Assembly (NCBI GenBank): GCA_034401795.1
Contig: CM067363.1
Location: 24,331,929 to 24,395,928 of the forward strand
Direction of reading: 5' to 3'
Length of the DNA: 64,000 bases
Source: Chaetoderma sp. LZ-2023a
Lineage: Eukaryota; Mollusca; Caudofoveata; Chaetodermatida; Chaetodermatidae
How positions within the stretch are numbered: position 1 is the stretch's first letter; each line of letters opens with the position of its first letter. A program made the position numbers and the translations under genes. The notes below the pieces were generated by a model. The model was not told where the DNA came from, ran no database searches, and saw nothing but the letters and a program-made list of their open reading frames with translations. Below, piece by piece: positions 1 to 64,000 of this stretch.

Positions 1-340
1 GAACACGTCATCCTATAGCCTTCGGAGGGGGGATATTAAACAGTAGCAATCAAATGCTTCCTATCTTTGGCGTATCAAGCAATTACTTATATAAACATTC
101 GCGTGTGTCGATTATGACTGGGAGGTATATCAATTAGTCAGGATGTTAGTAACCTGGTAATTTTATTGGCGGAAGTTGACTGAGCTCATTTATGAAGTTT
201 CGTGCGGTATCAGGGAATTAGTTCGAAAGAAACTTATAAACATCAAAAGCGTGCAAGTACGGTACTCATTACCGGCGCGGAGTGAGAGGGCGAGGACCGT
301 ACAATAGGACGGTGGCGTGTACTATGCATAATGTACTCTT
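1..340. other. No recognisable feature
   Basis: I see no ORF with family resemblance, hairpin or simple repeat here, and no second copy of this stretch elsewhere in the window. Confidence 0.5.
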
Positions 341-545
341 CAAATTTATTTATCTGGTAACCCTCAGGGCATAACATCTTATATAATGATAACCTACATT
401 GATGATTAGATGAATCGATAATTTTCTAAACGCAACTTCTATGTTTTATCAACATGACCTGAATTTAAACAAAAAGATAGCGACGTGCCGGGTAGCAATT
501 TTATTGAATTGATCTAATGTATTTATTGCGTGCCTGGCTTGTCAC
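341..545 (+). repeat. Block G copy 1
   Basis: Short dispersed segment recognised by the order TATTTATCTGGTA, a CTTATATAATGAT step, GAATCGATAATTTTCTAAA and a GAACAAA..GATA stretch. Nine copies are seen, starting near 341, 5185, 16425, 18370, 25800, 45340, 45960, 48700 and 49180. No ORF is conserved between copies, and no terminal repeats were found. Confidence 0.6.
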
Positions 546-980
546 ATCTCATGCACAGACATTGCCTAACGAGTGCGGCGATGTAATTGCTAATTGCTGA
601 GCAATATGCATGGCTGAATGACGCACATGTTCAGAGCTAGATGTGACCGCGCTGTTGAATTACCACTTGCTATGGTGTGCTGGATTCCTCGTGAAATGTC
701 GAAATATTGTTTTAGAAATCAAGCATATATAAGAGTTCATTAAAGTATGTGTCATATTATTGTTTTCCTCGTTACTGAGCAGATCAGACTTAACACAGTC
801 GCTACTATCTACCCATCCTGCATGTGCATATGGATGGCTCCGATTGGTTACGCACATATCTGATATCATAACCAACTAGGTAACTTGTGGAATGGCGTAA
901 AATTTAAATTGCCATACCCCCCCCCCCCCAGTCATGGCAATCAAAAAGGCTCTCCCACTAGTATGTGATTGATTGCCTTT
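546..980 (+). repeat. Unit spacer between G and F
   Basis: Aligns with 18.55-18.96 kb, sharing the GTCATATTATTGTTT and GAGCAGATCAGA words. It ends in a poly-C run at 917-929. The small minus-strand ORF here is not preserved in the paralog. Confidence 0.5.
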
Positions 981-989
981 GATGGATCT

Positions 990-1072
990 ACAATTTAATG
1001 AACATTCTTAAACTAATTGGCCACTGACAAAAACAACCCTCATTCAAATTAGTTTCAAAATATTCAACAGAT
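990..1072. repeat. A-like hairpin, F subtype
   Basis: Imperfect inverted repeat whose right arm is the AGTTTCAAAATATTCAACA word of family A, but with a different loop (CCACTGACAAAAACAACC). The same subtype opens block F at 18960, 36690 and 57430. Confidence 0.6.
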
Positions 1073-1162
1073 TACCTGCATAGATACCTTGATAGATAGT
1101 CTCTAATAATTCAGTTTCAAGGATACAAACACGCATAAACACGCATAGAGGTGCGCTTAACT

Positions 1163-1260
1163 TAGTTAGAAATGGGCCGGCATAGCTAGAAGTGGGCGGG
1201 GCATAGCTAGAAATGGGCGGGCATTGCTAGAAATAGGCGGGGCATAGCTAGAAACGGGCC
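1163..1260 (+). repeat. 22-bp minisatellite, about 4 copies
   Basis: Four imperfect tandem copies of GGGCATAGCTAGAAATGGGC. The monomer is the family-A left-end motif (reverse strand), so this is a local amplification of part of an element. F copies at 18.96 and 36.7 kb have only one or two such motifs. Confidence 0.7.
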
Positions 1261-1367
1261 CTGTTATTGAAACTAATGAGGCATACCTATGTTGCTGTCG
1301 ATAAAGACAATAGCCTAATGGACGTATTAAACCAGTTAGTACTCATATCCGCGCAGTGGTCTTGCAA

Positions 1368-1497
1368 ATGTCCATTTGCAGACCAAGAGAATGCAATTTT
1401 TGAAAATTTCACCACGGAAATGGCTGACGCGATAACCGAGCCTGTCATTCCAATGGCCAATTTTCAAAGATATTCTCTTCTCCTACAAATGGACATT
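1368..1497. repeat. Family-B hairpin B1
   Basis: Long inverted repeat. Outer arms are TCCATTTGCAGACCAAGAGAA and its reverse complement near TTCTC..CAAATGGACATT. The inner arms are the ATGACTGGCTCG type around a GATAACCGAG loop, here with several mismatches. About 60-bp arms in the best copies. Confidence 0.65.
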
Positions 1498-1569
1498 CAA
1501 CAAGCAAATATTTAGATTTTCTTGACCAAAATTGACCAACATTGATCGTTTATGGACAAGATCTGTTAA

Positions 1570-2540
1570 GAAACTAACATATATTGCTCAATGAATGTTG
1601 GTTTTCAGAGGAATTAAAAAAAAGGTTAACACTGAAATGACTGGCTCAGTTATTGAGCCAGTAATTTCAATGATACATTCAAAAAATTGTATTCTCTTGG
1701 TCTGCAAATGTGCATTTTCACATTTAAGGGTTAGCAGAAGAGCAGATTGGAGCAGACACACGTTCCATTTATACTCTGCCTGTAGACCTCATTCGTGCAA
1801 GGCCCCATTCGCAGCCATAGCTGAATGATACTCGGTGTGTGATTATGCTAGAATTGTTTAACATTCTGCTTATTTACCATACACATGAATATACATGTGC
1901 CGCATAATTAGAAACACTTTTGCCAATTGTATTAGCAATGTGTGAACTACGTTTCTCAGATAATTGAATATTTTCATCATTCAGAAATCAAATGACACCG
2001 GTTCATTTTCTTCTCATCCGCGTGTCTTTAGGGAATGACTCGCCAGTTCAGTTTCTACAAGTGTATCATTCCATAAACCAATTACACGTTCATTGTCTGC
2101 CTGACAATTATATATAGCAATAAAACATCCTCCATTCTCTTTGTTTGATTGGAAAGAATCCATGGAATACAGCTGAGTACACAGACCATAACTCCAACCC
2201 ACCTTGTAACAACTTTGAGGGACAAACACTCCCCTTCATCGATCCTCAGTAACGTCCATTTGCAGCCAAGAGAAACATTCACAACTGAAATGACTAGAGC
2301 AAAGTCAGTCATTCCAGTCATAACATGCCAAAGATAACCTTCACCCGGCCTTCAAATTCACTCTGGGTAAGCAAAAATAGCTTAGCCGTTACCCAATTGA
2401 CGGTTAATCCCACCAATAAAACTGCTACAGTGGTATTGGGGAAGGCCAATTTGCAGGACACGGAGGGCTATTTTCGTGTTTGCATGTCAGCACAAACGGG
2501 GTTAATTACATTAGTATGTTATGTGGATTCAATCACATGC
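1570..2540 (+). repeat. Block F, first part
   Basis: Collinear with 19.36-19.83 kb and 36.97-37.7 kb (shared words AGAGCAGATTGGAGC, TTAGCAGCCATAGCTGAA, TTGTCTGCCTGACA). It contains two further decayed family-B hairpins near 1630-1680 and 2251-2335. No ORF survives across copies, so the ORFs of about 70-80 codons here are not treated as genes. Confidence 0.6.
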
Positions 2541-3133
2541 TAAAGCAATGCTCATGTTAGATTGCCATTTTGCCACCACTGTGCCTTTGTCAAATTTCAC
2601 TATGTGATTGGATTGTAATATGGCATTAGACTACAAGGCTTCGCTAATCGAAAATGATATTATTTTTGAAATCAGATCACCTGTTTAATAGATGACTATT
2701 ACTTCGAATTATCTTTAAATTGTTTACGGATTATATCTGGAAGCAGACTGCCTTAAAGCGAACGAGAGCTGTGATTATAATCGATCCAACATGGGTGCAC
2801 AATCTTGCCCAATATGACATTTTTGTCCGCAGAAGCACGCTATATCAATAGTTTCGAGGATACCATTCATTCGTGTCAAATTAAAATAATTGTCCTGCCG
2901 GCATGTTTCACATAGTTTATGACTGCACTGGTGCGTGACACTAATACGCACACAGTGTACCGTGCCCTGCTCATTGATTATTTTCAAAGATGCTCTTGGT
3001 GCGTTTCTAGCACCAGCTGTAAAACAAAAAGCTGCTCATTCTAACCCTGTTATGAATAGATATTTCACGATATAGTTGTGAAACAGTCACAGATAATAAT
3101 GTGGCATCCGTGTAACCGTGGATACGTATGTGT
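2541..3133. other. No recognisable feature
   Basis: I see no coding signature, hairpin or paralogous copy within the window. Confidence 0.4.
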
Positions 3134-3136
3134 AAT

Positions 3137-3547
3137 GAACCTTGCCACATTTAACTATGCCCGTCAATCTCTGTCTATGCTCCACCCACACCACGTCTAT
3201 GTTGGGATCGATCGATCTCTGAACTCCCTGACCATTAATTTCCAGAAAACTGTACATGTAAGCTGTCGAATATTTTGAAACTATATTGACTGGGCGCTGT
3301 CGCTGACTATGGCACCAACAGCGTCCCGTCAAATTAGTTTCAAAATATTCAACAGCGTGCTTATTAAATAGTAGATACATATAATTCATATAGCGTGTTG
3401 GGCTATTACGAGTTCAAGACGGGCTAAATAGAATCATTTATGACGTACTGATTATGACGGCATCGGTCATGTCGCTTAATTGATTATAAACACGCCGCTT
3501 AACTGATTATGACGTCATATGATCGATGGATACACTTGGAAATGTCC
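3137..3547 (+). mobile_element. Family-A hairpin element A1
   Basis: Left end GAACCTTGCC, right end GGAAATGTCC. The left half holds GCTCCACCCACACCACG and TGGGATCGATCGATC. The central hairpin is at 3264-3354, followed by CGTCAT/GACGTCAT octamers. Flanking trinucleotides are AAT on the left but ATT on the right, so a clean target duplication is not shown for this copy. Confidence 0.75.
3264..3354. repeat. Central palindrome of A1
   Basis: About 43-bp arms running from TGTCGAATATTTTGAAA to TTTCAAAATATTCAACA. The arms have a few mismatches near the loop. Confidence 0.8.
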
Positions 3548-4048
3548 ATTACAACGACAGCATTTCGGTTGGGTGTAGTCAACATTCACGTACCATGAAG
3601 ACCAGGGTTGGGTTTTGGACTGTCCACACTAATTTTGAACAGACTTTGTCCAAAACCTGTCTAAAACCTGTCTTAAAGGGTTTAAACCAGTCCAAAACTG
3701 TCCTAAACTGTCCTAAACTAATTTCAGCATATTTGCATATGTAGCGTAGAGTAATTTCAGCGGTGAAAGGGTTAGCTGTCCTTGGATTAGTTAACTATAA
3801 TAGCAATTAAAGGCTCATTCACTTGTATGTGTTACAACATAACATCTACTGAAGTGACTGCTGGTCATGCAGGTTATCTGAACTTAGATCTGATTCCCCA
3901 CACAGAGCCTATTGTTAATACCTCCAGCCATCTTCCACACTCAAAGGCATAGACATCATAGTTGAATAATTACAGCCTGTAGTTAACTCTTTCAATAATA
4001 ATGAATGACCAGAAATGGCAAATTCCTTACAAGTTAACAGATTTTCTT

Positions 4049-4137
4049 TTGAATATTTAGACAGTAATTTGCCTGGAAGCTGTTGCTGCCTGAGGCAGCA
4101 ACAGCTTCTAGTCAAGTTATTTTCTAAATATTCAACA
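4049..4137. repeat. A-type palindrome inside the hAT relic
   Basis: Near-perfect hairpin with the GCTGTTGCTGCC tip and GAATATTT..AAATATTCAACA ends of family A. The rest of family A is not recognisable around it, apart from weak similarity at the right flank. Confidence 0.75.
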
Positions 4138-4146
4138 GTTTTCCTA

Positions 4147-4419
4147 TTATACAATCTGACTGAAAGTAGTTGCTATCTTATTAAAGGATTTTACTGCAGT
4201 TACATGCTCTAAGATGATGGGTTCTGGAATCTGTGTCTCATGCTTCTGATAGTGGGCTTTCATTCTTGCTACTTTATTTACAAGTTTGTAATCACATTCT
4301 GTACACTTAGCAAATGATTTTCCATTACTCTGAACTTCTAAGAAATGCTTCCAAATTGGATCCTTAGGCCTACCATCCCTTAAAATACATCTTTGATCAA
4401 ATATTTCAAATAACATCAA
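4147..4419 (-). pseudogene. BED zinc-finger exon of an hAT transposase
   Basis: A 90-residue ORF carrying a BED-type zinc finger, the DNA-binding domain at the N-terminus of many hAT transposases and of host genes domesticated from them. Visible features are GRPKDPIWKHF near residues 16-26 with the conserved Trp at 23, then C39-x2-C42, and VARMKAH..KH ending in H56 and H60 (a C2H2 ligand set). The ORF lies inside hAT-type termini with an 8-bp target duplication, so it is transposon-derived. The catalytic RNase-H-like core and the hATC dimerisation domain are absent. The methionine at 4419 may be internal to an exon, since no good start context was seen. The frame ends just before the inserted palindrome. 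Confidence 0.8.
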
Positions 4420-5184
4420 AAGTTTATATTATACTGAGAGAACATCCAGACAGGAACTAACTGATTTCTAATAGAAAGTGGAGTAGAATTATATAGTGAT
4501 GAAATAAACTGATACTTGTATTAATTGTCAGACTAGAGGTTAGTCACTGTATGCTAGTTGTGTAAACATATATCAGAGGAATATTGTAGTATAAACATAG
4601 CCATGATAGCTATCAAAAAGCAATGAGAAAACTTAACTAGCAGGGCTAAGTCAGCTAATAGTAGTAAAAACATCTTAACAGACTTACTGTCACTTACAAG
4701 TATGAGCTGTGATCTTATGATCAGTGTATATATGTGTTGGCAATTTTAAAGGTGGTAGACAGGCACTTAATGTTTAGACAAATACATGCACTATCAGTAG
4801 ATTCAGTTGTATGTCTTCCAGGTTTTAATCCTTGAATCGCAGTCTAGTCTCAATTATAAGGAAAATACCCTGCTGAATATTTTTGAAACTAATTTGACTG
4901 GTAGTAACAGGTTTTAATCAACTTAAAATATAATTTAAGCTTATGGAGAAATATTTTTGACCAGGATTTTAGGTTTTGGACAGTTTTGGACACTTTTCAG
5001 GTGTCCAAAACCGATTTTGAGCGGACGGTTTAAACCTGGTTTAAACTGTGGTTTAAACCACTAGTGTCCAAAACTTACCAACCCTGATGAAGACTGCGCA
5101 CATTACACAAATGGGTTGAAATAGCGGTCATTCAGAGAAAGCAATAGACATGCTTACAATAAGCAAAAATGCGCTTTGCCAATA

Positions 5185-5352
5185 TCCACTAATTTATTTA
5201 TCTGGTATGCCGCGGGGTGTTGTATCTTACATAATGCTAAGCAAGGACGAATCAATGATTTTCTAAATGCTAGCACCATGTTATGCCAACATTACTTGAC
5301 TTTGAACAAAACGATAGAGACGTGCCTGCCAGTCATTTGGGTCAATTGATCT
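5185..5352 (+). repeat. Block G copy 2
   Basis: G copy immediately left of element A2. Its continuation resumes right of A2 (CTTTATTGCG..TTGCCACCTC), matching uninterrupted copies at 500-550 and 18.53 kb. Confidence 0.6.
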
Positions 5353-5356
5353 AATT

Positions 5357-5749
5357 CATCTTTTCAGTTTATCCACCAATCATCTGACGTGATATGACGT
5401 CATAATTAACTGAGTGGCGTGTATGATGGCGTCCTAATCTTTGCGTCATGACTAATTCTAGTCCGTCGTCAACGCTTAATAGTCCGACACATTGTACGAA
5501 TTGTATGTTTTGCTATTTAAAAAAACAGTCTGTCGAATATTTTGAAAGTAATTTGACTGGGCGTTTTTGCTGCCTTAGGCAGCAACAACACTCACTCAAA
5601 TTAACTTCAAAATATGCAACATCTCGCATGTATAGTATTATGGAAACTAATAGGCAGTGAGTTCAGAGATCGTTCGACCTAAACATGGATGTGATGTTGG
5701 TGGAGCTTAGATTTCGATGGGTGAAGAATAGCTAAAAGTGGAATAGTCA
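5357..5749 (-). mobile_element. Family-A hairpin element A2
   Basis: 393 bp in reverse orientation, from CATCTTTTCAG to GGAATAGTCA, flanked by ATT at 5354-5356 and 5750-5752. Paralogous block-G copies near 517-523 and 18.53 kb have a single ATT and no insert, so this is a filled site. The central palindrome is at 5531-5621. Confidence 0.85.
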
Positions 5750-5752
5750 ATT

Positions 5753-6525
5753 TCTTTATTGCGATCGCTGGTTTGCCACCTCATATAGAGACACATTGCA
5801 TAATGGGGGCGGCTGGGTGCCTCTGCATTGCTGCTGACTATTCGTGACATACTGATAAAAATGTTCATATCTAGATGTGGCCAGATTGGCTTAGCTTGTG
5901 TCTCCTTGTGGAAAACCAACGTCTTTTTTCAGATCAAGTCAATATAATAATTTCTTACATATGACCTCGTACTATCGTTTTCTTCCTTAATGGGAATATT
6001 GTAAACAGGAGATAGCATGTCAAGACATCACTATATTATTATATGATTAAGAGTAGCCCATGCATGCACCATTGCCATCGTACAGTTGTGTTGTAAAATT
6101 GTTTATATCCATGTAATATTTTATCATTTTACCAATTTATCATTTAAACAACTGAAATTACTCTGGATCACGGCCCTTTACTAACCAGATATAGCAAGAT
6201 ATTAACTAGATAGAATACATTTACCAGATGTACATATGCAGATAATTGCATTAATATTACAAAATAGACGCACAATTTTACCATCATTGTCCAGTTGTTG
6301 AGGTAGCCACGGCCACCATTGAACACCAAGTGTTGGTGTGAGCAGCCAGATCACAAAATGAGGAAATATTAATATCAATATCTAATTAAAACCGTATTAA
6401 AATAACGCAAATGTCAGACTAATTTCAGATACCAATAGGTATGTATTAAGAAACCACATTTACTTCACTTTTTAGTGATTTGCAGGGGCCAAGGTAAACC
6501 AGTTTGGTCCATATCCAGAATAGAT
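5753..6525. other. Block-G continuation, then unassigned
   Basis: The first 150 bases continue block G (compare 555-700). The rest is AT-rich with no feature I can support. Confidence 0.4.
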
Positions 6526-6528
6526 AAT

Positions 6529-6711
6529 GGACCGTTCGAGTTTTAACTATGCCCGCACATCTCAATCTAAGCTACACCCACACCACGCTCCTGTTGGAAT
6601 CGATCGATCTCTAAGCTCCCTGGCTATCCATTTTCAGAAACGTATACAGGTAAGCCTTGCAAATTTTGAAACTAATTTGACTGGGCGATGCTGCTGCCTC
6701 TTCAATTAGTG
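6529..6711 (+). mobile_element. Family-A element A3, left half
   Basis: Starts GGACCGTTCG after AAT (6526-6528) and runs through the GATCGATCGATCTC motif into the first hairpin arm. It stops within the hairpin; the right half is missing. Confidence 0.75.
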
Positions 6712-7129
6712 TCTGATGCAAATGATAGTGACAGGATATAAATCGAGTAACGACACATATAGTTGCGGTCTCTAATGTGTTGCCATGCCCTATCAAATTT
6801 AATACACACATTTAACAATTTTTTCAGTATGCAACTTCAAGGAGTTTGAGATGGTATTTATCCAACATTATTTAAATGGAAATATAGTATCTCTTATTTC
6901 AAATCAATTATCATACTGTTTTACTATATTCGTAATCGCTGTGACATTTAATCCTGTTTGTTCGAATCGACCTAAATGTGTAAAATGTCAGGTGTGAAGC
7001 TCATTCATAATATATCCATTACAATCCAGCAGCTGCCCATTAACATGTATTGATGTATTTAATGTTACAACATTTTCAACGTAATAAACTAATCCTACAA
7101 CTAACGGTGTTATGTAATCGTAACCAGGA
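6712..7129. other. No recognisable feature
   Basis: AT-rich sequence without paralogs I can identify in this window. Confidence 0.4.
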
Positions 7130-7864
7130 AACAGCAAGTGTTGTGATACACTTCACGCGAACTATGTCAGTACGATGCTAATCTACATACTACTACCGCA
7201 GCGTAGCTCAGAAATACTGTAATATGTGCAAACCATAAACAGAAACATGTTAGTTAGAACAATATTTAGCACAAGGTAAGAAATATGCTGCTAAATATAT
7301 TGAGCATATACGGATTGGAAGGCAATGTTTTCCAATCTAACTTTCTTCAAAATGTGTAACAGTAAATTTTATTTTGTTTTGGAAGCACGTTTCAAGTTAT
7401 TTCTTAGTTTTCCTATAACTGGACATACAATGGCGTGTGCTGGTCTGACCGACAGTTATGCAATGCACTATAAGATAAGCTCACGATGTGACAGCTGTTG
7501 TTGTGTGGGTGTGGTGATAGTGTTGGTAGTATTGCTAAGCGTGTTGTGATTGTTACAGGGAATGGCAGCACGGTTGCGGAATATACGGACAATCTAATCC
7601 AATGCAGCTAAATAGTGATTATGATGGAGATGGCTAGGGTAGGATGGATAGATGATGATATGATAGTGAATACGGCAATGTAATAAACTTACCATTGCTC
7701 GCGACAATGCAATCCAATACAACCAAGTTGTTCACGTCGAACACGTTTGTATAGATATCCAGTGCTATGTTAACATATTTAGGTTACTATTGCGCGCTAC
7801 GTATTACAATCCATTCCAGAATAAATCAAAACACGGGATTCTGAAAAAAGAAACACAATTATTA

Positions 7865-7930
<66 letters not shown>

Positions 7931-8520
7931 CAATATGGCTTTCTCATAATGAGACGTACTGTTAGCTTAGTGGCTACTCTAGGTATTTTCTCTGGAATGT
8001 TTTTTAATGCATACAGCAGAAAATATCCTCTTTCAATACATCACACCGCTAGTTCACTTAATCAATACAGCCAGGTTCCAAGATCTCTACTCTAGTCAGT
8101 GATCACGGATAGAATTTGGAGAAGTCAATCCATTGTTGACAGTCTTTGCACCGAGTGTGTTGAAAATACACATCACCATCGGCGTGGGGAATTATGCAGA
8201 TACAGATACATATATACATGGGTGAACTAATTGTAGAGAGTAAAAAACGTAATCACGCAAATGAATTGAAAGAGTTGATGCGGTAATAAATGCTGTAATT
8301 GTTCTCACTAATTACATTTCTAATTCCTATCAACATGGCACGAAAAATAATGAACCTAGCACAAACTCAACCAACTTCACGCTCTGTGATCTATGCATAC
8401 CATACTGTGTTAGTGGATAAATGCATCGGTTCTTGTTAACTGTGTCGTCATATTAATTTAATCGTCTAATTGATCGCTACATCAGATATAGCTGTGTTGT
8501 CCAGCTGAACTAGCAATTGC
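7130..8520 (+). repeat. Block F, second part
   Basis: Collinear with 19.83-22.34 kb and 37.74-39.15 kb (shared words ACATACTACTA, AAACAGAAACATGTTAGTTAG, TGGCTTTCTCATAATGAG, GATCACGGATA). It contains a family-C hairpin near 7290-7350 (GGATTGGAAGGCA facing TTTTCCAATC) and a trinucleotide array. Confidence 0.65.
7858..7930 (+). repeat. (TTA)n microsatellite
   Basis: Pure TTA array. The same position in units II and III begins with TTA/ATT and switches to long AGT runs. Confidence 0.9.
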
Positions 8521-8539
8521 GGCTCAGACGTGTACTTTT

Positions 8540-8675
8540 TCTCTCTCCATCCATCCATCTCTAACTTCTTCCAGCACCCCTTTTCCCAACGTGCCCGTAT
8601 CTCTTGCACACATACACACGCACTCTCCCCCCCCCCCCCCGCCACCTCCCCCCCCTCTCCTCCTCCCTCTCTATC
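8540..8675 (+). repeat. CT/poly-C low-complexity tract
   Basis: Pyrimidine-rich tract with a poly-C core. The paralogous position in unit II (22.36-22.84) is greatly expanded with CT and TA arrays. Confidence 0.8.
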
Positions 8676-8860
8676 CATTGATGAACAGCTCTATACAACT
8701 GATTGGTTTGTGTTAAAATGCATGGAGTTAGGAACTTCATATCGGCAAGCGATAATGGGGCATATAGTACGCTCCAGATACTAACTAAGATGATGAAATT
8801 AAGTGACCCAATCTATCGCTCATTCAATTACGTCACTAGTTACCAGGGGTCACAATCAAA

Positions 8861-9110
8861 ATGGCGCATAGCTCCGCCATGAAAATGAAGTCCGTCGTGA
8901 AGTGTAATAATTGCATGCATTCACTTAATTTGCAATTTAATAAGAATTATGTTGAATATTTTGAAAGTAATTTAACTGAGAACAGTCGTTGCCATAGCCA
9001 TAGGCAGCAACATCCACCAGTTAAATTGCTTTCAAAATCTTCAACAGCTTACCTATACTATTATCCTGAATTGGGATCCTAGGATTTCAGGATTTAAAGT
9101 ATATAAAACG
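8861..9110 (-). repeat. A-like hairpin, 8.9-kb subtype
   Basis: Palindrome at 8951-9048 with the TTGAATATTTTGAAAGTAATTT arm, GCCATAGCCATAGGC loop and CTTCAACAGCTTACCTAT flank. A closely related copy is at 23.18-23.40 kb. The distal CRE-like part of family A is not recognisable. Confidence 0.65.
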
Positions 9111-9930
9111 GTTCCAACGCACCTAATACGTGGGTTAATTTCTGCAGAAATGTGAGGGTTATATCTAGAAATGGATTGCCCAATAGTGAGTAAACATTGA
9201 ACATTGGGAAATGGCACATATACAACAATGGCCTGACCAGCATGTCCATAAACACAGCAAAATTGATCGGCTTATTTATAACTGTCTGGGGATGATATCA
9301 GCATTTATGGAAGCACCAGCTAGCGCAATGCCATGAGCCAATATTATATACTCGGAGCAAAACGAGTATATTGTCTACAAGCACGATGCATAACTAGTTC
9401 GTATTTCTTTACGCCCACAAGCACACGCATCTCGATATTATCCAACACTCTGTTAGCAATTAGCTGAGCATTTAATCATTTCAAAAGAGCAATACAGAAT
9501 GCGATTTTGCCTGGCTAGAGCTATATGCTTACCAATTAGATGACTTTTCCAATATCCATATGTTATTTTAAGATTCCAATAGTCCAGTATTAAGTATGTA
9601 TACCAAAGGTTAATAGAGTTTTAGATGAATACAATAGAAAACGCAACACATTGAACATGATAGGCTAAGATCATATCTAGATAGAACCGCAATCCAGTCT
9701 GCTATATTCCTAAAATATACCTAGGTAGAAGTCATAAATGCAATGACGCAATCAGTAAATCAATGTATAAATCCTTTATTTCGATCAATCATGTGCCGTC
9801 ATATTCAAATACGCAACTTGCAGGCCGATGTCACAATCACATATGCCATGCTTGATGCGAGTTAGTCTGCCATAGCCATGTACCCGTCCACCAAGTTGTA
9901 CGAATTGTATGTCTTTGCTATTTAATAAAG
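9111..9930 (+). repeat. Unit spacer shared with unit II
   Basis: Aligns throughout with 23.42-24.24 kb (CGCACCTAATACGTGGG, GGAAGCACCAGCT, TATCTAGATAGAAC). Reading frames are not conserved between the copies. Confidence 0.6.
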
Positions 9931-9931
9931 A

Positions 9932-10150
9932 TCTTGGTAACTATTTTGAAATTAATTTGACTGGGTTCTACTTCTGCCATGCAGCAGCAACAGCATCCCG
10001 TCAAATTGGTACCAACGTATCCAACAGCTTACGTATATAGTTGTCTGAAAATTGCGTTTCAGAAAGTGCAGGGATCAATTGACCCCAACACTATCAGCAC
10101 ATTGGTGGAGCTTAGCTATAGCTTGGCGGCGCATAGGTACAACTGGATTC
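9932..10150 (-). repeat. A-like hairpin plus left-end motif
   Basis: Degenerate hairpin with a CAGCAGCAACAGCA tip, then the reversed left-half sequence (GGTGGAGCTTAGCTATAG). Its unit II copy is split by a retroposon at 24.37 kb. Confidence 0.6.
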
Positions 10151-10329
10151 ATCGATTCTTTGTAATAAAAACGGATTCTACTTTTGGGATCGATTTATAA
10201 TAATGCCCCGCCCATTTCTAACTGAACTCCACAATTTATATTTGCACGTTGGAAACTATTCTAAATATCTCCCAGCATCCCAGAATCTAATGCTCAGAAT
10301 CTAAGGCTTATGGTAAACATGCATGTAGG

Positions 10330-10530
10330 TTGTCAACTATTTTGACTGTAATTTAACTGGGCGGTGTTGCTTCCTACTGCACAGGAGCTCCAAGTCAAAC
10401 TACTTTCAAAATATTCAACATAATATCTATTAAAGTGTAGATTCATTAAAGACATTAAATGCATGCAATTTCTTAATGAGGCGGTCGATTTCCGTGATGG
10501 AGCTACGTTAGTTTGATTATAACCTCAGCT
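10330..10530 (+). repeat. A-like hairpin, right half
   Basis: Degenerate palindrome (GTCAACTATTTTG...TTTCAAAATATTCAACA) followed by the right-half sequence up to AACCTCAGCTAAC. Unit III has the same piece at 40.18-40.35 kb. Confidence 0.6.
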
Positions 10531-10689
10531 AACATTTAGTCTATAATTTGTCTATGACGCCGTGTACGCAATCTATATTTCGGTCATGCCTCTGCTTAAT
10601 AGATCTCTTCATTTTCTATTCACAAATTGCTGGTTGTCTGTACGCCTTTTATGGCCAAATTGTGTCAACAAGTTCTAATTTTCTGATAG

Positions 10690-11130
10690 AAAATGTTCAT
10701 TTGCAGAAGAATATTTGTTTTTATTCTCGTAGTCTGCATTTGGACATTTCCCAAGAGCAATGCAGAGCTCTTTTCTTGGCGGCGTAGCTATTACCGAACA
10801 ACCACGATTCGTTTTACTGACCCACACTTAATGCACTATGATAAATCTGTCGTATTTAGTGACCAGCCATCATTTGCGACCACTATTCGATGTGGCACAG
10901 CACAGAGGATTAACACTATTTCCTTTCGCTTCACTTTCCTGAGAAAAGCCAGATAATTACTAACACAAGACTAGGAAACAAAGTGATCAGAGCACAAATA
11001 CATATTGTATTTTTTATGACATAGCTTCTTTAACAGAGCATAACTGACACAGTGAAATACACAACACGCTGTGCACTTGTGGACTGCGTTCATTGTGATA
11101 CTATCTAAAATATATGATATGCCGTAACAT
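10690..11130 (+). repeat. Unit segment shared with 25.5 kb
   Basis: Matches 25.50-25.80 kb (CACAGAGGATTAACACT, TTCCTGAGAAA, CACAGTGAAATAC) and partly 41.38-41.47 kb. Two overlapping ORFs of about 80 codons are not maintained in the paralogs. Confidence 0.6.
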
Positions 11131-11359
11131 GTATTCAATCTCGTTGAAACCAGTTAGTAAATGAGCAGCACGTTTCAAGAAAATTAGAAATTTGCAGACT
11201 AAGAGAATACTACGGGTTTTTTTAATTTACCAACGACATTTACCAAAATCGTATTCTACTGTTCTGCAAATGGACATCAAGACCTCTGCAGATGCCAATT
11301 TTGGCCGGCTTTGCCATTACAGGGGCATTGATCAAGAAGATTTAAGTTTTTGCTTAGCC

Positions 11360-11478
11360 AGTGTCAATTTGTAGGCCCAGGAAAGACCATTTTTAGAAAC
11401 TTATCACTGGGATAACTGGCTCTCTCACAGAGCCAGCCATTCTGGTAATAAACCTCATGCCTTGCCAATGGGCATTGC
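11360..11478. repeat. Family-B hairpin B11
   Basis: Stem around TAACTGGCTCTCTCACAGAGCCAG, with outer arms AATTTGTAGGCCCAGG and GCCTTGCCAATGGGCATT. The inner stem is good and the outer arms are decayed. Confidence 0.65.
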
Positions 11479-11596
11479 CCAGGAGCACTGCAGATGCCTA
11501 TTTCGCAGGCTTTTCAAATAAATAAGTAAGTTGCTACAAGAGGCGTTAACCCTTTATCCCTCATATAAGTCAAAACGGCTCCTGTAGTGGTCTTGA

Positions 11597-11733
11597 GAAA
11601 TCTCCATTTTGAGACCAAGGGAAAAGTATTTTTGTATATTTACCACTGGAATGCCTGGCTCGATAACCGAGCCAGTCATTCCAGTGGCAAATCTTCAAAA
11701 AATCATCTTCTCTTGTTTTGCAAATAGACATTT
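11597..11733. repeat. Family-B hairpin B3
   Basis: Best inner stem of the family: at 11645-11687, CCACTGGAATGCCTGGCTCG faces CGAGCCAGTCATTCCAGTGG with one mismatch. Outer arms are a CTCCATTTTGAGACCAAGGGA type and CTTCTCTTGTTTTGCAAATAGACA. Confidence 0.8.
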
Positions 11734-11794
11734 TCTATGAGAAAATTTAAATGTACTTGAACACTTTCGATGGTTAAGGTGTTAATACCAGAGA

Positions 11795-12098
11795 GCTACA
11801 CTACACATGTAAGTACCACACTTGGAGCATTCAGAGCGGTGACAAATGTGGCTCGCAGGCAACCACAGGAGATGTGCATACCGATAGCCGTCAGCCAACA
11901 CTCATTTATTATCCTGGAAGTCACGGTTCGGTAGGTGGTTTCTTGCAGAATTTCATTGTTGCGTGCACTAATCAATACTTTGTCGAGTGTCCCCACAACA
12001 CCATCTCTCCATATCAAAGGAAATACAATTACGATCATGTGTCCCAACCGCTTTATTTGGTAGATGACCAATTGTGCATCTGCTGTTATAAACACTAC
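11795..12098 (+). repeat. Unit segment shared with 42.13 kb
   Basis: Aligns closely with 42.13-42.43 kb (GTCAGCCAACA, TATTATCCTGGA, CATATCAAAGGAAATACA). Part of a 122-codon ORF lies here, but it owes its length to the adjacent CT array. Confidence 0.65.
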
Positions 12099-12162
<64 letters not shown>

Positions 12163-12222
12163 CTCTCTCTATCTCACTCTCTCTCTCTCTCTCTCTCACC
12201 CTCTCTCTCTCTCTCTCTCTCT
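12099..12222 (+). repeat. (CT)n microsatellite
   Basis: Nearly pure CT array with rare interruptions. It is absent or very short at the paralogous site near 42.42 kb. Confidence 0.95.
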
Positions 12223-12239
12223 CCAAATACCAATACATT

Positions 12240-15175
12240 TGATGGCCGAGCCATGCAATCGTGTTTAGGTACATGGCGGTACATTGCTTTGAGCAAAGCT
12301 ATCATTGGAAGCGTTGTTATGCCTCCACTGTGAGGAATTACTGCTGATATTATCCATCAAGTGTTCTGCTCACATCACATCAATCTATAATATGACTCTA
12401 GTGATATTTGTAATAACATAGGTTAGACTGAAAACTGAAAAACAGTTTGTATTTACCTTAGGTTTAATGCGCTTGGTGGGCGGATTGGGGTACATTTATA
12501 ACTATGCCCTCCCCCCCCCCCCGCCCCCCCCCCCCCCCCAACACCCCACCGCGACACATCGACATGCACATTTAAAACCCGAATGCGCATAATCTAAATT
12601 CCCAGGTCAGGTCAAATTAAGTTCAAAATATTCAAAATAATATTCATTAAATTCTAAACTCATCAATGTTCTCCTACACTTAGCCTATTTTCGTCATGTG
12701 ATCTTCTATGTTCATGGTGGGGCTACGCTATTCTGATTGTGGCGTCAGCTTACGTATGGCGAATTTGATTATGATATGTACGGGAGTGACCAGGTAGGGC
12801 CTTCACTTACGATAACAAACGCGTTGCATTATGCTACTGCCCGTAATTAGTGACAGTATTTTCTGGCCCATATGCGGTCCATGTTAGGTATGTTTCCCGG
12901 CTTTTTAACTGTTTGCTGGATGTCTGCAGATTATATATTTGAGGGGATTTAACTCTGGATAAGTTGAATATTTTTTAAAACATTTTGAGTGAAAGTTGTT
13001 GTTGACTACTCCATCAACAACTTTCAGTCAAATTGTGTTCACATCATTTAGCATGTTCAGCGGTATTGCCCATTGACATTAGTGTATGGCGGTTTACGGT
13101 GGTTAAACAGGTAATATGAAATAAACGTTTTAATCTCTGAGATACCGGTATACCAATGTGTGAATATACGTGCGTGTATGTGCTTATATCTAAGTCGATT
13201 GAATATACTTGATTTAATCATACGGACATATTTTGCTGCAACTTCAAGTCACATTATTTTGGAAATATTCAAGACAATATTTAATGAGGCGTAGAAATTG
13301 TTTTCAAACTGTAAGACTCGTTAACGGATGATTAGGCAGGTTTTTAACCAGTTTCCTAATGGAAAATCCACTTTTAGCTATGCCACACCCATCTCCAGCT
13401 AAGCTCCGCCCATATTGTGTGCATGTAAGGACTGATTTATAGATTTATCGACACTGACCTCAGAATTACCAGAATCAAACGTCCATGGTAACTATAGAGC
13501 ATACCAGAGTCATGTCAGAGCATTTCTGTCAATTATGATTTTGACATTAGCATGCACGTGATGTAATTGATTATGCCGCCAGATACGTGATCATCCAGTG
13601 TACCCTGCCCTGTACTGCAGACAGGCAACCATTAGCAGCACCAACTGAATACAATTCAGCACGCGAGCATGTTACAATTTCACTACGCTAAGCTTATTTA
13701 CAGGAAGAAAAATTACACACGTTTCACGTCAGCAGATATAATTGGGAATATTCTTTACGCTTTTATTACCAATTTGTGAAATACATTGTTCCAGATAATT
13801 GGATATTTCCATTATTCAGGCAACTCGTCCACGACACCATTCTTGGGTTATTGCGAGTGCAAATGGAGTAGATCAATCCACCAATCACAATTGTATTAGC
13901 TGCATGGCAATCAGATGTGGTAATCAAAAGAGGCCTCTAGTCGCACGTTTGTTGAAGAGCTTATGAGGCTGGACACGCATTCTACTCATATTTTAATCGG
14001 TGTTAGCACGTTTAACCATAACTATGACCAATTCCAATGGACCTAGCAGGTTCACCATCCACAATATGACGTCACAAACAACCACGCGACACGTAGTATG
14101 GCGTCATAACCAATTGTCGCATGAATGGCTCGATGTAGTCTGTCTTAAACGTGTAATAGTCTGACACGGTGTACGAATTGTATGTCTTTACTATTAAATA
14201 CACATTTTGCCGAATATTTTGAAACTAATTCAATAACTTACATTTAGAGTTTTCATATATGGAACTGTCCAGCTTTAGCTTTACCCAGGCCATCTCGCTA
14301 AACTCTACCAACACTTCGCCTGTGTTGGGATAGATCGACCCGAGTTCAAGGATTGATCGATCCAAACAGGAATTGTAGGTGGAGCTTAGCAAGAGATAGG
14401 CGTGGCATAGCTAACATTGGAAAGGTCCATTACAAGACAGCTATAAAGGTAAGCTGCTGAATATTACATATGTTGAAACTAAGTTGATGTGTGTGGGGGT
14501 GAGGTGGTGGGCTGCCTAATATAAATATGCATCATGATGTCTATTAAATATTAAATCCGCCAAAAATATGCGATCACGATGCTTTCCAAACAGACTAGTA
14601 CAACTTCCTTGATGGACTTACGCCATTTGATTGTGATGCCATCTAACGAGTGGCACATTTGGGTATGCCGTCAGCTGCTTGAGTGATAGACTGAAGCAGT
14701 CCTCTATGGTAAACAATTCACTATGTAAATAAATTTCATTTATTTATAATTATTTGTATATCACTGTGATATATTCTTAAGGATGTATGAATTATTCTTG
14801 AATTGAGCGATTACCGTCCGCAATAGAGTCAAACACGTCTTAACGTCTTCTGTTCTTCGAGCTGAATGGTCATACAGAAACACAAACACAAGTATAATCC
14901 CACACAATATGCAATGCTGTTTACATTGAACCTAGATTGGCTATGGTAAGAACAGATCCAAGTCCAGTTTGCAATGTATTCAATATCATACATGTATGAA
15001 TTATGTTTTGGAGATATTGTGATTGAAGGGATTGAACAACAATATTCATGTTGCTGTCATAATGGCATTACTATCTACTGCATAGCAATCAAATAGATAT
15101 TCCACAGCATAATGGATAAATGGGCTCACCTAAAGCACGGCCCTTTTGGTAAGCATGGAGATTGCTTGTAATTGC
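12240..15175 (+). repeat. Block D, copy 1
   Basis: Non-coding block of about 2.9 kb found in the same orientation at 42.85-45.55, partly at 47.18-49.05, and at 60.285-63.16 kb. Landmarks in order: GCCTCCACTGTG, a C-rich run (12511-12540), TTACGATA..CATTA..AGTGAC, CTCGTTAACGG, TTCCAGATAATTGGATATTTCCATTA, and AATATAAATATGCAT. It contains degenerate A-like hairpins (12600-12640, 12963-13050) and one family-A element. No ORF is shared between copies. Confidence 0.75.
14039..14428 (-). mobile_element. Family-A element inside block D
   Basis: Ends GGACCTAGCAGG and GGAAAGGTCC. The hairpin is reduced to one arm (14210-14245), with a partly repeated GATCGA segment. D copies at 62082-62431, 44519-44702 and 48.0-48.19 kb carry the same insertion with different internal deletions, so it predates the D duplications. 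Confidence 0.6.
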
Positions 15176-16140
15176 CGTACCAACGTGAATCTGTACCTAA
15201 ACCCCTTTTTGTGTCAACAACACCTCAAAGCGCTCAAATTGAAGCATAAATCAATTAACGGAAAGGAACAGGGAATTGACATATGCTTTTAAATGGCAGC
15301 TTTATATAATAATCAACCTATACATACCAGTGAAAAACAGAAATAAATCATAATAATTAGAACACCCCCAGCTAAATACCATGTATGGTATTCTGGTGGG
15401 AACCAATTAGTGACGAAGTTAGACTCAGGCGCTCTGGTGTATGATGAGCGAATACACAATACCCGCTATTGCCGGGCATATAAGCTCAGTTATATTCGCA
15501 CTAAGCTGATTAGACGACGCGTCCTACAGGTAAAATATTGCCTAGTTTTGAAACAATTTGACTGAAAGCTGTTGTTTCTAGAGACAGGGTCTGAATTCAG
15601 TCAAACGAATGTCAACATATTCAGTAGGCATTATATTGCGACCTTGGAAACCAGCAGTGTATTTTGAAATAATTTTACCAGAAACTTGTTGCTTCCACCA
15701 GAAGGTGACTTTCAAATATACCGTTTTCAAAAGGGTCAATCGTGGATTAGCAGCATTGCGTTACTCGCTCTACATCGGCGCCTATAGAGAATACTATTCA
15801 TACCGCTTACAAAAGTGTATGCAGTTGTGCTTTCGTTATTTCCATGTAGGCCTATTCAGTATACCTGCACACACACAGTTGACACAGGGTGGAGTGAGAA
15901 GCACCGGCTTAGTCACTAATTGGCTCCAAGTTATGTGCTCCTAATGTGTTTACCGGTGGTAGTGTATATACTATTTTATGAGATTACCAATAAACGCCAT
16001 TTGTTATTTCCCTTTTCCGTTCCTTTATCAATTTTAATTGTCAAAATTGTTCAGGAAAATTGTAATTTTGTGCAGGTTAAGAATTTGTTTTGTAAATTTA
16101 CAAAACTAGCAATGATAAAGAAAATACCAATTTTATCTTA
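15176..16140. other. Largely unassigned; one degenerate hairpin
   Basis: Only a decayed A-like hairpin near 15535-15615 (GAAACAATTTGACTGAAAGC facing TCAGTCAAACGAATG) is supported. A 111-codon ORF at 15609-15944 shows no family features. Confidence 0.4.
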
Positions 16141-16256
16141 GCCATTTGCATTCCGAGAGAAGATTATTTTGGCAAATGACTGATTAACTTACCAAGCCAG
16201 CCTTTTCAGGGGTAAATTGTTAAAAATACTCTTCTCTTGGCATGCAAATGGACAAG
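16141..16256. repeat. Family-B hairpin, degraded
   Basis: Outer arms CCATTTGCATTCCGAGAGAAG and CTTCTCTTGGCATGCAAATGG remain recognisable. The inner stem is eroded. Confidence 0.55.
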
Positions 16257-16424
16257 CATGGCCTCATGATCTCTACACAGAGTCCGTTTTTGAACAGCTT
16301 GCCGATTAAAGTAAAACAGGACGGGTTAAAGTCAAGTACCAAACAGTGAATGCACATTGAATTGGTATTTTAGAAAACGGAAAACCGTTCGATGCAAATA
16401 ATATGCACACTGTGTATTGCCATG

Positions 16425-16600
16425 CTCCACAAATCTATTTATCTGGTATCCCTCAAGGGATTGCATCATATATAATGATACTCTAACTTGATTCTTGGAC
16501 GAATCAATAATTGTCTAAATGTCACAGCTATATTATCCACCATTACATGAATTTCAACAAATAAGATCAGTTTGGCTGACATTGTGTTGCATTTTGTTGT
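16425..16600 (+). repeat. Block G copy 3
   Basis: Preceded by the AGTACCAAACAGTGAATGCA lead-in also found before the 45.34 and 48.70 kb copies. Confidence 0.65.
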
Positions 16601-16733
16601 GTTTTTTAATAGAGTGAACCATTTCTACATGTGCCGGCTTATTTCTAGCTAAGTCATCCCTCCTGGAGACCCACATCAAACAGAAAGAATGGATTTCCGG
16701 ATCCACTTGTCATTTCAATACTTTAAATTAACA

Positions 16734-17075
16734 CTATTGCACACGATGTACGCGTCTTACATCTTTATAAACGATTTCTAAACGAACAGGGCCAGTACCA
16801 ATAGACAGAGGAAGCGATGATGACATCACGTCCGGACATGATGTGACGTCACTGACATGATATTGTGTCATTTCCGGTGTCCACCGATACGCTTGTACTA
16901 CTAAAGTGGACGTATTTCGAGAATGGGTTAAAGAACATGTCACTGACTGCAACGATGCGTCCTTACCTCCGTAGTCAGGCGACACCTCACCATTAGGAGC
17001 ACAAATTGGCACATCAGAAGTTGAGAAGGTACTAACGCAATGGAATATTAAAATACGCAAATAGCAGTATCTCAA
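16734..17075 (-). CDS. Candidate orphan exon, unknown product
   Basis: A 113-codon minus-strand ORF in sequence visibly more GC-balanced than its surroundings. The central part (about residues 18-100) has mixed composition without low complexity, three cysteines (PICAP, VTCSL, TSCPD) and alternating hydrophobic stretches (LVVQAYRW, PVRLEIVY), faintly like a beta-sandwich or Ig-like domain. A TTAG acceptor before 17031 and a GTAAGA donor after 16761 (minus-strand sense) would bound an exon of about 271 nt. I do not recognise the family. No paralog exists in the other units and no partner exons are visible. It could equally be a chance ORF or transposon debris. Confidence 0.25.
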   Translation of the reverse strand: MRYCYLRILIFHCVSTFSTSDVPICAPNGEVSPDYGGKDASLQSVTCSLTHSRNTSTLVVQAYRWTPEMTQYHVSDVTSCPDVMSSSLPLSIGTGPVRLEIVYKDVRRVHRVQ

Positions 17076-17139
17076 AACTGCTCGAGCACCTAATCAATTC
17101 AGTTGTTATGCTCCATCTTTCCAAAGCACTTGTTTTGCC

Positions 17140-17900
17140 ACGCAAGCCCTAGAAGTCACAAAGCCATCCAACCAACCTGTCTAGAGATGGAATATGTCGA
17201 TTATGTGACTTCCTAGTCGAGGAAATGAACGCCGTTGACGAAATACTTCCAATAGCTACAAGCCAATTTTAAAATGAGAATCGTGTGAAGCTAAATCCCA
17301 TGATGATCCATTCTGTGACGACGACATACATAGGAAAAGCATACACCTGGGCTCACTACTCAGCAGTATTGTAGCTGGGAAAGGCCATCCACTAGCTGTT
17401 GATTCGTAGATCTAAAATGCCCCTAACAATAATACTACCATTATACAATGCAACCCAGCAACTGCTGGGCATGTCCAACTCAGCTGTAGACAAGCCTGAT
17501 GCGTCCGCACCATCACTAGACAACGACGGCTGGGCATCAATGATAAACGATACACGATGTGTAGTACATCGCTGCTGTCCTTAAATGTCACCATTCAAAG
17601 ATGCTCAATGCTTAGTCATGTACTAAGGATTAGCAGAAGACACACCCACACCCGTCTTGGAATTCGTCATACTGTGAGCAAGTAAATCTAAATCCAAGTG
17701 AGACTATCATTGCATAAATTTGGTAAGCGTGCTGCGGAGTGACCTCCCGATAACAGGAAGTGTCAGGTCAGGAATGGACCTGAGGAAGTTAAGTATTTTT
17801 GCCAAGAATATGACATGGTGATCAAAAGCGTAGAAGGATTGATTGCATCTGCAAGATGTCTCTACTACTACAAGCACAGACAGCAATACTCATACATATA
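17140..17900 (+). pseudogene. LINE C-terminal relic H1
   Basis: The most decayed of three copies. It aligns with 30.23-31.09 and 53.57-54.40 kb: an ATACTTCCAATAGCTACAAGC segment, a CTGGGCTCACTAC segment, and near the end MDLRKL followed by a WxKxxxGLIAA-like tail in broken frame. The family resemblance is clear only through the better copies. Confidence 0.6.
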
Positions 17901-18369
17901 TGTAGGGTATATTGCTTGCTAAAGAAATTTCCAAGTAAGACTGCCAGTTCTTAAAATCGAACATGTTGGTGATATAGCAAGCTCTTGTAAAAGGTATGTA
18001 TGTGCTTGAATTGTACTCTTTCACCCTTCACCTATCAAAAATGCCATTACATTGGAAAACAACTAACCCCTCTCACCATCACACGAAGGCACTCTACTCG
18101 TCATAATTTGAAGACCAGCAGGAGATGATTTTTTTTGTAACTTTCTCATTACAGAGGACGTTTACTCAGCAAAATAATGGTCATGAATGTGTAGGTGTAT
18201 GCGTAGCCTGTGTTCATTTGCAGGCCAAGATGGCTTGATGCTGAAATATTACATTTAGTTTTTAACATGCAGGTAATTCATACAAAGCAATAGGCAGGCG
18301 CGGCATAGTCATAGTATGCTCTACACATGTATGCATCTGTTATCACGTACATCCCTCTCACCCCTTCTC
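17901..18369. other. No recognisable feature
   Basis: No coding, hairpin or paralogous signal that I can support. Confidence 0.4.
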
Positions 18370-18550
18370 ACCCGGGCATAACATTGTGTATGATGGTAAT
18401 CTACATTGATGGCTAGATGAATCGGTCATTTTCTAAATGGCACTAATATTTTTTTCTCAATTTGATCTGAATTTGAACACAAATATAGCGACATCCATGC
18501 CCGCCATTTGTATGCCTTGATCTACGGTATTTATCGCGTTCCTGACTTGC
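18370..18550 (+). repeat. Block G copy 4
   Basis: Uninterrupted G copy that supplies an empty site for element A2 (single ATT in the GATCTACGGTATTTATCGCG stretch). Confidence 0.6.
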
Positions 18551-18955
18551 CATCCAGAGAAAGTGTATAGCAGGTATGGCAATTTCTTTCTTAATCGCTG
18601 GCAAATACTCATGGCTAACGGATGCAAATGTTTAGAGCAAGATGTGGCCGTGTTGTTAAATTGCGATTAGTTAGGATGCACTGGTGATTGCATCCTCATG
18701 GAATGCCGACATCTTTTAGAAATCAAGTAGATACACAAGTTCATTAAATAATTTGTCATATTATTGTTTGCTTCTTTACTGAGCAGATCAGATTACACAC
18801 AATGGACACAATGTGTCCACCTTTTATGTAGATATGCAAATATCTGATGGCATAATCAATTAGATCAATTAGATCACATTTTAGATGGCATAGCATGACA
18901 CGCGAAATGGACCACCTCCCACCCCACCCCACCCCACCCCCACACAAATAATGAA

Positions 18956-20045
18956 CCAACAATATAATAAACATTCTGTTCAATATTTTAAAACGAATTG
19001 GCAACTGGCAGAAATGATCCCAATTCCAATTAGGTTGAACATCTTCAAAATCGTACCTTCATAGATACTTTGAAATTTAGTGGATGGAAATTCGGTTTTA
19101 AAGCTTCAAATTGATTCTAACATCGATACCATTGGACGGAGGTTAGTTAGAAATGTGTGATGCATAGCTAGAACAGGATCACTTTATTACACATAATGAG
19201 ACATACATATCTTATTGTCGAGAAATCAACAGCCTAATGATGTATGTAATCTCTATGACATGGCACTGAGAAAGAATTGCGATACCCATAATTATTTGTT
19301 GAACATGTGATTCTCCAGATACAGAAGTGCAGATTAGATCTGAAGGCGGACCAGAATTACTTTCCACTTATGCTCTGCTTGTAGACATCGTTAGTGTAAG
19401 AAACCATTAGCAGCCATAGCTGAAGGATAATCAGCATGTGATACGCTACCATTCCACACGATTTACCGTGAACATAATTATATGTGTGTCGGATAATTGG
19501 AAACAGTTGTGTCAATTTTATTAGTAATTTGTGAAATATGTTTGTCAGATAATTGGATATTTTCAGCATTGTCTGCATGGCAGTCATATATCACAGTGCA
19601 ATTACTCCTCTTGTCTATGTTTGATGAGGAAAACCCGTGGATTACAGCTGAGTACACCCTCAACCCATTGTGTGAACTTAACCCTGTAATAGCCAAAGAG
19701 ATCAACATATTCTTCTCTATTGGACTTGAGGAATGTTAATTTGCAGACCAAGATAATGCCATTTTCAGAATGTACATAAGGACTGACTAGATCATAACGA
19801 AGCCAGTCATTTCCGCTTTAAAATATACAAATGTTGGTATATACTTCGTTTGTCCGTAAGATGCATACTACTTCCGTAGCGTGGATTAGGAATGCCTTAA
19901 CATATGTCCAAAACAGAAACATAAACATCTTAGTTGGTACAATTTTGAAACGTCCTGTTGAATATATAGAACATATTGGAATGGAAGACATTGCGCCTTG
20001 TGGCAATTTCTTCCAATCCAACTTTCCTCAAACTGTTTAGCGGTA
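18956..20045 (+). repeat. Block F, unit II first part
   Basis: Opens with a CCCCA-rich run (18905-18941) and a degraded A-like hairpin (18960-19060). It then runs through a decayed family-B hairpin (19737-19830) to the family-C hairpin at 19950-20040. Collinear with 981-2540 plus 7130-7350 in unit I and 36.68-37.96 in unit III. Confidence 0.65.
19950..20040. repeat. Family-C hairpin, unit II
   Basis: Inverted repeat with TTGAATATATAGAACATATT outer sequence and a GGAATGGAAGACATTGC stem facing GGCAATTTCTTCCAATCC. The outer TTGAATAT word resembles family A, but the stem differs. Confidence 0.65.
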
Positions 20046-20545
20046 CACTTTATTTTGTTTTGAAAACATGTTAAACTATTTCGTTGATTTACTATGACTG
20101 GGCATGCAATGGTGTTTACTGGTCTGAGTAACAGCTTTGCAATGGAATATAAGATACGCTCAAGATGATGACAACTGTTGCATGGGTGTGGTGATTTTGT
20201 TGGTGCTGGTGCTTTTTTGTTGTGATTGTTGCTGGTAATGGCGTCAGACGTGTCATGGGCGTAGAATATATGAACACTCTAATAAAATGCAGCTAAAGAA
20301 TGATCATGATTGGGATGACTGTGGTAGGATAGACACACCGTGATATGTTAGTGATCACGACAATGCCACAAACTTACCATTGCTCGCAACAATGCAATCC
20401 AATATCACAAAAGTGTCCACGCCGAACAGGGTTGTATAGATATCCAGTGCTATGATAACATATTTGGGTTACTATTGCACACGTTTTGTTATAATCCATT
20501 CCAGAAGAAATCCGACGTGGAATTCTGAACAAAGAAACATACTGA

Positions 20546-20626
20546 TTATTATTATTATTAGTAGTAGTAGTAGTAGTAGTAGTCGTAGTAGTAGTAGCAG
20601 TAGTAGTAGTAGTAGTAGTAGTAGTC

Positions 20627-20698
<72 letters not shown>

Positions 20699-20757
20699 CT
20701 AGTAGCTGTAGCACTAGCAGCAGTAGCAGCAGTACTAGCAGCAACAGCAGCAGAAGC

Positions 20758-20824
<67 letters not shown>

Positions 20825-20825
20825 A
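20546..20825 (+). repeat. (AGT)n microsatellite, left array
   Basis: Long AGT array with GTC, AGC and ACT interruptions. It begins as ATT at the point where unit I has pure TTA. ORFs of poly-Ser or poly-Leu across it are artefacts. Confidence 0.95.
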
Positions 20826-20830
20826 TGGTA

Positions 20831-21023
20831 GTTTTATTTTATTGACGCACTGGCTACGTGCGGCTTCAATTTCCATGTGCAAACTTAGCCGACCGTCATG
20901 CACCCATTAGTTTAATTTGTTGATCACCATCTTCCGGTCGGGGGATCGAACCACCATTCTGCAACTCCGCATAGCATCAGCAACCAGACATCTTTCCACT
21001 GGACCACCGCACCAAGACTAAAA
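20831..21023 (-). mobile_element. tRNA-derived SINE, copy 1
   Basis: On the minus strand the head carries a pol III A box TGGTCCAGTGG (20996-21006) and a B box GGTTCGATCC (20943-20952) about 45 nt apart, as in tRNA genes. The body ends in an AATAAAATAAAAC tail that abuts the AGT array. The lack of a foldable acceptor stem and the unrelated 3' body argue against a functional tRNA gene. Confidence 0.85.
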
Positions 21024-21177
21024 GTCCAGGTTTGGCTGACCAGCTTTCAAATGTGTGATATACTGACACACTGAAGATGCATATGGGACTATCTGTGGAT
21101 GCACCTGCCACGATTCAATCCTTAGCTTTTTACGCCTATTGTACTCTGACTCCAGCACGGCTCTGGCAGTATATGTA

Positions 21178-21370
21178 TTTTTATTTTATTGACGCACTGG
21201 CAACGTGCGGCTTCAATTTCCATGTGCTAACATAGCCGACAGTCATGCACCCATTAGTTTAATTTGTTGATCACCATCTCCCGGTCGGGGGATCGAACCG
21301 CCATTCTGCAACTCCGAATAGCATCAGCAACCAGACATCTTTCCACTGGACCACCGCGCCAAGACTAAAA
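21178..21370 (-). mobile_element. tRNA-derived SINE, copy 2
   Basis: Same element 347 bp downstream in the same orientation: B box at 21290-21299, A box at 21343-21353. Similarity continues past the SINE 5' end into about 60 bp of flank (GATATACTGACACACTGA), so this copy arose by tandem duplication rather than a second insertion. Confidence 0.85.
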
Positions 21371-21426
21371 GTCAAGGTTTGGCCGACGAGATTTCACATG
21401 TCTGATATACTGACACACTGACGATT

Positions 21427-21735
<309 letters not shown>

Positions 21736-21739
21736 ATAT

Positions 21740-22345
21740 CAATATGCGTTTCTCATAATAAGCCATCGTGTTAGTTTAGTGGCTGCTCTATTTAGATTCT
21801 CTCTACTGTTTCTTAATGCATGCAGAAGAAAATATTCTCTTTCAACACATCAAACCGCTAGTTCACTGAAGCAATGCAGACATGTTGCTAGATCTCTAGT
21901 CAGTGATCACGGATAGAATTTGAAGAAGTCAAGCCATTGTTGACAGTGTTTGCGCCGAGCGAGATTAAAAGATAGGCATCACCATTGGCGTGGATAATTA
22001 TGCGGACACAGAGAAATATAGACATGGGTGAACTAATTGTAGACAGTTAAAAAGGCAATCAAGCAAATGAATTGAAAGAGTTGATGTGTTAATACATGCT
22101 ATAACTGTTCTCACTAATTACGTGTCTAATTCCTATCAACATAGCACGAAAAATAATCAATCCAGCACAAAATCGTCAAGATTCGTGCTCTGTGCTCTAT
22201 GGTATGCGTAACATAATGTGTGAGTCGATAGGCGAATCGATTCTTGTTAGCAGTGTCGTCATATAAATTTAATCGTCTATTTAAATGATTGCCACATCAG
22301 GTATAGCTCTATGTTCTCCAGCTGAACTAGCAATTGTGGCTCAGA
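21740..22345 (+). repeat. Block F tail, unit II
   Basis: Aligns with 7931-8530 and 38.60-39.15 kb (TGATCACGGATAGAATTTG, ACATGGGTGAACTAATTG). Confidence 0.65.
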
Positions 22346-22440
22346 CGTGCCCTCTTTCTCCCTCTCTCCATCCATCCCTAACTCCCTCCTCTACCCCATC
22401 TCCCAACTTATCCCTCTCTCGCACACACATTTTTCTTCAT

Positions 22441-22842
<402 letters not shown>

Positions 22843-22999
22843 GGAGCTGTTGCTGAAAGAGGAAGTAACACCACCCAGTTACATTTGTTTCAAAATATTC
22901 AACATCTTCCAAATATAGTTGTCGGGAATCCCAACACCGGCGACGTGTGGGCGTAGCTTAGCTAGAGATGGGTGGGACATGGCTAAAGATGGATTCCTC
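22843..22999 (-). mobile_element. Family-A element, proximal half only
   Basis: Second hairpin arm (GTTTCAAAATATTCAACA), then the reversed left half (GGGCGTAGCTTAGCTAGAG) ending GGATTCCTCC before ATT. The unit I paralog (about 8665-8680) has a single CCATTGATGAAC. The missing half and hairpin tip are replaced by the CT/TA microsatellite. Confidence 0.6.
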
Positions 23000-23179
23000 C
23001 ATTGATGAAACGGTCTATAAAACTGATTGGTGTATGTTAAAACGCATGAAGTTAGGAACTTCACCTCCGCAAGCGATAATGGGGCCATATAGTAAGCTCA
23101 GATACTAACTAAGATGGCGAACTTAAGAGGTCCAAGCTATCGCTCAGTAAATTACGTCAATAGTTAACTGGGATCACAA

Positions 23180-24365
23180 TCAAAATGGCGCATAGCTCCA
23201 CCATGAAAATGAAGTACGTCGTGAAGTATAGTAATTGCATGCATTCGATTAATTCATTTTATAATACGCATTATATTGAATATTTTGAAAGTAATTTAAA
23301 CTGAGAGCCGTCCTTGCCATAGCCATAGGCAGCAACGGCCACCAGTTAAATTAGTTTCAAAATCTTCAACAGGTTCCCTATAATATTATCCTGAAATTGT
23401 GATACTAGGAATTCATGAGTCAAGTATAAATCGATTCCAACGCACCTAATACGTGGGAGTTCCGTGAGAATGTGCGAGGTATATTTAGAAATTAATTGCC
23501 CCATGGTGAGTACACAATGCGCAATGGCAAATACAAAACATTAGACAATGGCCTGGTCAGCATGTCCGTGAACACAGCACAATGGACTGACTTTTTGGTG
23601 TCTGTGTATGATATCGTTATCGATGGAAGCACCAGCTGGCGCCATGCCACGAGACAATATTATATATTCGGAGCAAAACGAGTATATTATCTAGGAGCAC
23701 GATGTATAAACATGTCGTATTTCTTTACGTACACAAGCCCACATATATCGATGTTATCAAACAATGCGTTAGCAATTAGCTGAAAATTCCATCATTTCAA
23801 AAGGGCAATACAGAATGCGCTTTTTCCTGGATATAGCTATATTCTTACCAATTAGATGAGCTTTTTTCCGTATCACTTTACTATTAATTTTCCAATTTTC
23901 CAGTATCAAGTATTTATACCAAAATGGTAATAACGTTTTAGCAGAAAACAATAGAAATCACAACACACTGGACACGATAGTCTAACATCATATCTAGATA
24001 GAACGTCAATCCAGTCTCCGATATTACTAACATCTACCTAGGTAGAAGTCACGAATGCAATGATGTAAATTAGTAAAGCAATGGATACATCCAGTATTTC
24101 GATCCATCATGTTCCGTCATATTCAAATACGTAACTTGTAGGCTGATGCCACAGTCAATTATGCCATGATTGATGTGACTTGGTACATTATAGCTGCTTA
24201 ATAGTTCATCAAGTTGTACGAACTGTATGGCTTTACTCTTGGATACAGATGCTGATGACTATTTTGACACTGATTCGAATGGGCGTTGCTACTGCCATGC
24301 AACAGCAACAGCAAATTGTTTCCAACGTATTCAACAACTTACATGTGCGTGGATACTTTTCTGAA
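23180..24365 (+). repeat. Unit segment with A-like hairpins
   Basis: Paralog of 8861-10050. Palindrome at 23275-23372 and a degenerate hairpin with a CAACAGCAACAGCA tip near 24250-24340. Confidence 0.6.
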
Positions 24366-24542
24366 TTTTGATTTGATTTGATTTAAACATATTTTATTGT
24401 AACGATTGCACAATGGGATCGGGCACAAGTTCTTGCAACTTAGATTTGCCCTCTCTCTACAGAATTATTATAAGCAGCCAATGATTGAGAACACTAAAAC
24501 GAGGTGAGAGAGAAACAATAAAGTAAGAGGTGTGTGTGTGTG

Positions 24543-24589
<47 letters not shown>

Positions 24590-24621
24590 GAGAGAGAGAG
24601 AGAGTGAGGGGGGGGGGAGAG

Positions 24622-24710
<89 letters not shown>

Positions 24711-25405
24711 TGTTGGGGAGAAAAACGATGTAAACAGATTAGAAAAGAATAGGAAAGAAAAGAACAGCTCCTTCAAACACTTTCATTGTCGGATGCCAGT
24801 TAGCCATTAATATAATAGATTAAGCAATACGAATAATTGAATTAACAGACCATATTCATGGTTATTTCCATACCGTCGGCATTAACCCCCATTTACCCAC
24901 ACCAACCCTTCCTCTCAACTCCCACCATGCTTTCACCAGGTCTTCTCTTCTCGTTTCTTACACGAAACAAAACGAAACAGAAACGAGAAATGAGACCCAG
25001 TCATCTCCAACCCCGCCCACCCCACACATTCAAAATGGCTCCACTCCTGTGTATTTAGGTAAATCTGAACTTTTAACGTCCTCATAACTTGGAACGAAAA
25101 GTTTGAGGCGATTAACGGTTTAGCGAGCCTTTATTGCATCCCATCATCCCCTCTCCTGTCGTCATCGTCGTCGTCGTCGTCGCCGTCATCGGCATCGTCA
25201 TCGTCGTCTGGCCCATCGCATTATCGTGGATGGCCCGAAAAGCACGAGGAGAGTAATACCTTACTTGTGAGTACGGGAAGAACTAAATACACAGTAACGA
25301 CAGCAGACATAAAGCAGTACAGTATATAGCACATCTGTGCAGCCATTTCTATCATAAACATTTAACAGTAACGACAGCGGAAGCAAAAACTTAAAGTATG
25401 TAGTA
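24366..25405 (-). mobile_element. Retroposon 3' fragment with (GATTT)n end
   Basis: Insertion of about 1 kb splitting a segment that is continuous at 10.02-10.06 kb. The plus-strand left edge is TGATTTGATTTGATTTAAAC; read on the minus strand it ends AATAAAATATG followed by an AAATC repeat tail, a 3' end typical of CR1/L2-like LINEs. It contains a GA array (24543-24710) and a GTC-rich tract (25155-25210). No reverse transcriptase ORF remains. The right edge is uncertain by some tens of bases, and no target duplication was identified. Confidence 0.5.
24543..24710 (+). repeat. (GA)n microsatellite
   Basis: Interrupted GA array with a poly-G stretch at about 24608-24618, inside the retroposon fragment. 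Confidence 0.95.
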
Positions 25406-25799
25406 TACCTATACTTGCGTTTCAGAAAATACAGGGATCGATTGATCCCAACAGTGTCAAAGAGCTCGTCTTTGGGCGGGGTATGTATACCGGAGCTAAC
25501 GCGACTCCCTGTAATGATCCACATTTAATGTACTATGCTAAATGTGGCGAATTAGAAGTGACCACCCATCTTTTGCGATCACTATTCAATGTCTCACTCC
25601 ACAGAGGATTAACACTGTTTCATTCTGCAACACTTTCCTGAGAAAGGCCAGCCAATTACTGGCACAGTACAACTACATATTGTATTTGTATATGACACAT
25701 CTTCTCTAACAGAGCAAAACTGACACAGTGAAATACGTAACACGCTGTGAACGCGTAGATGGTGCTCAGTGTGATACTATCTAAAACATATGATATGGG

Positions 25800-25960
25800 G
25801 TACTATTTATTTCATCCACTCAGAGGATTGCATCTTATATAATGATAGTCTAGCTAAATGCGTGGGGGATAGATTATTTATTTTCTAAATACCACTACAA
25901 CGTTCTGCCAACTTAACATTATTTTGAACAAATAAGAGGAGTTTGTCAGACGTGTAACTG
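25800..25960 (+). repeat. Block G copy 5
   Basis: Opens block E in unit II. Most similar to the copies at 45960 and 49180. Confidence 0.6.
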
Positions 25961-26428
25961 CTCATTCCGGAGTTCGATGCGCCTCTAGGTATTGCGATGT
26001 CAACATACATGCGACGTAATTGTGTATGCCTGTATATACAGCGTCATAGCGGATACTTCGATTGGCCCATCATGTGCATACTGGTTTCACGGCCAGTGCC
26101 ATTATATACGTCTGTATCGCTGCGGAATGTTCACCCAATGCCGATACAATATATGTGTCGGTTAATAGATGTCTCCACCATTACAATATTACCAATATCT
26201 AGGGAGTGCTGGGCTGTGTTATTTCTTGGCGATCTCATGTCTTTTAACGAGAACGGAGGAAACTGTCATGCGTAAAGACAGAGGTCCTTTAAATGTCTGA
26301 TTCATATTATAGTGTGATTTGTCTACCGGAATTATGATGTCTCTAATGGTAAAATATATTTACCCATCCTTTGTGTCAATATGATAACAGCTATCTAGAG
26401 TTACCATATATCTACCAAATCATGCTTG

Positions 26429-26592
<164 letters not shown>

Positions 26593-26802
26593 AGAAAGGA
26601 TGTGAGAGAAATTGCCTGAGACCATTGCTATGGCAGTAAAGTCTTTTCTGTCAGTGAATGCGATCTTTTTCATATTGTCTGACGAAAAACGGTCATTTCC
26701 GTCAAACCTTGATACTCGAATTCTTTTGCAACCTTTCAAATTAGACTGTTTTACAAGTGTGTTCACCAAAGATCGACCGCTACTATTGTCACATACTGTA
26801 AG

Positions 26803-26841
26803 ATGTGTGTGCGTGCGTGCGTGCGTTCGTTCGTTCGTTCG

Positions 26842-26877
<36 letters not shown>

Positions 26878-26889
26878 TTCGTGCGTTCG

Positions 26890-26941
<52 letters not shown>

Positions 26942-26970
26942 TTCGTTCAGGCGTGCGTGCGTGCGTGCGT
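26803..26970 (+). repeat. (CGTG)n tetranucleotide array
   Basis: CGTG repeats with TTCG interruptions. Arg/Cys/Val ORFs here are artefacts. Confidence 0.95.
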
Positions 26971-27595
26971 GTGTCTGTATGTGATCTTTTCCGTTACAAT
27001 AGCATCTGCAAGGTAATCATGCTAGTCAATAGCCTACCCTTTCCAGATTTTCGTTGGTTAGGTCCTGCTGATTATGTGTTTGGCACTAGTCTATTAATGG
27101 ACGATCTAGCTAAGCTTTACCTGGATATTCCCTCAATACCCTTACGCCGGTCCACCCTTTTTCATTATGGCTTTATCACATTCCCTTAATCAAGTCTTGG
27201 AATATAATCTAGAACTCCCTCAGGCACTTTACAAATCCAATTCAAGGATTTGTTTGACAGATGACAGTGATACTCAGACATTATCGCGGCACTTCACAGA
27301 TATGCGCTTCAATCACAGACATGTCTAACTCCGGCAAGTCAGATTTTCTATGATTACTGTTTTTGTCACCATGCACATAGGAGCCGAAAATATCATGTTG
27401 AAATTGTTAGTGTCCACATAGCGAAAGTCTATCTAAGGAAGTCAAAATTTCATTGAAATACAATATGGGTTTTCAAGAAATCGCTGCCCAAATATATCAC
27501 AAATGAGAACACTAGGGCTAGAAAAATGTTCACTCTCGCTAGCTAGATTACACATCCACACTTTGACTCTTTGACTAAATACCAAAATACCAGGT

Positions 27596-27812
27596 AAGCT
27601 ATGTCAGCAATAACAGCCAGTCAAATTGTTTTCAAAATATTCACCGGCATGTGCGTTAAATAGTGGACATCTAATTCGTTCATCAACGGCTAGTTCGTCA
27701 TCAATTGTGTTCCTGACGAACTTATCTACAGCATTCATCACGTCATTGATCATGACGTCGCCTTAGATGTCGCCTAGTTGATTATAACGTCATATGTGTG
27801 CTGAATAAACGG
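27596..27812 (+). mobile_element. Family-A right half
   Basis: Begins in the hairpin tip (CAGCAATAACAGCCAGTC) and runs through the second arm and the CATCACGTCATTGATCATGACGTC cluster. The paralog at 50.65-50.89 kb ends CTGGAAATGTCC. The left half is absent in both copies, so truncation predates the E duplication. Confidence 0.65.
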
Positions 27813-28668
27813 GAAAGATTCATAATTTAATAATGACTATTGCAATGTCTTTCTCATGTAAGCACATTTCTTATTGGAATGTGATGTAAGTCTAAGTAAT
27901 ATTACTAAATGTACTTCATATCTTACAATGAACACGGCCACACAGCCGTACTCGTATGACTAAATGCGTACATGTATGCACACATTTGCATGCCAGCACC
28001 GCAAACATGCACACGGCACACTCAGTTGTCGCTATTACTTTGTGGGAGAGTTTGTCTCAAATAGAAGTTACCATTGGTAAATGTATATGAGACTTTGCGG
28101 GGTACTTCGCGAGACTAGTCTCAAAAAGCTAGGAATAATACCCTTAATATGAATATTGATTTCTCTGTGCGAGGTTCATATCAATTAGGTGCTTGGGTGC
28201 AGACCATAATTTACGTGTGTATTCACTTGGACTATGCATTGACAATGGATGAGACGTCGTATTCACATCACTGAGACTAGTCTCGACTCTAGTGGAACCA
28301 ACTGAACAAGATGGACAGCAGTTCCTGGGGGAAATTTAGACATTAACTTGGCCCACAGAGTATACATGGTATCCGGTTTATTACAACAATATTGAATTAT
28401 CTGGTATGTTTATATTCAAATAGCTAGGAATAATAACCATGATATGACTACAAATTCCCTCTATGCGAGCGTCGTGCCAATTAGCTGCACACATGCACTA
28501 ACCATTATTTACCCATGCATTCATGTGGTATGTGAATTGAGAATGACTTTCTCAGCAGAAGGTTACGCTGGCGGTGTGTTGTGGATGTTGATAACTTTCT
28601 GTTCAAATAGCTAGGAACGATACCCTTGCTATGACTATTAATTCCCTTTATGCAAGGGTCGTGTCAAT

Positions 28669-29038
28669 GTACCTTTCCAATTTTAACTATTCCCCGTCCA
28701 TCTCTAGCTATGCTCAACCTTGGACGTGTTGGGATCGATCCCTAAAAACCCAGACAATCAATTTCCAGAAAACTATACAGAAAAGCTGTTGAATATTTTG
28801 AAACTAATTTGACTAGGTGCTGTTGCTACAGCAACAGCGGCCAGGCAAATAATTTCAAAATATTCAACAGCATGTTTATTAAATAGCAAAGACATACAAT
28901 TTATACAACGTGTCGGACTATTACACGTTTTGGATGAACTATATCTATTCATTCTTGCTGTAAGTGATTATGATGCTATCCTACACGTCACGTAGTTGAT
29001 TATGACGCCATATGATGGATGGATAAACTGGAATGCGT
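28669..29038 (+). mobile_element. Family-A element A5
   Basis: Starts GTACCTTTCC after AAT (28666-28668). Palindrome at 28787-28869 with a short perfect tip (GCTGTTGCTACAGCAACAGC). The right half has a CACGTCACGTAGTTGATTAT stretch and ends near CTGGAATGCG. The paralog at 51794 keeps the left half only. Confidence 0.8.
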
Positions 29039-29650
29039 GGCGTGTTGTGGTTGTTGGATATATCGGTCTGCATTGCATACACTGGGTCAGCTACCACGGC
29101 CAAATCATGAACGTGCAATGTACCGTATAGATATACATGGACGTGATGTTGGTGTTGTGATAAAATATAATATGGGTTTTGATGATGCTCTATAGATTTA
29201 GAAAGGATTGTACAAGCTTTGCCAAGCAGAATGAGTTGTGAATATAGGTGTGAGCCAGGGAACACCGATGGCTCAAATATGTGTGTGAATTAGCGATGCT
29301 GCGTGCATGATGGTATTTGTGCTTGAATGCATGTGTGAATCAAGAACATAAAGACAGATTGAAGCTGTGACTATCACGAGTGACGACTGCAGATGAGAAA
29401 ACAGACGGAATGGCAAGTTGGCCCACATTCTACTTTCCATTTATACCTCAGCATCCAGCATTCTTAAATTGACAACTCGATCTAATCATGATGTAGATGT
29501 TCTCTGGAAGATATTCGTGGCAAAAGTAGGTCTTGGGGGATTGACAATTTCGCGCTAGTATCCAATCAAAATATTAGAACTGGATCGACATTTGACATAC
29601 ACGGAGGTATTCATACAATGGTAATGGTAATGGTAATGGTGATAGCCATT

Positions 29651-29770
<120 letters not shown>

Positions 29771-30229
29771 ATAGCAGTAGCTGTATTAGTAGTACTTATA
29801 GTAGTAATACTTTTTTATGATCGCCAAGCAGTAATTCTATGAACATTGTCTTTGACAACACACTGCCACTAGAATTTGGATCATTCATCATATGGAATGT
29901 AGGCTTTTTACTCAAGTTGGCAGCGAACCTGGCAATTCGATGGCACCTTTCACCTAACCGTTTGGGAGGATAGTGTTCTCACCAAAATGGTTGGAAATAA
30001 AATTGTTACATTTGTGTTACATTTAGAACCTAAAAGTATGTGCTTCAATGTAATGAAACGAAATAAATCTTAGCAAATGATGATTTCATTCCGTATACAT
30101 TAATATACTTTTCTTTGATTTGAAGTTGAATTAGGCTCTCGTATCTCTAATTCAATTTCACAACTAATACGCAGTATAATTTATGCATAAGGACATCATC
30201 ATGTACTAAGATATGTTTCGTTCATTACA

Positions 30230-31091
30230 TCTAGGCATGCCGACTTCATATGCGAGGAAAAGAAACCCCCTGACGAACTTCTCCCAATAGCTGCAAGCAA
30301 ACTAACACTTGAGAATCTCTTTATTAATGAATCCAAAACAGAGTTCACCCACATACACCAATCTTCAAAGCATGAAATAAAGAAAATGACGATCCACTTC
30401 GTGGCGGCGATCCATAGAGGAAAAGTATCCTGGGCTCACTGCTTTGCAGTACTGCTGACCTTGTTGCATGCTGTGTCACGGGAAACATATATCCCCAGTC
30501 CGTCTGGATGCTATGGACCCATCGATCAAAGATGACCTTGATTAAAAGGGCACGTGTATGCAATTCAACCTGCGTATCCTTGATGCTGTATAATTGTGAC
30601 AGCTGGGCAGCCCGGAGGGCAATCTACACAAACTCGATGTCTGTCACCGCAAACGTCTATGCACCATCACTGCACACACGCTGGCCAGATGGCATAATGT
30701 CCAATGATGCACTATGCAAAATGTGTAATACGTCGATGCTGTCTGTAAAAGTCGCCCAGCAAAGATGGTCCATGTTTGACCATGTGCTAAGGATGCCAGA
30801 AGAGAGGCCAGCACAGAGAGCCTTGGGATTCGCCCTACTCGGAGCCAGCAAATTTAAAGTCAGTAGAGAACCGCATTGCATGCATCTGCTAAGTGTCCGA
30901 TGTGATCTCAAGAAAGCAGGACCTGGTACACTGATGCCCAGAATGGACCTGAGGAAGCTAAGAATGTCGGCTGAGGAGAAGACACAGTGAGCAAAGGCGA
31001 AGACGTGCTGATTGCAGCTGTATGATGTTTTACTACTACAGCCACAACATTCAGTAATCGCACATACATACATTACATCTATGCACACCAT
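30230..31091 (+). pseudogene. LINE C-terminal relic H2
   Basis: Decayed 3' part of a LINE reverse-transcriptase polyprotein. The first frame reads through ELLPIAASKLTLENLFINES. After frame changes, a 160-codon ORF (30508-30990) contains LMLYNCDSWAAR, then WPDGIMSNDALC, HVLRMPEERPAQRAL and DLKKAGPGTL..MDLRKLRMSAEEKTQ. That order matches the post-RT region of endonuclease-RT LINEs (commonly LLYGCETW, W.D.VSN.., GHVLRM, then a DL..MG/..A.DR..W tail). The catalytic RT motifs are absent, so it is non-functional. No terminal structure was found; it is carried along in block E. Confidence 0.7.
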
Positions 31092-32590
31092 CTAAGCTTC
31101 TAAAAATATATAATTTTCACAATTATCTTTTCAATCATTTTGGTGTGATATGCATCGTTAAATGGACATTTCTCAAAGCCATTGCATATGCAAAGTATGG
31201 TCAGTTTTACCATTGCACTGTTTCATTGTCAGAGAAGCCGAACGCCTACGCCCCCACCCCCAGCCTCCATGCCCACTGTCAGCATCGTCTCGTCGCTGTT
31301 CTTTTCATTGAATCAATTTTTCCTCTTCGCGTCCTTGTTCTTCCATAGCATTAAAGGTTGCACAGCTACCATTAGTAAGCGCAAGCTTAACATACACAGG
31401 AAAATACATTCTTGTTGGCACTACATTGTGGATATAAAACGTGTGCCGAAAGGCTGGCCGCTGTCCCACAGAGGTGTGAATAATTATTTATCTCAACAAA
31501 ATATCAACTTGTCACATTGTAGTATTATCATACTATCATAACCATGAATGATGTTAACTGCCACTTCCTCCATGGTGACGCACCATTAGACCCCTGTAGA
31601 CAGATGTCCGAAATTATCACCACTCAGACAATGGGCAGTTAAATGGTAATGTCTCCATCATGTATTGCGAGACAACTGTGAGCGTGAGTGTGTAGGTGTG
31701 TGCGTGCACATGTGGGTGCGTGGGTACGTACGTGCATGTGAGAGAGAAAACACTTATCTTCGAAAGACGTACTTATGCTGCGTTGGTTTGCTTATCCATT
31801 AAAGGTGAATCGTCAAAAAATTCCAAATCTTCTCTTAATCAATGGCCAGTATCTACCTAGCATACTATCAGCCTACACCATGCAATGGGCAAATGGAACA
31901 GAGGGGACGAATCCAAATTCAGAAATTAGTTTCTATGAAATATCAAATACTATTCGAGCCGAGGTTGTTCTATTTATTGTATAAGAGCAAATTACCATTC
32001 ATGAAATGAGCAAATACACAGTCCAGTTATTAATGTAAGAAGGGATCGCCACAAATAGGTGGTGTTTAGAAATATTGTGCTGGCTCATCACAGAAAATAC
32101 TGAAAGCCAGCTTTCAATTCACTCAGAATGATTATTATTTGGCTTCCCTGAAATCATGTTACTGGGAATTCTATCATCCACCTACAAGTATCTGATGCAG
32201 ATGATTGGATGGACACTTACCGTAATTCACAAGCGCAATAGCCCTAACTAATTTGATTTTATATTTATTTGTATAGAGTCATGCGAGTCGGATGCATGCC
32301 TCTATCGGCAGTAGAGTTGTGTACACAACTACTATTCTGGTTAATGGCTAGAAAGCAATGATATTTATGACTAAATTAAGGAATCATGTTCCTAGCGATG
32401 CAACAAATGTCTAATCAGTGTAAAACTCCAAGTAAAAGGCAATATTGTACACGTATTGGATGAAAGAGGACGACATTACTGTAAGATGATGCTAACTATG
32501 CTGGCGACAGATGACCACAACACTACCGAAATGGTTCGATTTAATGGCTAACTTTGTTCAAAAATATAAAAAATATATACTTATTAATTC

Positions 32591-32720
32591 TCCATTTGGA
32601 GGCCATGAGAAGACTATTTTTTGAAAATTTACTACTGGAATGACTGGCGCGGTTATTGAACTAGTCATTCTAGTGGTAAATAATGAAAAATAATAGTATC
32701 CTGGCCTGCAAATGGACATA
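32591..32720. repeat. Family-B hairpin B4
   Basis: Arms TCCATTTGGAGGCCATGAGAA and TCCTGGCCTGCAAATGGACA around a CTGGAATGACTGG...TAGTCATTCTAG stem. It is followed by the GATCACTACATAGGCTG word that extends the arm in other copies. Confidence 0.75.
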
Positions 32721-32729
32721 CCGCAAGAT

Positions 32730-33500
32730 CACTACATAGGCTGTTTTTGGTCGGCTACATCGTGAAATGTTTAACGAATGACAAGCGGTTTATAGTAAGC
32801 ATGTTTTGGGGCCAGAAGATTAATGGTCAGAAGATCCGACTAAAGACTTCAACGTTAACGCCCAAACGATATTTACTTTAAACTACTTGTCATAGCCAAG
32901 CATTCTGCGAGGAGCAGAAAGATGTTCGCTGTCAGTAGGTCAGACTGTATTCGGATTTTGATAATGATCACTGCGTTATGAAGAGCGACGTAATGCATAT
33001 CGATCTAGTGCATTGCAACTTGTTGTCTTGGCAAATATTCTGACTGAATTTCAGCGAAACCAATATTGGAGTGCACACTACTCTCTCGCTGGATGAATAA
33101 ATAGAGATTAGTCATTTAGCTGAATCAAGCGCAGATATCAATGCCATAAACGATCAAATTAACAAGAGGTTAATATTTGAGGAGTTTTCTAGCAGAGGTG
33201 GGATCATGTGTTAGCTATATTTTAAGTGGCAATTAATCAACTCTTATGATTTCCCGTCTTAAAGAACCACCGCATTATGATCTCAAAGATAGGTGTGTGG
33301 ACAGACAGTAAACCCATCATGTCTTCTTCATGTTTGATCTAGCGTTATTGTAATCAAAATATTTGATTCACATTAATCTTTTTATAATAATGACTTGATA
33401 GTTTTGTAATAAACTAACCCATGAGACACAGAAGTTATTTATCAACTTCGTCTTGCATATATCAACGATAACAATTGTATTCACAGAAATTAGAGCCATC
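32730..33500. other. No recognisable feature
   Basis: AT-rich, not duplicated in the window, without coding signal. Confidence 0.4.
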
Positions 33501-36250
33501 TGTGGTCAAGTAACGTGAATGACTAGACAACCCGGAACCAGTAGAATGTTACATCGGGCTACGCCATGGCCACCTCATAGAATGGCAATACTATGATGCA
33601 CAAACGCAGGCAAGAGTGTCTAGAGAGCATGCGCTTGGCCACTGGGAGAACCACCGTAATAGATATATTTCCCCATAGGTCAGGGCATGTCCACTTACAC
33701 ATGATGTCGTTGACCGGGTAGACAATTTTTAGAACGTACATATTATCTTTGCATGACATTTTCCTCGGAAAGATAGCCTATGATCGCAATGTCCCAATGA
33801 ATGCTCCGTGCCGCTAGATCGGCTGGACGCCCTTGTTTCTGGAAACCAACTCCTAGTTATTCAACAGGAAAGCAGCCATGAGATTGGTATTTAGCATAGA
33901 CTATGGTGAACACAGTAGCCAACGACTTTGCCATGCCATTGATTGCTTGGCTCCTGCTCGGGTGCAGCTAAGATCTCCTCGCCCACATATGTGACGCCTG
34001 GTTTGCCAAGAACAACCCTACTGCGATAGTCATTCGTCAGAAGATAATGGCATGCAGAGTTGGCGAGTATAAAAGAAGCTGTCTCTGCGTCAAAACTTCA
34101 GCCATGTCACAGTCTGTATCACTAAACATCACCTCCCGTGGAAGATTTGTGGTACTCTATTTTTGGTACCCGCCTCCGACTGAGTTCCGCTTTGTGCCGC
34201 CGAATTCACGCTGTCTGAAGAACACATCATGGTAGAACAATCTACTGATATGAACGTCCACCACCACTACTTCTGTGCTCACTTTCTCGCAAGGATCTGC
34301 CTAGACTGCCTCCATTCATAAAACGCCTCTCCAGCATTGTGATCTTTGGCAATGGAGGACTAAGCCTCCGCGTGACGTTGGGTCTTGGGAATATACGTAC
34401 CAAGGCTAGTTCGAAGCCGAACACCTCCACATTAGCACAACCTAGACCACACAACCATGGGACTTTGTGACTGTTAACTGTTTACCTCTCTACTGAGCGA
34501 TGCATGTGTGCATTACTTCTGTAATGCATTTACTAATCTAACTAATCTCAGTTTTCTATTTTTTACAAATCCTTACATATACCGCTTTAAGCGCCAGTTT
34601 CACTTTCTTCCACTCTTCTAGCATTCATTACTTTTTGCCTAGCGAATCCTCAAATGAGTTTGGCCACCTTAGCTGTCACTTACAGAAGACAAGCTCGACC
34701 CCACTTGATATGAAAATGTAAGTTAGCGTCGTTCGTGGTGTCATTTCTTTGATATATGAAAACACACACATAAGGACGTCACCCGTAACCCCCAAAATTG
34801 TGTGCGGCGTCCTGTGCGCTTCGTCCAGCATTAAGATTCTGAAAACCACCACTCCTCGATCTTCTCAGACAACTAGCGACTACTTTGCATTCTTTTAACA
34901 ACTTGATCGGTTGCATGATATAACACATTTTAAGTTAAGTGAGCCAGTGGTTATCATCATTCAAGGCGACTGAACTGGATAACTTTTCTCTGTCCACCAT
35001 ACTACTTTCTGCCTGGCATCACATTGGACCTCAGAGGCACCCTGCGTGGACAGGGTTTCATAGACTCTTTCTTACTTAGACTAATTACATGAGCCGGATT
35101 ACATATCTCGGAAACCATGTTCCTAGGACCGTGTCAACACCTTTTTGATGTCGCTCGTACCTGTCTTCATCTCGCGCAAATGATTCGCCCGAATTTGCTA
35201 GTGTAGAGCTTCTAACTTAACTACCTGATTGCGTCCTTCTGTGGCCGCCTGAAGCCTTAAACCACAAGCCACCTAAGTTAGCTATCCTACTCATTTTGGA
35301 TCCGCTAATTCGCTAAGTTTATGCAGACACACATAGAAGGCCCACCCCCGGGCAGCTCCCAAGAACATCGGCTTAACCAGGTGACATCTACCAAAGTTTG
35401 CTGCAAATATGTTCTTCCCCCAAGCCCCCTACAGTTGACCACTCATTAAATTGGATAGTATACCTTGCCCCCACCTTAAGCGAGACATTTAGAGATACAA
35501 CTAGTGCCAATGACTTTCGATACAGAATAGCACCTTAGGGAACAATGGAACGAATTGCGGCTGATAGCGATGTAACGACCACTGGGAATAAAACCTCAGC
35601 TTTCTTTCTCCCCTTTCCTCTGGAAATTCCTGCACCCGAAATCAGTTTGCTCGCTGGAAGATCACTGCTCTTGCCTTTTGTGCGACGACAAGGGCGCAAA
35701 TTGGGCTTCTCTCTGCCCAGTCCGACTGAGGAGACGACTACTCACCTCTGACCTAGACACGAATGTCGCCCATCGAGATGGCTGTCTCTACCACTGAACC
35801 TCTGCATCTGGACCCCCGAGGCGATGAGGGACGTGGCTCATTGATTGCGCTGCAGGCACTCCTCCGGTTTGGGAATGCCCGACTGTACCTGAACATCTCC
35901 AAGGAAACGTCTTGCCACTCTGACAAACATTTGCGGGGGAGCCCTGAGAAAGCACCCAGGGGACGGTGGTCGCATGCCTCGAGACCAGCCATCGAGAGTC
36001 TCCTGGGAGGAACTACTTGGATGTGGACAGCCTTCGCCTCAGCGACCTGACCACGTCGGAGGGGCACCCGACATGGTGACCAAAGGAAATGAAGACGAGG
36101 AATGCTTCCATGACGACCAGCTAAACAGATCCTCCGCACGAGACCAGACCCAGTCTGAGCAACTGGTGGGAGGGTGTGCGTGTGGCAGGCACGAGACGGC
36201 GGCCCACGCCCACACAGCTCAGTGACTGCGAGATTTCAGCAGTATGCAGA
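33500..36250. other. Unshared GC-richer segment, origin unknown
   Basis: Not found in other units and visibly richer in GC, most strongly at 35.5-36.23 kb. Several overlapping ORFs of 60-128 codons occur on both strands (35753-36139 minus and 35763-36050 plus overlap almost entirely), which is expected of GC-rich DNA and does not identify a coding frame. No retroelement, transposase or host domain could be recognised. It may be a decayed insertion or unique host sequence. Confidence 0.4.
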
Positions 36251-36399
36251 ATTTAACAATCAGTTAGTTATAAATCAGCATTTCTTCTACGAAACAGTCA
36301 TATCAATGCTACTGCAACTGATAGGTTATTATTGTTATGGTGGGAATCACTGCTACTCAATATCAACCATGACGATCACGTTTTCTGGGCAGGCTTTTG

Positions 36400-36480
36400 A
36401 GGTACTTACACACACACACGCGCGCACGCACGGGCACATGTGCGCGTGATGCATGCACGCACACACGCATGCACGGACGC
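36400..36480 (+). repeat. CA/CG-rich low-complexity tract
   Basis: Interrupted ACACACGC repeats just before unit III. Confidence 0.8.
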
Positions 36481-36679
36481 GCAGAAACACAACAGCTACA
36501 CATACAGGCAGCTGATGCCGTCTGTAAAATGTGTGCCAATTGTCACACAAATAGAGTGACTGTTTGTATAAAATCTATAGTTAAAATGTTATGATTAGAG
36601 CACAATTGGCCCGATCAAACGTTGAGCCACTGATGGCGATCTATGTTGTGATATATATACAAGTTATACAATTTAATAA

Positions 36680-37865
36680 ACAAATAATTTAAGACTAATT
36701 GACCACTGGCAGAAACAACCCCCATTCAAATTAGTTTCAAAATATTCAACATCTGCGAGATAACTTGAAATTTGATTTCTGGAAATCCAGATTTCAAGAT
36801 TCAATTTGATTCTAACACACATACACCTGGGCAGAGGTTAACTAGAAATGTGTGAGAAATACCTAGAGCCATACACCTTTATTAAACGTGATGGGACATA
36901 AATGTGTTACTGTCGAAAAAGAACATCCTTATGAATGTATTTGCTCTCCATGGCAGGTTAATGAGAAAATTGCCATGTCTTTACGCATTTGCTGAACAGT
37001 ACTTCTCCCGACAAAGAAGAGCAGATTGGAGCAAAAGGTATGCCAGAAATACTTTCCGGATATACTATGCCTACAGTCCTTCATTAGTGAAAGGGACCAT
37101 TAGCAGCTATAGGTGAATGGCAATCGGTGTGCCATTATGCTACAATTTTACTTCATTCTGATAATTTACTGTACACTTAGTACACGTGTACAGGATAATT
37201 GGAAACACATTTGCCAATTGTATTATCAATGTATGGACTTTATTTCTAGAGAAGCGGTGTTCAGTTACCACCATTGTATCATTCCATCAAACAAGTACAC
37301 ACACCCATTGTCTGCAACTCTTCTTTAATGGTCAAATATTTGCCAAACTATTCCTCTTCCTTGATCGTCAGTAATGCCCATTTGCAGGCCAATAGAAGGC
37401 CATTTTTTTTCAAAATTCACAACTGAAATGGTTACCGCATAACCAAGCCAATCATTTCAATCGACCTTCAAATTCCATTGTGTAAGTAATACACTCTTAG
37501 CCGTTACCCATTTGATGGTCAATCCGACCAAACGGCATCTGTGTTGGGATTGCGGAATGTTCATTTGCAGGACACAGAAAGCTAGTTTCAATGATTGCTG
37601 TGGTAGATTTACGGGAGAAGCACGATGTCTCAATAGTATTGGGGGCCACCATTCATTCAGGCCGTATTACAGTGGTTGTCATACTGTTGTGTTTCGCGTG
37701 TTATGATACATTCATGGCATTCGTGCAACAGTTATATAATTCTTCCAGTAGGATGTTGAGCTACATACTACTAACACAGCATAGATCAGAAATACTTTAA
37801 CAGCTTTCCAAAACATAAACAGAAACATGTTAGTTAGTATAAATTTGAGCACAATGGACCTAGTA
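36680..37865 (+). repeat. Block F, unit III
   Basis: F-subtype hairpin at 36690-36752, the AACTAGAAATGTGTGAGAAAT site (36840-36862), and a decayed family-B hairpin (37377-37480). The AAATGTG position is the empty counterpart of the LINE insertion at 57610. Confidence 0.7.
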
Positions 37866-37962
37866 ACTATATGTTGAATATATTGAACATATTTGGATTG
37901 GAAGGCATTGCACCGTGCGACAATGTTTTCCAATCCACTTTTCTTCAAAATGATCAACAGAC
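37866..37962. repeat. Family-C hairpin, unit III
   Basis: Best family-C copy: TTGAATATATTGAACATATT, then GGATTGGAAGGCATTGC facing GACAATGTTTTCCAATCC, ending TCTTCAAAATGATCAACA. Confidence 0.7.
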
Positions 37963-38419
37963 CGTTTTATTTCCTTTTGGAAGCACAATAAGTTATTTCT
38001 TACCTGTTCTGTAAATTGACATACAATGACATGTACATGTCTGATCGAAAGCTATGCAATAGAATATAAGATACTGTCACAATGATGACAATACGGGTGT
38101 GGTGGTATTGTTGCTGTGTTGCTCTTTTTGTTTCACTTGTTGCCGACAATGACAGCATCGATGGTACGTATGTGGCTGATATGAACAATCTAATCAAATG
38201 CAGCTAAGGATTGATTATGATGGAGATGGATGGGATAAGATGGAAATACGCTGATATAATAGTGAGTACGATGATGTCACAAACTTAAAATTGCTCGGGA
38301 CAGCGTAATCCAATATCAGACAATTGTTCAAGTCGAGCACGGCTGTATAGATCTCCAGGGATATGTTAATATAGTCGGCTACTATTGCACACTATTTGTT
38401 ACAATCCATTCCAAAAGAA

Positions 38420-39716
<1,297 letters not shown>

Positions 39717-39856
39717 TCGTGGAACTTGGCTAGCGGTCTGGTGTTGAAAGAGAATATTTACTGCTGTCTACATTACGAAACAGTACAGAGAAAATAAATA
39801 GAATGTTCACTAAACCAACATTACGGCTCATTATGAGAAAGCCATATTGTTATATA

Positions 39857-39949
<93 letters not shown>

Positions 39950-39953
39950 GTAT

Positions 39954-40006
<53 letters not shown>

Positions 40007-40062
40007 ATAATAATAATAATAATAATAATTTTGGTTCATTTTTCAGTATCTCGTGTTTTGAT
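39717..40062 (-). repeat. Inverted duplication, arm 2
   Basis: Reverse-complement copy of arm 1, longer only because its ACT/AAT array (39857-40030) is longer. It abuts a CT array on the left and a short TA run on the right. Confidence 0.85.
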
Positions 40063-40179
40063 ATATATATATATATAAAGGAATACATACACAATCGAAT
40101 GTAGGATCCATTTAAAACATGTACCAGGTCTAGCTACGGTCCACAACCTTTCACGTTATTAATGATCTGAAACGATGTG

Positions 40180-40400
40180 TTTAAATAGGTTGCAAGTAAT
40201 TGGACTGGTGACAAATTACTTTCAAAATATTCAACAAAATATATATTAACGTGTAGATTCATCAAAGACCTCAACTTCATACAATTTCGTGATGGGCCTC
40301 TCGTCTTCCGCGACGGATTTAATGCCAATTTTATTGTAACCTCAGCTAACACGTGGCGTAATTGTTTATAACGGCATATACTTGAGTGACGGTCTGGATT
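40180..40400 (+). repeat. A-like right half
   Basis: Paralog of 10330-10530: second hairpin arm (TTTCAAAATATTCAACA), then ATATTAACGTGTAGATTC and AACCTCAGCTAAC. Confidence 0.6.
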
Positions 40401-40541
40401 CCTCTATTACTGGCAAGCCTCTCTGTAATGAATAGCTTCATTCTCGAATTACAAGTTGATTGTTTTTTTCTGAATAGCTTACTATAACCTGTTAATGGTC
40501 AAGTGTTGTCAGCAAAGTATAATTGTCTAATAGTAAAGCTT

Positions 40542-40650
40542 CATATGCAAACCAAGATACGACTATCTTTTGAAAATAACCCCTGGAATAACTGGCTCGA
40601 TTATCAAGCCAATGCTGCCAGTGATACATTTTCAAAAATAGTCCTCCATT
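40542..40650. repeat. Family-B hairpin, degraded
   Basis: Recognised by CATATGCAAACCAAG, ACCCCTGGAATAACTGGCTCG and TTATCAAGCCA. The right outer arm is eroded. Confidence 0.55.
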
Positions 40651-40730
40651 TGCTTCCCATTGAATATTCCACAAGGCTACCGATTAGTGATATTTCTGTT
40701 TGCTGGAGTTTCCTGAGAAGAGCCAGATAC

Positions 40731-41176
40731 TTGACCAGGTTTAGCTATGCCCCACTCATCTGTATCTAAGCTCCACCATACCTCACTCGTGTTGGGATAA
40801 ATTGACCTCTTGCCGCCCTGACTATACATTTCTAGAAAACTATACAGGTAAGCTGGTGACTATTTTGAAACAAATTTAACTAGGCGCAGTTGCTGCCTAT
40901 GGTCATGGCGATGGGCTAACAATGTAACGGCCCATGCCCATGTCCTATGACAGCTACAGCTCCCAGTCACATTCGTTTCAAAATATTCAACAACACGATT
41001 ATTAAATAGTAAACGCATACAATCCGTACGCCAACGCTTAGCTCATCACAAATTATACGTTTGTGACGAAATTAGCTACGTCATTCATGACGTGATTGAT
41101 TATAAGGTCATCCTACATGTCACGTAGTTGATTATGACGTCATATGATGGATGGATAAGCTGGAAAGTTAAAGTAT
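40731..41176 (+). mobile_element. Family-A element A6
   Basis: Left half from TTGACCAGGTTTAGC. The hairpin (40854-40992) has an enlarged tip (CTGCCTATGGTCATGGCGAT). The right half has three TGACGTCA-like words and ends near GCTGGAAAGTT. Termini are too decayed to call a target duplication. Confidence 0.65.
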
Positions 41177-41209
41177 TGACCCAATACCAGGAAACACACA
41201 AATCACATC

Positions 41210-41375
<166 letters not shown>

Positions 41376-41730
41376 CATTTGTATATGATACATCTTCTGT
41401 AACGGAGCAACACTGACGAATTGGACTACTTAACGCGCTGTGCACTTGCTATGATACGCCGTAATATGTATTCCATCTTGTAAAAACAGCGCCTCACAAC
41501 AACTCGTATCAATTAGCATGTTAATGAGCACGACATTTCAAGAAAAGTGTAAAGTTGCAGATCAAGAGACGACAAAGATTTTATAAATTTACCACTGAAA
41601 TTTACCAATATACCGATCTACTTTTCTGCAAATGATCATTGCTTAAGACCACTGCAGAGGCCATTTTCTGCCGGCTTGACCATCAAAGCGTTAATGGCCA
41701 AGAAGATTTAGGTTTTTGGCTTACAGTGTC

Positions 41731-42077
41731 AATTTGTAGGCCAAGAGAAGACTGTTTTTTTAAGTTGTTACTGAAATAACTGGTTCTTCTATAGAGTGAG
41801 CCATTCCAGTCGCAAATTCTCAAAAAACGTCATCTCAGGCCCTGCAAATGGTCATTCCTCTAGACCACTGCAGTTTCATGTTTTGCAGGCTTGTCAATTA
41901 AATATTTACGTTGATACAAGAGGAGTTATCCCTTTAACACTCATCTCATCCAAAAAGGCTTCTGCAGTGGTCTTAAGAAATGCGCATTTTCAGACCTCGA
42001 CAACGTAGCCAGTTATTTCCAGTGGTAAATTGAAAAAAACAACCTTTTCTCTTGTTTTGCATATAGTCATTTTCTAT
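41731..42077. repeat. Two family-B hairpins in series
   Basis: B5 (41731-41856) and B7 (41978-42077). Between them lie the extended arm words GACCACTGCAG and CTGCAGTGGTCTTAAGAAATG, so the neighbouring elements also pair with each other. Unit I has the same pair at 11360-11733. Confidence 0.7.
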
Positions 42078-42446
42078 GAGAAAATTGAAATTTACTTGAA
42101 TAAATTCGATAGTTAAACTGTTAATACGAGAGAAAAATGTAAGTACCACCCTCGGAGCGTTCATAGCCTTGACAAATGCGGCGGGCAGGAGATTACATAC
42201 CGATAGTCGTCAGCCAACAATTATTTATTATCCTGGATGTCACAATTCGGTAGGTGGTGTCTTGCAGAATTTTATTGGTGCGAGCAAAAATCAATACTTT
42301 GTCGCTTATCCCCGCAACATCATCTATCCATATCAAAGGAAATACATGTACGAGCATGTTTTCCAGCCGTCTTATTTAGTTGATGACCAATTGTGCATCT
42401 GCATTTATAACCACTACTTCTCTGTCTCTCCACATGCCAGTTAATT

Positions 42447-42842
42447 CGCCTTTCCAGAGTACCCACCCATCATATGACGGCATAATGAACTGCGTGATGT
42501 GTACAATGACATCATAATGAATGACGTCATGAATGACGTCGATAAGTACGTCACGAACGCATATTTGAAGGTTGTCTATGCGGTGTTGTACAAATTGATT
42601 GCTTTTACAATTTAATAAATATTATGTTGACTATTTTGAAACTAATTTGACTGGGCGCGTTGCGGCCATATGCAGCAACAGCACCCAGTCAAATTAGTTA
42701 CAGAATATTCAACAGCTTCCCTGTATAGTTTTCAGGAAATTGATAGCTAGGGCATTTAGGGGATCGATCAATCCCAACACGACGAGGTGTGGGTGGCGCT
42801 TAGCTAAGTGATAGGCGGAGCATAGATAACATGGAAAGGTCC
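42447..42842 (-). mobile_element. Family-A element A7 (396 bp, filled site)
   Basis: Reverse orientation, CGCCTTTCCAG to GGAAAGGTCC, flanked by ATT at 42444-42446 and 42843-42845. The unit I paralog (about 12230-12262: ACATTTGATGGCCGAGCC) has one ATT and no insert. Palindrome at 42625-42714. The distal end carries TGACATCA, TGACGTCA and GACGTCGA words. Its length equals that of A10 exactly. Confidence 0.9.
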
Positions 42843-42849
42843 ATTGTAT

Positions 42850-45560
42850 GACCGAGTCATGCAGTCATGTTTAGTTACATGCCGGTAAATTGCTTCGGTA
42901 AGCCTATCATCGGACGTGTGAGTATGCCTCCACTGTGAGATCTTACTGCTGATATTATCCACCACGTGTTCTGCTCTGATGCACTGCCAGTTTCTTGAAG
43001 AGGGCGGGGTGGGTGGGGACACATTTTAGATATGCAACTCCGCACCCCCACCCCACCCTCACCACACACAGCCCCCACCCCCGCCACACATCGACATGAA
43101 ACTTTAAAACCTGAATTTGCAGAATCTAAATTTACAGGTCGGGTCAAATTAAGTTAAAAATATTTTTAAAAAATATTTATTTAATTTTAAACTCATCAAT
43201 GGCATACAATTCGCCTACTTTCGTCATGTGGTTTTCCATGTTCATGGTGGGACTAGGTTATTCTGATTGTGACTCCATCTTACGTATGCCGTATTTGGAT
43301 TATGGCAGATACCCGGGTGATCAGGTAGGGCCCCTCACTTACGATACAAAATGTGTTGCATTAAGCCACAGCCCGTCATTAGTGACCATATTTTTTTACC
43401 CATTTGCTGTCCGTGTTAATTATGTTTCCCGGCGTGTTAACTGTCTGCTGGATGTCTGCAGATTACATTTTTGAAGGGATTTAACTCTGGATATGTTGAA
43501 TAGATTGAGAATATTTTGAGTGAAAGGTGTTGGTGACTAAAGCTTTAACAGCGGTCAGTCAAATTGTTTTCAAATTATCAAGCATGTCCAGAGGTATTGA
43601 CCATTGGCATTATTGTTTGGTACTTTACGGCAGTGAAACTGGTAATACGAAATTAGCCTTTTAATCTCTGAGATACGGTATATCAATATGTGAAGACGCG
43701 TGCATATTTGTGCTTATGTCGTATGCTTATGATTGAATCTAATTGATTTAATGGTATTGAAATATTTTGCAACACATTCAGTTCAAATTATTTTGGAAAT
43801 ACTCAAGAACATATTTATTGAGGCTTAGAAACTGTTTTCAATCTGTCAGACTCGTTAATGGGTAGTACGCAGGTTTTGAAACTCGTTTCCTAATGGAAAA
43901 CCGACGTTAAGCCCATACGTAGAACGTGTAAGGGTCAATTTATAGATTCGTCGACTTTGACTCCTGAATTATCAGAATCCCAATTTAATGGTAACTATAA
44001 ATCATAACAGAATCGTGACAGAGCATGTCTGTCAATTGTGAGTGTGGCCTCACCCTAGCCGTGGCGTACATGATTACACCGCTATATACTTGACTGGCAG
44101 ATCGGAATCATCCATTTTACTCTGCCCTATACTCCAGCCAGGCAACCATTAGCTGCACTAACTGAACTATAATCAACATGCGAGCATGTTGCAATTTCAC
44201 TACGTTATGTGTATTTACCGGGACAAAAATTACACATGTGTCTGTTCAGCAGATATAATTGGCAATATTGTTGACGCCTTTATTACCAATTTGTGTTGAG
44301 CTATTGCGAGTGCACAGGCATTAGATCAATCAATCAATCACTCACAATGTTATTAGTTGTATGGCAATTAGATGGCATAATCAAAACACGCCCTTGGTTG
44401 CACTTGTATTGAAGAGAGTTGAAGACAGCGAAAGAAACAGGGCATGCAATTAACGCATATTTGACTTGGTTTTGGCACTTTTAACCTTGACATCGTGCAT
44501 TTCCTGTGCATTTCCAGTGGAACTTTCTGGTTATACACATATGTTGACAGGGTGTTGTTAAAAAATAGCCGACAGTTTACCTGTCAAGCTTTCGGGAGAT
44601 TGATGCTCAGAGAGTCCAAGTATCGATCAATCACAACACAAGCGGCGAGTTGGTGAAGATTATCTAGACATGGGCGGGGAATAGCTAAAACTGTACAGGT
44701 CCATTGCATGAACACTCTAAAGGTAGGCTCATATATTTTTTTTAACTAATTGGACTGAGGTGAGTTTGGTGGCGTGGTGTACTTCCTAATATAAATATGT
44801 ATTATGCTCTCTATTAAATATTAAATTCACCAAAAACATGCACTCGACACACTTTCCTGACCTAATATATTCCTATTGCCATGATGGCCCTACGCCATTT
44901 AATTGTGACGTCATCTAACAAGTGGAACATTTGGGTATGATTTCAAGTACTTGAGTGACAGACCGAAGTCGTCCATCATGGAAAACAAATCATATTTGTT
45001 TATGATTATGTGTAGATTAGTGTGACATATACTTAATTGTGTATGAATTATTCTTGATTTGAGTGATTTCCGTTCACAATAGAGTCAAACATGGCTTAGC
45101 TTCTTCGAGTTGAATGGTCACATAGGAAAACAAACATAAACAACCACACTCAATGTGTGTAATTGATACATCAAGTAGTATGTTGAGCGCTTTGAAATGC
45201 TCTTAACGCAATATGCGTTTAAGTCAAGTACCAAACAGCGAATGCACATTGAATTTATATTTTAGAACAAGAACACTCATTCTAAGAAATGCCTATACTG
45301 CATAGACTATGCACAGTGTGTTTTGCTACGCTGCGCACATTTATTTATCTCTCAGAGCAGTGTATACCTCAGGGGATCGTTATCAGGGGATCGTTTCTTA
45401 TATAATGATAATCTAGCTTGGTATTTGTACGAATCGATAATTTTCTAAATCTTACTACAGCGTTCTGCTAATATTACATTAATGTGAATAGATAAAACCA
45501 GTTTGGCTGACAATTTGTTGATTTGATCCACGGTATTATTTGTGTTCTTGAATAGAGTGA
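42850..45560 (+). repeat. Block D, copy 2
   Basis: Same landmark order as 12.24-15.17 kb, with C-rich runs at 43043-43085. The embedded family-A copy (44519-44702) has lost its distal part and hairpin. Confidence 0.75.
45340..45550 (+). repeat. Block G copy 6
   Basis: Carries an internal short duplication of the CAGGGGATCGT word, expanded further at 48720-48770. Confidence 0.6.
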
Positions 45561-45959
45561 TCTATTTCTACACACGCCCCACCCATTTCTAGCTAAGCTC
45601 CGTCCACTTTATATGTGTGGTGGAATGAATGTATGTAATTGTAATGCCGAATTCCCAGAAGCCCAAGTGCAAGGTAATGATAAATGTAGGCCCATAAGTT
45701 GTTGGATATTTTAAAACTAATTTGCAGCAAAGGTGTCCTGTAAAATTAGTTTCAAAAGCTTTAACACACGTTTTATTAAATGGTAAATAAATTAAAGCCA
45801 TACAGTTCGTACACTTGGCGGCCTTTCCAATGAGCATTAGCCCAAGCAACGTGAGCGGTTAGTTGTCGAGTACCAAACAGAATGCACATTGAATTGGTAT
45901 CTAAGAAAAAGGAAACTCATTCAATGAAATGAATATAATGCATAGACTATACCCGCGCC

Positions 45960-46115
45960 ACAAATCTATTTATCTGATATCACCCAGGGGAGTGCATCTT
46001 ATATTATGATCGTCTAGCGTATGTGTGGGATATAGATTATTTATTTTCTAAATGTCACTACAACGCTCTGCCAACTTAACATTATTTTGAACAAATGAGA
46101 TCAGTTTGTCAGCCG
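45960..46115 (+). repeat. Block G copy 7
   Basis: Second G copy in the 3.3-kb unit, leading into E. A degenerate A-like hairpin (45700-45772) separates it from copy 6. Confidence 0.6.
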
Positions 46116-46599
46116 TTTAAATGATCATGATGGAGCGAGATGCGCCCTTATACATTGCAATATCAACATACATGCGACGCAATTGTGTATGCCTGTATAT
46201 ACATGACTGGCAGAGCAGATCCATCGATAATCCCATAATGCGCATACAGGTTTCACGGCCAGTGCCATTATGTACGTCTGCGTTGCTGAGAGATATTCAT
46301 GCGATGCCGATACAAGATAATTGCCCGTTAATAGATGTGTCCACCATTACCATATTACAAATATCTAGGGTGTGCTGGGCTGCGTTTATTCTTGTAGATG
46401 TCATGGCTTTCAACGAGAATGGATGCAATTGCCCTGGTATAGATAGAGATCCTGTAAATGTGTGTTTCATAGTATTGTTTTATTTGTGATGTCTCTAATT
46501 ATACAATATATTTACCCTTCCCTTGTGTCAAAATGAGAACAGCTATCTAGAAATTCCATATTCCTACCATAGCTTGCTTGCCGGAGAGTGAGAGCGATA

Positions 46600-46780
46600 G
46601 AGGGGTGAGGGAGGGAGGGAGGGAGGGAGGGAGGTGGAGGGAGGGAGGGAGGGAGGGATGGAGGGAGGGAGGGAGGGAGGGAGGGAGGGAGGGAGGGAGG
46701 GAGTCAGGGAGAGAGAGAGAGTGTGTGTGTGGGAGAGAGAGGGAGGTTTGGACGATGGGAGAGAGAGAGATAGAGAGAAG

Positions 46781-46811
<31 letters not shown>

Positions 46812-46815
46812 CGGA
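46600..46815 (+). repeat. (GGGA)n/(GA)n microsatellite
   Basis: GGGA array to about 46703, then GA with a short GT run. The position equals the GA arrays at 26434 and 49796. Confidence 0.95.
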
Positions 46816-48699
46816 TGTGCGAGCGGTTGCCTGAGGCCATTGCCATTGCTGTAAATTCTTTTAGATCTGTGAATGAAATCGCGTTCATATTTTCTGACGA
46901 AAAACAATGATTTAACATTTTGCAGCTGGTGATACGTTTTCGTCAGACATTTACGTCAAACCTTGATATTCGAATTCTTTTGCAAGCTGTCAAGTTTGAC
47001 TGCTTTACATGCATGTTCACTGATGATCGGCCCCTGCTATTGTCACAGGGTCTGAGATGTATCTGTCTGTGGGTGTTTTTTTCCGATATAATAGCATCTG
47101 CAACGTACTCCTGTTATTCTCAGGCTACCGTTTCCAGATTTTCGTTGGTTAGATCCTGCCGAGTATTTGTTTTAATATGTAAGACTCGTTAATGGGTATT
47201 AGGCAGGTTTTTAAACAAGTTTCCTAATGGAAAATCCACCTTTAGGTATGCCCAACCCATCTTTAGCTAAGCTCCGCCCATGTGTTGAACGTGTAAGGGT
47301 CAATGTATAGATTCCTCGACTTAGACTCATGAATTATCAGAATCCCAATTTCAAGGTAACATTAAAGCATAACAGATTCATGATAGAGCATGTCTCTCAA
47401 GTGTGATTGTGGCCTCACCCTAGCCATGGCGTAAATCATTACGGCGCCATATACTTGATTGGCAGATCGGAATCGTCCATTTTACTCTGCCCTATACTCC
47501 AGACAGGCAACCATTAGCGGCACTAACTGACCTATAATCAACATGCGAGCATGTTGCAATTTCACTACGTTATGTGTATTTACCGGGAGAAAAATTACAC
47601 GTGTGTCAGTTCAGCAGATATAATTGGGAATATTGTTGACGCCTTTATTACCAATTTGTGAAATACATTATTCCAGATAATTGGATATTTCCATTATTCA
47701 GACATCAGCCGACAAGGATTAATTCATTTGTCATCTCATGTACTTAAAAAATCGGCGACGACATCATTGTTGAGCTATTGCGAGTGCACATGTATTCGAT
47801 CAATCAATCAATCACAATGTTATTAGCTGTATGGCAATTAGATGGCATAATCAAAATACGCCCTTAGTTGCACGTTTATTGAAGAGAGTTGAAGACAGTG
47901 TATGAAACAGGGCATGCATTTTACGCATATTTGACTTGGTCTTGGCACTTTGAACTGTGACATCGTGCATTTCCAGTGCATTTCCAGTGTAACTTTATGG
48001 TTTATCTATCCATCATATGACGTTATAAACATATGTTGACTGGGTGTTGTTAAAAAATAGCCAACAGTTTACCTGTCAAGATTTCGGGAGATTGATGTTC
48101 AGGGAGTCCAAGTATTGATCAATCACAACACAAGCGGCGAGTTGGTGAAGCTTAGCTAGACATGGGCGGGGAATAGCTAAAACTGTACAGGTCCATTGCA
48201 GGAACACTCTTCTTGACCGAATATATTCCTATTTCCAAGATGGCCCTACGCCATTTAATTGTGACGCCATCTAACAAGTGGAACATGTGGGTATGACGTC
48301 AATTACTTGAGTAACAGACCGAAGTCGTCCCTTATGGAAAACAAATCACTATTTAAAAATTTTAAATTATTTGTAGATCAGTGTGACATACACTTAATGG
48401 TGTATGAATAATTATTGAATTGAGTGATTTCCGTTCGCAATAGAGTCAAACATGACTTAGCTTCTTCGAGCGGAATGGTCACATAGGAAAAAAATATAAA
48501 CAACCACACGCAATGTGAGTAATTGATACATCAAGTAGTATATTGAGCGCTTTGTAACGCTCTTAACACAATAGGCGTTTAAGTCGAGTACCAAACAGCG
48601 AATGCACATTGAATTTATATTTTAGAACAAGAACACTCATTCTAAGAAATGCCTATACTGCATAGACTATGCACAATATGTTTTGCCACGCTGCATACA

Positions 48700-48850
48700 T
48701 TTATTTATCTCTCAGAGCAGTGTATCCCTCAGGGGATTGTATCTCTCAGGGGATCGTATCCATCAGGTGATCGTATCTTATATAATGATATTCTAACTTG
48801 GTGTGTGTACCAATCTGGCTGGCAATTTGTTGACTTGATCTAAGCTATTA
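48700..48850 (+). repeat. Block G copy 8
   Basis: Contains three tandem copies of a 20-22-bp CTCAGGGGAT(C/T)GTATC motif, against two at 45340 and one elsewhere. Confidence 0.65.
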
Positions 48851-49795
48851 TTTGTGTTCTTGAATAGAGTGATCTATTTCTACACACGCCCCGCCCATTT
48901 CTAGCTAAGCTCCGTCCACTTTATAAGTGTGGTGGAATGAATGTATGTAATGTTAATGTCGAATTCCCAGAATCACAAGTGCAAGGTAATTATAAATGTA
49001 GGCCCATAAGTTATTGGATATTTTAAAACTAATTTGCAGCAAAAGTGCCCAGTAAAATTAGTTTCAAAATCTGTAACACATGGTTTAAAGAAACAGAATG
49101 CACATTGAATTGGTATCTAAGAAAAAGGAAACTCATTCAATGAAATGAATATATTGCATAGAATATACGCGCTCCACAAATCTATTTATCTGATATCACT
49201 CAAGGGAGTGCATCTTATAGTATGATGGTCTAGCGTAATGCGTGGGGTATAAAGTATTTATTTTCTAAATGTCACTACAACGTTCTGCCAACTTAACATT
49301 ATTTTGAACACATAAGATCAGTTTGGCAGAGGTGTAAATGCTCATGTCGGAGCGAGATGCGCCACTATGCATTGCGATGTCAACATACATGCGAGGTAAT
49401 TGTGTATGACAGTATATACATGACTGATAGAGCGGAGCCATCGATTGTCCCATTATGCGCATACGGCTTTCACGGCCAGTGCCATTATGTACGTATGTGT
49501 TGCTGAGAGATATTCTCGCCATGCCGATAGACGATAATTGCCCGTTAATAGATGTGTCCACCATTACCATATTACCAATATCTAGGGTGTGCTGGGCTGC
49601 GTTTTATTATTGGAGATCTCATGGCTTTTAATGAGAATGGAGGAAATTGCCATGCGTAAAGATAGAACTCCTTTAAATGTGTGTTTCATAGTATTGTTTT
49701 ATTTGTGATGTCTCTAATTGTACAATATATTTCCTTCCCATGTGTCAAAATCTATCTAGAAATACCATATGCCTACCATAGCTTGATTGCCGGAG

Positions 49796-49857
<62 letters not shown>

Positions 49858-49977
49858 CGAGAGCGAGAGCGAGAGCGAGAGGGAGGGAGAGAGCGGGAGG
49901 GAGGGAGGGATAGAGAGAGAGAGAGAGAGAGAGAGGAGCGAGATAGAGCGTGCCGGAGAGCGACAGAGAGAGAGAGG

Positions 49978-50035
<58 letters not shown>

Positions 50036-50061
50036 AGCGAGAGAGCTAGAAGGTGGGAGTC

Positions 50062-50126
<65 letters not shown>

Positions 50127-50186
50127 GAGAGAGAGAGAGAGTGAGTGAGAGAGAGCGGGTGAGGGAGGGAGGGAAGGAGGGAGGGG

Positions 50187-50242
<56 letters not shown>

Positions 50243-50310
50243 TGTGTGTGTGAGAGAGAGAGAGGGGGTTTGGACGGCGGGGGGTGTGGGGGTGGGGGGG
50301 GGGGGGGTGA
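49796..50310 (+). repeat. (GA)n microsatellite complex
   Basis: Interrupted GA/GGGA array of about 0.5 kb ending in a G-rich run (50270-50310). Within it a CCGGAGAGCGA..GAG block recurs at 49789 and 49952, showing internal duplication. Confidence 0.95.
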
Positions 50311-51793
50311 GGAGATGTGCGAGAGATTATCAACCCACTTCAGAAACATGCACTTCCATCACAGACATGTCTGCTTCTGGCAAGTCACGCTTTGTTATGG
50401 TTATTGTTTTTGTCACCATGAACATAGGACCCGAAACGATCATGTTGAAATTGTCAGTGTACACATAGCGAAAGTCGATCTAATGAATGTCAAAATTGAA
50501 ATACAAAATGGGTTTTCATGGAAATAGTTGTACAAATATATCACAGCTGCACAAATATATCACAAATGAGAACACTAAGGCTAGAACTAATGTTCACTCT
50601 CGCTACCTAGATTACACATCCACACTTTGACGTTTTAACTAAACACCAAAAAACGGGTAAGATTTGGCAGCAATAGCAGCCAGCCAAATTGGTTTCAAAA
50701 TATTTAACAGCAAGTTTATTAAATAGTAAAGACAGCTAATTCGTTCAACAACGTTTAGTCGGAGGTCAAGTATGTGTTGCTGACGAACATATCTACGGCA
50801 CTCATCACGTCATTGCCTATTACGTCGCCCTAAACGCCACCTACTTGATTATGACATCATATGCGTGCTGGATAAACTGGAAATGTCCATAATGAAATAA
50901 TGCCTATTACAATGCCTTTCTCGTATAAGCAAACTTGATATTGGAATGTGATTTATGTCTAAGTAATATTACTATTTTTACTTCATATGCTACAATGAAC
51001 ACGGTCACGCAGGCAGATAGGCACACCCATTCACTCGCAGGGCAGAATGCTTGCATGGATGCACACATTTGCGTGGCTCCACCACACACATACACAGGCA
51101 CAACCACGTATGATTACTACTTCGATTGAACACGATAGAGGGCAGGTCCTGAGGGGAATTCAACGAGAAATATGACCTGCAGATTATACATATTATCCAG
51201 TGTATTAGCACAATGGCGAATTATCTGGCAATTTTACCCTCAAATAGATAGGAATAATGCCCTTGATATGACTGTGGATTCCCGCTGTGCGAAGGTCATG
51301 CCAATTAGGTGCTCGGGTGCAGGACCATTATTTTACTCATGATGATTTTGCATTGGCAATGGATGAGATTTCGTGTGCACACCATTGAGACTAGTCACTA
51401 TCTCGTTATAACGACTCTATTGGAGTCAATTGAATACACCAGAAGGCAGTTCCTGATGGGAGCTCAGACAATAACAAACAGAGTATACATAGTATCTAGC
51501 TTATTACCGCAATATTGAATTAGCTGGTAATTGTCTGCTCAAATAGCTAGGTACAATAACCTTGATATGAATATTAATTGCACCAATGCGAGGGGCGTAC
51601 CAAATAAGTGCACGTGTGCAGTAACCGTTATTTACACATGTATGCGCGTGGCCTCTGCATTGACAATGTAGAAATCTCAGTAGAACGTTACGCCGGCGGA
51701 GTGGTGTGGATTTGGTAATTTTCTATTCACATAGCTAGGCATAATACCCTTGATATGACTATTTAATTCCCGGTATGCAAGGATCGGGCTAAT

Positions 51794-51961
51794 GCAATTT
51801 CCAGTTTTAGATTGTCCCCGCCCATCTCTATTTAGGCTCCACCCACACCTCGATAATGTTGGGATCGATCGATCCATTAAAACCCAGGAAATCAATTTCC
51901 AGTAAAACTGTACTGAAAAGTTGTTGAATATTTTGAAACTAATTTGAATGGGCGCTGTTGC

Positions 51962-51962
<1 letters not shown>
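51794..51962 (+). mobile_element. Family-A left half cut at the hairpin tip
   Basis: Paralog of A5: AAT (51791-51793), then GCAATTTCC through the first arm to GGGCGCTGTTGCC. Everything distal, present at 28.83-29.4 kb, is replaced by a CGTG array. Confidence 0.75.
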
Positions 51963-52180
<218 letters not shown>

Positions 52181-52784
52181 GTATGTTACTGATATTGCAT
52201 GAATGATGGTGGTTCTGCAAGTTGGGCCACATTCTATTTTAAATTTATACCTCAGCCCAGTGCATCGGTATCCATAATTCTTAAATTTACAACTCGGTTT
52301 AATCATTTTGGATGTGTGGTGCATAATGGCGCAATGTGGCACAGCCAGCTAGCTGATAGAATCAATAACAATAGTCACATCATTATTCCCAACACACTAT
52401 TGGAGGTAATCCAAAGTGTACCGAAAGACAGCCTGCGTTTAACGCCCCTACAGCTTCAAGGACATTATCCCGTATTCGATGCTATGTTACATTTTTCTCT
52501 CAGCTAATACCACCCCTCGGATCTGTCCAAGTTACGAAATAGAAAGATCCAGACGAAGTTTAATGATATACCAACCATGATGTAGCGTTAATTAGACTGT
52601 TCCAGAGCATATCGATCACGTGCTTTTCAGTGCTGCTTATGCTGTAGCTTTTCTTTGTGAGATTTTCGTGGCAAAAGTAGGTCTTAGGGGATTGACCTTT
52701 TCGCACTAGTAACCAATCAACATATTAGAACTGGATCCACATTCGAAATAAATGAAACTATTCATAAAATGGTAGTGGTAGCCG

Positions 52785-52811
52785 AATTAGTACTAGTAGT
52801 AGTAGTAGTAT

Positions 52812-52865
<54 letters not shown>

Positions 52866-52924
52866 AAGTAGTAGTAGTAGTGGTAGTGGTAGTGGTAGTG
52901 GTAGGAGTAGTAGTAGTGGTAGTG

Positions 52925-52992
<68 letters not shown>

Positions 52993-52994
52993 CT

Positions 52995-53028
<34 letters not shown>

Positions 53029-53045
53029 TGTAGTAGTATTAGTTG
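52785..53045 (+). repeat. (AGT)n microsatellite
   Basis: Interrupted AGT array (GGT, AGA, CTT variants) at the block-E position of 29652. Confidence 0.95.
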
Positions 53046-53569
53046 CACTTGTAGTGTGCTATGTGATTAATCCAGTATGGTGTTCACGTGATGCCCATTG
53101 TATTTACCAGATGCGGGGAGTAAATGGTCCGAAATAATCTGATTATCTCCCCTAAGACACGCATATTCAGCCACAAGATGCACGCCTGAAGTTGCGCATT
53201 TAAACCATTTATTTTACCCTATACATCGGTATTATTCGTTGTGTAATTAGAGATGTTATGAGGTATTGCTACCATGGACACTATCACTATTTAACAACAC
53301 ATTTGCAACACGTTTTACACTAAATCAGAATTGGGGTTAATTATCCCGCATTCAGAGACTAAAAGTATGTACTTCAATGAAATGAAAACAAAGCTTGGAA
53401 AATGAGGATTTCATTCAGTATAACTTAATATAATTTGTTTACATTTGAAGTTGAATTTGGGTCGCATGTCTCCAATTCAATTTCACAATGTATAAACATT
53501 ATATTAATTTACGCATAAGGACATCATCATATGTTAAGATTTATTTCGTTCATTGCATTTAGTCATGCG

Positions 53570-54400
53570 CCATGCAGACTTCATAGACGAGGAAAGGAAG
53601 CCCATTTCCGAACAAACTTAGAACCTCTTTATGAATGAATCCAATAGAGAGTTCACCCACACATGCCTATCTACAAAGCATGAAATTAAAGAAAATGACG
53701 ATCCACTTCGTGGCGGCGACCCATGGAGGGAAAGAACACTCCTGGGCTCACTGCTTTGCATTTCTAGGTGCTGTGTCACGGAGAACATAGCTTCCCAGTC
53801 CTTCTGGAGACTATGGGCCTATTGATCAAAGAGGCCCTTGATTATCAGGCTACGTGTATGCAATGCAACCTGCGTATCATTGATGCTGTAACAGCTGGGC
53901 AGCTCCAAAGGCAGCTCTAGACAAACGTGATGCCTGCCACTGCAAATACTTACACACCATTACTGCACATCGATGGTCAGATAGCATAATTTCCAATGAT
54001 GCATTATACAAATGTGCAATACGTCACGGCTGTCTGTAAACGTCGCGCCAGCAAAGCTACTCCATGTTGGACTATGTGTTAAGGATGCCAGAAGAGACGC
54101 CAGCACATAGCGCCTTAGAATTCGCCTTACTCGGAGCGAGCAAATTCAAAGCCAGTAGAGGATGGCATTGCATACCTCTGCTAAGCGTCCTACGAGGTGA
54201 TCTCAAGAAAGCAGGACCAGGTACACTGACGTCAAGAATGGACCTGAGGACGCTAAGGATTTTGGCTGAGGACAGGACACAGTGGGCAAAAAGTGAAGAA
54301 GGACTGATTGCAGCTGTATGATGTGTCTCCTACTACAGCTACAGAATGCACTAATCATACATGCATATATATTATATTGTTGCACACCATCTAAGTTTCT
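53570..54400 (+). pseudogene. LINE C-terminal relic H3
   Basis: Paralog of 30.23-31.09 kb. The last frame (54064-54321) is the best preserved of the three copies: YVLRMPEETPAHSAL, then DLKKAGPGTL, MDLRTLRILAEDRTQW and GLIAAV. It retains the DR.QW signature and stops where LINE polyproteins of this type usually end. Upstream frames are broken and no RT catalytic motif is present. Confidence 0.7.
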
Positions 54401-55280
54401 AAATGTATACATTTTAACAATTTTCTTTTTCAATCATTTTGGTGTGAATATGCATCGTTAAATGGACATTTCTTATAAACATTGCATATGCAAAGTGTGG
54501 CCAGTTTTACTATTACAATGTGTCTTAGTCAGAGAGGTGGAACATCCCCCATTTCCTCTGTCAGCATCGTCTCTTCACTGATCTCTTCATTGCTTCAATT
54601 TATTTCTTTTCTTCCTGGTTTTTCCGTAAAATTAAGGAGTGCACAAATAACATTAGTAAGCACCACCTTAACAGACGCAGCAAAATACATTCTTTTTGGC
54701 AGTACATTGTGGATATAAAACCTGCCCTGCAAAGCTGGTTGCCGTCCAACAAAAGTGTGAATAATTATTAATCTCAACAAAATATCAACTTGTCTCGTTG
54801 TTGTAGTGTTATACTATCATATACATGAATGATTGTAACTACCACTTCCTTCAGGGTGACGCACCTTTAACCCGATGTAGTCAGATGGCCGCAATGATCG
54901 CCACTCAGACAATGGGCTGTTAAATGGCTATGTCTCTATCAAGTATTGCGAGACAAGTGTGTACGTGCATGTGTAGGTGTGTGAATGCACGTGTGCATGC
55001 GTACGTACGTACGCGCGCATGAGAGAGATAACACGTATCTTCAAAAGAAGTCCATATGCTGTGCTGGCTTGCTTATCCATTAAAGGTGAATAGGCAAGAA
55101 TGTTCAAATCTTCGCTTAATCAATGACCAGTATCCACCTAGCATACTATCAACTGCATGCAATTGCTAAATAGAACAAAAGGCACAATTCCAAACTCAGA
55201 AATTAATTTCTAAGAAATATCAAATACTATTCGAGTCGCGGTTGTTCTATTTTTTTTATAAGAGCAATTTACGATTCATG
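54401..55280 (+). repeat. Block E tail before the TG...CA insertion
   Basis: Collinear with 31.09-31.99 kb. Shows alternating purine-pyrimidine GTACGTACGTACGCGCGC at 54998-55018. No conserved ORF. Confidence 0.6.
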
Positions 55281-55284
55281 AAAT

Positions 55285-56496
55285 TGTAGCGAGGCTAATT
55301 TCCACCTATCGTAAAGCACCGGAGGGGTTTAGCTGGGTGGCTAAAGCTCTCCTACACGTCAGAAATAACCAGGACAAGGTAACAGGCGAAAATCGGCGAA
55401 GACATGTCAATAGCACTCAACAACACGGTTCTTCATCTAATAAATAACTTCACCTTTTAAGATTTTCAAACTTGACTCTATACACAAACTGGTTGGTACT
55501 AAATTTCTATACAAACTAATAACGTTATATATCTATCTACTATTCTTTAGCTTAACTCTCAGTCTACTATCTATCTAGCAATCTCTCTATCTCTAGCTCT
55601 GTCTCTCAGCGTTTCTCTCACGCGTTCTCTCTCACTCGTTCTCTTTCGTTTTATTTCTCATTCTTCACAGTTATGCTTATTTGTAACTAGCTGTATCCAG
55701 GCAAACAAACACAAAACAAGTTCTAAATATTCAAATTGTGCAAAAAACTAGTTCTAAAGAACAATTACAAAAGCTTGCTATTGCTTGCTACATATATTAA
55801 TGCATTAAAATTAAATACCGATTATTACCGATTTCCTTCTCTATACATGGTGATAACGTGGCTACTGAAATAACATGAAAACAAGATGATTATTTTGAAA
55901 ACAACCAGAATGAAAGTGGTCATGCAATAGGCAGTGGCAACTGTTAGTCAACTAATTTTCAAAATACTCAACAGGTGTCACGTCATAATCACACTGGACC
56001 TGTTTGTTCCACTTCAGAATGAACTTTAGAAGGAATAGGATAATAATAAAACATAGTGTTGAATATGTTCACCCCAACTGGATTGGAAGACCTTGCTTCC
56101 AAAGGCAGCATTTGCATGTCAACCAAATTATTCTCAAACGACCCAACATACGATTACTTACTAACATGTTTCTGTTTACAGGTTTTTAATACATTTTATC
56201 ATACTTGTGACCTGCACATTTAGGCAATATTATGAAATGTTCATGAATAAAAATGTCCAAACCTTGGTATTTCCTACACGCTGGCCCTGGTGAGTATGAG
56301 GTTATTGTGTATGCAGCTATTGCTCTCAATGGGTATAGCCAGGAACAGTTACGGTTGACTGCACATGGTTTCTCCTGTAATGACAAGGGGCACTGAATAC
56401 TGCTGAATGGGCGGATTTTGCATTATAGTATAATTCTACACATTTTTATATAGCCAAACGAATACTTGATACAGTTTGACGTGTAGACCTGTCACA
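55285..56496 (+). mobile_element. Candidate solo LTR (1,212 bp)
   Basis: Begins TGTAGCG, ends GTCACA, and is flanked by AAAT (55281-55284 and 56497-56500). The unit II paralog near 31.99-32.00 kb reads TTCATGAAATGAGC with a single AAAT and no insert, so the insertion is bounded. TG...CA ends with a 4-bp duplication fit an LTR retrotransposon solo LTR. Near 55323 a TAGCTGGGTGG word resembles a pol III A box, but no B box follows. Two hairpins lie inside (A-like 55873-55974, C-like 56055-56155). No internal coding region or second LTR is present. Confidence 0.5.
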
Positions 56497-57031
56497 AAAT
56501 GAACACACGCACACTCCAGTTATCAAGGTAAGAAGGGATCGCCACGAATAGGTGGCGTTTAGAAATATTGTGCTGGCTCATAAAACACATGGAATTCCAG
56601 CTTTCAATTCACTCACAATGATAATTACGTGGCTTTCCTGAAATCATGTTACTGGGAATTATATCCGCCACCGACAATTCTCTGATGCAGATAATTGGCT
56701 GGACACTTACCGTAATGCACAAGCTCAATAACCCTAACCAATTTAATTCCATATTTATTTCTTTAGAGGCATGCGAGTCGCATGCATGCCTCCATGAGGA
56801 GTGCAACTGTGTACACATCTACTCTGGAGACAGCTAGTTGTAAATACTTCGAAGGTAATGGCTAGAAAACAAGGATATTTATGAGTAAATTAAGGAATCC
56901 TGTTCCAAGCGCTGCAACACAAGTGTAATTAGTCTAAGGCTGATAATAACCCCGTGTTGCATGCAGCATCTGCATATCAAGTCATGTGAAACTGAGCCAT
57001 TCAACAGCAGGTTGTTAATACGAAATCGAAT

Positions 57032-57310
57032 GAACCTTTTCAATTTATCCACCCATCAGCTGACGTCATTTGGCGTCATAATCAACTAAGCAGCGTGTAG
57101 CATGACACTATATTTAATTATAGCATGGCCGGTTCGGTTTATTCCGTCTTTAATGCGTAATACTCCGACACCATATATGAATTGCATATATTTACCATTT
57201 AATAAAGATCCTGTTTAATATTTTGAAACTCATTAGAAGGGATGCTGATGCTACAATTAGTTTCAAAATATTCAACAACTTACCTGCATAGTTTTCTTGA
57301 CATTGCTAGT
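57032..57310 (-). mobile_element. Family-A element, truncated by (TA)n
   Basis: Starts GAACCTTTTCAA, then CAGCTGACGTCATTTGGCGT. Compact palindrome at 57212-57277. The left-end half (GATCGATC, GCTTAGC motifs) is lost at the TA array. Confidence 0.65.
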
Positions 57311-57317
57311 CGCGATG

Positions 57318-57418
<101 letters not shown>

Positions 57419-57609
57419 AGGTATATTATTTAATAAACAAATAATTGTAAACTATTCCCTGCTGGAAGAAAGCGTCCCCATTCAAATTCGTTTCAAAATA
57501 TTAAACATCTGCATAGGTATCTTGAAATTTAAATTCTGGAAATCCAGATTTCAAGATTTAATTCGATTCTAACACACACACAGTTTGGTGGAGGTTAGTT
57601 AGAAATGGG

Positions 57610-59715
57610 CAGTGCGCAGTTCTCCACTTCTTGGAAAATCGCCAATGTAACCCCTATATTCAAGAAAGGAGACAAGAGCTTATGTTCAAATCATCGACCA
57701 ATATCACTGTTGAGTTGTCGTAGTAAAGCTATGGAGAGAACCGTTTTTAAACATATCTATAACTATATTAGACACGATATCACTCTATATCAGTCTGGCG
57801 TTCTTCCATCACATTCTACAGTAAATCAACTGCTTGATATCTACACTGATATTACTCAAGCCCTTGATGATCAAAAGGAAATAATCTTTCTATTCTTCGA
57901 TATATCTAAAGCCTTTGATCGAGTATGGCGTCGCGACCTCCTACAGAAACTTAGGAATTTTGGCATCTGTGGAAATCTACTTACATGGTTCGAAAATTAT
58001 CTTGGAAACCGATACCAGCGAGTAGTTATACACGTCAATGAGTCCACCCTACTTCGTTTACATGCGGGTGTGCCACAAGGCTCTGTGCTTGGCCCTTTGT
58101 TATTCTTAGTTTTTATAATGACATGCCCAGCGATATAATTCACAATATTAGACTTTTTGCTGATGACACGTGCCTATATGTAATGTCAAATGATCTAAAA
58201 GAACACACTGCCACACTCGATTACGATCTACTGACCACGACGCATTTGGAAAACATGTGGCTCGTCGAGTTCAATGCCTCGAAAACTACATCTCTATTTT
58301 TTCTCTGCGCAACGAGCCCACATCCCTTTCAATCAACTTCAAAGATTCTGAAATTCCACCGTCAACTTATCATAAGCACCTCGGCATTACCTTTAACAAC
58401 AAAGGGAATTGGCTTAACCATGTGAGTAATCTCATAGCAAACGCTCAACACAAACTCTCCTTACTTAAAGGGCTAAACATATTCTAGACCGTAAATGTCT
58501 CGAGATCATGTACAACACATTTATTAGACCATCTTTAGAATATGCAGATGTTGTGTGGGATAATATTCCACAATATCTTGTAATTCGATTAGAGGATATC
58601 GAAAAAGATGGTCTCAGGGCGGTATGTGGAATGACACGTCGTGCGAGCACTGAAGACCTGTACGTAGAAACAGGCACCGAAACCTTGTCAAGTGGACGTG
58701 AATTTCATAGATTATCTAGGCTATTTAAAATTATTAAAGGGATGACCTGTGAGGTTCTGGTCAACGATCTTCCCACACAATCCGAAGCACGAAATCCTTA
58801 CAATATCCGTCATTCAAATTTCTTCACTCCATTCTGCTGCCATACTGAGCTCTTCTATGGATCCTTTTTCCCAGCAACCGTCCGCACCAGGAATATGCTT
58901 CCTGTGCCGGTGAGAGATTCTGTCACTCTTCTAGAATTTAAAAGCAAACTCAAGGCTATGTCACCCATACGACAACCCCCTGAGTGGTATTACGTAGGCC
59001 TGAGGTTTGCCAACATAATGCTATGCAGGCTCCGAAACAGTTGTAGTTCTTTAAACCGACATCTATTTGACAACTTTCTGTCAGAATCTGCCGGTTGTTC
59101 TTGTGGGCACAATGATGAATCTACAAACCACTACCTCTTACATTGTGTCCTTTTTAACGAGCAAAGAGTCGTTTTTCCAAAATCAGCTTACCTTGAACGA
59201 TATTTCTCTTGCTAATCTTACGGTCCTACCAGCTTCTATACGGGACTTACACTGCCAACTTGGAAATGAACAAACTGATTTGTAATACGGTATGTCAATA
59301 CATAATTAACACCAACCGCTTTCAGTAGTTTCCCGTTCGCGAACTTATAAGTTAAGGGGTAAAAGGACAGCAGCCCCAACACGTACAGATCGTGGCGAAG
59401 GCAGCATCTAGAGCTCACCTCTGCTATTCTTCCATTTGATCTTATTCCTCGCTCTCTCTATCTCTCACCCTCTCTCCCCTCCTCCCACCCTCTCTCTCTC
59501 TCTCTTTCTCGATCTTTCTTCCTACTATCCCCCACCTCACACTCAACATCCACACACTTATGCACACTAATAGACTACAATTAATTACACTAGTATGAGT
59601 TGCCGCCATTTTGTTGTAAAACAGTTTTTGTATAATCTGTAAGTGTATGGGAGACACAGCCATAAGACTAAGTCTTATCGTGCTTCCATCTGAACAAATA
59701 AATCACGTGTAAACC
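57610..59715 (+). mobile_element. 5'-truncated LINE with 7-bp duplication
   Basis: Inserted in block F: AAATGGG at 57603-57609 and again at 59716-59722. The unit III paralog at 36845-36860 reads AGAAATGTGTGAGAAAT without an insert. The left edge starts inside the reverse transcriptase (no endonuclease), as expected from incomplete target-primed reverse transcription. The 3' UTR holds a pyrimidine tract (59450-59515), then CATAAGACTAAGTCTTAT and GAACAAATAAATCAC, with no long poly-A. Confidence 0.9.
57611..59215 (+). pseudogene. LINE reverse transcriptase, frameshifted
   Basis: Reverse transcriptase of a jockey/CR1/L2-type LINE, which copies its own RNA into a nicked chromosome. Visible in order: NVTPIFKKGD and RPISLLS (RT motifs 1-2), FFDISKAFDRVW (first catalytic Asp), WFENYLGNRYQRV, GVPQGSVLGPLLF, then FADDT (catalytic pair), HLGITF, MYNTFIRPSLEYADVVW, and a C-terminal Cys/His cluster (CSCG...TNHYLLHC). 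Reading frame changes near 58115, 58300 and 58485 break the ORF into four pieces. The N-terminal endonuclease is missing. It cannot encode an active protein, but preserved motifs suggest a fairly recent insertion. CR1 versus L2 versus jockey is not settled by eye. Confidence 0.9.
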
Positions 59716-60087
59716 AAATGGGTGAGAAATAGGTAGAACTTGGCCCATTTATTACTCGTAGTGAGATATATCTATGTTACTGTCGAAAAAGAACAGTCTT
59801 ATGAATGTATTAACTCCCCATGGCAGGTTAATATGAAAATTGTCACATATTTACATATTTGTTGAACACATGCTTCTCCCGACAATGAATAGCAGATGGG
59901 AGGGACCAGAATGTATGTCATAAATACTTTCCCGATATACTATGCCTACACTACTTCATTGGTGCAAAGTACCATTAGCAGCCATAGGTGAATGATAATC
60001 GGTACGCCATCTACAATTGTACTCCATTCTGTTAATTTACTGTAAAATTAGTACACGTGTACAAGAGAATTGGAAACGCTTTTGCCA
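59716..60087 (+). repeat. Block F resumed after the LINE
   Basis: Continues 36.86-37.21 kb (TTACTGTCGAAAAAGAACA, CCATGGCAGGTTAAT, TTGCCAATT). Confidence 0.7.
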
Positions 60088-60090
60088 ATT

Positions 60091-60280
60091 CACCTTTCCA
60101 GAGTATCCATTCATCATCAGACCTCATATGACATCATAATCATCTCAACGCGTGTATGATGATGTCATAATCATTACGTCAAAAAGGGTTCCATATAGAC
60201 CGTCACCAAATCTCAAATGGTCAGACGACACGTTGTATGAATTGTATGTCTTGTAATTCTTTGTTATTTAATAAATATAT
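60091..60280 (-). mobile_element. Family-A element cut just before its hairpin
   Basis: CACCTTTCCAGAGTATCC after ATT (60088-60090), with ATGACATCATAA and TGATGTCATAATC words, up to TTATTTAATAAATATAT. The hairpin and proximal half are missing; block D begins directly (ATGGCGGTAAATTGC). Confidence 0.75.
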
Positions 60281-60284
60281 ATGG

Positions 60285-63161
60285 CGGTAAATTGCTCCGG
60301 TAAGGCTATCATTGGAAGAGTGATTGTGCCTCCACTGTGGGAACATACTGCTGACATGTGTTCTGCTTACATCACGTCAATCTATAATAAGAATTTACTG
60401 ATATTCGCAACAACATAGGTTAGTTAGACTGACAACTGAAAGGAAAGTTTGTATTTACCTTTGATGCCATGTACTCGGTCGTCCTGATGATGCACTATCA
60501 TTTTGATGAAGAGGGTGAGGTGGGCGGGGGTACATGGCAAGCTATGCCGGCCCCCGCCCCACCCTCCCGCCGCCGCACATCGACATGACACTTTAAAACC
60601 TGAATTTGCAGAATCTAAATTTCCAGGTCAGGTCAAATTAAGTTCAAATCATTCAAAATAATATTCATTAAATTTTAACCTCATCAATGGCATAGACGTC
60701 GCAAAATGTTGTTATGTGTTGTCTATGTTCATGGCGGGGTTACATTATTCTGATTGTGGCGTCACCTTACGCGTGCCGTATTTGGTTATGACAGATACCC
60801 GGATGAGCAGGTAGGGCCCTCACTTACGATACAAAATGTGTTGCATTAAGCCACAGCCCGTCATTAGTGACCATATTTTCTGGCCCATATGCTGTCAATT
60901 GTAATTATGTTTCCCGGCAGCTGGATGTCTGCAGTTTACATTTTTGAAGGGATTTAACTCTGGTTATATGTTGAATAGTTTGACAATATGTTGAGTGAAG
61001 GTTGCTGGTGACTAAACCTTTAACAACGTTCAGTCAAATTGTTTTCAAATTATTAAGCATGTCCTGAGGTGTTGCTCATTGGCGTTATTGGCTGGTGGTT
61101 TACGGAAGTCTAACATGTGATATGAAATGAGATTCGGTATATCAATCTGTGCACGTACATGAATGTGCTTATGTCGAAGCCAGTTGAATCTAATTGATTT
61201 AATCATACTGAAATAATTTGTTGCAACTTCAAATCAAATTATTTTGGAAATATTCAAGAAAATGTTTATGGAGGCTTGTGAACTGTTTTCAATCTGCAAA
61301 CCTCGTTAATGGGAGGTTAGGCAGGTTTTAAACCAGTTTCCTAATTGAAAATCCAATTTTAGCTATACCCCACCCATTTCTGGCTAAGCTCGGGCCCATG
61401 CGCCGGGCATCTAAGGGTCAATTCATAGATTTATCGACTTTGCCTCCTGAATTATCAGAATCCCAATTTCATGGTAAATGTGGAGTATAACAGATTCATG
61501 ACAGAGCATTTCTGCCAATTGTGAATGTGGCCTCGCCATAGCCGTGACGTAAATGCTTATGGCGCCATACCTGCCTGACAGATCGGAATCATCCATTGTA
61601 GTCTGCCTTATACTCCAGACAGGCAACCATTAGCGGCACTAACTGAACTATAATCAACATGGGAGCATGTTACAATGGCACTATGTTAGGTTTATTTAGC
61701 GGGAGAAAAAGTACACATGCCAGTTCAGCAGATATAATTGGGAATCTTTTTGACGCTTTTATTACCAATTTGTGAAATACATTGTTCCAGATAATTGGAT
61801 ATTTCCATTATCCAGACATCAGCCGACAAGGAACTAATTTATTTGTCATCTCGAGTACATAAAGAAAAAATCGTCCAGGACATCATTCTTGAGTTATTGC
61901 GAGTGCAAATGTATTAGATCAATCAAACAATCATAATTTTATTAGATTATCACAACGTCATAATCAAAATACATACCTAGTTGCACTTTTGTTGAAGAGC
62001 GTGTATGAAACAGGACATGCATTTGACGCATATTTCACTCGATTTTAGCACTTTGAACCGTGAAATCGTGCATTTCCAGTTGAACTTTCTGGTTTATCGA
62101 TCCAACATATGACGTCTTAAACCACTATGTGGCGCGTATGATGCCGTCCTAATCAACTCCATCATGGACGACTCGATTTAGTCCGTCTTAAATGCTTAAT
62201 AGTCTGGCAGGTTGTACGAATTAAATGTCTTTACTATTTAATACACATTCTGTCATATATTTTGAAACTAATTTGACTCGGTGTTGTTTAAAAATAGCCA
62301 ACAGCTTACCTGTCTAGCCTTTGGGAGATCGATGCGCAGGGAGTCCAGGTATCTACCAATCCCAACACAAGCGGCGAGTGTGTGGAGCTTAGCTAGAGAT
62401 AGGCGGGGAATAGTTAAAACTGGGCAGGTTCATTACAAGAAAATTCTAAATGCGGGCTTATATTTATTTTTTTAAACTAATTTGACTGAGGTTGGGCGGG
62501 TTGGGTCGCGTACTTCCTAATATAAATATGCATTATGATGTCTATTAAATAGTAAATTCAGCAAAAACAGGCAATCGAGACACTTTCCTGCCAGAATATA
62601 TTCCTCCTTCAATGATGGGCCTACGTCATTTAAGTGTGACGTCATCTAACACGTGACACATTTGGGTATAGTGGCAGGTACTTGAGTGACAGACCGACGT
62701 CGTCCATTATGGAAAACAAATCAGTATTTAAACAAATTATATTTTATTTATAATTATTTGTAGATCATTGTGACAAATACTTAATGATGTATGAATTATT
62801 CTTTAATTGAGCGAGTGCCGTTCACAATAGAGCCACACATGGCTTAACTTCTTCGAGCTGAATGGTCATATAGGAAAACAAACATATACAACATCACAAT
62901 AAGCAATGGCGTGTACAATGAAACTAATGTGGCCATGGTAACTACATCTTCGCATCCAATTTGCAAAGTATTCAATAGTCATACCCTAATGAATTATGTG
63001 TTGGAGATATAGCGGTTGAAGGGAATGAACAAGAATAATTGTGTTGCTGTCAAAATGGCATTCCTAACTACCGCATAGCAAGCAAATGATATTCCGCAAC
63101 ATAATGGAGACATGGGCTCAGATAAGGCACTGCACGTTGGGTAAGCATGCGGAGTACTTGC
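60285..63161 (+). repeat. Block D, copy 4
   Basis: Best match to 12.24-15.17 kb over its whole length, including the last 100 bp (TGCTGTCAAAATGGCATT..GGGCTCA). It contains the ancient family-A insertion at 62082-62431. Confidence 0.75.
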
Positions 63162-63291
63162 AATGGACCTTTCTATTTTTAGCTATGCCCCGCCCATCAC
63201 TACCTAAGCTCCACCCACACCTCGCCGTGTTTGGATTGATCGATCCCCGAATGCCCTAGCTATTAATTTCCTGAAAACTATACAGGCAAGC

Positions 63292-63382
63292 TGTTGAATA
63301 TTTTGTAACTAATTAGACTGGGCGCTGTTGCTGCCATAGGCAGCAACAGCGCCCAGTCAAATTAGTTTCAAAATATTCAACA
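63292..63382. repeat. Central palindrome of A10
   Basis: Arms of about 43 bp (TGTTGAATATTTTG..GGGCGCTGTTGCTGCC and reverse complement) around a CATA loop, with only two arm mismatches seen. RNA or single-stranded DNA from it would form a long hairpin. Confidence 0.95.
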
Positions 63383-63455
63383 TAATATTTATTAAATAGT
63401 AAAAGCAAACAATTTGTACAACAGCCCATAGACCGTCAGCAAATATGCGTTCGTG

Positions 63456-63530
63456 ACGTACTTATCGACGTCATTCATGACGTCATTCATTATGATGTCA
63501 TTGTACACACCACGCAGTTCATTATGACGT
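63456..63530 (+). promoter_or_regulatory. Cluster of CRE-like TGACGTCA words
   Basis: CGACGTCAT, TGACGTCAT, TGATGTCAT and TGACGTAAT within 75 bp. The palindromic octamer TGACGTCA is the known CREB/ATF binding site. Equivalent clusters occur in the distal half of A1, A2, A5, A6 and A7. Whether any factor binds is not shown by sequence alone. Confidence 0.5.
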
Positions 63531-63664
63531 AATATGATGGGGGGGTACTCTGGAAAGGTGAATTACCATAACAACGTGAATGTGTGGTTTAATCCCTCTT
63601 ATGCCAACCTAACCTTTACTGATCAAACTCACCAAAAGGCAGCTTTGCAGTTGTCTTCAGACAT

Positions 63665-63792
63665 GGCTATTTGCAAGCCCTAGAGACGGTTATTTTGAAT
63701 ATTTACCCCTCGAATGACTGGCTCGATAACCGGGCCAGTCATTCTTGGGGTAAATTTTCAAAAGAGCTCTTCTCTTGGCCTGCAGATTGACA
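63665..63792. repeat. Family-B hairpin B6
   Basis: Inner stem CGAATGACTGGCTCGATAAC facing CGGGCCAGTCATTC. Outer arms TATTTGCAAGCCCTAGAGA and TCTCTTGGCCTGCAGATTGA. Confidence 0.75.
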
Positions 63793-64000
63793 CAGGCTAA
63801 GGAAACACGTTAATTTTCGTTACCACTACCCCTTTAATGGGCATGCTAGCGAAAAAAAGGCAGTGTTAAGTTTACAAATATAGTCTTCTAAAATTAAAAT
63901 ATTTTGAAAAACATTGACCATCATAGTGTGTAATTGATATATCTAGTAATATGTAGAGCGCTTTGAAACGCTGTTAACAAAATTGGGGTTAAAACCGAGT
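63793..64000. other. Unassigned end of window
   Basis: Includes a CCCTTTAATGGGCATGC word seen beside other family-B hairpins and a GAGCGCTTTGAAACGCT stretch that matches 45.18 and 48.54 kb. Confidence 0.4.

Follow-up and report, generated by a model that had tools for sequence, protein, structure and literature searches.

CACTA elements have ends that start with CACT(A/G), and Fold-back elements carry a large inverted repeat that is terminal. Spy elements insert within AAATTT and make no duplication. Closest to the family described here is the ISL2EU group of the PHIS superfamily, for which PMC4482050 gives an AT duplication at an A|AT|T target, ends that usually start with GG, and two encoded proteins, one a YqaJ protein and the other a transposase of the THAP/HTH/DDE kind; PMC9179366 describes the same two-ORF layout. 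For PIF/Harbinger elements, the duplication reported in PMC4482050 is TWA. In the literature searched, whose coverage is partial and allows no claim on all that is in print, no description of the hairpin-cored architecture reported below was found.

Family A in the Window and in the Genome

The locus lies in a 64-kb stretch of DNA (C5:24331929-24395928, hereafter the window) of a genome that was searched over 2.44 Gb. Three repeats of the window, A10, A7 and A2, had been assigned to a single transposon family (here family A) in the earlier note, and blastn bears this out, with identities to A10 of 91% for A7 and about 72% for A2. Many older relatives of A10 were additionally recovered in the window by blastn and by a profile search, among them the near-full copies that close the following list.

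63165..63561, plus strand: A10, full element of 397 bp (the earlier 63165-63560 plus a terminal A)
42446..42842, minus strand: A7, full copy, with its hairpin at 42625-42714
5356..5749, minus strand: A2, older full copy, with its hairpin at 5530-5622
3137..3542, plus strand: near-full older family-A copy
28670..29035, plus strand: near-full older family-A copy
40729..41168, plus strand: near-full older family-A copy with additional sequence at the hairpin apex

The window contains 16 near-full matches to family A, and a further 15 occur within 107.9 kb of sequence flanking family-A copies; the family-A profile matches 19.1% of the window and 9.2% of these flanks, shared cores being counted in. 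No match to Rfam at the gathering threshold was obtained in the window.

The whole-genome search with A10 that had been proposed as a check was run, 40 of 2,758 first-look candidates being scored, and all 40 proved to be full or near-full copies with 96-100% identity. The remaining 42 of the 82 A10 matches are short (50-93 bases), and nearly all of them are the hairpin matching itself in reverse. Exact copies of the family-A 5' end were counted 6,533 times across the genome; family A is very abundant, with at least thousands of copies.

Other repeats were noted in the window. Three paralogous blocks (12300-13700, 43007-44217 and 60307-61698) and three further ones (25803-27900, 45966-47500 and 49182-50967) show about 67-84% identity over aligned pieces within each set. 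A second palindromic repeat, around GACTGGCTCGATAACCGGGCCAGTC, is found at 63696-63781, 11630-11731 and 32619-32751, while positions 57599-59212 hold broken reverse-transcriptase-like reading frames, which we take to be a LINE-like reverse transcriptase.

Insertion Target and Length of the Duplication

Uninserted paralogs of the A10, A7 and A2 sites are present in the window, as had been proposed, and are recognized by matches to the flanks of each copy.

15170..15173, plus strand: empty-site paralog for A10, reading AATT
12236..12239, no strand assigned: empty-site paralog for A7, reading CATT on the plus strand
516..519, no strand assigned: empty-site paralog for A2, reading AATG on the plus strand

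The left flank of A10 matches 14973-15172 at 81.6%, and its right flank matches there by eye only, with no blastn hit; the flanks of A7 match 11928-12111 (85%) and 12236-12371 (82%), and those of A2 match 343-518 (71%) and 516-648 (68%). A10 itself is bounded as follows, under the parse that is favoured below.

63163..63164, plus strand: left copy of the putative AT duplication, the target A being at 63162
63165..63174, plus strand: 5' terminal inverted repeat (family consensus GGACCTTTCC; the A10 copy ends in T)
63552..63561, plus strand: 3' terminal inverted repeat GGAAAGGTGA, reverse complement TCACCTTTCC
63562..63563, plus strand: right copy of the putative AT duplication, the target T being at 63564

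The short terminal inverted repeats already described for the family are real and, with a 397-bp element, 10 bp long, GGACCTTTCC and TCACCTTTCC being identical at 8 of 10 positions. Junctions were read in 40 copies with flanks (L001-L040): AAT immediately precedes the element in 38 of them, the exceptions being L027, whose start has diverged, and L032 (AAA), and AATT immediately follows it in 39, the exception being L013 (AACT). The insertion target is therefore the palindrome AATT, which in turn allows two parses of the same junctions, namely an element of 396 bp with a duplication of 3 bp (AAT), or one of 397 bp that ends in GGTGA and has duplicated 2 bp (AT) at A|AT|T.

Genome-wide copies lacking a consistent AAT/ATT duplication, which would have spoken against the earlier proposal, were not what was seen, since AAT stands at 97% of the 6,533 5' ends that were counted. 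Among these ends, all preceded by AT, 6,342 have A at position -3 and 191 (2.9%) have another base. In a hand count of the first 100 of these 191 places listed, T was found 53 times, G 28 times and C 19 times, and this spectrum, with T in excess at -3, differs (P=0.005) from that of the A-site changes which the 39 copies closest to A10 display once L027 is dropped (A>T 18, A>G 26, A>C 21).

How many of the non-A flanks arose by later mutation depends on the copies that are used for calibration. A-site divergence is 0.73% in the 39 copies nearest A10, which are the youngest, and an estimate based on this value, with mutation explaining just a quarter of the non-A flanks, was abandoned as too strong because an unselected sample gives 2.0%. 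That sample consists of 20 AAT copies, every fifth of the first 100 places listed. The 3' end can be read in 13 of the 20, and in these 13 private changes affect 54/2,668 A/T sites. Set against the 2.9% of non-A flanks, 2.0% means that mutation can probably account for about two thirds of them, and lowers the odds for a 2-bp duplication; together with the differing base spectrum, it also means that about one third appear to be genuine off-target insertions. The first 30 of the 191 non-A loci listed were examined, readable canonical 3' ends being called by an automated rule, and AATT follows the element in all 19 copies readable at that end, with GAT, TAT or CAT on the left. In the unselected AAT sample, right junctions read AATT in 11 of 13 copies, and GAAA and AAAT in one each.

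If one third of the non-A flanks are true off-target insertions, our arithmetic gives a 3-bp duplication a probability of about 0.001 of not showing in any of the 19 copies. If all of them had mutated, this 19/19 result would say nothing on duplication length; the 30 non-A loci are indeed more diverged, with 118/3,884 (3.0%) private A/T changes, one 17% outlier included, as is expected if many have mutated. A MITE of another group, making a genuine 3-bp AAT duplication with a strong preference for AATT, would account for the AAT of 97% of counted 5' ends and the AATT of nearly all 3' ends, and about two thirds of its exceptions can be later mutation; the A retained at the 3' end by 19 of 19 readable non-A copies, the excess of T at -3 beyond mutation and the TWA duplicated by PIF/Harbinger (PMC4482050) nevertheless make it quite unlikely. 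Short of proof, the reading favoured is the one in which 2 bp (AT) were duplicated at A|AT|T. It also gives ends of equal length. The AAT and AATT flanks behind the earlier 3-bp reading thus stand, its length having probably been misread; likewise, A10 and A7 are real elements of the same family, and their length would be 397 bp, with a terminal A, rather than 396 bp.

Probable Assignment to the ISL2EU Group

The favoured AT duplication, the A|AT|T target and the GG start together constitute the published ISL2EU signature (PMC4482050), so that a known group probably fits family A and the idea that none does is probably wrong. The AATT target is seen at 39 of 40 right junctions and in the 97.1% of 5' ends with A at -3, and genes for a THAP-DDE transposase and for YqaJ are present in the genome that hosts family A. 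Unlike ISL2EU, family A has no coding capacity, its 5' end starting with GG is paired with a 3' end starting with TC, and a strong palindrome occupies its centre. In keeping with the earlier reading of the ends, neither PIF/Harbinger nor CACTA matches AAT/AATT flanks with ends GGACC and TCACC. PIF/Harbinger MITEs resemble family A in their short ends, small size and wider superfamily, but family A duplicates AT, or AAT at most, rather than TWA; the CACTA start is lacking at both ends; and the Spy pattern differs from the AT present on both sides of family-A elements and from the single AT of the A10 empty site. Family A is thus probably a non-autonomous MITE of the ISL2EU type, with a core inherited from a TTAA-type MITE (see below).

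Genes of the ISL2EU type were looked for across the genome. At least 67 matches to YqaJ and at least 150 to DDE_Tnp_4 were obtained (150 of 2,519 DDE_Tnp_4 candidates being scored), and when both lists are read together, 16 YqaJ/DDE_Tnp_4 pairs emerge whose members lie on opposite strands at a distance of 1.2-3.4 kb; most of these pairs are convergent, and two are divergent. A single frame at L105 (C5) encodes THAP (1.9e-6), HTH_Tnp_4 (6.9e-15) and DDE_Tnp_4 (1.6e-49); L101 (C12) encodes HTH_Tnp_4 and DDE_Tnp_4, its scanned ORF being without THAP, and L043 (C1) encodes YqaJ (2.3e-19). One ISL2EU-type element is present in two copies, in C12, where it measures 6.6 kb, and in C1, with pieces 94-98% identical (L042/L043 with L101-L104). 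It has convergent YqaJ and DDE genes and ends AGACTCCTCT with AT outside; the wider contexts of the two copies are not clean A|AT|T, and these ends differ from those of family A. No clear end pair was assigned to a second ISL2EU-type element (C5), and among the ISL2EU-type elements examined no autonomous element with the family-A ends GGACCTTTCC was found. YqaJ family VI loci, considered as an element end, turned out to hold an internal half element instead. A family-A copy with a mostly deleted hairpin was also noticed near a YqaJ gene, in a tandem-repeat array common to L044, L045 and L046, the repeat unit of which contains AATT.

As to the enzyme that moves family A, we infer from its ends and target that a THAP/HTH/DDE transposase produced by a full-length ISL2EU element would recognize the short ends in trans, excise the element and insert it at A|AT|T, thereby duplicating AT.

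The Central Hairpin

The longest inverted repeat of A10 is central and not terminal, as first noted, which sets family A apart from Fold-back elements despite their common possession of a large inverted repeat.

63292..63382, plus strand: central hairpin of A10, with 44-nt arms and a 3-nt spacer

Its arms, 63292-63335 and 63339-63382, are 95% complementary. When the hairpin was searched for with a profile, the 64-kb window gave 37 matches, the 107.8 kb next to family-A copies gave 48 (9, 10 and 29 by group) and reversed sequence gave none, which suggests roughly a million copies genome-wide, or about one per 2 kb, the flanks being a non-random sample. An exact 31-base pattern of the hairpin arm was absent from viral contigs. 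Two half elements that stop at the apex of the hairpin or close to it (51798-52160 and 22650-22994) run into or close to long microsatellites, (TGCG)n and GA/TA tracts, a pattern that would suit an apex prone to breakage or slippage.

The same palindrome occurs in several other arm contexts (B, C and E), with arms that differ from those of family A and ends that are ill-defined. Iterated profiles for other hairpin families were discarded because family-A hairpins captured them, and arm-only profiles for B and C drifted; B, C and E are thus described only as other arm contexts.

Hairpins were aligned using 39 representatives of 55 clusters from 128 full matches. In consensus they form a perfect palindrome of 45 bp, the loop being 3 nt long, and 82.3% of cells are paired in the 39 representatives versus 77.7 +/- 0.5 in shuffles, a percentage that is biased upward by the omission, after folding energies had been seen, of 16 clusters, mainly short or damaged. 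Cells changed on both sides number 86, whereas shuffles give 36.5 +/- 5.1 and slid controls 33-45, relatedness inflating counts of this kind; one pair, for instance, is CG in 16 representatives, AU in 8 and UA in 4. The hairpin arms change in concert between families. Within family A, 39 young copies, selected for their similarity to A10 and not independent of one another, show 39 one-sided hairpin changes and no two-sided one. Non-CpG changes are rarer in their hairpin (21/3,392) than in the rest of the element (153/10,839; odds ratio 0.44, P=1e-4), and this holds for A/T sites alone (11/2,145 versus 73/6,784, P=0.02).

These data bear on the possibility that the hairpin is a shared, selected module, whose folded DNA or RNA would aid amplification or the evasion of silencing and which would move among families by recombination. 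The recurrence of the palindrome in several arm contexts, the excess of two-sided changes over both kinds of control and the lower mutation of the hairpin in young copies (also at A/T sites) speak for it. We nonetheless regard it as rather unlikely, since the one-sided changes of the young copies indicate that single copies decay, and template-switch correction of imperfect palindromes or arm-templated repair could yield both patterns; nor are the copies independent. Similarly unlikely is a perfect palindrome of ~100 bp that would serve DNA mini-transposons as a transferable core, passed between AATT and TTAA families and kept palindromic in every lineage by concerted change of its arms.

Half elements that end at or near the hairpin apex (51798-51966, 6529-6709 and 50663-50883) would be in line with a hairpin formed by an internal deletion that joined two subterminal inverted repeats of a longer element. 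The palindrome, however, occurs alone in repeats with other arms, and the halves at 27599 and 50663 represent one duplicated event, so that this origin is disfavoured and appears very improbable. The latter two had been considered as independent longer relatives, and were set aside as one duplicated block.

Origin of the Core

The middle of the element, from about position 84 to 258, is similar to an older, TTAA-ended repeat that occurs on its own and is also represented in the window.

63249..63422, plus strand: core of A10, similar to the stand-alone repeat with TTAA ends (limits approximate, similarity weak on the right)
4002..4151, plus strand: stand-alone core repeat without family-A arms, with TTAA just upstream and its hairpin at 4046-4144

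The layout of the stand-alone repeat is TTAACCCTTTCA..CTGAATTC...ATACAGGTAAGCTG, followed by the hairpin and a tail ending near TGAAAGGGTTAA. It is a putative piggyBac-like or other TTAA-target MITE, having TTAA beside its CCCTTTCA ends, whereas family A itself inserts at AATT. Partial matches of the family-A profile cluster at a 5' boundary near position 75-89, with 22 starts, several of which represent one locus, and correspond to the stand-alone repeats. Among eleven comparisons of arms, the left inner arm aligns with the stand-alone repeat over 43 bp with a score of 35, versus 16.1 +/- 2.9 in single-base shuffles, none of 1000 of which did as well; the right arm is weakly similar, 53 of 1000 shuffles being as good. 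Of 23 stand-alone hits, 12 have TTAA at a distance of 16-19 bp beyond the start of the core, and these reduce to 7 of 17 independent copies (independence being judged by hand from the kinship of loci). None of 82 family-A copies, which are mostly near-identical, has TTAA at this distance. TTAA is readable at both ends in just a few stand-alone copies. The stand-alone copy L063, taken for an inverted duplication that included its flanks, was wrongly interpreted, one end having been read twice.

Judging from these alignments, the core appears older than the family-A element. We infer an origin by nesting, in which the core, about 175 bp with its hairpin, would descend from an older TTAA-ended MITE lodged inside an ISL2EU-ended element; this chimera would then have been amplified to at least thousands of copies, with the hairpin as cargo. 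The weak similarity on the right side of the core and the lack of TTAA 16-19 bp beyond it in the 82 family-A copies speak against this history. Similarity that runs 43 bp past the hairpin on the left could also reflect common descent without nesting, all hairpin families deriving from one palindromic ancestor and family A gaining new ends later, but the outer arms do not align and the targets differ (AATT versus TTAA), and we consider such a history to have a small chance of being correct.

Implications

Read as proposed here, what had looked like a puzzling duplication of 3 bp becomes easier to understand, and a family of great abundance finds a place close to a transposon group on which little has been written. 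The palindromic core, for its part, is traceable through several families of mini-transposons, which makes selection on the hairpin testable against template-switch repair.
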